Assembly: GCA_009746045.1 (NCBI GenBank) | Contig: RPFO01000002.1 | Coordinates: forward strand, 1,277,807 to 1,341,806 | Reading direction: 5' to 3' | DNA length: 64,000 nt | Origin: Mesostigma viride | Lineage: Eukaryota > Streptophyta > Mesostigmatophyceae > Mesostigmatales > Mesostigmataceae | The notes under the pieces: model-generated | What the model was told of the DNA's origin: nothing | Databases searched by the model: none | What the model saw: the letters and a program-made list of their open reading frames with translations, nothing else | Shown here: in pieces, positions 1-64,000 of the stretch | How the letters are laid out: each line of letters opens with the position of its first letter | Position numbering within the stretch: the first letter of the stretch is position 1 | Made by a program: the position numbers and the translations under genes

Positions 1-590
1 AGCGGGAAAGGGAGGGGGGAAAAGGGGGGGTAAAGGGGAAAGGAGGGAAAGGGGGAAAGGGGGGCAGGAAAGGGAAAGGGGGAAAAGGGGAAGGGGGGGA
101 AAGGAGGAAAGGAAAGGGGGAAAGAAAAGGGGAAAGGGGGGAAAGAAATGGGGGAAGGGGGAAAGGGGGGGAAAGGGTGGAAAGGGGAAAGGGGAAAGGG
201 GGGGAAGGGGGAAAGGGAAAGGGGGGAAAGGGGGGAAAGGGGAAAGGGGGGAAAGGGGAAAGGGGGGGAAAGGGGGAAAGGGCAAAGGGGGGAAGGGGGA
301 AAGGGGGAAAGGGGGAAAGGGGGGAAAGGGGGGAAAGGGGGGAAAGGGGAAAGGGGGAAAGGGGGAAAGGGGAAGGGGGAAAGGGGGGAAAGGGGGAAAG
401 GGGGAAAGGGGGAAAGGGGGAAAGGGGGAAAAGGGGAAAGGCGGGGAAAGGGAAAGGGGGAAAGGGGGGGAAAGGGGGAAAGGGGGGAAAGGGGGGAAAG
501 GGGGAAAGGGGAAAGGGGGAAAGGGGGAAAGGGGGAAGAGGGGGAAAGGGGGAAAGGGGGGAAAGGGAGCGGAAAAGGGGGGAAAGGGGG
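1..590. repeat. Purine tract of GGGGAAA-type units
   Basis: Near-continuous G4-6A3 units on the + strand, with only a few other bases before 590. All open frames here are Gly/Lys/Glu/Arg low-complexity translations and are not genes. The tract mirrors the CCCCTTT tract at 4557-4905, so 590-4557 sits between inverted purine/pyrimidine tracts. Such tracts can form G-quadruplex or triplex DNA; that is inference. Confidence 0.95.
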
Positions 591-741
591 GTTGGGACGG
601 TTCCTTGCAGGAGGCTGTCCACGCTGCCGCACAGGTTCACCGCCACATGCAAAGTGCTTTCGCCCACGCGCTGGCTCACCTAATAAGGGTGGGGAGGGAA
701 ATAGCTTCATTCGTGACACCATGTAGCTATCAAGGGTAATC

Positions 742-1135
742 GGATCCGCCTGCCTCACCTGCGCGAACTATACGTAAAAATAGATAGGATCCGCCTGCCT
801 CACCTGCACGAACAATACGTAAAAATAGATAGGATCCGCGGGCCTCACCTGCGCGAAGAAGACGTAGGAGAGATGCGCGAGAAGCCATGCCGACAGAAGG
901 CCCATCTGCACAGGCCAAGGCAGGGGTGAAGCAGGAGCAACGTTTCATTCAAGTCATTTGCGAAGCAGGGGTGAAGCAGGAGCAACGTTTCATTCTAGTC
1001 ATGATTGTAGCACGGGTGAAGCAGGATCAACGTTTTATTCAAGCAATTAGCGAAGCAGGGGTGAAGCAGGAGCAACGCGTTATTCAAGCGATTGGTGAAG
1101 CAGGAGCGATATTTTATTCAAGCAATTAGCACAGC
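742..1135. repeat. Two 45-bp tandem arrays in inverted orientation
   Basis: 742-870 holds about three 45-bp units beginning GGATCCGCCTGCCTCACC. 905-1135 holds about five 45-bp units containing GGGTGAAGCAGGAGCAACG. The reverse complement of the first unit resembles the second (a shared GTGA-GCAGG core and a T-rich second half), so the arrays look like one family in opposite orientations meeting near 880. No gene is apparent. Confidence 0.75.
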
Positions 1136-1209
1136 AGGGTTGAAACAGGAGCCGAACAGGAATGAGGTACAAGCGGGGCAGGAGAGAACTGGTAAAAACT
1201 GAAGGTACA

Positions 1210-1650
1210 AGATGGTGGTGTTGGTGTTGGTGGCGGTGGCGGCGGCGGCAGTGGTGGTGGCAGTGGTGGTAGTGGCGGTGGTCGCGGTGGTGGTGATGAC
1301 AATAATAATATTACTTTCAATTCAATGTAATACTGCACAAGTAAGGTATCGGCTGATTTTCGATAGAAAGCCAGCCGCACCTCGCAGCAGTATGCTTGAT
1401 ACCCCTGTGCATGCTTGATGATGTACACACGAGTCCCGCTCATAGGACAGGCAGGCCGCACCTCGCAGTAGTATGCAGGTATATGCTTGATACGCATCAA
1501 TGCTTGATAACGTGTTGTTATAGAAGTAACAACACTCATCAAACAAGCACCTAGTAGTATGCAGGCATATGCTTGATACACATCAATGCTTGATAACGTG
1601 TTGTTATAGAAGTAACAACACTCATCAAACAAGCGCCTAGTAGTATGTTT
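1210..1650. repeat. GGT/GGC triplet tract and 86-bp duplication
   Basis: 1212-1300 is an imperfect GGTGGTGGC-type trinucleotide tract. 1472-1643 is two 86-bp tandem units containing ATGCTTGATAC and GTAACAACACTCATC, with a partial related unit at 1388-1470. No coding evidence. Confidence 0.8.
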
Positions 1651-1779
1651 GATAAATACACGCTTGATAATCAGGAACAAAGAGAGGAATGCTGCTAATC
1701 AGACACAGAGAGAGTACTACTAATCAGAGGAGTACAACTAATAAGAACAACCATATACGAGGACATGCTGCTACCATCA

Positions 1780-3600
1780 GACTACCGGGCCTCACCCCTC
1801 GTCGTACGCCCGCCCAGGCGGCGACTTCCTTCTCGGCTTGATCTCTGGCTGGCCAGACTCAGGCATGGCCGCACGCTCCGCTGTGGCCCCAGGGGCCGCG
1901 CGTGTTGGTTGTGGTGGGGATTGTGGTGGTGGTGTGCGCCACCACCCGGCAGGGGCCCCGGCCGCGGTCGGGCCCGGCCCTAGGCCTCCCGGTGGGTTGC
2001 CCGCGCGCTGGTTGGTTCCCTCTCCACCCCTTGCGTGTCCCGCCCCGGTGCTGTCCCAGGCCCTTCTCGCTCCGCCCGCCGGCACCTTGCCCGCGCCCCG
2101 TTGTCCCAGCCCGCCCGGTTCTCGCCCTCTTCCCACCCGCTGCCCGCCCCCTGGTGCGCCTGTCTCTCCGTCGCTTCTCACGCCTGCCCCTGTGTTTGCC
2201 CGTGCCCCATGGGTGCTCATGGTCCACGGGGTCTCTGCCCACGATGTTCCCTTGTTGCCTATGCTTCCCCCCTCTTTTGGTCCCTGTGGCCTAGTCGTAT
2301 TCTCTTATCTCACCCGCCTTTCCTGCCCGTGGCCCCCCGGGCCCCCGCCCCTCCCCCCCTGCTTGGTCACGCCCGCTCCCGTACCCCCTGTGGTGGGGCC
2401 GCCTCTCCCCCGCACCACGCCCACACGCTTCCCCACGTCCCTGCTGGTCCGCCCCCATGCTCCTCCTCCGCCGTCGCGCCCATGTGTCGCTGCACGGAGT
2501 GCGACCCTCCCCCGTGTCGGGCCTGGGCCGCTGCGTCCGTGGCGGACAGACGCGACCCCGGCCTGTGCTGCCCTGTCGTGATATCGCGCTCGCGCTGCTT
2601 GCGGTGCGGCCTGAGCGCCGCCCGGCTGCTCGGCCGCCCGCCGGCTCGGGCCACCTCCTCGTCCCCCGGCCCCGGCTGGCGGCCCTCTGTTCGCGCCGGG
2701 ACCCCCTGCCCCCCCGGCCCCCCGTCCCCGTACCTTGGGGGGGCTGCTCCTCGCCCGGCGTCGTTCGCGCGCGTGCCCCCCCTGTTCCCACCGCCCGACC
2801 CTTGCGCTGCCCATGGCCCGGCGGCCGTCCTGCCCCCCGCCTTCCCTCCTCGGGCTTCCTCCCCTGCCCCGGCCACTCCGGCCCATTTCATGTCGTGCCC
2901 TCCCGTGCCCTCCCTGCCCTCCCGTCCTCCCGTGCCCTTCCGTGCCTCCCGTGCCCCCCCGTGCCCCTCCCAGTGCCCTCCCCGTGCCCTCCCGTGCCCT
3001 CCCGGCCCTCCCGTGCCCTCCACGTGCCCTCCCGTGCCCTCCCGTGCCCTCCGTGCCCTCCCTCCGGCCCGCCTTGTGGCGCTTTCGCGATCCCTGCTCT
3101 GGCGCCCTGGCTGGCCTGCTCTCTGCGCCGGCCCCGCCCCGTCCCGTCCCCTTCCCGCCCCCGCTCCGCTCCGTGCCCCGCCCCTTGCCTCCCTCCTTCT
3201 CAGTCCCCTGCCGTATCCTCCCGGCCTGCCCCTGCCTTGGTTGCCTACCCGCGCCTGCGGTGCGGCTCTCCTGTTGCCCGCCCCGCCGCCGCTTCCTTTG
3301 TCGCCGGCCTCGTGGCGCCCCTCTCGGTGCCGCCGCGACCGGCTCCCCCCTCCCGCCTCCCTCCCCGCGACCACCTCTCTGGGGCTTTTCGCCCGCCCCC
3401 CCCCCCTTCACGCACTTTTCGCCTGGGTGTGCCTCTGCTGTAGCCCTGGTTGCCCCGTCCGCCGTCCTGGGGGGTGCGCTCCGGGCCCGTTCCTGTGGCT
3501 CGGCTCGCTTCCTGCTCCCTCGGGCTCTCCCATCCGGCGCCCGTTCGGGCCCTGGCCGGGCCATCCCCCGCGCCACGCCCCGGGGTGACGGCGGGGTCCC
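1780..3600. repeat. C/T-rich low-complexity block with CCCGTGCCCTC units
   Basis: The + strand is strongly C/T-rich. From about 2895 to 3065 an 11-bp CCCGTGCCCTC-like unit repeats many times. Several long frames are open on both strands, but all are Pro/Ala/Arg-biased with no domain, as expected from high-GC stop-poor DNA. It may be intronic sequence of the gene whose exon is at 5189; that is inference. Confidence 0.6.
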
Positions 3601-4556
3601 GCGGCCCTCTCGGCCGCCGGCGTCGCGCCCCTCAGCGCGCGTGGCGCGGGCGGCCGCCCGACGTTCCCCCTTCGGCCTCGCGGGCGCCCTCGCGCCCCGC
3701 GCCGGCCTGACCGTGGGGCGGCCCCCGGGCCGCGGGCCCCCCGGACGCCGCGCAGGCCGCCCGGCGGGGCCCCGCGGCGCGCGGGCACCGCGCCGGGGGC
3801 CGGCCCGGGCTCCGCCCGCCCCGGCCGCGGGCGGCTGCGTCGGGGGGGGGCCGGCGGCCCCGGGGGGCCGCCGGGGCCTCGGCCCGGCGGCCAGGGTGCC
3901 GCCCGGGCCGCACGCCCCGGCGGCCGGGGGCCGCCCTGGGCCGGGGCGCGGCGGCCCCCCTGGGGGGGGGGAGCCGCAGGGGCGGGCGGCCCGGGCGGCG
4001 CGGGCCCCGCGGCCGGCGCGCCCGCCGCCCCCCGGGCCCGGCCGGGGCCGCCCCGCCGGCCCGGGGGGGTGCCCCGCCGCCCCGCCAGCCTGCCGGCCGC
4101 GCCGCGCGCCCCGCGCGCCGGCAGGCCCGGGGGCCCGCACGCGGCCCGGCAGCACCCGGCCGCCGCGCGGCGCCGGCCGCCGGCCGCGGCCCCGGGGGCC
4201 GCCGCGGGGCCCGCCCCGGCGCGCGGCGCGCGCCGGGCCCCGGGGGGGCCGCCGGGCGCGGCACGGGGCGCGGTGCGGGCGGGGCGCGGGCCCGGGGTCG
4301 GCCCCCGGCGGCCCGGGCGCCGCGCGCCGGCGCCGCGGCCGGTGCGCAGGGCGGTCGGGCCCCCGCCGCGCCGGGGCCCGGGGCGCCCCGCGGCCGCCCG
4401 CGCCGCGGGGCGGCGCGGGGCCGGGCGGCGGCCCGGCCGCCCGCGGCCGCGGCCGGCGCCGGCCCCCCGCCGCGGCCGCCCGCGGCGCCGCGCGGGCGGG
4501 GGGCGCGCCCCGGCCGGCCGCCGGGCCGCGCCCCGGCGGCCGCGGCGCCGCGCCGG
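3600..4556. other. Almost AT-free GC block
   Basis: About 950 bp made almost only of G and C, with no evident period and sharp change at 4557. Overlapping open frames on both strands are compositional. It may be real extreme-GC DNA or a low-quality consensus between two tracts that are hard to sequence. Confidence 0.7.
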
Positions 4557-4905
4557 GTTTCCCCCCTTTCCCCTTTCCCCCTTTCCCCCCTTTCCCCCCT
4601 TTCCCCCCTTTCCCCCCGTTCCCTTTCCCCCTTTCCCCCTTTCCCCTTCCCCTTCCCCTTCCCCTTTCCCTTTCCCCCCTTTCCCCCTTTCCCCCCTTTC
4701 CCCCCTTTCCCCCTTTCCCCCCTTCCCCCTTTCCCCCTTTCCCCCCTTTCCCCCCTTTCCCCCCTTTCCCCCTTTCCCCCCTTTCCCCCCTTTCCCCCTT
4801 TCCCCCCTTTCCCCCCTTTCCCCCCTTTCCCCCTTTCCCCCCTTTCCCCCTTTCCCCCTTTCCCCCCTTTCCCCCCTTTCCCCCCTTTCCCCCTTTCCTT
4901 TGCCT
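4557..4905. repeat. CCCCTTT-type pyrimidine tract
   Basis: C4-6T3 units run continuously on the + strand. They are the reverse complement of the tract at 1-590. Confidence 0.95.
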
Positions 4906-4914
4906 TTACTATCT

Positions 4915-5188
4915 TCATCCTGCATCGCTTTGCCCCGCACTCGCCCATGCTACCCCCTGCCAGCCGTACCCGGCCCACGCTGGCGGCATATCCTCACCCT
5001 CACCCCTCCCCTCTGCACAGTTGTCTCGTTACCCGTACCACAGGATGTGCTACTACCCCCTGCTAGCCGTCGTCCTCTCGTGCCAGCTGCACATCCCCAT
5101 TTCTCCCTGTGCTCCCCGTGCCCTCATCTCTCCCTGTGCGCGCCGTGTGCCATGTGCCCCCCACCCGACCCATGCTATCCCCTGTCAG
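4915..5188 (+). repeat. Acceptor-side tandem copies upstream of exon 5189
   Basis: Three related segments end in a pyrimidine run, an AG-like site and CCGT: around 4946-4972, 5053-5075 and 5173-5197 (CTACCCCCTGCCAGCCGTAC, CTACCCCCTGCTAGCCGTC, CTATCCCCTGTCAGCCGTAC). Only the last joins an open membrane-protein frame. The earlier ones look like copies of the acceptor plus exon start. Confidence 0.55.
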
Positions 5189-5373
5189 CCGTACTCCACC
5201 CGCGCCGACTGCATCCTGGAGCAGGTCTCGGTTGCTATCGAGTTCGGCGTCGTCGCGTGCGGGTTCATGCTCGTGGTCGGCCACGCCGAGATTAATCCCG
5301 ACTACCGCCACAACGTGTCGGTCGTCATGCTGGGCCTGATGGTCCTCGCCATCTTCGCGCAGCTGGTCGCGCA
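5189..5373 (+). CDS. Membrane protein, exon with two hydrophobic segments
   Basis: Coding exon of a multi-pass membrane protein. It opens with PYSTRADCIL after a CCCCTGTCAG acceptor, then has two hydrophobic stretches (roughly residues 13-33 and 42-60 of the exon) separated by a short polar loop GHAEINPDYRHN. It ends at a consensus GTGAGT donor after GCGCA, in phase 2. The exon at 8229 starts with the single base needed to complete a Gln codon and stays open for 1,137 further codons, so the two exons are joined with fair confidence. Earlier exons should lie upstream but were not found in the repetitive 1-4900 region. The protein family is not recognised; a transporter or channel is possible. 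The exon end and donor are repeated downstream (see 5345-5535). Confidence 0.6.
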
Positions 5374-5535
5374 GTGAGTGCTGTACTAGTATAACTTTTA
5401 ATAGGAACCTTTTAGACCATCATCTTCGCGCAGCTGGTCACGCATTGAGTGCTGTACTAGTATAAGAGTATTGTATTTACCTATGGAAAACTGCCAGACC
5501 GTCTTCGCGCAGCTTGTTGTGCCGTGGATATCGTA
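5345..5535 (+). repeat. Tandem copies of exon end and donor site
   Basis: The segment ATCTTCGCGCAGCTGGTC..GCA followed by the donor region occurs three times, with exon-like ends at 5373, 5444 and about 5523 (period 71-79 bp). The first copy is the real exon end with GTGAGT. In the second the donor reads TTGAGT. The third is more diverged. The sequence after the donor (GCTGTACTAGTATAA) is also copied. Confidence 0.8.
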
Positions 5536-6111
5536 CTACAGTGCTGTACAGGGTCGTACTACTTTTGTTTACTACTGTATTTACTACTATAGAAATATTA
5601 CTATTTACATGTATTAAAACTACTTATTTATTTACTAAGGAAATATGACGGACCATCTTTTTTGCTCAGCCCATAACGCTGTTTTGTATTACACCACTAA
5701 GCTATACATATTGATAGAAACCTGCCCGTCCACAAACTTCGGACCGATCGTCTCTCAGCAAGTACTAGTACTGTAGTGTATGTAGGGTACGTCTATGGAT
5801 GGATGAAATAGAAACACACACATCAATCTGCGCACTGTAAGGCCCTCCTACGCCCCCTTGACCATGTACCCAGACTGCCAATACCCAAATGTCCTGGAAC
5901 CTGGTACACAAAGCTGCTGGTCCCCTCTTCCCTCTGGCCGAGAGCCGAGAAAGCCGCCCTCCCCTTAACAGAACCTCACCTCATTGACGATTGCCGGCTG
6001 CTAATCCACCCACCCACCGCCTTTCCCTGTGTATTTGCCCATCCACCTGCCCTAGGTTCTGCCCTTCCAAACGCAAACCCAAACCCAATCCCAAACCACT
6101 TAGTTAAAATA
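5536..6111. other. Intron sequence, nothing recognised
   Basis: AT-richer intron DNA between the donor repeats and the transposon. I see no coding or structured feature. Confidence 0.5.
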
Positions 6112-6447
6112 TTAAGGGGTCGGGACACACCCAAATTTTTTCGCGCCGAAAAATTCGTGCCGGCACCGAGGGTACCCCCTGATCGTGAAATTGTGCTGCA
6201 CAACGCGTGCACCTAGTGCGGAGGTGGCCATGGTGACGTGCGTTCCATAGAAATTTGCCTAATCGGGCTAGCGATAGGTGAAAAAGTTATGCCGGTGGTT
6301 GAAAAGGATATTATATTATGATGTTTCATACCAAATGTGCATTATTTGAAAAATCGCTGCCTTTCTTCATACAGATTTGCACGGGGGTCTAATCCGAAAA
6401 TCTGGCCGCGGTAAATTATTTGGAATGCGTACCTGGGTCGGTAGAGT

Positions 6448-6801
6448 TTAAGATTCGTGGGTTATATTGATGCAGGAAAAAAGAGTTTGGTAATGGCAAC
6501 AGTGAAAACAACTAAGCCGCTTCCATCTGCAGCCATTTCCCGTCATTTCTGAAATGATATCGTTCAGGCCTGCGCTATCTGCGTCTAAGCCATCCATGGA
6601 TGACTGGCTTTTCTTGCGCGCCTGGGTAGGAATTAATGCTGGCCATTGCCATTGTAAGTTCTTTTGCCTCATGTCACCCCCCCATTTGTTCGCGCTCCAA
6701 ATGTTCCTGGCATGAAGCTTTTGCCGCCGTTTCCGGGTAGTGCTTGCTATTTTGTTCGCCACTTGTTGCAGTTGCGCTATTAGATTTTCCTCAGCTTTCA
6801 A
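6448..6801 (-). CDS. Transposon-encoded conserved small protein
   Basis: A 117-residue frame, basic in its first half (KRRQKLHAR), with no recognised domain. It aligns with the frame at 17641-18111 in the third transposon copy: both begin MKAEEN/MKAAEN, share LIAQLQQV, GGDMRQ, PTQARKKSQ, MDGL and EMTGNG. A degenerate version (ARKKCQPPMDGLTA) is readable on the + strand near 46866-46910. Conservation at protein level suggests it was once coding, perhaps the DNA-binding part of a transposition protein. That function is a guess. Confidence 0.4.
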   Translation of the reverse strand: MKAEENLIAQLQQVANKIASTTRKRRQKLHARNIWSANKWGGDMRQKNLQWQWPALIPTQARKKSQSSMDGLDADSAGLNDIISEMTGNGCRWKRLSCFHCCHYQTLFSCINITHES

Positions 6802-6915
6802 TGGTTTCCCTTATGCTGAGTATGCCATGCTTCTTAAAGCTGCCAAGTGATCGGGGAGTTAGCTGGCTCTGCTGCGCTTGCTTTATGGAGGTTTTCACAT
6901 GGTAGAGATTCTATG

Positions 6916-6979
6916 TTGCGTAGTCAAGGACCCTAGCTGCCTGGGAGCGGCATCACCGTTGCAAGGAGCTGGCGAGCTC
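6916..6979. other. 64-bp block identical to 18229-18292
   Basis: The block from TTGCGTAGTCAAGG to GGCGAGCTC is identical in two transposon copies whose flanking DNA differs at many positions. A translation on the minus strand is open in one frame only. Its role is unknown. Confidence 0.7.
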
Positions 6980-8228
6980 GTAAACGCCCGTCTTGGCTCT
7001 TCAGGCTGCTGGAAAACACGGTGAATGTGTAGGGAAGGTAAGCATATGTGAGTTACTTATCTCCTCCCCACCTGTTTGCTTCCATTGAACATGACTTGGG
7101 CTTCCTAGATGACAAGGATCAGACGGTTATGACCATAAAGGATGCCCCTTTTATCCATTAGCATCATGACGTGCTGTTAGCTATGAGTGACTCCCATGAG
7201 CGGTCATACTTGTCCTCAGAATGGTTAAAGAGTTTGTGGTTGTTTTCTTCAAGCACCTAGCATTTGTTTTGCGTGGTTCCGCCACATTTGCAGGGGGCAA
7301 GCTTAAGAATGTGCTCATGGTGTCCCTCATGCCATGATGTACCAGGCATGCAGGGTGGCAGCTATAACATGATGTAATATGGGCAAACTAGGTCAGAATG
7401 ACCTATAATTTTGTGGCAGCCTGAATGATGCATTCAATTAATTAATTACACCTGTTTTGGCCCAGTTTTTGGTGGGCAGGGGTGTCTTTGGAGTGGTGTT
7501 TGTGCTCAAAACTGCTTTTACATGTCAAATTTTTATTTTTTTTTTTCACGTGACCATATTTCAATGTGAGTATGCGTGGTCAGAATGAGCTGAAAATTTG
7601 GGACTATGAATTTCCCACCATGGGCCATTTTTTGTTGTAATATTTGACCCAGTTGGATGTGTATATGATTTGATTTATTTTTGTAGGCACCGAAATATAC
7701 GTGGTTTTCGCCAAACTAATTCAACGCGTCGAAAAATGCTCATTCTGCGGTCCTGAGTAGTCAGAATTTTTACAAGGGGGGGGGGGTTGTGGGAATATAT
7801 GATTTGGTCAGATTTGGTTTGCCCATTGCCCTAGGGAAAATCGGCCAGAAGCGTCTTCTTTTATTCTCAGCTCATAGCGGGCACATGTTGGGGGGTAGTA
7901 ACACCCCCCAAGTGGGTGGATTTTTTATTTTTTTTTACAACACATTTATGGTCCCCAATCATCATGGGATTTTTATCACATGCATAGATATGATTTTCGG
8001 AAAAGTGCACTTTAGGGGTGTCCCATCCCCTTAACTGAACCCACCCGGTTCCCACCCGGCGCATCCCAAACCCAACCAAATCCCCACTTCATGCACCCAA
8101 CAACCTTTCCGGCCCTCCTTCTTTTTCTTTCCTCACCCCACCCTCCCCTTCCCTAACCCCCTCCCCTGCCTTCCCCCACCCCCCGTGCATCCCTTCCCAA
8201 CGTCCCCCACCCCACCCCACCCACCCAG

Positions 8229-11200
8229 AGCCAATGGCGCGAGGAATGCCATCTCCGAAGCGCTCGAGAAGCGCCGCGCCGCCAAGGAGGCGGAGGCCAA
8301 CGCAAAGAACCCTCAGGAGCGGCAGCCGCTGACGCTCGACGGCCGCTCCCGCACAAGCACCGACAGCGGCGGCCACACGGCGCCCGGTACCCCCGTGCGG
8401 CCCGCGTGGGCGTCCAGGGACACCGGCGGCGGCGGCAGTAGCTCCCTCGCCTCGCCCACCGCCTACAGTGTCACGGGCCCGACGCCGTCGATGTCGTCCG
8501 CGTACGAGTCGGGCGCGTTCCCCTACCCATCGTTCCACGATGACCTCCCCGAGGAGGATTCTGCGCCACCGCTGACGCCGTGGCAGAAGTTCCACCTGCT
8601 CATGCCCATGCACCTCACGCCGATCAAGAAGGCGGTGAGCAACCGCGCAGCCGACCGCGCACGCGCTCTCGAGAAGATGCGGCTGGCCGCGGGGCTCGCC
8701 GCCAGGGGTGACGCGTCCCTGGCGGGCGACGAGAACAGCGACTCGGGGACGCCAGGGGGGCAGCAGGGCGGCCTCCGGCGCAGCGTGGGGCCGACGGGCA
8801 GCTTGACGCTCCCCAAGAAGTCGAAGCTCATGACGCTCACCGATGAGCTGGCGGCGCGCCGGCGCATGACCACGCACGGGGCCGGCATGGGGTCCCTGGG
8901 GAACGCGGAGGAGGACGAGGAGGAGGAGGACGAGGAAGGGTACCTGGGACCCGGCGCAGTGGATAGTGAGTACATCGAGGGGAAGGCGAGGGGCGGTGGG
9001 GGCCGGGGCAGGAATGGCCCCACCAAGGGCGCGGCGGGCAGGGCGGCGCTGTCGCGGCAGTTGACTGCAGGTGGAGGGGAGCGCCGCGCCTCGTCGCCGT
9101 TTGCGGGCGATGACATGAGCGCGATGATCCAGCGCGTCCGCCGCGCGTCCATCGGCGCCCGCCCCTCGTCGCCTCCCCGGGGGGGCAACTCGGCGGGCCC
9201 CCTGCTCATGGAGAAGATGGTCCCTGTAATACAGCGCGAGCAGTTCCCGTCCCCTGAGGGGGCGTACGGCGTCCGGCTCGGCAGCCGCTCGGGCAGCCCC
9301 CGCCTGAGTGTGTCCCGCGGATCCCCCCGCGTGCTCTCGACCTCGCCCATGTTCAAGCCGCGCGACACCGGAAGCGGGTCGGGCCGCCGCCAGTCGCTGG
9401 ACAACGCCGCCACGAGCTCCCAGGACCCCAGGTTGCAGGACGGCACGCAGGTATCCCCGAGCGCGAGCGATGCGGACACCCCAAGAGGGGGCGGGGGCGT
9501 GTCCCCCCCCAGGGGTGGCACGGGCGGGTCGGGCTCCGCGGGACACCCGGCGATCTCTGGTGTTCTGACGACACCCACACACCGCGCCAGCATTAGCTCC
9601 GAGTCGCCCACGGGACGGTTCAGCATGGAGGCGGCCAGGGGCGCTGGGGGTGGCACGGGCGGGTCGGGCTTCGGGAGACACCCGGCAATCTCTGGTGTTC
9701 TGGCGTCGCCCACGCACCGCGCCAGCATTAGCTCCGGGTCGCCCACGGGACGGTTCAGCATGGACGCGGCCAGGGGCGCGGGCCGGGGGGCGGATGGCAG
9801 CGGCTCCAACGTACCCACGGCAATCGCCCGCAGCCAGCGCACGAGCCTCAGCGTGGCGACGAGCAGCCGCAGCGTGACAAGCAAGCGGTCCTCGGTGGGG
9901 CTGGCCGCTACCGTGAATGTGCGGAGGCAGAGCGTCCCGGTCGGCGGAAGCCAGCTATCAGACGACGACGTCAGCCCTAAGGCGGGACGGCTGAGCCGGC
10001 AAGGGTCGGCGGCGGCTGAGGACGAGGTGGCGATTCTGGCGGACGCGACCGCGGCGGTCACGGCAGGGGCACTGGGCAAGGACCGGGCGCTGCTGGCGTC
10101 GCCGTCGATCAAGGGGGCGACGGTCGCCGCACGAGAGGGGGGGGGGCGCGCAGGCACGAGGGGGAGCGTAAGCGTTGGGGGCCCCAAGGGGGGGGCGAGC
10201 TCGGGCAAGGCCCAGAATTCCACTGCCGTTGGCAAGCAAGCGATGGGTCTTGCTCCCGCCACTACCGATGTGGCTACCGCGGCGAATGTGGCTGCCGTCG
10301 CCCTTGCCGGTAGCCCTGGGTTGCTGCGAGGAGGTTCTGGTGTTCCGGCCGGCCTGGATGCTGGGAAAAGCATCGCAGGCTCGCTCAGCGGCTCGGAGGC
10401 CCTGCGGGAGCAGCAGCAGCACCTTGCCGACATGGCAGCGGGGGTTCCCCCGCCGCCACCTGGCAGGGAGCCATCCGGAGGTTTGGGGACGGGAGCGGGA
10501 GTAGTGGGAGCGGCGCAGGAATCATCCCCGCGTGGCAGCTCATCGGCTGCGCCCCGCATCCCAGAGTCGGCGGTGCTTGCCATTCGCAACAGCACCGGAG
10601 GCACCGCGCTGGCCCCTGGTCATCGCCAGAGCCTCAGCCTCACGTCTAAGCGCCAGGTGGCGCCCCGGGAGACGTCGGCGCGGCGGCACACAGGCAGTGA
10701 CGGTCGCGAGGACGGGGAAGACGAGGGCGGTTCCGTTGGCGAGGCCTCGGGGGGGGGCACCCCGTCCACAGGGACAGCATCCACAAAGCGGCCCATGGAG
10801 GGACAGGGGACGGGCTGTCCCGCGACGGCAGTCCAGATGTCACCGTGGACCGCGGTCCGGGAAGACGAGGAGTCCAAGGAGGTGGCTCCGCTGGCCGGCT
10901 CGCAAGAAATAATGTCGGGGGAAGGGGCAGCGCAGGGCCTGGCAGTGTTTCCCGCGTTGCTGCTGCCTCCGTCTGTTCAGTCGCTCCCCGAGAGCCACCC
11001 GGGGACGGGGCAGGAGACCGATCGCAAGTCCATGCGGGTGAGTGATGACTCGAGCGAGCCGTCGCCCACGTACCCCCTGCTGGCGCGGTCAAAGGACCGG
11101 GGGGGAGGCAGCGGGGGGGGGGCCAAGGGGGGCGCGGGGGGCAAGGGTGGTAAGGCGGTGGGGGTGGGGGCGGGGGCGGGGGCAGATGCGGGGGCGGATG

Positions 11201-11643
11201 GGGGGGCGGGGGCGGATGCAGGGGCGAGCACGGATGGCACCCCCCATCGTCGTATGATCCAGCTGGACACGACCTCCAGCCCGGTCGCACCCGTGCAGAT
11301 GTCACTCAGCGCGGCGGCCTCCCCGACCACGCAGCCCATCTCGCCCAGCCGCAAGTCCTTTGCGGGCGCGAGCAAGGGCGCGGCGGCCACTGAGCCCAAG
11401 TCGTCGAGCATGGAACCTAAGCGGAACGGCGCCAAGTCCGCCCGGGCGGGCGAGAAAGTGGAGCCTGGGGCCGCGCGGAGGATGCTGCAGGGTTTAGTCG
11501 GGCGAGGAGACGGGTATCGGCCGTCGAGCGAGGTGGCTCAGCGGCGGGAGAGCACGGGGGCCGCAGGCAATCCTGCGCGCCACAAGACCAAGGCGCTGGA
11601 TTCGTCTCAGCGGCCGCCCCCGGAGCCCAAGCTCGGGTGGTGA
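8229..11643 (+). CDS. Long disordered cytosolic tail of the membrane protein, last visible exon
   Basis: An open exon of 1,137 codons plus stop, entered through a CACCCACCCAG acceptor whose phase matches the exon ending at 5373. It starts ANGARNAISEALEKRR, a short charged possible helix, then is rich in Ser, Gly, Ala and Pro throughout. A more ordered patch (PWQKFHLLMPMHLTPIKKAV) lies near residues 120-140. There is an acidic run (EEDEEEEDEEG) near residue 235, a near-perfect repeat of about 50 residues around residues 420-520 (9530-9780), and poly-Gly tracts near 11100-11230. Ser-Pro and Arg-x-x-Ser motifs suggest phosphorylation, which is inference. The long minus-strand frame over this exon is a compositional shadow. 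If the join to 5189 is wrong, an ATG at 8185 would give a stand-alone 1,152-residue protein. Confidence 0.6.
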
Positions 11644-11815
11644 TAGGCTCTTTTGATGGTCAAGTAATCAGGGCATGTCTGAACAGGGGTGGCGATAGGC
11701 TCTTTGTCAGGGTCCAGTAATCAGGGCATGTTTGAACATGGGTGGTGATAGGCTCTTTGTCAGGGTCCAGTAGTCAGGGCATCTCCAAGCAGGGCAGATG
11801 ATTGGCTCTATGTGG
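11630..11815 (+). repeat. 60-bp tandem repeat starting at the gene's stop codon
   Basis: Three to four units of about 60 bp containing GGGTGGTGATAGGCTCTTT and CAGGGCATG. The first unit includes the last codons and TGA stop of the upstream gene, so the array begins inside the coding end, as do the donor arrays in the introns. Confidence 0.8.
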
Positions 11816-12451
11816 ATCGTGAGGTCTTCGGGGCACTGGCAGCGCTGGTAATCGACATCGGGTGTTTACGGCTTGACGATGCCTGACGACTCTGTACAGT
11901 GATGAGTATGAGCATGAGCACGTGGGCTGAGGGCATGTCACGGTGTTGTACATCAGTACGTGGCCAGGGTTCTCTTGACCCTACTTGCAGCCGGTCCAAG
12001 GCTATGCACGGTGCCGATATTTTGTACCAATATGTGATGAGAATTGGTCTGATTTGTTTTGCCAGCGGGCACCCATTTGTGGGGTGGCTCAGAGGGGCAC
12101 GGCGCTTTGTGACAATGTGCACAAGCACTATCCTAAAGTAGCTCACTGCAGCTAAGGTCATGCACCTGCTGGGCAGCATCTAATATAGCATGGAGTCCTA
12201 GCGAGCTGGAGTGCCTGCCAGTGATACATGCCATGTAGCTTATGCTTCGTGTGCACATTTTTTATAGTAAGATTATGTACGTATATATAGCCATTTATCG
12301 TTTAATTAACAAATCAACTACCACATAGACTACGTCACCTGATCATAGGCCCTCAGTCGGATGGCATTGGAGTGGAATGGATGGATCGATCTAGCTATCT
12401 AGCTTCGAGTTACAGGTCGCGGGCACCACAGCCCGAATCACGATGGTTGCA
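11816..12451. other. Intergenic, nothing recognised
   Basis: No coding frame, repeat family or structured RNA that I can support. Confidence 0.4.
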
Positions 12452-12464
12452 GAATAATATATAT

Positions 12465-13373
12465 TAAAAATATAATTACTTACTGCAGAGTGAAATCACT
12501 CAAACCAAAGCAAACGCCCAGCTATAAACCTACATACAGAGCCATGTCAAAGCTCTATACTACGATAAGACCAATGGAAACTCCTAACGGGAGGAACCTA
12601 ATAGCCCTGCTGCACCACAAAATCAGCCCGCGTACGGTGGAGCATGATGTCAGCCATGGCCCCGCGAGTCAGCACCACCGACAAGCGCTGACGTCCAATA
12701 TATGACGTCCAGGTCCGCGCCGACCATGGGGCCCGCTGGCCCTCCAGGTCCAGCCGGTCCTCCCGGAGCCGGCAACACTCCTTGAAGAAGGCGGAGGTCA
12801 GGGGCCCCATGGCCCCAAACTCCTCCAGGACATAGGGCACCACACGATGGTGCCCGATCGACGTCGCCCTAGGCCAGAAGCTTGGCCCGCTCCGCCTGGT
12901 CCGCCGTGTTACCTGCCGTGAGGGAGGCCCCAGCCACGTGGCTAAGAGCCAAGGGCCGCGCCACCGAAACGTCAATAAGCAGATGCCGGCCACCCCCCTC
13001 AAAGTCCAGCACCACGATGTCAGGCCGGTGGTTGGGGGGATAGAAGGCAGCGCCATCCGCATCCTCGGACCGGATGTTCGGGTGGGGGAAACCGACCGAA
13101 CCATGGCGAGAACCACCGTCAGGAGGACAGTGTGCAAATACAAATACCAATTCTGATTCTGTTGGCCCCCCATGCAGGCAAGGTAGTGAGTCCCCGTGGG
13201 ATCCAGCGGCTGCCCACAGCTACCACAAGGCCGCCCGGCCGGAACAAGAGGCTGCGGGGCAAATAGCTGGTGCCGGAGCGCCACCGAGTAGTGGCTGGGA
13301 GCTAAGGCGAATGGGGGGGCCATGGGAAGAGCACGAAGGTACGCCGAGCCCATGCACACTCTGCAATGAAAGC
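12465..13373 (-). mobile_element. 5'-truncated R2-like LINE
   Basis: Truncated copy of the LINE at 31255-35026. The 3' end (AATATAATTACTTACTGCAGAG on the + strand, shown in part) and the C-terminal coding region match closely. The minus-strand frame 12598-13428 carries the zinc knuckle CGSCGQPLDPTGTHYLAC. The endonuclease part after it is shifted by small indels. Flanking copies of GAATAATAT(A/G)TAT at 12452-12464 and 13374-13386 are a 12/13 target-site duplication, which sets the ends. Inactive. Confidence 0.85.
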
Positions 13374-13386
13374 GAATAATATGTAT

Positions 13387-14155
13387 GCACATGCATGCAC
13401 GCGTTATTATCGCGGGGGGCGACGGCACCGGGGACGGGGCCTATCGGTCTCCTCTGCTCCGGCCCCGCTCACCGTATGCCACAAGGGCGAGCCCCAGCTG
13501 GTCAACGCCCGCCTCCTCGTGGCCACCTTCCATTCGGTGGAGGGCCACTCGACCTACGCCCTGACAGTGGGCGTCGGTTACGCACCGCACTCTGGCCACC
13601 CTGAACAAGACCGCAAGGACTTCTTTGCTGAGCTGGAGAAACTGGCGAACGGCAGCCTAGCTGGTCGCAACTACCTCGCTCTGCTACTGGACACCACCGC
13701 AACGCTTCCACAAGGTACTGGAGGATGTCAGCACGCCCCCGACGGCGACAGTACGGTCTCCAAAGGCAACACTGCACTTTTTGCTGATTTGCTTACGCCA
13801 TGCGATTTGCGGTGGCTGCCACTCACCCGCTTTCCGCTGCGTCATGATGCTCTGGTCATGCACGCACGTCTCGCCAACTGGCACTGCGCAACGCTGCCTC
13901 GACTATAATAATGTTGTAGTGTGCAAGCCTTATCAAGGATCTGTATTAGCTGCTCGCTCGCACATGATCCCCTTGGTGCGCTTTGCAGATCGATCATCAC
14001 ATTGTCACCGCCCGCATCCGCCTGCGATTCCCCTCGCACTTTCGTAAGCACGTGGCACCACCTGATTTGCGAACACTGCAGCGCTTTGATCCTGAGAAAT
14101 CTGACGAAGAGTGGAGGACCCCCCCCCCCCCCCCAAAAAAAAAAAAAAAAAAAAA
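13387..14155 (+). pseudogene. LINE fragment with APE-type endonuclease domain
   Basis: The frame 13366-13908 reads like the C-terminal half of a LINE apurinic-type endonuclease: VGVGYAPHSGHPEQDRKDFF, then a decayed GDFNA-like site (LLLDTTA). Further on, another frame gives DHHIVTARIRLRF, resembling the SDH motif that closes this domain. Several frameshifts break it. A C17/A22 homopolymer pair follows at 14120-14154. It is probably the 5' part of the LINE whose RT lies at 19802-21290, separated from it by the inverted-repeat element at 14179. Confidence 0.55.
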
Positions 14156-14178
14156 ATCGCCCACAAGCGCGCGGCGGA

Positions 14179-14330
14179 CAGAGTGCAATCATACGCCGTA
14201 TAATACGGTATAATACGGTATAATACGTAATACGCTGGCTTTGAGCGTATGATTCATACGTTATAATACGTTTTAGCGTATAATGACGTATAATACCGTA
14301 TTATACCGTATGATGCCGTGTTTTCCGCGT
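14179..14330 (+). repeat. Left inverted repeat with TATAATACGG units
   Basis: Terminal CAGAGTGCAATC and a subterminal array of TATAATACGG/CGTATAATA units, mirrored at 18740-18837. Confidence 0.8.
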
Positions 14331-14454
14331 TTTTTTTACGTTTTGCGCGGCTAGGATGCCAGAACGACAGGGCAACGATTTGAAGCCACAGATTTCGTAT
14401 CTCTACTATAAGTACTGACCCGTCTGAACTTTCACAATTCGACGCGATCTTATT

Positions 14455-17412
14455 TTGAAATTGTGGTGCACTCTGCCTATTGAATTTTGGAAAACGTTCT
14501 GGTCCCTTCTACACATAGATTTTTACGAATGTATTCTTGAAATTTGGCGGCACGGTAAGGTGAGCGGCAGATGGGCTGAATCTGCGCTTATCTTACTGTA
14601 CAAAAAAGGAGACAAGACTCTATGGAAAAACTACCGCCCAATCCGTCTCCTTACGGTAGCGTACAAAATCATCAGTAAAATAATCCAACGACGCTTATAC
14701 ACCGTCCTAGACTTCCTCATTGGTCCGGAGCAAGTGGGCTTTAGGGCCAATCTCCACATCAACGACAGCATTACCCTCATCATGGACATTGTGGAAAAAG
14801 CCTGGCGCGACGATATAGAGGGTTTCATATTGTTCTGGGATTTTGAAAAAGCCTTTGACCGTATGTGCTGGGAATACCTAGAACACATTCTAACCGCACT
14901 AGGATTTGGCCCACAACTCATGACCGTCATTATGGGTATGATCAAATCCCTGGCTTGGTATTTACTAATAGACGGACACAAGTCAGCGACCGGCGCTAGC
15001 TCACGATCGCTACCACAAGGAGATTGCATGTCCCCTATTCTATTTCTCCTGGCCCACGCAGGACTCTACTGGCTACACCAGAACGATCCTCGCATTCGGG
15101 GCTTCCCGACAGGTAACGGTAAAGGTATATTCCAAACGGCTTATGTGGATGACACAACAAATGTTTGTATCTCTCTGCCTGAAGTGCATGCTGTCATGGA
15201 TAATATCACTACCTATTCTGTTGCCACACAACAACGATGCAATGTGCTCAAGTCCACGGGACTGCATATCGGCAAAACCAACACCCTACGCTACGCCCTC
15301 CCCAACCTGGCTGTGACCTGGGTCAAGCCGGGGGATCACCACCTTTTGCACAATTGTCCCATCGGCTGCACACCCGAGGGACGCTTGGCTGAACAACGTT
15401 CTTTCATGTATGATGAAACCAACCACGTGGGCAAGCTTGCAGGCGTTCTCCTTACCGCAGGGCGCTGGGGGGCCGTCCACCGCATGAGCCTACGAGGGCG
15501 AACCCTGATCGTCAACCAACTGTTGTTCTCTAAGGTCTTGTATTATTGCCAAGCACACCCACCCAATGATGCCACCACACAGCTCATCCAACGCCTTGGC
15601 AGCAATTTTGTCTGGAAACAGAAAGGCTTAATCTCCCACACGGTCCACGGATGGATCAACAGAGAGATGTCCTTCATGTCATGGGTGCACGGGGGCCTCG
15701 GGCTCCACAACATACAATGGCGTCTGTGGTCGCTGTATGCTAAACAAGTGATATCCGTTTTTATGGGAGTTAACACACACCCTGGCTGCATGCTTGCACG
15801 TGAAACGCTAGCCTCTCTTTCCACCCATGCTAGTGGCACCTCGTGGCAACTGGGGGCGGGCATACTGGGCAGCACCCTTATTTCGTACAAAGGACTCCCA
15901 TGGTACTGGCAGCGCATATGGACAGGTTACAATAAGCTCAAGCCGGGTCGCCTAGTCTTTCCTACTACTCGAGAGGAGGTGGCACGGCAGCCACTCTTTT
16001 TTAATGACTTAATCACAGACGCTACTAACAAGCCCCTCGGCACTCTCCACGGACACAACCCGTATGATGGCTTTCTGCGCGCGTCACCGCCGATTGTCAG
16101 GGTGCTGGACCTCTACCTGGGGCACGGCGCTACGTATCGACGGCTCAGCTACGACGAGGTCAGCACTTGGGTCTCCCACATGCCCTCCCTGCAAGCGTGG
16201 CAAACTCTTATAAGTGCGATACCAGCTGCGTGGCATGCATTGATGACTGCCCCACGCAAGCCAATTATAACCGGCGACTGGGTTAGCTTCTACGCCGACG
16301 GAGTCACGCCTGCGTGCAAGGGTTTAGTCGTGACGGTTCTGCCACATGAGGGGCTCCAACTACAACTGCTGGAAGCTATTTCTGGCCACAATGGGTGTCT
16401 GTATCAACTATCCACCTTATATGCGTACACGCCAGCTTCCCAGTGTCACCGCATACGCGTAGTCCCATGGTCTGTGCCAAGATCTTGCATGATCCAGCCG
16501 GACCCATTATCCCCGGTTGAGAGCATTACATGGCTACACGTGGGCAACACACGGCTCGATCTACTACATCTGGACCCGGTTGAATTTGGATGGGTCTTAA
16601 CCAAGGGGGACATCAGAACCAGCAAATGTATCTTTGAGTACACCGCAGATTGGGGTTATGATATCTTGTTGCATACGTACCATCAGCCCCATCCGGGCCG
16701 AGCCCGCTGGGGAATACATTGGCCGGGCTACACTTGGGTTAAGATGATTACCCTGGCGGTAGACCACCCTCTCGTGGACCGCAGGGCCACTGATGTACAA
16801 CATCTTTTGATGCATAGGGCGATAGGGGTCTGCGCTACGCTCCACGAGCGTTTTGGTCATGATGCATCATGCCTGTGCACGCACCCTAGTGAAACCATTG
16901 AGCACAGGTTTCTTTTCTGTAATCTCCCTGGGGTTTGGACGTGGCTCATTAACATCTGGGCCGCATGGACGGCATCGCCACCCACTCTCCCAATTAGCGT
17001 GCGTACCATCATTTTCGGTATTGCTGGCACACCAGGGACCGAGCTTTCAGTTTCCCAAGCAGAATGGATATGGCTACGCACTACTATGCTATACGCGATC
17101 TGGACCATACGCAACGAGACAGTCTTTAATGTCCGCGAGGAGTATACCCGCGGCGGCGTAGTCCGGCGCTTTATATACCTATGGAATGCGGCTATGCGCC
17201 GCTACTGGCTGTTAGCTCAGGAACAACACAGGGTGTGGGACCCAGGGCCCAATAACGACAAGCCCAGCCCGCTCCAGCTTTTTCATGATCTACTGGGCCG
17301 TAATCAGGTATTCACCAGTATGCCTCATGGCGACATTACTCAGGTCCAATGGCTTCCCTGGTCTAGCCTTTCACCTGTCACCGCCACACGTGTGTGTGCC
17401 CACCTTAATTAG
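14455..17412 (+). CDS. LINE reverse transcriptase with zf-RVT domain, 5'-truncated but open
   Basis: Retroelement ORF2 product: target-primed reverse transcription. One uninterrupted frame of 985 codons begins at the RT domain; the endonuclease is missing because of 5' truncation. Motifs seen: LYKKGDKTLWKNYRPIRLL at entry, FEKAFDRMCWEYLE (motif A Asp), LPQGDCMSPILF (motif B), YVDDTT (catalytic YxDD). The C-terminus has a Cys/His cluster CLCTHPSETIEHRFLFC, the zf-RVT type common in plant L1-like elements. The first residues derive from the target site, so there is no true start. The unbroken frame indicates recent insertion. Target-site duplication AAATTGTGGTGCAC lies at 14458-14471 and 17507-17520. 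Confidence 0.9.
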   Translation: MKLWCTLPIEFWKTFWSLLHIDFYECILEIWRHGKVSGRWAESALILLYKKGDKTLWKNYRPIRLLTVAYKIISKIIQRRLYTVLDFLIGPEQVGFRANLHINDSITLIMDIVEKAWRDDIEGFILFWDFEKAFDRMCWEYLEHILTALGFGPQLMTVIMGMIKSLAWYLLIDGHKSATGASSRSLPQGDCMSPILFLLAHAGLYWLHQNDPRIRGFPTGNGKGIFQTAYVDDTTNVCISLPEVHAVMDNITTYSVATQQRCNVLKSTGLHIGKTNTLRYALPNLAVTWVKPGDHHLLHNCPIGCTPEGRLAEQRSFMYDETNHVGKLAGVLLTAGRWGAVHRMSLRGRTLIVNQLLFSKVLYYCQAHPPNDATTQLIQRLGSNFVWKQKGLISHTVHGWINREMSFMSWVHGGLGLHNIQWRLWSLYAKQVISVFMGVNTHPGCMLARETLASLSTHASGTSWQLGAGILGSTLISYKGLPWYWQRIWTGYNKLKPGRLVFPTTREEVARQPLFFNDLITDATNKPLGTLHGHNPYDGFLRASPPIVRVLDLYLGHGATYRRLSYDEVSTWVSHMPSLQAWQTLISAIPAAWHALMTAPRKPIITGDWVSFYADGVTPACKGLVVTVLPHEGLQLQLLEAISGHNGCLYQLSTLYAYTPASQCHRIRVVPWSVPRSCMIQPDPLSPVESITWLHVGNTRLDLLHLDPVEFGWVLTKGDIRTSKCIFEYTADWGYDILLHTYHQPHPGRARWGIHWPGYTWVKMITLAVDHPLVDRRATDVQHLLMHRAIGVCATLHERFGHDASCLCTHPSETIEHRFLFCNLPGVWTWLINIWAAWTASPPTLPISVRTIIFGIAGTPGTELSVSQAEWIWLRTTMLYAIWTIRNETVFNVREEYTRGGVVRRFIYLWNAAMRRYWLLAQEQHRVWDPGPNNDKPSPLQLFHDLLGRNQVFTSMPHGDITQVQWLPWSSLSPVTATRVCAHLN

Positions 17413-17508
17413 GATTCGCTGATACTCATTTCCCCTCTCACCTCTTTGGTCCATAATTGGCTAATAAAATATACCCATTTCCCCGAAAAAAAAAAAAAAA
17501 AAAAAAAA
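14472..17508 (+). mobile_element. 5'-truncated L1-like LINE with poly(A)
   Basis: Insertion bounded by the 14-bp direct repeat AAATTGTGGTGCAC and ending in about 23 A residues at 17486-17508. The target is the transposon motif GAAATTGTGGTGCAC found also near 6200 and, inverted, near 47300. Confidence 0.9.
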
Positions 17509-18430
17509 ATTGTGGTGCACAGTGCGCGCACCGCGGAGGTGGCCATGGCGACGTGCGTTCCGTTAAAATATGGCTAATCCGGCGGGCGACAGGCGAAAAA
17601 ATTAAGCCGATGGTTAAAAGTGATGTTCTATTATGATGTTTCATAGCAAGATCTGCACTATTTGCAAATTCGCTGCCTTTGTTGGTACAGATTTGCACGG
17701 GGGTCTCATCCAACAATTTGGCCGCGATGAATAATCTAGCATGTGTGCCTGCGACGGTAGAACTCGATATTCGTGGGTTATTTTGATGCAGCAAGAGCCG
17801 TTTAGTAACGGACACCATGAAAATAACCTAAGCATCTTCGATCTGCGGCCATTTCCTGTCATTTCTAAAATGATTTCGTTCAGGCCTGCGCGATCCGCGG
17901 TTAATCCATCCATGGCTGGCTGGCTTTTCTTGCGCGCCTGGGTAGGAAATAATGCCGGCCGTGGTACGTTGATTTGCCGCATGTCACCGCCCAGTCTGTT
18001 TGCGCTCTTAATGAACCTGGCATGAAACTTTTTGCGCCGTTTCTGGGTTTTTCTTGCTATTTTGTTCTCCACTTGTTGCAGTTGTGCTATCAGATTTTCC
18101 GCAGCTTTCAATGGTTTTCCTTACGCTACGTATGCCATGCTTCCTAAAGCTACCCAGAATTGATCGGGCAGTTATCTGGCTTTGCTACGCTTCCTGTATG
18201 GAGGTTTTCACACGGTAGACATTCTATATTGCGTAGTCAAGGACCCTAGCTGCCTGGGAGCGGCATCACCGTTGCAAGGAGCTGGCGAGCTCATAGACGC
18301 CTGTCATGCTCTTCAGCCTGCTGGAAAACAAGGTTGTTGTATGGAAGGTGAGAATATGTGAGTTACTTATTATCACATCCCCACCTGTTTAGCCATGTTT
18401 AACATGTTGGCCCCTTGCTGGCCCACTGCA
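17509..18430. mobile_element. Partial third copy of the TTAA transposon
   Basis: Aligns with about 6197-7080: GGAGGTGGCCATGGCGACG, the small-protein frame, and the 64-bp identical block at 18229-18292. It lacks the GGGGTCCGG ends and sits inside the 14179-18837 inverted repeats, so the two element types share internal DNA. Confidence 0.75.
17641..18111 (-). CDS. Transposon-encoded conserved small protein, second copy
   Basis: A 156-residue frame aligning with 6448-6801 over its first 100 residues (LIAQLQQV, KIA..T.KRR.K.HAR, GGDMRQ, PTQARKKSQ, MDGLTAD). The C-terminal part continues further than in the first copy. No catalytic motif or known domain is recognised. Whether it is still expressed cannot be told. 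Confidence 0.4.
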   Translation of the reverse strand: MKAAENLIAQLQQVENKIARKTQKRRKKFHARFIKSANRLGGDMRQINVPRPALFPTQARKKSQPAMDGLTADRAGLNEIILEMTGNGRRSKMLRLFSWCPLLNGSCCIKITHEYRVLPSQAHMLDYSSRPNCWMRPPCKSVPTKAANLQIVQILL

Positions 18431-18837
18431 CGGTCCCCTAGTTATTGCTGGCCTTTTTACCATATATAATTACTTGCATCAAAGTGAAGGCACCCAAGTA
18501 AACATAACCAATATAAAGCCACATATATACAGTTATACACATACACACAATTATGCATGCGCACGTTTACACTCTCAGTATTACATGCAATATATCGATC
18601 GTGTCCACAATATCCACCGTATAGAGTATAGCCGAGGGTAGGGCAACCTTGGATTATGTCCAAAACAGTGTTAAAAACATGTGGATTGATGGTGGGTGTC
18701 TTAAAATGTGTAAAATCAGAGTATTCTGAGTGTGTCCGTACGAAAACGTATAATACCGTATTATACCGTATTATACCGTATTATACATTATACTCCACCG
18801 TGACCGTATAACGCGTATAACGTACGATTGCACTCTG

Positions 18838-19800
18838 GGCCGGCGGAGGAGTTCGAACGTCGACACGCTGGACATCCCAGCCAGCCATGCCCTGCTCGGC
18901 CCACTGCATGCCGGCCTGGCATCTGCCCTTCGGCACCTCGCTGGCAATCGCTGCCAGGGCAGGGCAGGGACCCTGCTAGCTGCCCCCTTGCCGCCCTCCC
19001 CGCTTCATTAATCACCACCAGCCCGGCTGCACCGGCTCCACGCTCAGACTCATCCAGGCCCGGCAAGCCCTGCGAGACAACCGCAACCCCGCCTGCGCTA
19101 CGCCCGCCTCATGAAGGAAGAATACCACTCGGCCATCCGGCAGGCCTGTCACCGGTGACAAAGGAGCAGGAGGACCTCCATGTCCGCGAATACTTCGCCC
19201 ATGCACCTCAAGGACCAGCACGACAAGCACGCCGGGATCCGCCTGCGCCACGCCCAACAGCCAGCCAGCGGCACGCAGCAGGCGCCGGGCGCCGGACCGC
19301 TCAGACTCTGGCTCACCGCAGCAGCAGCTCGGGACCCGTGGTAATCCTCCCAAGTGCTGGTCCCGGCTGCTCGGCGCCCCCCCGCCGCCTCCGCCGCTTA
19401 CATGGCCCTCTGGCGGTCGCCCGCCTGGTGCCTGCAGCGGGCATACCTGCGCCGTCCACACCGGCCAGGCGGCCACCCGCTGCGGAGCAGGACTACACGT
19501 ACCCGCCCCTGACAGAACCCCTGGCCGACGGCCAACGACTGAGCTACGGCCACCGAGACTCTTGAAATCTACTGTACGTACGCACCACCGGCCGGGCCAA
19601 GCAACTCCGCTTCTACGCCGCCGCGGTAGGACCTAAGGCCAGCTCCCCACCCCAGGGATTAGACTAGCTGACGGCGCTCACAGGTTTCCTGCTTGACGTC
19701 TGCAACCAAATCTAAGTTGCCGACGTGCCGCCGATTCCTGAGGGGCAATGCTCACAGCTACCGTATAATGACTATGCTGAGCTAATATGCTAGCTTGATG
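18838..19800 (+). pseudogene. Decayed LINE sequence between endonuclease and RT
   Basis: Frames here are broken and Pro/Arg/Ala-rich. Pieces such as IQARQALRDNR and TKEQEDLHVREYFA look like the linker upstream of a LINE RT. The RT entry motif appears just after 19820. Assignment rests on position. Confidence 0.35.
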
Positions 19801-19801
19801 C

Positions 19802-21410
19802 CTAAATAGACGTACTTATACTGCTGTACAAGAAGGGCTCTGCTGCTGACCCCGGTAACTACCGGGGTGTCTGCCTCCAGAGCGCCGCGCTGAAGGTCTT
19901 CATGCGCATGATGCTGCACAGGCTCCGCGCCGCGCTGGACCCACACCTGGGTGAGTCTCAGATGGGTTTCCGTAGTGGTCGTAACACTGTCATGGCTGTG
20001 TTTGTCGCGCGCCGGTTGATGGAGGAGGTGCGTCGCCTTCCCCCTGACAGTTTGCCGCTGGTCCTCATTTTTGTTGACTATATCAAGGCCTTTGACACGG
20101 TCCTCTGGGAGGCTCTTTGGGCCATCCTAGCTCTGGACCGCGTGCCACCAGCGTTTATTGCTGCCATTCGCCGACTGTATGAGGGCTCACAGGCAGTAGT
20201 GCGGACTGCGGAAGGCACCACCCCACCATTCCCCCTTCACCACGGGGTGTGGCAAGGTTGTGTCCTGTCTCCATACCTGTTCATTATTGTCGTGGACCAC
20301 GTCATGCGCCAGGCACGTGCGCGCTTTACTGCTCTTAAGGGGTTCGAGCCAGGCTTGGACATCCTTAACGAGCGTGGGCACGGCGGGGTTAGCACGGGTT
20401 ACCGCCTGGCTGACCTGATTTACGCGGACGACACCACCCTCATCGCGCGCCCCGAGCACATTCAGACCTGGCTGGACTGTCTGGGCCTGGAGGCGAGGGC
20501 GGTGGGGTTGGAGATTAGTGTCAAAACTGAGGCGATGGTGATTGGGGCCTCCAGTCGCCCACCGCTGCCGCGCCTGCTAGACGGGACGGAGGTCCCACTC
20601 CGCGACCGCTTCAAGCTGTTGGGGAGTTGGCTTCCGGACACTGCCGACGATGTGGACACCCGCATCGGCCTTTCCTGGGCCAAGCTCCGTTCGCTCAACA
20701 CCTACTGGCGCTCCAAGGGCCTGGACGAGCACCGCAAGCGCATGCTCTTCAAGGTCCTCGTCCTCACGGTGCTCACGTATGGCGCCGAGGCATGGACACT
20801 CACGGCAACACTGGCAGCCAAGCTAGACGGCACGGTAACCCGGATGCTCCGACAGGTCCTGAATGTCGGGTTTTCTCAGCGTAGGTCCTTAGAGTCTTTG
20901 TATCACGGTATGCCGCGTATTTCGGACGAGATTAGACAGCGTAGGATAGCATTTGTAGGACATCTTGCTCGCACCAGCCAGGTCGACACCGCCCTTGGTC
21001 TGGCCGGTCCCCAGCGGCTCGGCCAACCGGGGCGGCACATTTTGACCTGGCCTGGCCCCAAGAACATTCCTAAAAAGGTAGGGAAACATGCCATGACCTA
21101 TACCCAGATGTTGCTGGACGACCTAGTGGTCCCAGCCCAGTTTGAGTACCGCATCCACTCTCTCTCCCGTCTTTGGACTGCCATGCAGGACAAGGAGCGG
21201 TGGAAGAAGATTGTCAAGGCACACCCGCCCGACCCTGTGGGCAAGCCACCTCCCCCCAAGCGGAGGAGGCGTTTTGATGAGTAGTGTAGTTAGGCTTTTC
21301 TAGATAGAGTTAGGATAGTTCGATCACGCGGCTTCCTCCACCCCATCCATCATGAAATATGTGCTACATGACCTCCCCACGGAGGCATGTTATAATTTAA
21401 TTTTTAATTT
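19802..21410 (+). mobile_element. APE-type LINE, RT part and 3' end
   Basis: Contains the RT frame and a 3' region ending in CTCCCCACGGAGG (a short hairpin) and AATTTAATTTTTAATTT. The same 3' end recurs inverted at 40544-40640 and about 37883-37990. The hairpin resembles that of the ORF1-only elements at 38476-45340. Confidence 0.85.
19902..21284 (+). CDS. LINE reverse transcriptase, N-terminally incomplete
   Basis: A 460-codon frame with the RT core: MGFRSGRNTVMAVF, FVDYIKAFDTVLWE (motif A), HGVWQGCVLSPYLF (motif B, with QG), YADDTTLIA (catalytic YADD), and the thumb/C-terminal pattern LTYGAEAWTLT. It ends in a basic tail PPPPKRRRRFDE. The RT entry motif (LYKKGSAADPGNYRGVCL) lies just upstream at 19822-19878, so the listed ATG is internal and an early frame break removed the start. 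A second, truncated copy of its C-terminal half lies at 40544-41273. Probably inactive, since the endonuclease half (13387-14155) is broken and displaced. Confidence 0.85.
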   Translation: MRMMLHRLRAALDPHLGESQMGFRSGRNTVMAVFVARRLMEEVRRLPPDSLPLVLIFVDYIKAFDTVLWEALWAILALDRVPPAFIAAIRRLYEGSQAVVRTAEGTTPPFPLHHGVWQGCVLSPYLFIIVVDHVMRQARARFTALKGFEPGLDILNERGHGGVSTGYRLADLIYADDTTLIARPEHIQTWLDCLGLEARAVGLEISVKTEAMVIGASSRPPLPRLLDGTEVPLRDRFKLLGSWLPDTADDVDTRIGLSWAKLRSLNTYWRSKGLDEHRKRMLFKVLVLTVLTYGAEAWTLTATLAAKLDGTVTRMLRQVLNVGFSQRRSLESLYHGMPRISDEIRQRRIAFVGHLARTSQVDTALGLAGPQRLGQPGRHILTWPGPKNIPKKVGKHAMTYTQMLLDDLVVPAQFEYRIHSLSRLWTAMQDKERWKKIVKAHPPDPVGKPPPPKRRRRFDE

Positions 21411-21429
21411 TATACTGCCTAAGCTGTCC

Positions 21430-22740
21430 CATTCCGATTGCACTATGGGAATGGGGGCGCCCCCATCTAGACAACTGGCTTGCGCTATCCCAGGGGAGCT
21501 TAGGCGGGGGCTTCCACAGTTTGCCTGTTGACATAAAGGTCCCCGGCCGCCCCGCCAGTACACTTAGGGCTTCTCCGTCGGGGCCGGACTTAGTGGCGGA
21601 TGATCAATTCGGCCCCCTGCCCGCGGTGTTCGGCTGCTGCAAGTGGCGGCCACGGCTGGTGTCAGGTCGTCGTCTGGAGTGCGCGTCTGCGTGCCATGCA
21701 GCTTCAGTTGCGGCGAGAGAGGGTCCGAACTCAGGCTGCAATGTCGCTGAAGGTGAGGACCACTGGTGGGGGCCCAGCCTTGTCCCGTGGATGGGGCAGG
21801 CGGTAGGCACGCCCTGCAGTGTCGTACCGGCTGGCAGCTCCATGTGAGCGGCCAAGCGCTGGTTCCTGAGCTCGTCGAGAAGAGAGTCTGGGGTCTCCCC
21901 CGGCTCCTTGTCGAAGCGCCTGAGGATGACCCCGGGCAGCGGCGGCTGTCGTGCGGTCAGCGGCCTCGCGGCGCGTGTCTTCCAGCTCCTGTAGCTTGGT
22001 GGTAACAGCGGTGGTAGTAGAGGTTGCCTGGCTCTTGAGCAGGTCTGCCCAGGATGTGCGAGTCGAGGGGTCATTGCTGACCCCTCATTTGCATGGGCGG
22101 TGATGGTGGCCGTTCGCTCGGCGATCGATCTTGGAGACCTGCGTGGCCTGGGCGTCTACCTTCTTGGTGGCGACTGCCTCCAGCTTCACGATGCCCTGGC
22201 CAACTTTGCCTTAATCACCACGTACCTGGTTACGGCGGGCGGTCACAGTGGCCGAGTGGCCTCGCATTAACCTGGGTGGCAATGTGCTTTTGCGTGGTGG
22301 TAACTGAGCTGGGGCTGGAACTTCTGCTCGACTTCGGCTTCAATGTTGTTGACCTTTGCGGCATCTGATGATGGTTGAGTGGGCCGTCAGGCGCAGTCAA
22401 GGCTGCGAGCTGCCCTGCAATCGTCGCCAGCTTCTCCTCCACTACAGCTCAGATTGTGTCCTGGCTGAGGGAGGCGCTCTTGGAAAATGCCTGAGAGATT
22501 TCTGCGCCTGCCCGTCGGCTGGCGTGCAGGTGAATCTTGAGGCCGCCCCCGAGACTCGCCTCACGGATGTCCTGGTTGTTGCAGTAGAGGTAGTTGCATT
22601 GGATGGTAGCCCGCAAATACTCTACCGGTTGCTGAAGCAGTGGTTCCCAGTTGGGCCAGCCAGTCGATCTTGTCGCTGCGGATGGGCAGATGAATGTCGC
22701 GAGAGCATGCTAAGTTGGAGATCGGCATATGCAACAGCAG
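21430..22740 (-). pseudogene. Decayed LINE ORF1 (nucleic-acid chaperone-like)
   Basis: Reads on the minus strand as a broken copy of the ORF1 proteins at 41930-45340: TSWADLLKSQATSTTTAV, then FDKEPGETPDSLLDELRNQ, matching STWADLLKQHTTSTTSTI and FDQQAGETSTSLLEAF there. Several frameshifts and stops are present. It lies tail-to-tail with the + strand LINE ending at 21410. Confidence 0.65.
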
Positions 22741-22759
22741 GAAAGCCAGAAAAAGAGGA

Positions 22760-23880
22760 AGGACCGTAAAGAAAAGAAGATCACCATGGCAGGCAAGAGC
22801 ATGCCAACACTATCATACAACTACAACTACAACTACATGCAGCAACATCGCTGCCGGCCCACCAGGCCGGCTGGATATGATCTAGACCGCATGGGCCGCG
22901 ACAAAGTCGGCCCAGATACGGCCGGAAGAACACATCAGCCATGGCCGTTAGGAGTGAGGGCCGGCTAGAGACAGGCGCTGCCGCCAATCATTTATATACT
23001 GCTACAAAATATTTCTAGGTATAGTCGAGTTAGTTCTAGCATACGTAACTTTATTGCTCAACCAATATTTAAAATGCAACATTGAATTGCGTTCGAAGAA
23101 TGTTTGAACATGCATAATGTGATCACATCCCTCCACAGCACGTGGCAGTACATGCATGCATTCACATGGCATTAATTAATCATAGTCACCAGCTCGATCC
23201 CGTTGGGGCCGAGTCAAATGATACAACATTACAGCGCCTTCCTTCCCTGATTGCTACAGAACAAAAAGGGGGCAGAGGCACCCATCCTTTTCTCGCTGCC
23301 AAGGAGGCAGGCCACAGGTGCAATCATACATCTCACAAGGATCGAGCCAGGCACCTACTGTGGCTGCCACAAGATCCGAGGTCGATCAGCTGCATAGCCG
23401 TAGCGGATGCGGCAACAAAAAGGTGGCGCCCTTAACCTAGGCATGTTCCTATCACATACCATCACCGTGGAGCCTTGTGGTAAGAGCTAGGCATCACAGA
23501 GATATGCTCGAGCTAGGTACGGCTGTTAATCTGTCATACATGAGCGCTTGGAGACATCTACCTAGGGCATATCAGAGCATAACAGGATGAAGCTGGCGCT
23601 CAGGCAGCTATCGCCCAAAGAAACTCCAAACTACATGTGTGGTGGTCCCCTAACCCCCAGGGCCCGGGCAGTGGGGTTGGACCCAGCCAGGAGGGCACCC
23701 CCCTGCCTTACAAAGCCGCCAAGTGCACCCTTCGATTGCTTACAACTCCCCGATCAGTCGTCTGTTATTTGTCTCCTCTCTTACAACCCCCCCATTGTCC
23801 TCCTCGCCCTCCTTGCTTACTCTCCTCATTTCCCTCCCTCCTTTTCTACACCCCTCATTTCCCCCCCTCCTTTTCTACGC
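22760..23880. other. Intergenic, nothing recognised
   Basis: No supported gene. Minus-strand TGTAA motifs (TTACA at about 23704, 23739 and 23783 on the + strand) lie downstream of the transporter gene and could serve its polyadenylation, as in green algae. Confidence 0.4.
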
Positions 23881-23883
23881 CCC

Positions 23884-24963
23884 TCACTTGTCCTCCGCCT
23901 CCTTCTCCTCGCCCCCCCTAGGATCCTCCAAGTCCTCCAACGCCTCCTCCCCCAGCTCCCCATCCCCATCCCCCGCCGCCGCCGCCTTGGCCGCCGCCGC
24001 GACGACCGCCGCCGTGGCCGCGCGGTGCCCCCCCTGAGCAGGGGGGTGCCAGGTGGGCACCGACCCCAGGGTGACGGCATACCCCAGGAGGCCCACGAGG
24101 GAGATGACGGCGCCCACGGCTGCACGGGTGCCCAGCACGCTGTGGAACAGCCACCCTGCGACCAACACCGCGATGGTCTCCGCCACGAGCACGAGCTGGC
24201 AGGGGAAGGGCGAGAAGTGGCCGTCGATGGCCAGCCCCGTCCACAGCATCGCGAAACCCAGCACACACACGAAGAACACTTGGGTCATGGAGGGCACCGA
24301 CCACTCGTAGGCCTGCACGGTCGCGCCCGCACACAAATAGTCGACCAATGGCGACGCAAGGGAGAGGAGGAGCGCCTGGTAGGGCGCCAGGTGGAGCAGC
24401 AGGGTGAGCGCGCCCACGCGGTGCGACCGGACAAACGACGCCACGAGCGTGCGCTCCGCCACCGAGGCCACGGCGGCGCCCGACGCCAAAAATAGACCCA
24501 GCCAGCTGCCGCCTGATTCGGTCATCGCGGTGAGGATCACCCCGCCCGAGAGTATGCCCGCCCAGAGCTTCTCCTGCGGGAGCACGGGGCGGCCACGCGC
24601 GTAAAAGTCGGCGCCGAGGGCCAAGGGGACCGCCCCCAGCTTGGCCACCTGGAACAAGGTCAGGGAGTTTGCGAACAGGCTCAGCAAGGTGAGCGAAAAC
24701 CGCGCCGCGGCGACGGCCGCGAGCTTTAGCGCCTCGGCACGGGGGGCGGCCAGCCGGGAGGGCACCATCCCGGCTGCGTGCAGCATGTAGGAGACGACGG
24801 ATGCCAGTATGAGCGTGAAGGCAGCCAGGCTGGCGGCGTAGGGGAAGCGGTAGGCGGTCGCCAGGTGGCGCGCCGAGAAGACGAGCCCCAGCGTGGCGGC
24901 GAAGTTGACGAGCCAGCTGAAGAAGTTGACCGCGTTCTGGCGGTCTTCCAAGTGGGGCTCCAT
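23884..24963 (-). CDS. Triose-phosphate/nucleotide-sugar transporter family protein (DMT/SLC35-like)
   Basis: Single-exon gene, 359 codons. About ten hydrophobic helices run from NFFSWLVNFAATLGLVF to VGAVISLVGLLGYAVTLG. The layout fits the TPT branch of the drug/metabolite transporter superfamily: a central pair of helices with FANSLTLFQVAKLGAVPL (the family pattern N-S--F-Q--K) and a later helix pair ending G-LGYAVTLGS. These proteins exchange sugar phosphates or nucleotide sugars across plastid or Golgi membranes. The substrate cannot be told from sequence. The N-terminus is short (MEPHLEDRQNAVNF) with no obvious plastid leader, which favours a Golgi/ER carrier. The C-terminus is an Ala-rich then acidic cytosolic tail without a KKXX signal. 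The chosen ATG at 24963 begins right before the first helix. Minus-strand neighbours are unrelated. Confidence 0.85.
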   Translation of the reverse strand: MEPHLEDRQNAVNFFSWLVNFAATLGLVFSARHLATAYRFPYAASLAAFTLILASVVSYMLHAAGMVPSRLAAPRAEALKLAAVAAARFSLTLLSLFANSLTLFQVAKLGAVPLALGADFYARGRPVLPQEKLWAGILSGGVILTAMTESGGSWLGLFLASGAAVASVAERTLVASFVRSHRVGALTLLLHLAPYQALLLSLASPLVDYLCAGATVQAYEWSVPSMTQVFFVCVLGFAMLWTGLAIDGHFSPFPCQLVLVAETIAVLVAGWLFHSVLGTRAAVGAVISLVGLLGYAVTLGSVPTWHPPAQGGHRAATAAVVAAAAKAAAAGDGDGELGEEALEDLEDPRGGEEKEAEDK

Positions 24964-25959
24964 CGCCGTATGAAACCGGATATATGATGCGCCTTGCAGG
25001 CGGCCAAATCAGGCGATGGGGCTAGGAGCAGGCAGGCCGATGGGAAGGGAGAAGAAATTAATTATTAATGCAGCAGTACGCCACCGGGGCTCTGATGTTT
25101 CTAATCCCCTAGGATCATGGGGAGGCGGGCCACACGGCGGGCGAACCGTTGAACGGATGGCTCGCACGCTCCCAGGGTGATGCTGGCCAATCAGGGGGTA
25201 GGAGGCTTCCGCCAAGCAAGTGAATTGTATCTTGCGAAAATAGACAGTAGACGAGGTGGAATAGAGCAGGCTGACCCTGGCCCTTGGTCACGGTATAGGG
25301 CTGGCCAATGGGTAACGCGCGCAAGGGTTTACGGTGTGTGTTCAGGGTTTTCCAGTGGGCGAGACAGGCTGGTTAAGGACCCTGTGTCTTGAAGCCTTGC
25401 AGGGGCGTGTCTCGAGGCCCTCTAGGGCCCGTCAGGGTGGTGGTGACAAAGGCAGGGGATAGGGCTGTGCCAGGACCTGCTGTCATCCCAAAAGGGGGCA
25501 CGACTGGTACACCGACGGCCAACCGGGGACGCGACTGGGGACGAATGTCGAGGGGGGGCTGCGACGAAGAGGGGAGCCGCGACTCCACATGGTGCTGCCG
25601 CACTGGCCGGCAGGAGGCTGGTCCAAAAATGATCTCCAAGCTGAGAGCCCCTTGCTTCTGCACACCGAGCCGAGGGTGCGAGGGGAGAGAACGCCACGAA
25701 GATACACAGGCAGCACGGTCGTGAGCTCGACATACACTAACATGGACAGGCAAAGCTAACGGCAAAATCCAGGGCTCAAGAGAAGCTTCGTTAACCATGA
25801 GGCTGTAGTTGCGCCAAAGGTTTCCGGTTGGTAAACCAACAGGCATCCATGGGAAGCGCTGGCAATGATCCGACTAGGCGGGCACTAGGATGCCGCGGCC
25901 GGTTGTAAACGCCCGCGTTTCTGTAATAATGCTTTCATAATGCTGTCATCTCTAGGGCA
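24964..25959. other. Upstream region of the transporter gene, nothing certain
   Basis: Overlapping frames on both strands at 25389-25846 are GC-rich and have no recognised motif. I cannot support a gene here. Confidence 0.4.
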
Positions 25960-25967
25960 ACAACGGG

Positions 25968-26294
25968 CAGGCAGGTAGGCAGGCAGGCAGGCAGGCAGGC
26001 AGGCGGGCGGGCGGGCGGGCGGGCGGGCGGGCGGGCGGGCGGGCGGGCGGGCGGGCGGGCGGGCGGGCGGCGGGCGGGCGGGCGGGCGGGCGGGCGGGCG
26101 GGCGGGCGGCGGGCGGGCGGGCGGGCGGGCGGCGGCGGGCGGGCGGGCGGGCGGGCGGGCGGGCGGGCGGGCGGGCGGGCGGGCGGGCGGGCGGGCGGGC
26201 GGGCGGGCGGGCGGGCGGGCGGGCGGGCGGGCGGGCGGGCGGGCGGGCGGGCGGGCGGGCGGGCGGGCGGGCGGGCGGGCAGGCAGGCAGGCAG
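25968..26294. repeat. GGGC/GGCA tetranucleotide array, 0.33 kb
   Basis: GCAG units at both edges (25968-25996 and 26278-26294) enclose a nearly pure GGGC array with a few GGC slips. The Pro/Ala/Arg frame across it is a repeat translation. Confidence 0.97.
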
Positions 26295-27159
26295 AGAATC
26301 AGGTGCGACTAGCATCCAATAGCTATCTGCACAAGCGCTTACATACGTTACAACCGTGACAAACTGTTCTACGCGGATTATAGGTTGCAATAAAGGATAT
26401 GCAAGTCTATCTGTAATATACGCAAGGGGGTTTAGTTTAGCATCGTTGAGGAACAGTGAACGAAATCCCCCGGGTGTCGCTCCAAAATAGTTTGCTAACA
26501 TACAACGGCAGGAGAATACAAAGCCAGAGTCCATACAAGTTATTATACTTCACCATTGATAGACAGCATGTTTGCCAGGAACAGCAACACAAATAAAGGC
26601 ACACACACATACACACATGCGACGTCACATGATGATATATGACGACATCGTCGACATGTATTGCACGGTGCAAACTGTGCGCACTGTGGCTCTAGCGCAG
26701 CTCCTCCCCAGCGCAACGGCAAGCAATAAACTACCCAATTGTTTGAATGCCTGGAAGTGCCCATCTTAAGTGAGATAACCCACATGTCAAATGAAGAATT
26801 TTACTCGCTGATCCGTACTCCTTAGCAGCCTGCTTGCTTCCACTCGCTGGGGAAAAAAATGCCGCTAGCTGGCTCGCTCTAGAAATGGGCGGCTGCTTGG
26901 AAGAAACAGCGAAATAAAATTACCAGCCCTGGCTTGTGATCTGTGATGAAGGCAACTGGCAAGCACGATCGACATTCGACATTCGGCCTCAATCGTTCAA
27001 AATTTTAATTTTCATGTTCATGTTCTGGTGCCTGAATTTTTTTTGCCAGAGGTTGTTCCCAGATCCTTGGCCCCTTGTTCATCGGTGTTGCGGTACTGTA
27101 CAGTATCAGTAGTGGGCGAAAAGGACGGAGGCCGCGTTTCTTGGTCATGCGAGCGCGGG

Positions 27160-27245
27160 AAGTCACATTTTCCTTGTTGTTGTTGTTGTTGTTGTTGTTG
27201 TTATTGTTCTTCTTCTTCTTCTTGTTGTTGTTGTTGTTGCCCACG
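27160..27245. repeat. GTT/CTT triplet tract
   Basis: About 28 triplets, mostly TTG/TTC. Confidence 0.95.
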
Positions 27246-27281
27246 CCGCACATGGGCGCCGCACATTTTCCTGTACACATT

Positions 27282-27557
27282 CCAGCCCCACGTTTAAGAT
27301 TGGGGTCCGGCCAACCCAGGGCTGCGATCTTAAACCTAAAATCAAATCCAGGGTTGGGGATCTTAAAGTTGAGAGCGGTAGGATCATAAACCTGATGCGG
27401 TATACCTGAGTACATAATCTCTATCGCATACCACTGACCAGCCATTTGTACCTACTTTAAGATCTTTTCCCAAAACCAGCCCTGCGATCTTAAACCTGAA
27501 ATTTCAAAATCCAGGGGCTCATGATCTTAAACCTGAGAATCTTTAACGTGGGGCTGG
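27282..27557. mobile_element. Candidate 276-bp MITE
   Basis: Ends CCAGCCCCACGTTTAAGATT and its inverse AATCTTTAACGTGGGGCTGG. Inside are repeated GATCTTAAACCT motifs in both halves. No clear target duplication. Confidence 0.5.
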
Positions 27558-27982
27558 CGGTGTAAGCGTCCAGTTACCGGTACTCCAGTACGGAAGGAGT
27601 TTGTACTGTACCATGCAGTTGTGAAGTACGGAAGGTTGGCGCTGCCAGGACGGGAGTTGGTTAGTGACAGGGGCTGGTGCAAGCTATCAGGGTGATCGGC
27701 CAGAAAGAAATTCTACCTGTAGTGCGATCTGGTGCGATTCATTCCTGATTTGGGACCCAGGGTTTTGTGATACGCCATCATGGCATGTTTCTGCCATTTG
27801 TTGTCCAAGACGTGTCAACGTGCATTATCGCATACATACATGCGCGGGACGTGGCAGCGCACTTGACCCCCTGCATTTGTAACTCTCGTCGTCACACGGG
27901 TTTTATATCGGGCTTTATCCTCAGTCCCCGAACACCCGTGGAGAAATCAGCCAGCTTGTGACTTAACGTGAGCTCCGCTATA

Positions 27983-30577
27983 ATGGCTTCTACCATGCTG
28001 GCCTCCCCGATAGTTATGTACAATGTTGCGTCTCGTGCAACCTCGGGAAATGCTCGTGGAGCGGTTTGCTCCGCGGTGCCCAGCCATCTTAACCGTCAGC
28101 CCTACGTGTGTACCTTGTCCAGGCGGGAAACAAAAATGGTTATGCCACAGCTCTCCCATAGCTTCGTCGGCCTGGCGCGCTCGGCCAAGGTGGCTCAGGT
28201 TGCTGGGGGTGTTGCAGTCGACCCAACCATTGCTTTCCGCGCCATTATCCGCCGTCAAGTGAGCACGTCCGCGTCGGCTGTGGACGCTCAAATGCCCCGG
28301 CGAGAGATCACGAAGGCAGAGGAGGTAGGTCCTTGGCTGTCTTTTGTATTTAGGGCGGTAAATGATCTGTAATTCAAACCTTAGTCGCTTCTTCCTGTGT
28401 CGATGGGACGCATCGTGCCATTCCCTTCGCATGTGCCGCTAGCTTGTTCTGCTATGCTTGAATAGCAGCGCAGTTCATGAAGAAATGTTGCACTCTCACT
28501 GCTGCCCAAACGAATTGCTCGGGCTAACAACAAGTGCAGCCATGCTCTCCCTTGCCTTGCACGTGCTCATGCCCTTGCCCCTAGACATTCAATCTCCCTG
28601 TCTGCCTGGTGTTGATGCCTTCCCCCCCCCCCCCCCCCCTCCAATCCACCCTCCATTACACGTCACCCCACGCGCTGCCTTATCTGTCGATGTGTTAAGC
28701 GTATTCCCCATGTCGGATGTCTGTGTGGCTTCTCTCACAACCGGGATCCGCTGCCCGCATGACTGTGTATGTTGGCCAACCTCAAACTCAACCGCAGCAT
28801 CCTCTTTTGTCGATCAACGTGCGTCTTACCCAACCTCAGCCATCTGTTTCTTACCCAACCTCAGCCATCTGTTTCTTACCCAACCTCACCCATCTTTTCC
28901 TTGCTCGCACCTCATCCTCCGCTACATCGATCGCTCCTCATTGTCCACCAGATCTACTTTGACGGTGGTGCCCACTACGGCGACATCGTCGTCAACCTCC
29001 TCTTCGGCCTGTCGGTCCTCTGGCTGCCCATCACGCTGGCTGCGGTGGCCCGCGGCCTGCTGCTGCGCTACCGCGTGACAGACGCTCGCATCACCGTCGT
29101 CAGCGGGTTCACTGGTATGCATGCCCCCCCCCCCCCCCCCCCCCCAACCCCAACCCCCCCCCAACCCCACATTTATTCTAATATTCTTTAAACTTTATCG
29201 TGTTGACCAACTGCGCCTGCTCAGCAGGTTCATTGGTAATTATCCGGTCTGCCCCGATCAATTATGTTATCGAATGTCAGTAGTTTATGTCATAGTGATG
29301 CCCGTCCCTATAGTAGTATCATTTGTGGTGGCCCCCTTGGCTTTCCATCGGTTTGTAGACACAAGGTTTTTCCCCCCCCCCCCCCCCCCCCACTCCTTCT
29401 TTCTCTCTCCTTGTTTGTTCGGGGGGCAAGTAAGTTAGGCTGGTTGAGAATCATCCACTGACAGAACAGCAAGGGGAGCCGCTGTGGGGAATGTGCTCGG
29501 GGCTGCTGCCTCCGCTCTCGTCTTGGGTGTGGGCACCACGCCTTGGCGACAGTTGGTGAACTTCCGGCAATCTTCTCATCGTTGTGCCACCCTTCCTTCC
29601 CCACGCGTGCTGGCGTAGCGTAGGTGCGACAAGTGCCACACGTACTTCCCACCTGCCTCTGGCACCTAACCACCCCTAGTGAGAGCTGCTCTAGCATCCT
29701 CTGTGCTAACTTGCACAACATCCTTTGCCTACTTGACTCCTTACTTGATTTGCTTGCTTGCCTGCTTGCTTGCCTGCTTGCTTGCCTGCTTGCTTGCCTG
29801 CTTGCTTGCCTGCTTGCTTGCCTGCTTGCTTGCCTGCTTGCTTGCCTGCTTGCTTGCCTGCTTGCTTGCCTGCTTGCTTGCCTGCTTGCTTGCCTGCTTG
29901 CTTGCCTGCTTGCTTGCCTGCTTGCTTGCCTGCTTGCTTGCCTGCTCGCTTGCCTGCTCGCTTGCCTGCTCGCTTGCCTGCTTGCTTGCCTGCTTGCTTG
30001 CCTGCTTGCTTGCCTGCTTGCTTGCCTGCTTGCTTGCCTGCTTGCTTGCCTGCTTGCTTGCCTGCTTGCTTGCCTGCTTGCCTGCTTGCTTGCCTGCTTG
30101 CTTGCCTGCTTGCTTGCCTGCTTGCTTGCCTGCTTGCTTGCCTGCTTGCTTGCCTGCTTGCTTGCCTGCTTGCTTGCCTGCTTGCTTGCCTGCTTGCTTG
30201 CCTGCTTGCTTGCCTGCTTGCTTGCCTGCTTGCTTGCCTGCTTGCTTGCCTGCTTGCTTGCCTGCTTGCTTGCCTGCTTGCTTGCCTACTTCCCTGCCTA
30301 CGTGCTTGCCTACTTCCTTGCCTGCTTGCTTGCCTACCTGCTTGGTTATAACCCCGCAGGCGAGGAACGCTCGGACATCCCGTATGCGGACGTGCGCGAG
30401 GTGCTCACCGTGCCGCGCTTTGTGGGTGCATGGGGTGACATCATCCTCAAGCTAAAGGACGGGACTAACATTGAGCTCAAGAGTGTGCCCCGCTTCCTCG
30501 AGCTCAAGGAGTACATCCTGGGCAAGATGAAGAGCATGCAGGCTGGCGGCGGGAACACCGGCACGGGCTTTGCTTAA
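27983..30577 (+). CDS. Plastid-targeted bacterial-type PH domain protein, three exons
   Basis: Exons 27983-28324, 28952-29114 and 30360-30577 give 240 residues. Donors GAG|GTAGGT and ACTG|GTATGC and acceptors CCACCAG and CCCCGCAG match in phase (0, then 1). Residues 1-60 are Ser/Ala/Arg-rich with almost no acidic residues, typical of a chloroplast transit peptide. Exon 2 encodes two adjacent hydrophobic stretches (VNLLFGLSVLWLP, LAAVARGLLL) and YRVTDARITVVSG. Exon 3 continues SDIPYADVREVLTV, then DIILKLKDGTNIELKSVP. The alternation YRVT-RI-V-G / DI-Y-V--V / G-I-L is that of bPH_2 (DUF304-like) domains, membrane-associated modules whose plastid role is poorly known. The leading GTG-initiated extension is not needed. 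The domain call is by pattern only. The second intron (1,245 bp) is almost half minisatellite. Confidence 0.7.
28620..28945 (+). repeat. Intron 1 repeats: poly-C and 27-bp units
   Basis: C17 at about 28624-28640 and three 27-bp units containing CTTACCCAACCTCAGCCATC at 28826-28900. Both lie in the first intron of the PH-domain gene. Confidence 0.8.
29121..29392 (+). repeat. Poly-C runs in intron 2
   Basis: Two long C homopolymer-rich runs (29124-29162 and 29371-29391) in the second intron of the PH-domain gene. Their true length is uncertain in any assembly. Confidence 0.8.
29746..30345 (+). repeat. 12-bp minisatellite (TTGCCTGCTTGC) in intron 2
   Basis: About 45 tandem copies of a 12-bp unit, nearly perfect, ending 15 bp before the acceptor at 30359. 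Cys/Leu/Ala frames across it are translations of the repeat; only the part after 30360 is coding. The array replaces the normal polypyrimidine tract region with C/T-rich sequence. Confidence 0.95.
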
Positions 30578-31241
30578 AGGGTTCAAAGGGACGATCAAAG
30601 TTTGAACTTGGGGGTTGATTTCCGTGAAATAGGTTAAGTCGTTCATGGGATTTACTAGCTTCTGAATTGGATAGCAGACATCTGGGCCGCAGGGATAAGT
30701 GCAGCATGGGGGAAATTGGCCATGTTCTGTGGTGGACTCGGGCTTTTGAGCATGCTGGCCACTGTATATTGCCGGGCTTGCTTGCTTCACCATGTAGGGG
30801 GGTGAGGTGTATAACAAACCTCATGTGGGCCCTTCAAGCAAAAGGGGAGAGCGCCTGCAATCTGGGGCACATCATAGATCATTGAAACCAACATGCACGG
30901 ATATTTATTTGTAAATGAAAATATCATCAATGTACAAGAATATAGACACGTGTGTAGTACTCCTACACACACAGATCTCGAATGATTTATCTAGTACCAA
31001 ATCCGAAAGGCTTGCATCACTCCGGGCCGGAAAGGAGAACTTTTGCGGATGACTGTAGGTGTAAGTTGGCGATGCCCTAGGATCCGGAGACGTCCGTCCT
31101 ATAGTCAGCGAAAGTTGGTGCGAGAGGTCCCCATTTCGATTCCGGTCGGATTCATTTGTAGATCGCGTTTTCCGCGTTTTCCGCGGACCGGCACTGAACG
31201 CAAATGGTTTTCACCTTTGCGGCGTGCCAAATCAGAATGTA
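30578..31241. other. Downstream of the PH-domain gene, nothing certain
   Basis: 3' region of the gene; a TGTAA lies at about 30910. A short tRNA-like stretch at 31084-31141 is discussed among rejected items. Confidence 0.4.
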
Positions 31242-31254
31242 CAAGAATATATTT

Positions 31255-34200
31255 TATAATAATATAATTACTTACAGCAGAGTGAAATCACTCAAACCAA
31301 AGCAAACGCCCAGCTATAAACCTATATACAGAGCCATGTCAAAGCTCTATACTACGATAAGACCCATGGAAACTCCTAACGGGAGGAACCTAATAGCCCT
31401 GCTGCACCGCAAAATCAGCCCGCGTACGGCGGAGCATGATGTCAGCCATGGCCCGAGTCAGCGCCACCGACAAGCGCTGACGCCAATATGACGTCCAGGT
31501 CCGCGCCGACCATGAGGCCCGCTGGCCCTCCAGGTCCAGCCGGTCCTCCCGGAGCCGGCAACATTCCTTGAAGAAGGCGGAGGTCAGGGGCCCCATGGCC
31601 CCAAACTCCTCCAGGACAAAGGGCACCACACGATGGTGCCCGACGTCGCCGTAGGCCAGGAGCTTGGCCCGCTCCGCCCGGTCCGCCGTGTAACCTGCCG
31701 TGAGGGAGGCCCCAGCCACGTGGCTAAGAGCCAAGGGCCGCGCCACCGAAACGTCAATAAGCAGATGCCGGCCACCCCCCTCAAAGTCCAGCACCACGAT
31801 GTCAGGCCGGTGGTTGGGGGAATAGAAGGCAGCGCCATCCGCATCCTCGGACCGGATGTTCGCGTGGGGGAAAACCGACCGAATCATGGCGAGCACCACC
31901 GTCAGGAGGACAGTGTGCAAATACAAATACCAATTCTGATTCTGTTGGCCCCCCATGCAGGCAAGGTAGTGAGTCCCCGTGGGATCCAGCGGCTGCCCAC
32001 AGCTACCACAAGGCCGCCCGGCCGGAACAAGAGGCTGCGGGGCAAATAGCTGGTGCCGGAGCGCCACCGAGTAGTGGCTGGGAGCCAAGGCGAATGGGGG
32101 GGCCATGGGAAGAGCACGAAGGTACGCCGAGCCCACACTCCGCAAGGAAAGCGAGAACAGCCACGCACGTCCCTGGGCGTTGAGGTCCGCGAAAAGAGCA
32201 ATCCAATCAGCCGTGTGCAGAATACCCGCGTAGGTTTTCTGGTGTTTATCGATGACGCGAGCAGGGAATGCGGCGGGAGATTGAACGGAGGCGACCGAGG
32301 GAGTGCCGCGAGGGAGGTGGCGCTGTACCGCCTGAGCGGCACGGACGGGAGAACAGGCCTGCTGGATCTCAGCATAGGCCTCCTGGATGGCGGTGACGAA
32401 GGGCAAAGGGCTGCTGGGGTCCAGGAGGTCAGGCGCTGCCGTTGCCAAAAGGGGCAGGAGCCGGCAGCTTTCCGCCCACGACTGAGCGACGGAGCCCAAA
32501 AATGCTGCTGGGGCCAGCCGGGCGGCACGAGTCAGACCGCAGCCACCCATCCGTGCAGGCAGGGAGGCAATGCGAATAGCATGTGGCGGGAGGTCGGGGC
32601 CCGGGACCAGCTGCGCCAAGGCCGACTGGATGCGTTCGTCGTGGCCCTCGGCGGCCAGCCGGACCTGAGCCGGAAGAGCGCCCCGGAGCCAGTGAACGAC
32701 GCGAGGGTGAGCGCAAAACCACAGAAGCAGACCCTTGGTCTGCGAATCATGAAGGCGCGCAATCAAGGGCAGTACCTCAGTGCGTGCCTCGAGGGCGGCC
32801 CGCAGAGCATCGATGACAAACGCGGGGTCGCCAACCGGAACGCCGAGGACATCCAACCCATGGAGGCGCTCGTCCCGGCCCAAGAGCTGGGGCGGAAAGC
32901 CGGAGCAATCACCTTGGGGCGAGTACACCGCGCACTTGGCCAGGGTCAACTGGAGGTTGATGTCGGCCACCGCGGTCTGCAGTGCCAGCAGAGCCGCGGT
33001 GGTGTCCGGCACAGGGCCCAGAAGGTAGATATCATCCAAGTAGGCCTGAATAGCGACCGCCGGGTGGGCAGCATGGACCGCTTGGAGGCAACCCTGGAGG
33101 GGGGCGGCAAAGTACAGGGGTCCCAGGGGGTCCCCTTGCTGGGTGCCCGACCGCGACAGCAGGCCGCCGCGAGTGCCGTCCTCCATGATGTGAACCAGTT
33201 GGCCGGGCTGGCCGTAGCACACGGCTGTCCAAGCGTACAAGTCCTCGAAGGACTCCATGACGGCCGCAAACATGCTGGCGCGGGACAGACTGTTGAACGC
33301 GTTGTGGCAGTCGACCTTGACGACAGCGTGGGTGGGGTGGGCCTCGAGGTAGGCCTGCACCGAATGGATGAGGATATCCGCCCCGCCTGGAGTCGTCACC
33401 CCCAGCTGGGCCGCCACCGAGGTCTCACCCGCTGCGAGGGGCGGGCAGAAAAAGGCACGGAGCTCGGGCGCCTTTTGGCGGCAGATCACTTTGCCCACGA
33501 GCTTGCGGAGCACCTCACCGCAGGCGATCGGGCGCACCTTGCCCTCGGGGGGGGCAAGACACCCTTGAGCAGAGCGAGGAGGCGAGCGCCCGCTAACCAC
33601 TCGCGCGCAGCGGGAGGAACGCGACCAGCCGCCAGGTCAATGAGGGTGTCAAAGAGAATGTCCTCGCCCCCATGCCCCACCAGGACCTCCAAGTGCTCGT
33701 AGCGCCAGCCCGACGGCCCGGTAGAGGAAGCCCGCGGGACCGCACGCATCACCTCCAGGAAGCAGTCGCGGTCCAGCCGGAGGGGGGCCGGCAGGGGGTC
33801 CGGCACGGGCAGCTGGAATCCGGGCTCCGCAGGGTGAAGAGCCTCCAAGGCCGCCAGGGTAGCCGCATTGGCGGGGGCCAGCTTGGCCATTTCCAAGCGG
33901 GTCATGGCCCGGCTGAGCTGCCCCTCGCGGACGAGGCGGATGACGTCGGCGGCCACCCGCTCGAAGTTGACCTCCCCCGACAGCCGGGCCGTGCGCGGGG
34001 GCGGCACGCCAAACAGCCCCTCCCAGTCCCCCTGCAGAAAGCGTCGGCAACGGGCAATAACCGCACCCTGGAGGCCGCGCACACCACGCCCGAGAGGGGT
34101 GAGGAGCAGGCGGGGGGTCACCATGTGCAGTTTAAAGCCCAGCGGGTCGTCCGGAGCGGCGTGCATGCGCCGGAGAGAAACGATTGCACATTGCGCGAAA

Positions 34201-35026
34201 AGGCTACGCGCGCGGTGGGGGAGGTCGGTCAGGGTAGACGTCGGGTTGATGGCGCATGCATCCCAGGGAACCGTGTCAAGCCAACGCCAACTGGCCGAGT
34301 AGTCGGGCGGCGGGGGCTGGGAGCCGGTGGGAGCCGAGGCGGGAGGGGGGGAGGGGGCCGGGACTGCTGGCCGGTTGAGGGGCCGTTGAGCAACACAGGC
34401 GCGCGCGTGCTGAGCGCGCCCGTGAATGGAGTACACCCGCTGGCAGTGAGCTTCCGGGCACCGGTAACAGCTCATGGCCTGCAGATCCGCCGCGCCGAGA
34501 TCGGGGTGCACAGCGCGAAGGTGCTGGCAGAGGAGGTTACGGTTGTGGAACACACCAGCACACGGGGACCCCGTGGGAAGCAGCACGGCACACCGGTGAA
34601 GGCCGTCGGCGGGCGCTGAGTGGCGGGGAGCGGCGCCAGCAAAGGCAGGACGTGGGGCCTGCGGCGTCTCCCCAGCCGGGCCGGCAGGCGCGCGCACCAC
34701 GACCCGACCAGCGCCCGGCTGCCCGCCGGGGCCACGGAGGAGGCAGTGCCCACCGGGGAGACCCCCAGCGGAGGGGGATCGAGAACGCCGGCGCCCCTCC
34801 CAGGGGGACTCGCCAGCGCGCCCGCGACCACCCCAGGCCCCGGCAACGAGGCCGGGGGCGCGGCCGAGGGGTCGGGGAGGCAGCTGGCCCCGGGGCCCGG
34901 TGGGGACCCGGCAGGGGACCCAGCGAGACCGGGGGCGGGCCGAGAGGAAGCGCAGTCCCAGGGGGCGGCACAACAGCCCGGCACAACGGGCAGCGCGGCG
35001 CGGAGTGGAGCAAGCTGCGCGCGATG
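31255..35026 (-). mobile_element. Near-complete R2-like LINE with restriction-like endonuclease
   Basis: Minus-strand element bounded by a perfect 13-bp target duplication CAAGAATATATTT (31242-31254 and 35027-35039). Coding runs from N-terminal zinc fingers (33486-35057 frame) through RT to zinc knuckle and endonuclease (31390-33600 frame). The 3' end is AT-rich without poly(A). Apart from one frame break near 33550 it appears full-length. Confidence 0.9.
31390..33600 (-). CDS. R2-like LINE reverse transcriptase and restriction-like endonuclease
   Basis: Frame of 736 codons. RT motifs: VRPIACGEVLRKLVGK, VVKVDCHNAFNSLSR (motif A), GTQQGDPLGPLYFA (motif B), YLDDIYLLG (catalytic YxDD). After a thumb region comes the CCHC-type knuckle CGSCGQPLDPTGTHYLAC. 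Then follows the endonuclease, with RPDIVVLDFEGGGRHLLIDV showing the spaced PD..D..ID acidic residues of the PD-(D/E)xK fold used by R2, NeSL and CRE elements. The enzyme nicks a target and primes cDNA synthesis from it. The truncated copy at 12465-13373 has the same C-terminus with small indels. Confidence 0.85.
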   Translation of the reverse strand: MVSGRSPPRSAQGCLAPPEGKVRPIACGEVLRKLVGKVICRQKAPELRAFFCPPLAAGETSVAAQLGVTTPGGADILIHSVQAYLEAHPTHAVVKVDCHNAFNSLSRASMFAAVMESFEDLYAWTAVCYGQPGQLVHIMEDGTRGGLLSRSGTQQGDPLGPLYFAAPLQGCLQAVHAAHPAVAIQAYLDDIYLLGPVPDTTAALLALQTAVADINLQLTLAKCAVYSPQGDCSGFPPQLLGRDERLHGLDVLGVPVGDPAFVIDALRAALEARTEVLPLIARLHDSQTKGLLLWFCAHPRVVHWLRGALPAQVRLAAEGHDERIQSALAQLVPGPDLPPHAIRIASLPARMGGCGLTRAARLAPAAFLGSVAQSWAESCRLLPLLATAAPDLLDPSSPLPFVTAIQEAYAEIQQACSPVRAAQAVQRHLPRGTPSVASVQSPAAFPARVIDKHQKTYAGILHTADWIALFADLNAQGRAWLFSLSLRSVGSAYLRALPMAPPFALAPSHYSVALRHQLFAPQPLVPAGRPCGSCGQPLDPTGTHYLACMGGQQNQNWYLYLHTVLLTVVLAMIRSVFPHANIRSEDADGAAFYSPNHRPDIVVLDFEGGGRHLLIDVSVARPLALSHVAGASLTAGYTADRAERAKLLAYGDVGHHRVVPFVLEEFGAMGPLTSAFFKECCRLREDRLDLEGQRASWSARTWTSYWRQRLSVALTRAMADIMLRRTRADFAVQQGY

Positions 35027-35057
35027 CAAGAATATATTTACTAATTCCATATATCAA
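33486..35057 (-). CDS. R2-like LINE protein, N-terminal part with zinc fingers
   Basis: Frame of 523 codons; the part upstream of 35026 belongs to the target site. Around residues 170-225 are two C2H2-like fingers: CAGVFHNRNLLCQHLRAVH and CYRCPEAHCQRVYSIHGRAQHARAC (in part), which in R2-group elements bind the target or element DNA. A Pro-rich linker follows. Next is a conserved stretch ending TGPSGWRYEHLEVL, seen before the RT in related retroelement proteins. The frame is lost after LALLKGVLPPP at a run of seven or eight G (33548-33556), where the downstream frame 31390-33600 takes over with APPEGKVRPIACGEVL. A single indel in a homopolymer, real or a sequencing error, explains the split. 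Confidence 0.75.
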   Translation of the reverse strand: MIYGISKYILASRAACSTPRRAARCAGLLCRPLGLRFLSARPRSRWVPCRVPTGPRGQLPPRPLGRAPGLVAGAWGGRGRAGESPWEGRRRSRSPSAGGLPGGHCLLRGPGGQPGAGRVVVRAPAGPAGETPQAPRPAFAGAAPRHSAPADGLHRCAVLLPTGSPCAGVFHNRNLLCQHLRAVHPDLGAADLQAMSCYRCPEAHCQRVYSIHGRAQHARACVAQRPLNRPAVPAPSPPPASAPTGSQPPPPDYSASWRWLDTVPWDACAINPTSTLTDLPHRARSLFAQCAIVSLRRMHAAPDDPLGFKLHMVTPRLLLTPLGRGVRGLQGAVIARCRRFLQGDWEGLFGVPPPRTARLSGEVNFERVAADVIRLVREGQLSRAMTRLEMAKLAPANAATLAALEALHPAEPGFQLPVPDPLPAPLRLDRDCFLEVMRAVPRASSTGPSGWRYEHLEVLVGHGGEDILFDTLIDLAAGRVPPAAREWLAGARLLALLKGVLPPPRARCARSPAVRCSASSWAK

Positions 35058-36009
35058 TGAGACAACCAGCGCAGGCCAGACATCGGGAGAATCCGGACCA
35101 TATGGTAGCTCGAGCCTGCCGTTGTCTTGTCCGCGCTTTCGAGTCGTTCAGGATGATGAATATGAATGGAGATGGAAATGTGTATAGGGCTCCTTGTGCA
35201 TTGAAGTTATCAAGGAGACAACCATGGCTGGCTTACGTGAAGAGCGACTAGATGACCTACTAGACGGTGGGGCCGGAAACAGCTTGCTTGATCAGGGCGT
35301 GTGTTTCGAGCCTAACTGGCCAGGAGTGTCTAGTGGTGAGCACCATTGCTGCGATCGCTCTCCCACCATTTACTCGAGGAAGTACCCGCAAATGGAAAAC
35401 CACTGAAAAGGTCTAGCTAGTCAGTCATTACGTTAGCCATGCCATGTTTCCAAACGTCCAAGAACTGCACACGGTGCAAAGGCAAAAATCCGGAGGACTG
35501 CACTTTCAAATGTGCGGCAGGAACCAAAAGCCCGTGCATGCCAGAAAAACATTGTGTTGCTGCAGCGACGCGACGGTGTGGACAACAAATCTAGTGCCAA
35601 GCTCAGAACGGCTGCGAAGAAGATCTGGCATCACAGGGTTCAGATGTGCGGAGATACTACGCGATCCAGCCGGTCCACGACCTGTTTGTTAAGCTTGTGC
35701 CAAGGGGCAGCACCGAACAGGTGTGGGTGACGTTGCAAAAAACACCGGACTTGACGTACGTAGCATGTAATGGACATCTCGGTCATAGTCTTTGACCAAT
35801 AAACGATGCAAGAGTTCAACAAGAGTCGTGATGAAATCGACTTCCGTGTATTACCTTTTGCTGGGAAAATAGACGAACAAATGAAACATGTCGACCGATC
35901 TAGGCCGGAGTCGATGCACTATAGCCGATAATGTAAATATGGCAAATGGCGAAATTTATTAATTAATTAATTAATTAGACTCGTGCTCCCGTTGGGGAGT
36001 CACGGAGCA
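35040..36009. other. Intergenic with a LINE 3'-tail remnant
   Basis: No gene recognised. 35957-36006 is an AATT-type tail joined to a hairpin CTCCCGTTGGGGAG, the inverted 3' end of a LINE family also seen near 38030-38070. Confidence 0.5.
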
Positions 36010-37707
36010 TTAACCCCTAAATGGTCTGAGATCCTGCCGATAAATCGGCTGGATCTTCACAATTTTGCAAACCAGATGCCATCCAACCTACCCATATCCA
36101 ATGGCTGTCCTTGGGGGCCAAGCATGTCCATGAGTTGCCCTTCGGGTTGGTATATCACAACCTCACATATATGCAGGGTAGGCCATGTTTAACTGCCGTC
36201 AAAGTCAGGGGGGTCAAGACGCGCGTTTTCATTTTTGGTAGAATGTGCATTTTGAATTATGTTATAAGACCTAGGCACCTACCACTTCAGGGATGATAAA
36301 CAATTAGTTGCTGAACAGTTTGAGCCATTGGGGTCATCATTTGGGTGGGTATACCAGCAGTTACACCCAGTACAGCCCATAGGGGTACCGTTGGTAAAAA
36401 GCAACCAAGGGAGTAGGGGTGGGCATACGACCTCCTAATATGGCCACCAACCATGCCAAACAATACATTTCCCTTCCACAATGATGGGGAAACATAACTG
36501 CATCATCACACTGCCCTTACATGGCACCTATGTGCAGGTGCCACCTTGTCCATGCACGTAGGTAACGTGGTACGGACACCCTACGCAAGGCATGCATTCT
36601 AGGAGGCAGCCACCAACAAACTAGTGGTGTTGAGCCTATTTCAGCCTGCCCTAGCAAGGATAAACTAGGCCTAAGCTGCTATAGCTTGCCAGGTGATGGC
36701 CAGCACACCTGGTGGCACATGCTGTCAATGGGAAGCTTTTACTCACCAGTTACGTGCTTGATGATGCCACAGAGACCAGCCCAACTGCCTCACACTCATG
36801 CAATATGTGTATGGGAAATGTATAACAAACATATATGGAGGTATTCAAACCCATACAGCCTCTAAAACTTATCACCATCACCCTGTGGCAGGTCAACTGA
36901 CTGAGGGAAGCATCTAAGAATGGTGTTTTAGAAAGGGGCCAGGCCAGGGTCAAGAAAGAGCATGAATAGTGCAAAAAGAATGTGCTACACAAGCTAGAAC
37001 GTATATATAAATGTCAAACATCGATAGGAAAACGATGCTTAAGCTTTACCAGGCATGGATGGCGTTACCTTGGCCCAGGCGGTGGCCGCAAAATGGCGCA
37101 TTTCGGCACACCAAAGCTGTGCAGCATGGTCGCTGGATTCGGCGATTTCTGGCCACCCTTGCACGTTTACGACTACTATGTATCATAAAAAGTAAAAAGA
37201 AACCGATATATCCTTTAAAATACGCCGGAAAGGTATTGCTGTCAACGTTTCTATCGTCCGGCCTGATCGCAGTTTTTTCCAGCAAGAACGCTGCCGACAC
37301 CTATCAAATGGCATTCCCGCGAACCAAAAATTGGCCTGTATGATCTTTAGGACGTTTAAAATCAATATCCTAAGTTTGGACAGAAAATTCGAACGCAAAC
37401 GTAAATGCCATGCGTGGGCGCAAGCCGCCATGGCCAGGTCGTCGTTTTCCGGAATGCACGTTGTACGTGAAAAAGTACCCTGACCCCTTGTACTTTGACC
37501 GGCCAGAACACCTCTATAACTTTGTCAAAAGTATGCAAACCCTAGTACCATGCTGTGAAGAATTTTATAAACTTTCGATCTTCTCAGCTAAACTTTTCCT
37601 AATTCTCAATAGATTTCGCGGCATCTGGTCCCCCGAGAAGGGGCCGATGCATCGGCTGGAACTCGATTTTTGGCGGAAAATCGGCAGCAAGACCATTTAG
37701 GGGTTAA
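36010..37707. mobile_element. piggyBac-like non-autonomous element, 1.7 kb
   Basis: TTAA (36010-36013) then CCCCTAAATGGTCT; the other end is AGACCATTTAGGGG then TTAA (37704-37707), followed in both directions by further matching bases (TGCCGAT..AATC). TTAA duplication and a CCC-starting inverted repeat are the hallmarks of piggyBac-type elements. No transposase is present. The insertion lies beside the LINE tail at 35957-36006. Confidence 0.8.
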
Positions 37708-37859
37708 CCCCGATGGATGGATGGATGGGACGTGCAATAATTCCTACCGGTCTTATCTATCTACATTGGCTACATACTACATCTACCTAACAGCGAAATT
37801 TATAGTATACCCTATGGTGAATCATAGTACACTATACACACATTTAAAGTAAGTAAATA

Positions 37860-38070
37860 CTTGCGACGTCATTCATTCATTAATTAATTAATTGTGAGGA
37901 TTATAACATGCCTCCCGGTTGGGAGATCATGTAGCACATATTCCTTGATGGATGGGTGTCCAGAGTGGAGGAAGCTGCGTAATCGAACGAACCCAGAGTG
38001 AGAATATTATATTCCCATCTAGTGACTATATAAATAAACTCGTGCTCCCGGTGGGGAGCCGTCTGTATGG
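37860..38070 (-). mobile_element. LINE 3'-end fragments
   Basis: 37874-37990 repeats the inverted 3' end of the RT-bearing LINE (AATTAATT, ATAACATGCCTCCC, GGGAGATCATGTAGC). 38030-38065 repeats the CTCGTGCTCCCGGTGGGGAG hairpin of a second family. Both are severely truncated. Confidence 0.65.
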
Positions 38071-38475
38071 TTGGGGCATGATGCAGACGATATTTATCCA
38101 GGTTTGTTTGAACTTTTGCGTAATTATATATATTTCTAATGAGATTGTAGCATATGCTATAAGCTCGTTGCTATGTAGTACTCCGTGGCATCGGCCTATG
38201 CGCATGACGTACGTGTACGCAAGTACTTAATTACTTACTTCTGGATGCCGGGCGGCACACTCCTTGGTAGTTGGCAGGGTCGTCAGGAGAACCTTTATAT
38301 TCATGAATTAGCATATGGTATCAATCTAGCTTCTGGAGCCATTGATCGCAAACCTATCACCTGCACGGGCCGCGGTCCCCGATGACGGCTGGGTCTTGTT
38401 CACCCTGCCGCTCTCTTGGGGGCCCAGACTTCACAGGAACCAAGGCTGGGGCTACCAAATACCATTGGATGTCGT

Positions 38476-39735
38476 GAGCGCGATTTTGACGTCGACAGGC
38501 TCTTTACCAACTTCGACGTCCTCAGGCCTGGCCTGTTCGACATGCCCGCCATCAAGATACTGGAGCTCGTGTTTTACGGGTCACGCACCTCACTGCTGGC
38601 CCTGTGCGAGCAACTCCAATTCCAAACCAACTTTTTCCGCAACGCCGGAGCTGACGGCCGGTTTTCCCACCGCGGCATCTGACCGCCCTACCTCGGCCAA
38701 CCTGGCCGGAGCCCTGGTCTCGCCCCCGCCTTCAGCTCGCAGCTCTCTTTACCATCCTTAAGCGCTCTTCCGAGGACGTACCTCCTGCACCCTGACCCCA
38801 TTACTGAATCCACCTTCCTCCACCACCTCCACGACACCGGCCCTCTCACAGCACGTGAAGCCCATTGCTGCAGATGTGGCACTGCTGTGGGCCGCACGCT
38901 GGCTGCTGAGCTCCCCACCATCCCCACCGCCACCGCCACCGCCACCGCCACCCTCCTCGATTGCCTCCACCCCCCCCTCCCCCCTCCGCCTCCACCGACT
39001 CCGGCCATCACCGCTCAGCTCCGCGACATCGACCAGCGTCTTAAGGACAACGGCCATCGCTATCGAGGTCCTGCAGAACACCGCAGGCCTCACCGCCCAG
39101 GCAGTGAAGGACATCGACGCCAAGCCAGCCCCTGCTGGCCTGGCCGGCGATGCTCCTCGATCCCATCACGACCTGGGCGGACATGCTTAAGCAACATACC
39201 GGCACCTCCACCACCTCCGCCGTCGCAGCCCAGCTCCAGCGGCAGACACTTGACCTCCGCGAGGAGGCCGAGCTCGCCAAGCGCAGCCTCAACGTCATCG
39301 TCAAGAACTTCGACATGGAGGAAGGTGAGAATTCTGAGAAGCTTGCACGTGCGTTTGAGAGAGAAATCCTTGCTCGCATGGGCCTTACTGGTGAGATCGA
39401 GCTGGTCGCCCACCGCCTTCCCCGCGCGCGGGGTAAGGCAGGGGCGCCCCCGCGCTCCGGCTTCTCACCTTTAAGAACCCGGCGGACAAGATTTCCTTTC
39501 TCAGACGCCGCAAGCGGCTCGAGAAGACTCACTTCACCCTTGACGACGACTTGACCCTGGCGCAGCAACAACGGCGACGTACGGGACGGCCGGGCTATGG
39601 CCGACCTACCTCCAGCTCCGGCAGACTAAGGCGGGGCAGCCGGTGTACTGGAAGGGGGCGGCCATCTACGTCGGCCACAAGCCCTGGCATGCGACCCCCG
39701 CGGCCCCAGTGACTCCAGCCACCCCGGCAGCTTAG
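38476..39735 (+). pseudogene. LINE ORF1, copy A, frameshifted
   Basis: Pieces in three frames follow the intact homologue order: LELVFYGSRTSLLALCEQL, the coiled-coil-like QLRDIDQRLKDN, TWADMLKQHT, LNVIVKNFDMEEGENSEKL, HRLPRARGKAGAP, and TLAQQQRR. At least three frameshifts are needed, so it is inactive. Confidence 0.8.
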
Positions 39736-40196
39736 GGGAATACAGCAGTAGTAGTGTAGAATAGTTAGACCGTGGCCATGTACATGTAAGCCTACTACAG
39801 GCTCTAGTACCAGCTGATGCACGAGTATTACTTAGCCATGTACATGTGTGCCTATGATGTGCCACACTCCAGATGATGCCTAGCTTTATTTAGTTATGCT
39901 GTGCCCACGCAGAGAGCTGCTCTCTGCTGAGATGCCACGCTCTCTAGAGCTTCTGTATAGCTATGATGATCTTCCCCCCCATGACAGGCTCCCCCTTAGC
40001 TGGGCATAGCTTGATAGATCATGGGGATGCAGGTGCCCTGGCGCACCTAGAGCAAGTGTCGTTTACATTCCCACCCTTGCAGGAAGTAGCTTAGAATGTA
40101 TTATAAGCCATATGCCCCTTCTCAAGGGCTATGTGCTACATATACTCCCAACGGAGTTATGTTCCTAGGTAATTAATTAATTAATTAATTAATTAA
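38476..40196 (+). mobile_element. ORF1-only LINE, copy A (5'-truncated)
   Basis: Target duplication TGGATGTCGT at 38466-38475 and 40197-40206. It contains a broken ORF1 (about 38476-39735), then a 450-bp 3' region with CTCCCAACGGAG and an AATT tail. There is no RT between ORF1 and tail. Confidence 0.85.
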
Positions 40197-40206
40197 TGGA
40201 TGTCGT

Positions 40207-40529
40207 ACCACAATTTTTTGCCACTTTTGCGTTGCGCTCTTTAGTGTGAGGAGTTGATGCACATGCGATTCCCCAGAAGCTGAGAAGTGCGTTAGCAGCT
40301 GCTAGGCAGATTTTCTAGCCAATCCACCACAACAGAGCTAGCTAAGGATGCCTGCAGGCTTCAAATGTGCCCGCGTGCTGAGGCATCGAGGACGCTGGCC
40401 ACACCACTGGGTCCTCAATGCGAGCGGAATTGCCCATTAATGACAACCTCGCTTATATCAAATGGCCTGCCAAGCGTGCACGGCCTTCAGAGCGGGGCTG
40501 TCATTTAGCTAAATGCACTCCTGCACTAC
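40207..40529. other. Spacer, nothing recognised
   Basis: No gene or repeat that I can support. Confidence 0.4.
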
Positions 40530-40543
40530 TAATGCCTCCAGTT

Positions 40544-41273
40544 ATATTAAATTAAATTAAATTATAACATGCCTCCGTGGGGAGATCATGTAGCGCATAT
40601 TCCATGATGGATGGGGTGGGGGAAGCCGCGTAATCGAACTATCCTAACTCTAAGCTAGCTAGTCTAGAAAATCCTCACTACACTACTCATCAAAACGCCT
40701 CCTCCGCTTGGGGGGAGGGGGCTTGCCCACCGGGTCGGGCGTGTGCGCCTTGACAATCTTCTTCCACCGCGTCTTGTCCTGCATGGCAGTCCAAAGACGG
40801 GAGAGAGAGTGGATGCGGTACTCAAACTGGGCTGGGACCACTAGGTCGTCCAGCAACATCTGGGTGTAGTTCGTGACAGGTTTCCCTACCCTTTAATTTG
40901 GGAATGCCCTCGGGGCCAGGCCAGGTCAGAATGTGTCGCCCTGGCTGGCCAAGCCGCTGGGGGCCGGCCAGACCAAGGGCGGTGTCGACCTGGCTGGTGC
41001 GAGCAAGGTGTCCTACAAATGCTATCCTACGCTGCCTAATCTCGTCCGAAATACGAGGCATGCCATGATACACAGACTCTGATGACGGACGCTCTGAAAA
41101 ACCTACGTGAAGGACCTGTCGGAGCATCCGGCCTGTAAACCGTGCCGTCTAGCCTAGCTGCCAGTTTGGGTGTGAGTGTCCACGCCTCGGCGCCATACGA
41201 GAGCATCGTGAGGACGAGGACCTTGAAGAGCATGCGCTTGCGGTGCTCGCCCAGGCCCTTCGAGCGCCAGTAG
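40544..41273 (-). mobile_element. 5'-truncated RT-bearing LINE
   Basis: Matches the C-terminal part and 3' end of 19802-21410 in inverse orientation; the frame 40822-41127 carries RISDEIRQRRIAFVGHLAR. Target duplication TAATGCCTCCAGTT at 40530-40543 and 41274-41287. The 3' tail is TTAAA-type with a CTCCGTGGGGAG hairpin. Confidence 0.9.
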
Positions 41274-41344
41274 TAATGCCTCCAGTTGCCCAGCCTATTT
41301 ATCTTCTATTTAGGGTCGACTTACGGGGGCACATGTCCTTGGGT

Positions 41345-41557
41345 TGAGCTTGAGACTCTGGGGGCGCAGGTGCCCTTGGTGCACCTAGAGCAAGTGTCGT
41401 TTACATTCCCACCCTTGCAGGAAGTAGCTTAGAATGTATTAAAAGCCATATGCCCCTTCTCTGGGATATGTGCTACATATACTCCCAACGGAGTTATGTT
41501 CCTAATTAATTAATTAATTAATTAATTAATTAATTAATTAATTAATTAATTAATTAA
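41345..41557 (+). mobile_element. ORF1-only LINE 3'-end fragment with long AATT tail
   Basis: Repeats the 3' region of copies A-C (GTGCACCTAGAGCAAGTG to CTCCCAACGGAG), then about 60 bp of AATT. The TTAA transposon at 41554 is inserted at the end of this tail, which is a run of TTAA target sites. Confidence 0.8.
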
Positions 41558-41778
41558 GGGGTCCGGACACACCTGAACCCCCCCAAATTGAATACACATG
41601 TTTTGCACTCAATACCCATTCTGGCAATGCAAATTATGATGGGGGACCATAAATATGACCCTTGGGCATGCATCTGGCTACTTTTTGAGTTCAAGGCCCA
41701 TCACCATCCATGTGCACGGAGCTATTTTTAGCGCGCACACCCCCTAAAAGCACGGATTGCCTAGGACAACCCCCCCAC

Positions 41779-43741
41779 CAACGAGCCACGAGCCACGAGG
41801 TAGCCATGGCTGTCGGAGCTCATAACTTTCACGTTTGAGCGCCGAATTCAGCTGTGAATATCACAATCGCTTCGTCTTTCTAAGACGCACATGCTGATAT
41901 AATTTTCCGACGCTATTACGCAATATACGATGAGCAAACGCCTCTCGACGCAACGCAGCCTGGCGGCTGCGCTTAGCAATGAAAATACGTCTGCAGCCTC
42001 GGCTGCAGCTTCGCCAACCGGCCCAGATGGCAACGGTGACACTAGTAGTGCACTGGTGCTCGCCCAGCCTTCCGGGCTCGCCTCGCCATCAGCATCGCCT
42101 GAACCTAAGCGCAGTCGCTCTGCTGAGCCGCCCTGGGAAGAGCGCTCCTTTGACGTCAACAGCCCCGGCTTCTGGCAGCGCAGCCCCGGTTGGTTCATGG
42201 AAGACTTGTATTACGGCAATCACGCCTCGCTTCTAGCCCTGTGCGTGTACCTCACGTCCCACAACCGTGGCCGCTGGCCTGGTGACGGCAAGCTTGTCGA
42301 CCCCGCCGAGGCTCTCCCAATCATTCACCGCATGCCTCGCCCCAGGCTTCAACGCTTCGCCCTCTGCTCCCTTGTTGGACGCTCCGAATCCGAGATCTGG
42401 GCTTCCCCACCGCCCCCCCCACCTTCCCCACCGAAGCCACCATCCGCACCCTCCTCAAGGAAGCTTTCGAGCAGCACGTGACCCCTCTTGCAGCAGGTGT
42501 GGCGGCAATTGGCGGCACGCTGGCTGCTGAGCTTCCCACCATCCCCACCGCCACCGCCACCCTCCTCGCCTCCACCCCTCCCCCCTCCACCGACTCCATC
42601 ACCGCCCAGCTCCGTGACATCGACCAGCGCCTCAAGGATAATGCAATCGCTATCGAGGTCTTGCAGAACACAGCAGGCCTCACCGCCCAGGCAGTGAAGG
42701 ACATTGCCGCCAAGCCAGCCCCGGCGGGCCTGGCCGGCGATGCTCCTCCCATCACGACCTGGGCGGACATGCTTAAGCAACATACCACCTCCACCACCTC
42801 CGCCGTCGCAGCCCAGCTCCAGCGGCAGACGCTTGACCTCCGCGAGGAGGCCGAGCTCGACAAGCGCAGCCTCAACGCCATACTCAAGAACTTGGACATG
42901 GAAGAAGGTGAGAATTCCGAGAAGCTTGCACGTGCGTTTGAGAGCAAAATCCTTGCACGCATGGGCCTTCTTGGTGAGATCAAGCTGACCGCCCACCGCC
43001 TCCCCCGCGCGCGGGGTAAGGCAGGGGCGCCTCCGCTTCTTCTCATCTTTGATAGCCCAGCGGACAAGATTTCGTTTCTCAGACGCCGCAAGCGGCTCGC
43101 GAATACTCCCTTCACCGTGGACGACGACTTGACCCTGGCACAGCAACAACGGCGACGGGAGCTATGGCCGACCTACACCCAGCTCCGGCAGACCAAGGCG
43201 GGCCAGCCGGTGTACTGGAAGGGGGCGGCCATCTACGTCGGCCACAAGCCCTGGCAAGCGACCCCCTCGACCACCGCGGCCCCAGCAACTCCAGCCCCAG
43301 CCTAGGGGAATACAGCAGTAGTGTAGAATAGTTAGACAGTGGCCTTGTACATGCCCGCCTACTACAGGCACTATACCAGCTGAGGCCTAGCCTTTTTAGT
43401 CATGTACATGTGTGCCTATGATGAGCCACACTCCAGACGATGCCTAGCCTTATTTAGTAATGTTGTGCCCATGCAGGGAGTCACTCTCTGCTGAGAAGCC
43501 ATGCCATAGCTCCTGTATAGCCACGATGATCTTCCCCCACATGCCACGCTCCCCCTTAACTGGGCATAGCGCGATACATCATGAGGGTGCAGGTGCCTTG
43601 GTGCACCTAGAGCAGGGGTAGCTTACATTCCCACCCTTGCATGAAGTAGCCTAGAATGTATTAAAAGCCATATGCCCCTTCTCAGGGCTATGTGCTACAT
43701 CTACTCCCAACGGAGTGATGTTGATAATTAATTAATTAATT
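41779..43741 (+). mobile_element. ORF1-only LINE, copy B (apparently full-length)
   Basis: Perfect 11-bp target duplication AACCCCCCCAC at 41768-41778 and 43742-43752. It has a 151-bp leader, ORF1, and a 3' region with the CTCCCAACGGAG hairpin and AATT tail. There is no RT. Confidence 0.9.
41930..43305 (+). pseudogene. LINE ORF1 protein, copy B, one frameshift
   Basis: RNA-binding chaperone-type ORF1p. It starts MSKRLSTQRSLAAAL after the leader. After a Ser/Pro-rich N-terminus come LYYGNHASLLALCVYL and SEIWASPP; the frame then slips at a C7 run near 42415. The second frame (to 43305) gives a coiled-coil-like segment (QLRDIDQRLKDN.IAIEVLQN), TWADMLKQHTTST, and the C-terminal domain HRLPRARGKAGAPPLLLIF ... 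DLTLAQQQRRRELWP. That last pattern matches the C-terminal domain of L1 ORF1p (PRPVI-F---DK--iL ... DLS--T---RR). One homopolymer indel separates it from an intact gene of about 458 codons. Confidence 0.8.
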
Positions 43742-43772
43742 AACCCCCCCACACTTGTGGACCAAACACCAT

Positions 43773-45340
43773 TAATTAATTATCAACATCACTCCGTTGG
43801 GAGTCAATGTAGCACATATCCCTGAGAAGGGGCATATGGCTTTAAATACATCCTAGGCTACTTCATGCAAGGGTGGGAATGTAAGCAACACTTGCTCTAG
43901 GTGCCGCAAGGGCACCGGCACCACCATGCTGTCTCAGGTTCAACCCAGCTAAGGGGATCCTGGCACGGGGGAGGAAGATCATCATGGCTATGCAAGGGCT
44001 AGGGCATGGCTTCTCGACAGAGAGCATCTCTCTGCATGGCATAGCATGGCTAAGTTCTTAATGCAACATCCATGGGGGTCCCATTATAGACAAAGCATGG
44101 CTAAATGTTGAAGGCATCATCCATGGGGGCCATTATGGGCGCACATGCGCGTGGGCCACATGCTAGGCTAAGCCTTACTAATCTACACTACTGGTATATA
44201 TATTCCTAGTCTGAGGTGGCAGGAGGGGGCTGCCAGGGCTTGTGGTCAACGTGGATGACCGCCCCCTCCAGTATACCGGCTTCCCCCTTGCGCTCTGCCG
44301 GAGCTGAAGGTAGGCCGGCCATAGCTCGCGTCGCCGTTGTTGCTGGGCCAGGGTCAAGTCGTCGTCCAGCGTGAAGCGAGTCTCCGAGAGCTTCTTGCGG
44401 CATTTAAGGAACGCCAGCTTGTCCGCCATGTACTTAAAGGTGAGGAGCACGGGGGCCGGGCCAGCCTTCCCCCGCGCGCGGGGGAGGCGGACAGCCGACA
44501 TGTCCAGCTCACCAGTGAGTAACATGGGGGCAAGAATGGCGCGCTTAAATGCCTCAAGAAGGCTCGTGGAGGTCTCACCTGCCTGCTGGTCGAAGTGCTT
44601 GACGATGACATTGTGGCTGCGCCGGGCGATGTCGGCTTCCTCGCGAAGGTCGAGGGCTTGTTGCTTGAGTTGTGCCGAGATGGTGGAGGTGGTGGAGGTG
44701 GTGTGCTGCTTAAGCAAGTCCGCCCAGGTGGAGGGAGCATCGCCGGCCGAGCCAGCAGGCGCCGGCTGGGCGGCGATGTCCTTCACCGCCTGGGCGGTGA
44801 GGCCGGCGGTGTCATGCAAGCTCTCAAGGGCGTTGGCGGTGGCTTGAAGGCGTTGGTCGAGGTCGAGGAGCTGGGCTTTGATGTCGGCAGTGGAGGCGGA
44901 AATGGCCGTGGAGGTGGAGGCGGCGGCGGTGGAAATGTGAGGAAGTTCAGCAGTCAGCGTGCCGCCGATTGCTGCTATGTCGGCAGCAAGGGGGGTCACG
45001 TGCTGCTGAAAGGCTTCCGTGAGGATGGAGCGGAGGGTGGGGACGGAAAGGGGTGGAGCCCAGATCTCGCCGTCAGAGCGCTGGAGAAGGGAGTTGAGGA
45101 TGGCGTGCTGGAGATGGGGGCGGACGCAGCCGGACAGCCCGTAGATGTTGGCCCAGCGGCTGCCGTCCGGGGCGAGGAGGCGATTGATGGAGTGGAAATG
45201 GAGGCACAGGTCGTAAAGCGAAGCGTAATCCCCGAAGAAGATGCAGCGCAGAGCATCGGTCGGAGAAATGGTGGCCCAGTCGTAATCTGCGACCTTGAAA
45301 GGCCTTGAAAGACCTTGAAAGACCTTGAAAGACCTTGAAA
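43773..45340 (-). mobile_element. ORF1-only LINE, copy C, tail-to-tail with B
   Basis: Perfect 13-bp target duplication GACCAAACACCAT at 43760-43772 and 45341-45353. Its AATT tail faces that of copy B across a short spacer. The 5' end is a run of five 10-bp CTTTCAAGGT units. Confidence 0.9.
44178..45340 (-). CDS. LINE ORF1 protein, copy C, open frame
   Basis: The frame is uninterrupted to the stop at 44178; upstream of 45340 it runs into target DNA, so the native start is lost or is not ATG. Order of segments: FFGDYASLYDLCLHFHSINR, SDGEIWAPP, a heptad-like region (AQLLDLDQRLQATANALESL), TWADLLKQHTTST, HFDQQAGETSTSLLEAF, then the L1-type C-terminal domain RLPRARGKAGPAPVLLTF and DLTLAQQQRRRELWPAYLQL. 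It closely parallels copy B. As a LINE RNP protein it would bind element RNA and form trimers through the coiled coil; that is family knowledge. Confidence 0.8.
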
Positions 45341-47403
45341 GACCAAACACCATATTCCAGTAAAATCCCCACCCAGACCAAGGAATGGAGCTAATTTGCA
45401 GCACCAAAATCGCACGTCTGGGCATACTTTGGCAGTTTACCAAAAAATACGTCTTTTTTGTGACTAAAAAAAAAAAATCAAATCAAATACGCATGGGTTG
45501 GGCCCAGGGAGACATAGATAACTTCCACAGGGTGGGAATATCAATGGGACCAATTTTCAGCTCATTCTGACCACGTATGTGAACAAACATCACTTTTGTA
45601 TGAAAAAAAAAAATGCACGAAAATACGGTTTTATGCCAAATGGCTGCACCAATCACCCCCTTGCCCACCACCAAGTGGGGCAAACAAGGTGCCAGCAAGT
45701 TATTTATCATGCAAACTATCTTGGAATCAAAATTCAGGTCATTCTGAGCTAGACTGATGGCATAAACTAGTGTCCTCAACTGCCACCCCTCAACCCTAGT
45801 ATAGACTGGCATGAGCTCAAACTTAACCCTTTTCATCACCTGCCCACCACAAATCATCAGAATCCTAACATAGACGGCTGCCAATTGAGTTATACAAACA
45901 GCCACCAAATGCAGGATCAAGCTGAGCATGAGCCTTGAGTACTAGAGAGGTCATTCATAGCATGCAGCACCACACTATGGTAGCATAGTTGGCAATCTTC
46001 ATTGGTAATAACAGAAATGTTTAGAGGCCCAAGCAACGTTCAATAGCAACAGAAACATGTGGGATTAGATGGGTGACTCGTACATGCTAGCCACACCCCA
46101 CACCTCACCATGGTTGTAAACCATGCTCAACAATAAGGTGCATAAACAGCATGCTCATCTACACGTGCTATGCTGACTTAGAGTAGAGGATGATGCCTCA
46201 ATCAACCAGCAATAATAACACAATGTTCTAACCCTGCAGGTTCACATCACCCCGTTCAAAAACCAACCAACAAAACAGAACTGTAAGCGCAAACACGAAA
46301 TACAGCAAAGCCATAAGAGAAATGGCTTGCAGCCATCCTCATAAGCATGGCTAGCATCCTTGAGAGCACATTGATTGTGAAGCATAGTGGCTGTGATCCA
46401 CAAATCTAAAGAGGACACACACGTAAGCATAGCTTACACATATACAAAGCATGGCCAGCAAGAGAAGTATAGCCACCTTGTTTCCCAGCACGTTGAGACG
46501 CACGGTTCATATGCTCGCCAGCTTGTTGCATGCCGCCCTCGAGGCATGCCGGGGTACGTGTTGAATATGCAATATAAGCACTCTGCCATCCAAATCCTTC
46601 CATATATCATTACATTAACGTAGCAGCTTACCTTGATATTACCCAATCCTAGACAGGATTTCAGAGCTTGCCACGCATAACGTAAGCGAATCGGTTGAAA
46701 GCTGCCGGAAAACTAGAGACGTGCATGCAGCAAGCGGCGAACAAAACAACGCACCCTTCCAGGAAACCGTGCTGAAAGCTTAGAATAAAGGGATTTCTAA
46801 ACGCAATAGACTTCGGGGGTAACCACTGGATAATAGACGTACAATGGCATGCTATCTTTCCTGACAAGGCGCGCAAGAAATGCCAGCCACCCATGGACGG
46901 GTTGACAGCGCATAAAGCAGGACCTGGCGTTTTCTTTCCGAAAATGACGAGGAAAAGTAATAAAATAAAAGGTTCTTTAACATTTTCAATCTCCCCGTTA
47001 ATGAACGTTGCTTTCTGCATCGCTAGGGACTAAGAACCTTTGTAATTATCGCTGTAGGCATGTATTGCTGCTTATTCGTTGCGGCAAGATTTCCGGGCCA
47101 GACCCCCTCGCAAACGCGGATGAAAAATGGCATCGATCTCGTCAATAATGCATCTTCGGCTACGCAAGATCATGATGAAACTTTGATTTGACGCATCTGC
47201 ATAATTTTCTGCGGTCTTATTGCCATATTACTGCATTTATTACCTAACGCACGTCGCCATGGCCAACTTGGCGCAAGGGCTACGCGCATCGTGCACCACA
47301 ATTTCACGTGCCGGGTACCGGCGCGAATTTTTTGGCGCGAAATAATTCCGGTGTGTCCGGACCCCTTAATGTCCAGTTAATAATTAATGCCGGAGCTGTC
47401 ACG

Positions 47404-50400
47404 TTAACTAATGCCAGTGCCAGGATCCAGCAGCAGTTTATGGCTGTACTGCTCCCCGTTCAGGTAATACCCATTGAAGTTGATCCGGGTGACCAGATCC
47501 TGCAGGTGAGGGAAATGCCCCACTTTGAGCTTGGTCGATAGAACCTGCTCGTCATGGATGGGAAGCCAAGACAGGAAAGAATAGCAATGGCGGGAGCCAC
47601 AAGGCATCAGTATAGGGTGGGATACCTAATTGATTTACCCATGGCAGCAGTTTATAGCGGGGTTAGGACAAGGCAGGAGGCATCAGTGGAAGCATAACAA
47701 AGACGAAAAAAACTAGCCATGTGCTGCAAGCACATATAAGTACTATAGATGCTGATAATACGAGCCGGCTACTATATGCAAAACTCAAGTAAATAAACTT
47801 CTTTATACGTACCAGTTGAGACCTTGCGGGTTATAGTTTGGAGGCAAAAAAGGGCAAAGTATGTAAATTATTACATTACTTAAACATGTAAAAACTTTAG
47901 CCTTTGTGCTGCCTTTCACTTTCGCTCAGTCTCAATTGGTTTCGTTATGTTTGCTACATTCTTGTGACATTGGCCATCTTTCCAGTGGCTGGACTGCTAG
48001 CCCCGCTGTAGATCACGACCGGTAGTCCTGCTGTAGGCTTGCTTATAGTTATATATGTAAGCACTGCTGCGCTGCAACTCAAGGCAAACCTCTCTGAAAC
48101 TATGGCTCCTCAACCTCTTTGTAGGTGAAGGCATACGAAGCACTATTCGCACAAGCTGATCGGACCCCAGACGAAGTAAGCAACTTCAAGTGTCAGTGCT
48201 ATTCTATCTGGACTCCACTCCAGACTGACGCAACGAGGTTCAATACCGTAGTGGCCAAAATCACTTTGCGACAGATACTTTGCGAATCGAACTCGCAAAC
48301 TTATATTAATTTGCTCTACTTTGGCTCACAAACTCTAGTTTACATGCCATTGTACTTCACTACTAGATTTTGTACTTGTTTCATTGGGTTGTACTAGAAA
48401 AGCGCCGCGTCGCAATCGCCATGTTGGAATAGTTTTGCCTCGCACACCTTAACTTTCACCTTGTGTTGGGGTCGCAGAATAATTTGTCGCAAAGTGATTG
48501 AGACCACTGCGCTACGGGGTAGCAAGTCCATCGCTGGTGGGACTCAATGAACTTGTTTTAAAATTCTAAACGAGTTCATAATGGTGCTAAGCATGTCGAA
48601 ACCCTCACCCGCAGCAGGAACGCGTTGCAGTCGTGGAAGGAATGCCGCGTCTGGAGCAGCTTGGCCTTAGAGGAGGTGATGAGCGAGGGCTGGCCCCACT
48701 GGCAGGCGGCCAGAGCGTGGGACGTGTGGAAGAAGTCAAGTGCCAGCGCAAGGATGGTCTTAACCCGGCCCGCCAGCAGCGTCCACTGGGAAAGGGGGTG
48801 GTGGGAGGAGAAGAGGGGGGGTGAGGAATAATATTTTATGCAAGCATCCAGTGGTTGAATTGGAAGGAATCACACGACACGTAGCATGATATTCAACAGG
48901 CAGCAGCGTCCACTGTGTGTGCGGGGAGGGGGGGGGGGATTGAAAGGGGGAGGGCCGGTGTTTCCATGCAAGCATGCTGCACATGAATGAGCGGGAATAG
49001 CACAACACGAAACGTGTATAGCTTGACATACGACAGGGAGCAGCGTGGGTGTAGCATCGCATCAGGGGCATAATCACTTTCTTTGTCTGCTAGCATCCTG
49101 TAACTAGGAAACCCACCAGCCGGTCGGGCCATAGCTAGCAAACCCGCCAGCGGGTCGGGCCATAACTAGCAAACCCACCGGCCGGTCGGGCCATGACAGG
49201 CAAACCCACCAGCCGGTCGGGCGCGGCGAAGCACTGTCGCTGGATGGACTCCAGGTAGGCCTCGTGGGCACCGCGCGCCTCGTCCAGGGACGTGGCGGCC
49301 GCCAGGGACTGTGAGAGCTGGCCCCAGGAGTAGTGGAGCACCTGGACGAGGGTGGGGCATAAATTGAGGTGGGCAGGCAAGTTGGAACATGAGTTTTGCG
49401 GAGCACCGATGAGTGGGGGGGGACGCTAAAAAGCAAAAAGGCAGTTTGGATCAGAAGATATGAAACAGAGAAAAAACATGGAACATTTGGTTCCTAAGTC
49501 TTCAGTACCACTCAGATGAGACCTGCCTAGATGATACACCACTTGGTCAAACCTGACGAATGAAGCCTTCATGAAACACCCCACGCCCTATCCCTGGCAA
49601 CATACCTTGTCCCGCATCACCTCTGCAATAATATGTATATGCCCCACATCAGGCAAAGAAGCACGCCCCCTCCTCCCCCTTCCCCCCCCCACACATTTGC
49701 GCCCTTCCTTTCCACTCCCCCGGTCCATCACGTATTGGTATCCACTCCCCCGGTCCATCACGTATTGGTATCCACTCCCCCGGTCCATCACGTATTGGCA
49801 TCCACTCACCCGGTCCATCACGTATTGGTGGATGGTATCCACAAAGTGCACCAGCTCCACTAACACTTGCAGCTGCAGCTGGTGCACCTCGGTCTGGGCA
49901 CCACCGCGCGCCGCCTTCACGCCCTGCAGGGAGATGCAATGAGGTTATACAAGTAGACGGTTATACAAGTAGGTGGGCGTGCGGGCGGGTGGGCGGGTGG
50001 CGGTGCGATAAAAGGGGTGCCTAACAGCAAGGCTAATCAATAAATACTACCTGAACTGAGAGTACAAATGTCAGTCTTTTGTCTACATTGAAATAGCTAC
50101 CCGCTGTCTTATACTCAGGTGAGAAGAAAGGAAAAGGAAACGATTCCCTATGGCCATGCATGCGCGCTCTGCAGGCGCACAAGTGTGTGGTGGACAAATG
50201 CGTGGGAGATCAGGTAACACCTGCGTCAGACCGTATTGAGGCGGCATGGCAGGAGGTTTGTGGGTGTTGGTGACATCCAGACTTTGAAGCATAGCAGCAT
50301 CAGAGTTACTACTATAATTCTACCACTGCGTGCAATACAAGTAATCATAGTAAGCGCAAGGGAAACCTCGGCACGCATGCGCAGTGGGGGACATCGGGCC

Positions 50401-53400
50401 TGCCTCGATGCCAAGGTGGCGGAGCTTGTGTAGCCTATGTCATGTGATATTTCGACCTACCTCAACATAGAGGCGGTGGAGCTTGTAGAACCTGGATCTC
50501 CACACACATACGACGGTGGATGATATGAGGCCTACCTCCACACACATCCGGTGGACCTTGTAGAGCACGTGCTTGGCCAGCTTGACCTTGAGCAGGAAGC
50601 GCATAACCTGCGCGGGCGACCGTCCATCCATCATTCCATCACATGCCACGTTGTGTGGTTAGTGAAAGAGAGTGAGGTCAGTGTAGTGAGCGTGGCTAGA
50701 TTGATTAGCGTAGTGTGCTTCGGGAGGTTGCGGTGGTTAGCGTGATCATTGTGATGTGCGCGGTTTTGTGTGGTGTGTGGTGTATGCCGATCGGTTTCAT
50801 GTTTGTGCACGGTGCGTGCATTGCATCTGCATTTGTGGGTAATGCGGTTCCGTTTGTCGGGTCTGTGCGGACGGCTCCATTCGTTGGGTCTGTGCGGGGC
50901 CACCTGTTGCGGTGGGCCCAGCCATACCCAACGCACCCGACCACTTCTCACGAGGTGCCCGTGCAATGTCACCGCTCAAGCTCAATGACAAAGTGATGGT
51001 GAATAACAAAGAGGTGGTTAGCGACCAAAAGCTGGTTCACAACAAAGAGGTGGTCAATCACAACGAGGTGGTTAAAGACAAAGACGACTTATGTGTGGAA
51101 ATGATCCAATGAAGCACACAGTTGCTCTCATAAACGGAGGGGTGTCCCTCACATGATTTCCGACCTTGCAAAAATAGGTTCCTCATAACAATTTCAACCT
51201 TGCCTGAAACCTGCGCTGTCCCTGACTACATGATCAACCGTGCGAAAGCAGAGGCACCATCCCTAGCAACAGTATCAACACACCGCACCACCCTCTGTGA
51301 CCCTTCCCACCCTCAGTGAAGCATGTACCACCTCACAGCTTCCAACAGTGACAGGAAGGCGTCCTCTCTCTCACATTGTTGTACTTCTGGAGTGCCACAT
51401 CATCGACGATGATGCCCAGCGGCCAGCCGACCTGCAAGAACCCCAAGGGACAAGGGGCCAGGGACACCAGCCATGCACGATGTACAAATTTCCAGCGGTT
51501 CACATGGCAATAAGAGTGCATGGGGTGGCAGGCTGGCAAGCTAACGGAGACCCCCCAGCGGCATTTCTACAACACAGCGAGGACACGCCGATGCAGGTCG
51601 GCAACCCATGCTCGCTTTCCCGCCTCCCAATCCCTCCCTGCCCACCACTGGATTCGCAACAACGACCATGTTCAACCTGCTACCTTCCACATCTGGACTC
51701 CAAACCGGAGCGCCCGAGTAAACAAAGTGACCAATACCGGACTCTGCTCCCAAAACCACTTGGATCAGATATCCAGGCGGTACATCCAATCTTCCAACGG
51801 TCCATATCTCTCTTACATAACTTACATCACCTACATAACAGGTCAATCAATTGATAGGACTCCCCCCACCTTGTACCATACCTCCCATCACTTTGTACCC
51901 CCCCACACACACCTTGTATTCCAGCGTCAGACGTTCCAGGGCCTCCAAGCCGTAGCCTGCGGCCGGCTCCTGCTGTGAGCGGAATGATGCCGTCGCATTC
52001 CCACCGCCGATGTCACGGGCACCGCCACCGCCATCACGAGGGCCCCTCGCGCCCACCCCCGCATCCTCCAGAATTATGGAGACTGCGTCAGCGCGCGGGA
52101 GATCGGGGTCCATCGACTGCTTGAGTGCGTCCTGAAAGGGGGGAAGAGGGAAGAGGGGGAGTAGCAATAACAGGAATATGACAATAATAATTGACAGGAA
52201 TATGGCGTCCATCAGCTGCTTGAGTGCGTCCGGAGGGGGGGAAGAGGGGAAATAGCAACACTATACACAGAACATTAGTCATTGATAGGAGATCGTTGAG
52301 TGCGTCATGTGTGTGTGGGGGATAATGGGGAATAGCAAGAGGATAAATAGGACCGTTCTCGTTGATAGGAGAACTGGGTCTGTTGACTGCTTCAGGGCAT
52401 CCTGCTAAACAGCAAAAGGGAAGGAAAGCAGTGACAGGGATACCAGGGCCACTTTGATAACTTCAATAACTCGGCCATGCATCCTCAGGTTATTTTGAAC
52501 TTATGCTTACCAACTTGATTACCTGAAGCCAGTGTGGAGTGATGCCAAAGACGACACAGGCCTTGTTAGCAATAATTGCTAGGAAGCCAGGTGTGGAATA
52601 ATTTGATACGAGTGCTAAGGCATATATAGAATGGGTTATATAGTGTCTGTAGCCTGGGCAACCTTGCAAGGCCATACTCCAAGTGGATGCATTCGTTTAA
52701 ACTACAGTTAAAACCTGCCGCTGGTTGTGGAATGATCCCGTGGTACAGTCATCCACGCATGAAGTTGGGTTGCCTTAAGATGGGTTCGCACCTGAAGTCA
52801 CCAGTCGCCCAGGATTTCGGCATCCTTAGTTCAAACTAGGTCAAATTAGTATGTTTTAGTATCTTGGGTTCAAATCAGTGCAGTTTTATAAAATCACTCA
52901 CGCCTTGAGTCGGGTTCACGCCTCCTTAAGTTAGGTTGACCCCGATTAATACAGCGAACCCAACTTAAGGCGTAAATGACTGTACTCTAATGATGTACAG
53001 CTCAGGGCCACCCACTTGCAGCCAGGTGTGGTCGCATACTTCGCATTTGAAAGCACACTTTCAGTATAGCACTGAAACAAGTATTATTACCTGCGGCCAG
53101 ACATTGAGCAGTCGCAATACCCCAGCGGATCTCGTTGTTTGTTTTCCAAACGACAATAACCTGCAGCCAGATGTTGAGCTCACTATCTTGCTAAATTGAG
53201 ACAGTGCGTGTTGACAGGCCGACCCACCTGCAGCCATTTATGGTTCAGCGACACTTCAAAGAATGCACGCTCCACTTGTCACCCACACACACCTGCAGCC
53301 AGTTGTTCAGCTCGTCGTCGTCCCATTTCTCAAAGTGCTGCAGCTTGTGGAACGCCGACTTGAGGAAGGGAGCCAGCACGTCTGCCACCACAGGGTGTTG

Positions 53401-56400
53401 CCCAAGGGAGGCATCCGAAATAGATACCATGGTTGATGGTGGCAGCACATCTTACCATGATGGTAACATCCAATGGTGGCAGCATTGTCACAAACAGAAG
53501 GCACTCCCACCACCGCAACATAGTGGGCTATGAGTGCCAGGGGAATCGTCACGAGACACGCCAGATGGAGTGGAGCGACTCGATACGGTCGTGGGACGAG
53601 ACAATGGGTCGCTTGATCAGCAAAGTGCCAGCGCCACAATGGAACCCATTTATCATAAACTAAAGGATGACTTAAGCAGCTGTTGGTGGAGAAATACGCA
53701 CTTCAAATGGCGGTGATGCTTTCACCTAGAAAATGTGACGATTTTTTGGATATGGCCGTTTAGGCCCCCCTTCCCCCCCCCCCCGCCCCGCCCCCACCCC
53801 AGCAAAGAAAAAAGGCACAAGCATTGCTGAACAAGGGTTACACTGGCAGAGGCATATTCGGCAGGCAGATGTACCACATTCTTCATTACCAGAGCCCAAA
53901 ATGTAACAGAGCCTCGAGACAAGCGTCTATGGAAGGGAGTTTTAATTCGTATGGGCGCCAGGACGGTGAAGTCTCTGGAAAAACTACCAACGGTCACCGC
54001 GGGCTGTTGGAAAGGAAAAAGTGGGGGGCACCAGGGCCATGTGCATACCTGACCCCTGCAAGTAGATGGCCCTCAGCGCCCTCAGCTCCTGCTGAAGGCG
54101 CCATTCGCCCATCAGGCGCGTCAACAGCTGGGAGCCGACCGCCCGGCACTGCGCGCGACGGCATCAGCAGAAAACGCCGCATATTGTTGCCACAGGCGGC
54201 CACGTGGAGGAGCCAGGCAGCATGTGGCATCACATTTTGCGTCAGGTTTCACGTGGCATCGTATCCTATGCTATTTGTTTTCAAGGAAGGGGTCAACTAG
54301 ACACAATTGGTTTGTCAAGTGGTATATTGTGTCAAGGCAGGGATCAACACGACGCAATAGCGTGTCAAGAGGTCAACTAGACACAATAGCGGGTCCACGT
54401 GTCAAATGAGGGGTCGACTAGACAAAACATCGTGTCAAGTAAGGGGTCGACCCGACATGACATCTGCTACTACCAACAGTACCACTAGTACAAGGTACAC
54501 TAGGCCCGGCGCTGACCTGTGTGATGCGCACAAACACTTGTATGCAGGTCTCTTTAGAGCCCAGGATATTATACCATACCACCTGCCACAGGACACGGGG
54601 CTCTACCACCTGTCACAAAACACGTGGCTCTACCATCTGTCACAAAACACTTGGCTCTACCATCTGTCACAGGAAATGTGGAGAGTACCGTGGCATCGAT
54701 GTGGTCCAGGAGGCATTTCTGAACGATCAGGGACACCGGTGGCGGGGCCGCCAGGGGGGCGTGCCGGAGCCATTCCTCGGCATCCTCGCATTCTTCTCGG
54801 CCGCTTCCTTGGCTTTGCCCGGGGTCAGCCGTCTCGTACCGTGGGGCTTGGCCTGATAGCGCGAGGGCAAAGGTGGCACAGTTTCTGCTGGCAGACTGCA
54901 CGCCATGCGGCAAACGGGAGCGGCCGAGGGTGGCAGCATACGAGGTAGATGGTGGGAATGCGGATACCAAACGTGAAGAGAAAGAGCAATGATTCATAGT
55001 GTGACAAGGCGCAGAATCAGAAAAAACATCCAAGGGAAGGCTACCAGTTCGGCACCATACGATACCGACGTGTTCGGTTCACGTCCTCACAACTTAACAC
55101 AGTCCTCACAACGAAGGATGTCTGTCTGCCTGGACAAGTCCAACGGAATCCTATGGCATTGGGCTCCTAGTGTTGACTAGATCTTACCTAAGTCGAGGTG
55201 ACCTGGTGTCGTTGACTAGATTTACCGTCACATCCCTTTCGCACCTGGTTCGCATGCTAACTGCTGTCGCACGATGAACAGATGCTACCTACCATCACAG
55301 ATGCTGGCTAGAACCACCGTCACCTGCTGATATCATCTCATGAAGCGCATGCTGCTTACCGCACTGGCAACTCCTCACAGACTTGCCTAGAGAAGGCAAC
55401 CAACGACTTGGTTGGGCCGGCAAGTCCAAGGAAGAAGAACCCGCAGGGACCAAGTACTGCAGCTATTAACAGTACAAAACAGCACGATGACATTCAAGCA
55501 TGTGACCTGACCTGCACATTAAAAACACAAAATATACCCACAATAACAATACACCCAGTCCACAATATCTTACCCAGGGATCCAGCGAGCGAAGCAGCTC
55601 CGCCGCTTCCCCCGCCGCCACCTGTCCGCTGATCACCGCCGCACCCAGCAACGCGCCGCCCTCCTGCCACCACGTGCCGCCCTCCCCTCCTTCCCCCAGG
55701 TCGTACTGGCTGAACACGCTCCCCCGCCCATCCCCTCCAGCAACAACGAGCCTGCCATCACTGCCTCCACTTATGCTGCCACCGTCACCACCACCGGCAA
55801 TGTCAGCCCCCCCACCCTTCAGATGTCCACCGTGCGCCCGGCAGCCAGCACTGCTGCCCGCGACCACGAGGGACAACGCAGCAGGGTCCCTGGGACCGCC
55901 GCCTAGAGCAGGCAGTCCGTGCAGCAGCCCCCACCCTGCGTCGTCGTCCAGGTGAGCATCCAGAATCGGCTCAGGCACACCCTCCACACCGCCCACCAGA
56001 ACCATCGCGGTGCCCACCGGGTCACTACCCCCCTGTGCTGCCACTGTCCCTGCGATGACACCGTGGCGCTGACCCCCCCCGGCGAGCATTCCACTTATGC
56101 TGGCCCCTCCTGGCACACACTTGGCAGCACTGGTCATGCTGGCACCTGGAGCAGAGCTCCCGCCAGCCGGTTGTCCCTCAACCGCTCCTGGGGCCGAGAC
56201 CAAAGCTACCTTTGAGGCCTGCTTTGAGGCTTTTTTGGAGGCTCGCTTTGGGGATAGGTCCGTGTCAGGCTCCGAGCCAGCAGGCGCCAGCTCATCATGG
56301 TCGTCGTCCTCATCAGCGCCATCATCAGCGCCGTCATCAGCGCTGTCATCAGCGTCGTCACCATCTGACGAAGAGACAGCCTGCTCAGCGTCACTGGAAG

Positions 56401-56449
56401 ACGCCTGTGACCGGTCCACACTGGCCTGAGCCGACAAGAAGTCCGGGTC

Positions 56450-56482
<33 letters not shown>

Positions 56483-59400
56483 AGCGCTGCGGGTGCGGCG
56501 GAGCCGCCCCCCCCTGCCGCCACGCTCCCCACCTTCCTCCTCCACCTTGTCATCCTCAAAGGTGCCGTCGTCTTCTCCTACAGCGCTGCCATCGACCGGA
56601 CGACCTGCCTGCGGACCCGCTGACATCAGCGGGCCCGCTCCCTTGCCCGCTGCAGTCCCAGTGGTCCCTGCCACGCCCATCTCATCCCCCTGGTGCTGCC
56701 CAGCAAGCGGCCCCACATCTCCCCCCTGTGACAGAAACGCATCGGCTGCGCCCCCCTTCGGCGCATCCAACAAATTAACTACATGATGGCTGTCGGGCGA
56801 TGCCACCAGAGGATGCGTGCCTCGCAAAGCTGATTCACCGGATGCCTCATCCTGTTGTTGCTCTGAAGTGAGCGCCCTCGCATGGCCATCCATGTGCACA
56901 AGTGCCCCCCCCTGCCGGGGGTCCATGCCCCACCCAGGGACCCCCTCGCGCGCCCTGGCCGGTTCCCCCCGCCGCCTCAACGGCGAAGAGCAAGAAACCC
57001 GCCGGCTCGACGGCGAAGAGCAAGAAACCCGCCGGCTCGACGGCGAAGAGCAAGAAACCCGCCGGCTCTGTGCTAATTGCTGCCTCTCGCTCCTCGTGCC
57101 CCCACCCTGGCTCAGGCGTTCCAGCGCGTCCAGACCGGGGGCGTCGCTGTCACCCTCCCTCCCTTTCACCCAACTATACCCCTCCATCGTGGCCCGCAGC
57201 GTGGCGCAGAAATGGGCGTACAGGGACAAGGGGGAGGGACCAGGCATGCTGCCCGCTCCACCGTCGGCCGAGCCGGCAATGACACTCCGGCCCGCAGAGG
57301 CTATTGGCGCCGCCAGCACGCTGCCAGGGTGGGCGCTGGGACCTCTCGTGCCCAAGGGGCGGGGGGTGGAGCCACCTTCCCTGGTAGGGCTCTCGTCCCC
57401 CAGGGTGCTGTGGTCCATCGCGGCGCCAGAAACGTTGAGCCGGGCGAGAAAAAGCTGCTGCTGCCGCTGCTCTTGCTGTTGCTGCTTCTGGTGGTGCTGG
57501 TGCTGCTTCTGGTGGTGCTGGTGCTGGTGCAGATGAGTCTGTTGGTAATGGTAACGATGCGCCCCATCCTCCCTGGGACCCTGCGCCACATGGCCATCAG
57601 GGCCCAGGGCGCCGGAACCGGTGCCAGGTTTTCCCACGACCGCCAGCGTCACCCCCTTCTTCTGCAGGGAGCTGGTCTTCTCCAGTTTACTGCCGCCGCC
57701 GCCACCGGTGCCGCGTGCGTGGCTGGGGATCATGCTGGCGGTGGCACCCGCCGATGAAGAGGAATACGAATAGGGAGCTTGGGTGCTGTGGGATGACGAT
57801 GGGTGCGCTTTGGGCAGCCGGTGGCCCGTGTGGGTGAGCAGCTGCAGGGACTTACCGGCCGAAAGGATCGCCCCCGCATGGCCACGCAGGAAGCTCGCAC
57901 AGCAGACCACACCCGCGCGGGCGGACTTGGCCCCCACCATGCCACCCTTGCTGTTGCCGCTATACTGGTTGCTGTTGCCAGCAATACCACTGGCGCCGCC
58001 CCCTCCGACTACGTTGGACCCTGCGGCCGAGAACGCCTCGCTGCGCACGCTGGCCGTGTCACTGAATGCGTGCAGGGACACCTGGCGCCGTATCCCGCCG
58101 CCACCTGGCAGCTCACCGTCCAACTCCCTGCCATCATCCGAAACCGCGGTTCCTGCCGCCCCAGTACCCCCGATCAAGGGCAGCCCTTTGGCCAGCGGGA
58201 CGCCAGCGCTGAGGACCCTGGGGGGGGCATCCCAGGTAGGGCCGGGGTTATGGCCCGGCTTGTGGGGCCGGTGGCCTGTTAGGGTGGTACTAGCGCCCGC
58301 ACCGGCCCAGGATTTGATGGAGGTGGGTGGGCTGATTGACCCCAGGTCCGACCCGCTGTCCCGGTCGAGCGATGCAGTGTCGAGGGAGGGGCGGAGAAGG
58401 GCGTGGGAGCGGCGCAGGCTGAAGGCGGATGTCCAGAAGGAGGGGGCGTCGACGCCGAGCGTGGGCATGCTTGCAGATGTCACCATCATCTGGGCCCGGG
58501 GGTGGGTGGGTAAGGGATCAAGGGCGGAGGAGAGAGTGAGTTGATAGGGATTGATTGAGTTAAAAGGGATCTTAGGAGATAAGCTTGCGTTACAAGTGTG
58601 GGCGAGCAGAGGAGAAGTCTAGGCGCGTCTTGTTACCAATTGCTAACACGCTAGGGCGTTGGTACAAAGGTCGCTCGTTGGCTTTCATGACAAGTGTCAC
58701 GCGTACATACCCTTACGAGACACTTCCAGTCCTTAGGGACGGGATGCTTAATTTAACGACAAGGTTAATATCCGACTGTGCTGGCCACGGATCCAGCATC
58801 AGGTCAGCACCCGTCACATCACCGAGCACTGTCCCGCATCGCCGAAAAGGATGGTAGTACTAGGACATCTTTAGGCCTGACATCACACGGGAATTACTGC
58901 CGTCGGCACAATCTATATGCGGACGCCAGTGTGGCGCGGCGCTTGCTACCGACGGTACTCAGACCTAGTCAAGTCCTATTGGTGGTCTTGCTCTACCAAA
59001 TCATAAGGGCCACAATTAACCGGAACATCCAGGCTAACTGCTTGTGGTGGCCAGGAAGGGCAGGCGAATAATGGGCCTAAGGGGGTCAGGCATGGTGGGT
59101 GACTGGCAGGCTGCTGGGATTTGCCGCATTCTGTGGCTGGGGGAGAAGACAGTGAACAAGGGAGTGAAGGGATAAACCTCGTGACAGCGGCTGGAAATAA
59201 GGACGGTACGAGAACTATTCACTCCCCCTCTGTTCTACATTACCATCGTGGCTCTACGAGGGGGGAAGCAAACGAGGGAGGGAAGTGCGGAAGGGATGTT
59301 CAGGAAACATCTTGCCTTACAACACAGGTGTCAACGCCACGCATGTCGATCAACTCTAAATGTGATGAGCGCCAGACATGAGAAAAGCAACACAGCAGCA

Positions 59401-62400
59401 CTAGCATGGAAGCGCATCAAGGGGAGATGTACTGACATACTAGACCCCTTTTGAGATCGCAGACACCGACAAGCTTGGTACGACTAATTGAGTCGTACCA
59501 ATTAGTCGTACCAATATTCGTACTTCACCGGTGTACGTGCCTGCCTGCCAGCCAGCCAGCCTGCCTGCCTGCCTGTGTGTGCACAACCCACCCACCCACC
59601 CCTACCCATCACCCCTGCCTCCTCCTTCCCCTCCCCCCCCCACCTCTCCGTGGGGGTCCTCCAGCCGCCCCTGCTGGAGCCAGCAGTCCAGCGCGTCCAG
59701 GCTCGGGCGCAACGAGGCCACGAATAGAATAAGCACGGTGCGGTAGCTGTGCTCCTGCGCGAAGAGAAGAGGGGGGTGGGGTGGGGTGACAGGGGCATGG
59801 GGGAGGGGCCGGACAAAACAAAGGTAAGACGGCAAGGGCAGGGAATGGGGTGCGTGATGCTACCATGGTGGGCAGCATAAATAATAACTGGTGGGGTGCG
59901 CGATACTACTACGGTGGGCAGCATAAATAATAACTGGTGGGGTGCGCGATACTACTATGGTGGGCAGCATAAGTAATAACTGGTGGGGTGCGCGATACTG
60001 CTACGGTGGGCAGCATAACACAGAAAGGTGGAGCGGTGCATGATGCTACTACGGTTGGCAAAAAAAAAAAGAAGTGGAGGGGGTTGGGATGCCACTACGG
60101 TGGGCAGCATAAATATTTACTGGTGGGGTGCAGGATGCTCGAGCAGGAGAAACCGGGTGTGCTGAAACATCGTTGGTGCCATATGGTGGCAGCGACATCC
60201 TGGCTGGCGCCCATGCACCTCATCCTCTAGTATAATGCCGACAGCAGCCACCCACCTCATCCTCTAGTATGATGCCGACAGCAGCCACCCAACTCATCCT
60301 CTAGTATAATGCCGACAGCAGCCACCCACCTCATCCTCTGGCAGCAAGCTGGCCTTGCACAGCCACTGGTATAATGCTGACAGCAGCAACGCAGCGTCCT
60401 CGGCCGCGCTCCCCCCCGGACTGCTGGCACCCGCGTGGTCCCCTGACCCCCGCCCCAGGCACTGCCAGCGGGGCGCCACCGCTGCCTCCACGATCTGGGC
60501 CAGCAGCCGCGCGCGCGCCATCGGGCTGCCAGGTGTTGCGTGCACAATGCACCGCACGAAGATGGCTTATAAGACGAGGGTGCATGATGAGACAGATAGG
60601 GGGAGGGAGGGGAGAGAGGGGGGGCAACGGGTGGGAGGGAAAGCTTGAGAGGGATGCACACAAAGGAGTGGCTGACACGCGGCACAACAACCAAGGCAAA
60701 CCATGCCTGGTTCTGACACCAGGGGCTAATCTGTCGGTAATTTGCTGGCAAAGAGTCCGTCGTTAGAACAGATTGGATGGCTGACCAGCACATTGGTCAG
60801 CTCCATGTAGTCAGCTCTTTGCGGAAAGTTCCTGAAAGAAAGAGAAAGACGTATCGTGCTTAGGGAAGGTGTACCATCTCCACTGCTGAACAAAAGGGGA
60901 GGGTGCATCTTGCTTAAATAAAGGGTATCATCTACGTTGCTGAGCTAAAGGGGAGGGTGCATCTTGCTTAAATAAAGGGTATCATCTACGTTGCTGAGCT
61001 AAAGGGGAGGGTGCATCTTGCTTAAATAAAGGGTATCATCTACGTTGCTGAGCTAAAGGGGAGGGTGCATCTTGCTTAAATAAAGGGTATCATCTACGTT
61101 GCTGAGCAAAAGGGGAGGGTGCATCTTGCTTAAATAAAGGGTATCATCTACGTTGCTGAGCTAAAGGGGAGGGTGCATCTTGCTTAAATAAAGGGTATCA
61201 TCTAAAGTGCTGAGCAAAAGGGGAGGGTGCATCTTGCTTAAATAAAGGGTTTCATCTACGTTGCTGAGCAAAAGGGGAGGATGTACCAGCAGCGCCTGCG
61301 TCAACAAGGCATCCCCATCTAGTTTAGGGACCGATGCCAGATGATACGGTCACCCCACTTATTCTAGCTATCCCCAATAGACGATGCGGTGCAGGGATGC
61401 CATCGCAAAGGTGATCACCAGCAGGAAAGATTTCCACCCACTCACCATCAGTCCACACCGCAGACAGCTCCCTGCCTGACCATCAATCAGAAACTCTACT
61501 AATTTATCAAAGACAGTTGGGAGGTTAAGAGAGTCAACAGACGATTTGCTGTCAAAGGAGTTTTTTGTTTGGCGCGTCCTGTGGGCTATCCTGCAAGGAA
61601 GGTTGGGAGATTATCAGAGTCAACTGCCGGTTTGCTGATTAAGGAGTGCTTGTTTGGCGCGTCCTTTGGGCTATCTTGCAAGGAAGGTTGGGAGGTTACC
61701 ATAGTTGGGCTATCTTGGAAGGAAGGTTGGAAGGTTATTATTAGTTATGCTATTTTTGCAAGGAAGGTTGGGAGGTTCTCATAGTTGGGCTATCTTGGAA
61801 GGAAGGTTGGGAGGTTTACATAGTTGGGCTATATTGCAAGAAAGGTTGGGAGGTTCTCATAGTTGGGCTATCTTGGAAGGAAGGTTGGGAGGTTTACATA
61901 GTTGGGCTATATTGCAAGGAAGGTTGGGAGGTTATCATAGTTGGGAAAATTTTCAAGAAATGGTCCACCCCAACGCCGGTGAGGGAACAGACTCCAACCA
62001 GCCGATGCCTGCCAACCGGCACGCTCGCTCACCCCTGCAGCCGCGCCAGCGTGGACAGCAGGGTGAACCGGGAGCTACCCAGGGGGTGTGCAGCCATGGC
62101 CCTGTCGACGACGGCCACCTCGCTCCGCACGCCCTGCACAGGACGTGTGTGTTGGGGTGAGGGGGAAGTGCAAATTTCAAATCTCAACGGGCAGGGAAAC
62201 AGGAAGGGGGCAACCAGCCTCGGTATGGGCATGAACCCCGGGTCCACATAAAGTATGAGGCATTGTCAGCTACAATAACCACTGGCTCAGCACGTGAAAT
62301 AAGGACTGCCGTGTCCGATGCAATAACCACTGGCTCAGCAGGTATTTTATGAGCTGTTTTGTCAGGTAGAATACCGAATGCTGTGTCAAGCGGAAACCAG

Positions 62401-63872
62401 CTATTTGTTTGCTATAGTAAGAACTGTTTCATCAGATGCGATAACTAATTTTTTGGCAAGTAGAATGACGACTACTGTGTTGTCCGGTGCAATAGCCATG
62501 GTCTTGGCAGGGACAATGACAACTGTTTTGTGCGGTACAAAAATGACTGGTTCGACAGCTGGAATGCCACTTTTTCATCAGGGACAGAAACACCAGGGGT
62601 GTGTACCTGCAGTTCCTTGGCCAACGCGTTCGCAAACGCCTCCATGGTGGGCCCAGGGACCGAGGGTATGCCGTCCCCCGTCACCCGTGAGCCCCCCTGG
62701 TGCCCCTGCGATGACGACGACGAGGACGACCCTGGCACCCACTGCAGACTGGGTGGGCCAGAGTTAGACCGTGTGAGAGTGGAGCCAGTCGTCCGGCGGG
62801 CCATGGCGGCTGCGCCGCCTCCCCCACCGCGTGCGAATCCGCCCGCACCCTGCCAGGTGCCGGTCCCCCCCTGTGCAGCGTTGGAGATGGCCCAAGCGAC
62901 GCCATCCACAAAGGATTGCACTTGGAGGAGCGCGGTCCCCGCGGCCACAAAGTCGGCCAGGAGGGAGTGGAGGCTGGAGGGCGTGAGGTGCCTTACGTGG
63001 ACCTGGGCCATCGCCTGCAGTGGGAGGGAAGGTGGGAGATATAGTAGGATGGGTGGACGGCCGTAAACACGGGTACTTGATGGCTGGGGATTACAGGACA
63101 CCGTGAACCCAGAGGATGCGTTCAGACATGAAGCCACGGGATGCCAGGGCATGGGCGCCCTAAGTATGACCCGGCCAGGAAACTAGTATGAGTGACAGTA
63201 CAAGCACTAGCGTTCCGTTGTGATTATTCATATGCTGTGGAAAGTGACACAAGATCCGTAAACTGCACGGAAACCAGGGTCAGCATTCCAGCTCACGACA
63301 CGGGGTGAGGATTCATGTAAGATTGCATATGTGAGATGGATTATTTATGCTGGTCCCATACTGCCATGTCCCGACTGTCGGTGCAGCACGGAACATGCGC
63401 CGTGGAAAGGCATGGCCCAAACTCTGCTTGATCCACCAGGCTAGCATGGGTGGAAACTCCCACCGTGCCCATGGGAAGTCTGGGGCATGGGGGACCAAGA
63501 AGCCAATAATCAATAAAAGCATTTATCACAGGTGGAAAAGCATGTCCACTGAAGGTCATCGCGTCCATCCCAAACCGACCATGCCGCTGTTGATAGCAAC
63601 CTCATTAACTACACACAGCGACCATGTACACTGAAGGTAATCGCCTCCATCCCAAAACCGACCATGCCGCTGGTGATAGCAACCACATGAATTACAGACA
63701 GCGACCATGTCCACTGAAGGTAATCGCTTCCATCCCAAACCGACCATGCCGCTGTTGAAAGCAACAACATTAACTACAGACAGCAATCACATACATTAAA
63801 GGTCATCGTCTCCGGGTCCACCCGGAAGACATCCCCAGGGATGCCTGCCAGCATGCGGAGGACGTGGCGCAC
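47404..63872 (-). CDS. Gamma-tubulin complex component, GCP6/GCP5-like, 16 visible exons
   Basis: Spc97/Spc98-family protein of the gamma-tubulin ring complex, which nucleates microtubules. Exons (5' to 3'): 63872-63795, 63014-62607, 62133-62033, 60525-60330, 59754-59644, 58489-55574, 54895-54689, 54148-54049, 53381-53293, 52131-51913, 51431-51375, 50607-50536, 49923-49810, 49341-49210, 48785-48609, 47544-47404. They total 5,118 bp, and every phase joins. GRIP1 signatures: LRMLAGIPGDVFRVDPE, LHSLLADFVAAGTALLQV, LDCWLQQGRLEDPHGE, FLRGHAGAILSAGKSLQLL. GRIP2 signatures: RLMGEWRLQQELRALRAIYL, KSAFHKLQHFEKWDDDELN, LTLEYK-VGWPLGIIV, RFLLKVKLAKHVLYKV, ELVHFVDTIHQYVMDR, AHEAYLESIQRQCF and the terminal LVTRINFNGYYL. 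The large insert between GRIP1 and GRIP2 and the RINFN-YY end favour GCP6. The start codon is to the right of the window. The 54895 acceptor is the least certain. Confidence 0.9.
48786..49240 (-). repeat. 31-bp donor-proximal array, plus acceptor copies
   Basis: Four 31-bp units from 49107 to about 49230 (AAACCCACCAGCCGGTCGGG type). The rightmost is the real exon end CCGACCGGCTG|GTGGGT (exon ends 49210). One intronic unit has GCGGGT instead of GTGGGT. At the other end of the intron the acceptor plus exon start (CAGTGGACGCTGCTG, exon from 48785) is copied at 48912, with a weak third copy near 49048. Confidence 0.85.
49711..49830 (-). repeat. 30-bp donor-proximal array, extra donors inactivated
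   Basis: Exactly four 30-bp units. The one at 49801-49830 contains the exon end and functional donor GACCGG|GTGAGT (exon ends 49810). The other three read GACCGGGGGAGT, having lost the GT. Confidence 0.95.
50388..50570 (-). repeat. 58-74-bp donor-proximal copies
   Basis: The exon end CTACAAGGTCCACCGG..GAG with its donor is copied twice into the intron, with exon-like ends at 50536 (real, GTAGGC), 50462 (GTAGGT) and 50404 (GCAGGC). Confidence 0.85.
51860..51925 (-). repeat. Short donor-proximal copies (TACAAGGTG)
   Basis: The exon end TACAAG|GTGTGTG (51913) is followed in the intron by TACAAAGTGATGG and TACAAGGTGGGGGG at about 20-bp spacing. Confidence 0.55.
52120..52420 (-). repeat. Acceptor-side copies of an exon start
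   Basis: The exon start GACGCACTCAAGCAG (52131) recurs upstream in the intron at 52230, 52306 and 52401. The last keeps an intact AGCAG|GAT acceptor and the longest match (GATGCCCTGAAGCAGTC..ACAGACCC). Confidence 0.85.
53005..53315 (-). repeat. 65-75-bp donor-proximal array, five copies
   Basis: The exon end GAGCTGAACAACTGGCTGCAG is repeated with exon-like ends at 53293 (real), 53228, 53161, 53091 and 53016. All copies keep a GT after the exon-like end, so cryptic donors are available. Confidence 0.85.
54270..54690 (-). repeat. Intron repeats (GGGTCAACTAGACACAA; 24-28-bp units)
   Basis: 54280-54440 holds about five units with GGGTCAACTAGACA. 54575-54680 holds four units with CTGTCACAAAACAC.GGCTCTACCA next to the donor at 54688. 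These do not clearly copy the exon end. Confidence 0.75.
55574..58489 (-). CDS. Giant exon of the GCP6-like gene with disordered insert
   Basis: A 972-codon exon, in phase with its neighbours. Its first part still belongs to GRIP1 (FWTSAFSLRR, then FLRGHAGAILSAGKSLQLL near residues 190-225). Between and after these it is low-complexity: Gly/Ser stretches, a His/Gln run (57465-57530), a 10-residue SCSSPSSRRV repeat three times (56985-57065), a Ser run (56450-56482), and Asp/Glu-Asp repeats with DDSADDGADDGADEDDD (56290-56370). It ends LLRSLDPW before a GTAAGA donor. GCP6 homologues are known for a long, poorly conserved central insert; here almost all of it sits in one exon. The complementary-strand frames are shadows. 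Confidence 0.85.
59500..59645 (-). repeat. CTGCCTGCC and CCCACCC simple repeats in intron
   Basis: Short simple-sequence tracts just inside the donor at 59643. There is no exon copy here. The rest of the intron, 58490-59500, shows nothing recognisable. Confidence 0.6.
59850..60150 (-). repeat. 49-bp intronic tandem array
   Basis: About six units with GTGGGCAGCATAAATAATAACTGG type sequence (shown broken: GTGGGCAGCATAA, TAACTGGTGGGG). Confidence 0.9.
60215..60345 (-). repeat. 37-bp donor-proximal array
   Basis: Exon-like ends at 60330 (real, GATGAG|GTGGGT), 60293 (TTGGGT), 60256 (GTGGGT) and 60219 (GTGCAT), spaced exactly 37 bp. Each unit carries AGAGGATGAG plus GGCTGCTGTCGGCAT. Confidence 0.95.
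60885..61280 (-). repeat. 54-bp intronic tandem array, about seven units
   Basis: Unit contains GGAGGGTGCATCTTGC and TTAAATAAAGGGTATCATC; nearly identical copies. It lies in the 1.5-kb intron 60526-62032. Confidence 0.95.
61580..61965 (-). repeat. 38-50-bp intronic tandem array
   Basis: About eight units with GGAAGGTTGGGAGGTT and ATAGTTGGGCTAT in the same intron, ending about 65 bp from the donor at 62032. Confidence 0.9.
62250..62570 (-). repeat. Degenerate intronic repeats
   Basis: Diverged units of roughly 50 bp with GCAATAACCACTGGCTCAGCA and ACTGTTTTGTC-like parts, in the intron 62134-62606. Confidence 0.5.
63535..63810 (-). repeat. 82-bp donor-proximal array
   Basis: The exon end GATGACCTTTAAT|GTATGT (63795) is followed by three copies with exon-like ends near 63713 (GGACAT), 63630 (GTACAT) and 63548 (GGACAT). 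Two of the three have lost the GT. Confidence 0.9.
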
Positions 63873-64000
63873 CTGCCAGGTGCCCAGACATGCAGGTTAA
63901 CAACAATTAGGCACAGAGATTAGCGCGCAATGCAACCATGGGTCATTTATGCAAAGGACAACAGGAGCACCTTGGTTCCGAAATTCCGACTTGTTGGAAA

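Follow-up and report, generated by a model that had tools for sequence, protein, structure and literature searches.

The window, a stretch of 64,000 nucleotides from the genome of Mesostigma viride, holds a GCP6-like gene at 47404..63872 on the minus strand, recognised by a match to the GCP C-terminal domain (PF04130, E 1e-48) and with GCP6 chains as its best PDB matches. Mesostigma is a streptophyte green alga. Our exon model was built from reading frames, GT-AG sites, phase and homology, with the public protein compared only afterwards, and comprises 16 exons and 15 GT-AG introns within the window, all in phase:

GCP6 exons 1-6, minus strand: 63872-63795, 63014-62607, 62133-62033, 60525-60330, 59754-59644, 58489-55574
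GCP6 exons 7-11, minus strand: 54895-54689, 54148-54049, 53381-53293, 52131-51913, 51431-51375
GCP6 exons 12-16, minus strand: 50607-50536, 49923-49810, 49341-49210, 48785-48609, 47544-47404

Its translation, 1705 aa long, occurs without a mismatch inside the public M. viride (Mesvir1) model Mv13798-RA.1, of 1994 aa, so the two agree over all 1705 residues. A candidate 15-bp micro-exon at 49620-49606, encoding VMRDK in the intron after 49810, was rejected, being absent from the public protein; the stretch resembles the exon end VMDR and is perhaps a decayed copy. For the genome as a whole, the genome paper puts mean intron length at 1142 bp, with 30.1% repeats in introns (PMC6947507). Repeat arrays make up 3414 of 11351 GCP6 intron bases, or 30%, counted from intervals entered by hand.

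Three further frames in the window match a reverse transcriptase profile:

14428-17409, plus strand: reverse transcriptase frame (RVT_1 profile match)
19806-21281, plus strand: reverse transcriptase frame (RVT_1 profile match)
31393-33636, minus strand: reverse transcriptase frame (RVT_1 profile match)

The frame at 19806-21281 is 97% identical to a Mesvir1 protein over 66% of its length. Positions 1-47.3 kb contain 288 frames of at least 70 aa, 134 of which passed a complexity filter; domain scans of 118 of these 134 returned only the three RVT_1 matches and one weak NST1 match (E 0.005). Tandem Repeats Finder also reports short 10-mer arrays at 14198-14319 and 18747-18786 (GTATAATACG / CGTATAATAC / CGTATTATAC) and long simple-sequence tracts at 26-590, 4558-4898, 25978-26292 and 29751-30344 (GGGGGAAA, TTTCCCCCC, GGCG and a 12-bp TGCTTGCTTGCC array). 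Matches between contigs at L012 5151-6454, L022 695-1466 and L069 2100-2746 are ordinary, simple AGGG/CTCC/GAGG tracts.

Splice-junction copies in the GCP6 introns

Copies of the splice junction lie in the adjacent intron at 6 of 15 GCP6 donors and 2 of 15 acceptors:

63541..63813, minus strand: donor array at exon end 63795; 3.3 copies of an 82-bp unit, exonic part about 19 bp (Tandem Repeats Finder)
60216..60339, minus strand: donor array at exon end 60330; 3.4 copies of a 37-bp unit (Tandem Repeats Finder)
53003..53313, minus strand: degenerate donor array at exon end 53293; exon end and GT copied at +65, +132, +202 and +277
52098..52404, minus strand: acceptor array at exon start 52131; acceptor region and exon head recur, decayed, further upstream in the intron
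50367..50565, minus strand: degenerate donor array at exon end 50536; unit about 37 bp, with copies at +38, +75, +132 and +169
49711..49829, minus strand: donor array at exon end 49810; 4 copies of a 30-bp unit, 96% alike (Tandem Repeats Finder)
49101..49222, minus strand: donor array at exon end 49210; 3.9 copies of a 31-bp unit (Tandem Repeats Finder)
48774..49046, minus strand: acceptor copy at exon start 48785; 15/15 bases at the acceptor and a weaker cluster

The arrays differ in what they preserve. Counted on the sequence, the exon copy of the 60330 array has 28 bp between two CAG words that are missing from the array units, and the same donor is preserved in its +74 copy. The 53293 array advances in steps of 65-75 bp. 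At 50536 (self-comparison cluster 50456-50564), where the initial annotation proposed a unit of 58-74 bp, the array is real and the unit is nearer 37 bp, with steps of 38, 37, 57 and 37; the donor in its +75 copy scores equal to the real donor, and splicing from it would keep the frame and meet no stop. In the 49810 array, GG replaces the donor GT in all three intronic copies. Overall, GT is present in 13 of 22 GCP6 copies. The first, exonic donor is the one used by the public gene model in all six donor arrays, and because that model splices from the first donor the protein is unaltered by them. Upstream of the window the gene has four further introns, with copies at 0/4 donors and 0/4 acceptors.

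As a control, each junction was scored against all 210 mismatched exon/intron pairs in GCP6. Donors 60330, 53293, 50536, 49810 and 49210 and both acceptors, 52131 and 48785, outscore every wrong pairing; the score of donor 63795 is attained by 0.95% of them. The six donor copies and two acceptor copies claimed in the initial annotation are thus confirmed, four of the donor arrays being called by Tandem Repeats Finder as well. Its weak seventh donor, 51913, was dropped, its score of 9.0 being attained by 16% of wrong pairings. A 27-bp array at 54577-54689, starting 18 bp past donor H, contains GCCAC, which recalls the exon end GCCACG; it may be a seventh donor array, altered by an indel, and was left out of the counts.

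In GCP6, uniform self-comparison yields 13 non-exonic repeat clusters when its threshold is laxest, 6 spanning donors, 2 spanning acceptors and 5 internal to introns; two stricter thresholds give 12 (6, 2 and 4) and 11 (6, 1 and 4). When the 13 clusters, with lengths and units entered by hand, are placed at random, 1.28 donors are expected against the 6 observed (P(>=6) = 0.0007), while the two acceptor clusters are unremarkable (P = 0.37). The 14 Tandem Repeats Finder arrays alone put 4 at donors against 0.68 expected (P = 0.003). Some repeat covers 13% of random intronic points in the gene. Because GCP6 itself had prompted the idea, kinesin and dynein genes were tested.

Donor copies in kinesin and dynein genes

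Independent exons were taken from matches to the kinesin (PF00225) and dynein AAA_6 (PF12774) profiles and paired through profile continuity, and splice sites were picked by signal strength and phase, blind to repeats. The score threshold was 12, set in advance for dynein. Kinesin gave 129 matches, of which 120 were used (five rows on C622, one on C805 and one on C1104 were dropped as taken to be duplicates, and two on C1107 for stops), and 37 adjacent pairs, 34 of them usable. Dynein gave 44 matches, 35 used (six full single-exon matches and three unpaired rows left out), and 23 pairs, 18 usable (four unfetched, one without a splice pair). With the 15 GCP6 introns these make 67 introns from three gene groups of one genome. 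Contig C622 is 99.95% identical to part of C2 over 3901 bases (L068 and L077), which is probably assembly redundancy; as a haplotype comparison the pair was uninformative and was discarded.

At a score of at least 12, copies are found at 15 of 34 kinesin donors and 5 of 34 acceptors (11/34 and 3/34 at a score of at least 15), and at 6 of 18 dynein donors and 3 of 18 acceptors. Wrong pairings of exon and intron attain a score of 12 in 0.8-1.6% of cases overall in the two families, with 0.9% for kinesin and 1.3% for dynein donors. The match is confined to the exon tail, short of the donor, in 3 of these 15 kinesin cases and 1 of the 6 dynein cases. Among all usable kinesin matches, 6 of 37 acceptors have copies, a set that overlaps the paired one.

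Together, 21 of 52 kinesin and dynein donors have downstream copies, which is significant both against a conservative 13% background of points in any repeat (P = 8e-7) and against 6.5%, the share of random points at which a repeat starts (P = 3e-12). The 8 of 52 acceptors with copies lie above the 6.5% background (P = 0.018), though not above the conservative 13% (P = 0.36). The enrichment of repeat edges at splice junctions put forward for GCP6 therefore extends beyond that gene at donors, and at acceptors it fails against the conservative background. Across all 67 introns, both boundary types are affected, with copies at 27 donors and 10 acceptors. This set leaves out the four upstream GCP6 introns (0/4) and 19 unpaired kinesin donors (6/19); including them, 33 of 90 donors have copies. 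In these three gene groups of M. viride, about four introns in ten start with copies of the exon end, mostly with the splice signal. That the first donor is the one used is taken, for GCP6, from the public gene model and, for kinesin and dynein, from the continuity of domain profiles.

The signal is centred on the donor. Over the 67 introns, first copies appear at a rate of 0.28 at -20, 0.39 at -10, 0.36 at 0 and 0.30 at +10, then 0.10 at +50, 0.03-0.09 over +80 to +300 and 0.14 at +330. Donors thus stand about sixfold above the intron interior (36-39% vs 3-9%). The acceptor signal is unsharp: the last-copy rate is 0.15 at 0, stays flat at 0.12-0.15 out to -60 and is 0.02-0.11 over -80 to -300. 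Acceptors do not rise above the raw background of points in any repeat, which is 0.13 in the GCP6 introns and, in 38 introns, 0.08-0.24 by position from +20 onward. Comparing donor and acceptor within the same introns gives 20 to 3 discordant cases in favour of donors (P = 0.0005). Even without any intron bases, exon tails reach score 12 against their own intron in 19 of 67 introns, compared with 0.25% of wrong pairings; for exon heads alone the figures are 9 of 67 and 0.23%. Inverted copies occur in 0 of 67 introns.

The letters of the splice site do not account for this. First copies are found at 21 of 49 listed donors (43%), and at 112 of 1866 NAG|GT sites outside the donor list (6.0%), like random points (367/5639, 6.5%); complexity and position filters were used on the control sites and not on the 49 listed donors. 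With no excess over random sites, duplication driven by the NAG|GT letters was rejected. Strong donor-like motifs outside the list are first copies in 23 of 210 cases (11%), above random, and to us about half of these look like real donors missing from the list. The function of the junction, beyond its AG|GT letters, seems to matter for the copies, as the initial annotation had supposed.

Geometry and age of the arrays

The geometry set consists of 27 arrays, drawn from the 34 paired and 19 unpaired kinesin donors and the 15 GCP6 donors. Ungapped extension shows that 22 of them span the donor, and the copied piece in these is exon tail, donor and some intron head. Their exonic part is 8-60 bp long (median 20, all but one at most 38) and makes up a mean share of 0.29 of the period; their periods run from 30 to 205 bp, where the period is the smallest step that scored and the 63795 array therefore enters as 165, not 82. 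Period modulo 3 is distributed 6/11/5, so no reading frame is kept. The first copy retains GT in 16 of the 22, and nothing indicates that GT in copies is singled out for retention or for loss. The matched piece often measures 26-35 bp. Spacers could be compared in 20 arrays: 7 are clearly similar (z above 3), 4 borderline (z 2-2.5) and 9 unrelated (z below 2), the match in these 9 being limited to exon tail and donor. Plain tandem duplication with neutral decay is a poor predictor of those 9 arrays.

Repeats inside coding sequence behave differently. In exon G (2.9 kb, coding), Tandem Repeats Finder reports arrays at 56310-56360 (unit 12 bp), 56451-56482 (3 bp), 56968-57068 (30 bp) and 57454-57530 (3/21 bp), all with units in multiples of 3, unlike most junction arrays. 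Such a difference is expected if selection purges frame-breaking duplications from exons only.

Among arrays of at least 90% identity in 48 introns, 7 lie at donors, 7 in the interior and 0 at acceptors, with 0.84 expected at donors (P about 1e-5); at 95% or more the counts are 3 at donors and 4 in the interior (P = 0.003). This screen omitted a 7.8 kb intron and missed GCP6 arrays that Tandem Repeats Finder rates at 95-96%. The donor excess among young arrays means that slow decay of the exon copy is not the whole explanation.

Age itself can mislead. Two kinesin paralogs, on contigs C2189 and C1579, are 77-89% identical in their main matched blocks and have in common a 70-bp donor array, in one register within a single ungapped block that is 375 bases long and takes in two complete units and some of a third. 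Comparison of units 1 and 2 gives 8 concerted sites, where the paralogs differ but both units of each gene agree, and 0 retained, no difference between the two units being common to both genes; with the third unit, which is only partly repeat, it gives 2 concerted and 7 retained. On the simplest reading of these alignments, the array would predate the gene duplication, and the exon end would have evolved jointly with the first intron copy; alternatively, new duplications may have arisen there repeatedly. Concerted change of this kind means that the apparent youth of an array can be homogenisation.

Origin of the arrays and comparison with known systems

Taken as a whole, these arrays are probably best explained as mirages, that is, short local duplications of DNA that straddles the exon-intron boundary. 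Such structures have already been described in the amphioxus Adh, globin, TnC and PGBD5 genes, so the initial annotation was mistaken in finding no name for them. The first step would be a local duplication of the ordinary kind, produced by slippage or when nicks close to each other undergo fill-in repair. Copies at donors may persist since the 5'-most donor stays in use, while splicing would tend to choose any additional acceptor lying upstream of the used one, and such an acceptor would then be purged. Expansion of the array, homogenisation with the exon and decay would follow. Arrays whose first copy is exonic, and so under purifying selection, could survive longer and add to the bias in duplication. 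The least certain step is that working donors may suffer extra duplications, probably through DNA damage linked to transcription or splicing. More specifically, and nearer to possible than to probable, working 5' splice sites may be duplication hot spots that write the exon end and donor into the adjoining intron, with exchange between copy and exon feeding back on the coding end. The donor bias may stem from DNA damage and its repair at donors, from arrays surviving longer or from selection, and the data here fit a mutational cause as well as a selective one.

Several routes raised in the initial annotation find no footing here. An origin from lariats is at odds with copies in which exon tail and intron head are joined as in DNA. 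G-richness of intron heads, the sign of R-loops, is not significantly higher in introns with copies (GC skew 0.33 vs 0.13, P = 0.29). Intron growth through donor copies is likewise unsupported, median lengths being alike with and without them (634 vs 653.5 bp).

Survivorship might do all the work on its own: duplications would fall evenly, those in exons would be purged, those at junctions would stay visible about twice as long by virtue of a frozen exon copy, and upstream acceptors would be harmful. The frame-keeping repeats of exon G agree with this, as does the capacity of concerted evolution to make old arrays seem young. Longer recognisability of junction arrays should be worth about a factor of two, which fits the acceptors, where by our inference the excess over the 6.5% background corresponds to a roughly twofold longer life. 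Donors, at about sixfold, overshoot that prediction; the remaining factor needs a donor-linked source or selection. Arrays of at least 90% identity, as many at donors as in the whole interior, also weigh against survivorship as the only cause, and we think it unlikely, if still worth serious attention. Selection could supply the difference if extra U1-binding sites downstream of the donor aided splicing or shielded the transcript. GT is indeed often kept (16/22 arrays), and at 53293 the exon end and GT outlast the spacers; by our arithmetic, however, about 18 of 22 would be expected for two bases at a mean identity of about 0.91, and GT is gone from every intronic copy of the 49810 array, which makes this improbable.

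Fragments of unspliced pre-mRNA around the donor might have been reverse-transcribed and reinserted nearby. The window has RVT_1 frames, pieces of 26-35 bp are common, and the match is limited to exon tail and donor in 9 of 20 arrays. Against this, inverted copies are absent from all 67 introns, 7 of 20 arrays are true tandem units with similar spacers, and neither spliced nor lariat RNA can yield an exon tail joined to an intron head; we give the idea very little credence. In 1989 Rogers is said to have proposed that introns are gained by tandem duplication of AGGT-containing exon sequence, and the copies could mark recent gains of that kind. Cases are known, in the text available from the reports, for potato RdRp (PMC4974935) and for human exon-intron boundary repeats (PMC2812944). 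Yet the model demands one of two likenesses, and the intron head resembles the next exon head in 1 of 67 introns and the intron tail the previous exon tail in 0 of 67 (score 9, attained by about 1% of wrong pairings), so that intron gain is scarcely credible here. That satellites of a repeat-rich genome touch junctions by accident draws on the 13% of random GCP6 intronic points within repeats, but wrong-pairing controls, random placement and the position profile speak against it and the independent introns refute it, and we attach practically no weight to chance.

Among known systems, introner elements were rejected because the same sequence does not recur across introns of other genes (wrong pairings match in only 0.8-1.6%). 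Vaughn and Bennetzen in 2014 and Schiml in 2016 reportedly described patch-mediated short local tandem duplications in plants, arising from repair of nearby breaks. These are of the same short local tandem type and offer a likely first step for the M. viride arrays; we know of no report that they favour splice donors. Intron gain by AGGT duplication, in the Rogers model and, as far as the available accounts go, in potato RdRp and the human variable tandem repeats, is also a local duplication that copies splice signals. There a new intron arises, whereas the M. viride introns pre-exist and lack the predicted head and tail similarities. Cryptococcus, according to the part of the report available, gains introns by DNA repeat expansion in which near-identical whole introns are multiplied (PMC2395259); repeat expansion at splice sites is common to both, but in M. 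viride only exon end, donor and intron head are copied.

The closest likeness is to the amphioxus mirages, which the available text of two reports describes as minisatellite-like duplications of exon-intron boundaries in Adh3, globins Gb6 and Gb9, TnC and PGBD5, with units of 10-160 bp, either boundary end possible, AG/GT in many but not all copies, regular splicing undisturbed, concerted evolution within arrays, and somatic and allelic length changes (PMC3087553, PMC3902484). The generating mechanism is called unclear in the same text of PMC3087553, whose authors propose that mirages can create introns. As in that account, the M. viride repeats span the boundary at both donors and acceptors, only part of the copies carry the splice signal (13/22 in GCP6, 16/22 first copies), and concerted evolution is seen, in one paralog pair. 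Titles and abstract openings in a literature search yielded no genome-wide mirage survey and no algal report; the available text of the M. viride genome paper (PMC6947507) does not mention junction repeats, and the stem 'splic' is absent from its main text. How intron length changes and how splice sites turn over has long been asked, yet live cases are few. Should donors indeed attract duplications, M. viride would offer many fresh and decaying examples within one genome, and concerted change of exon ends with their intron copies would be a little-noticed force on the coding sequence that flanks introns. The kind of structure is known; new, by comparison with the single amphioxus loci as the available text presents them, are its occurrence in a streptophyte green alga, its frequency (27 of 67 donors), the measured donor bias, and the link to working donors, with no excess in the NAG|GT control.
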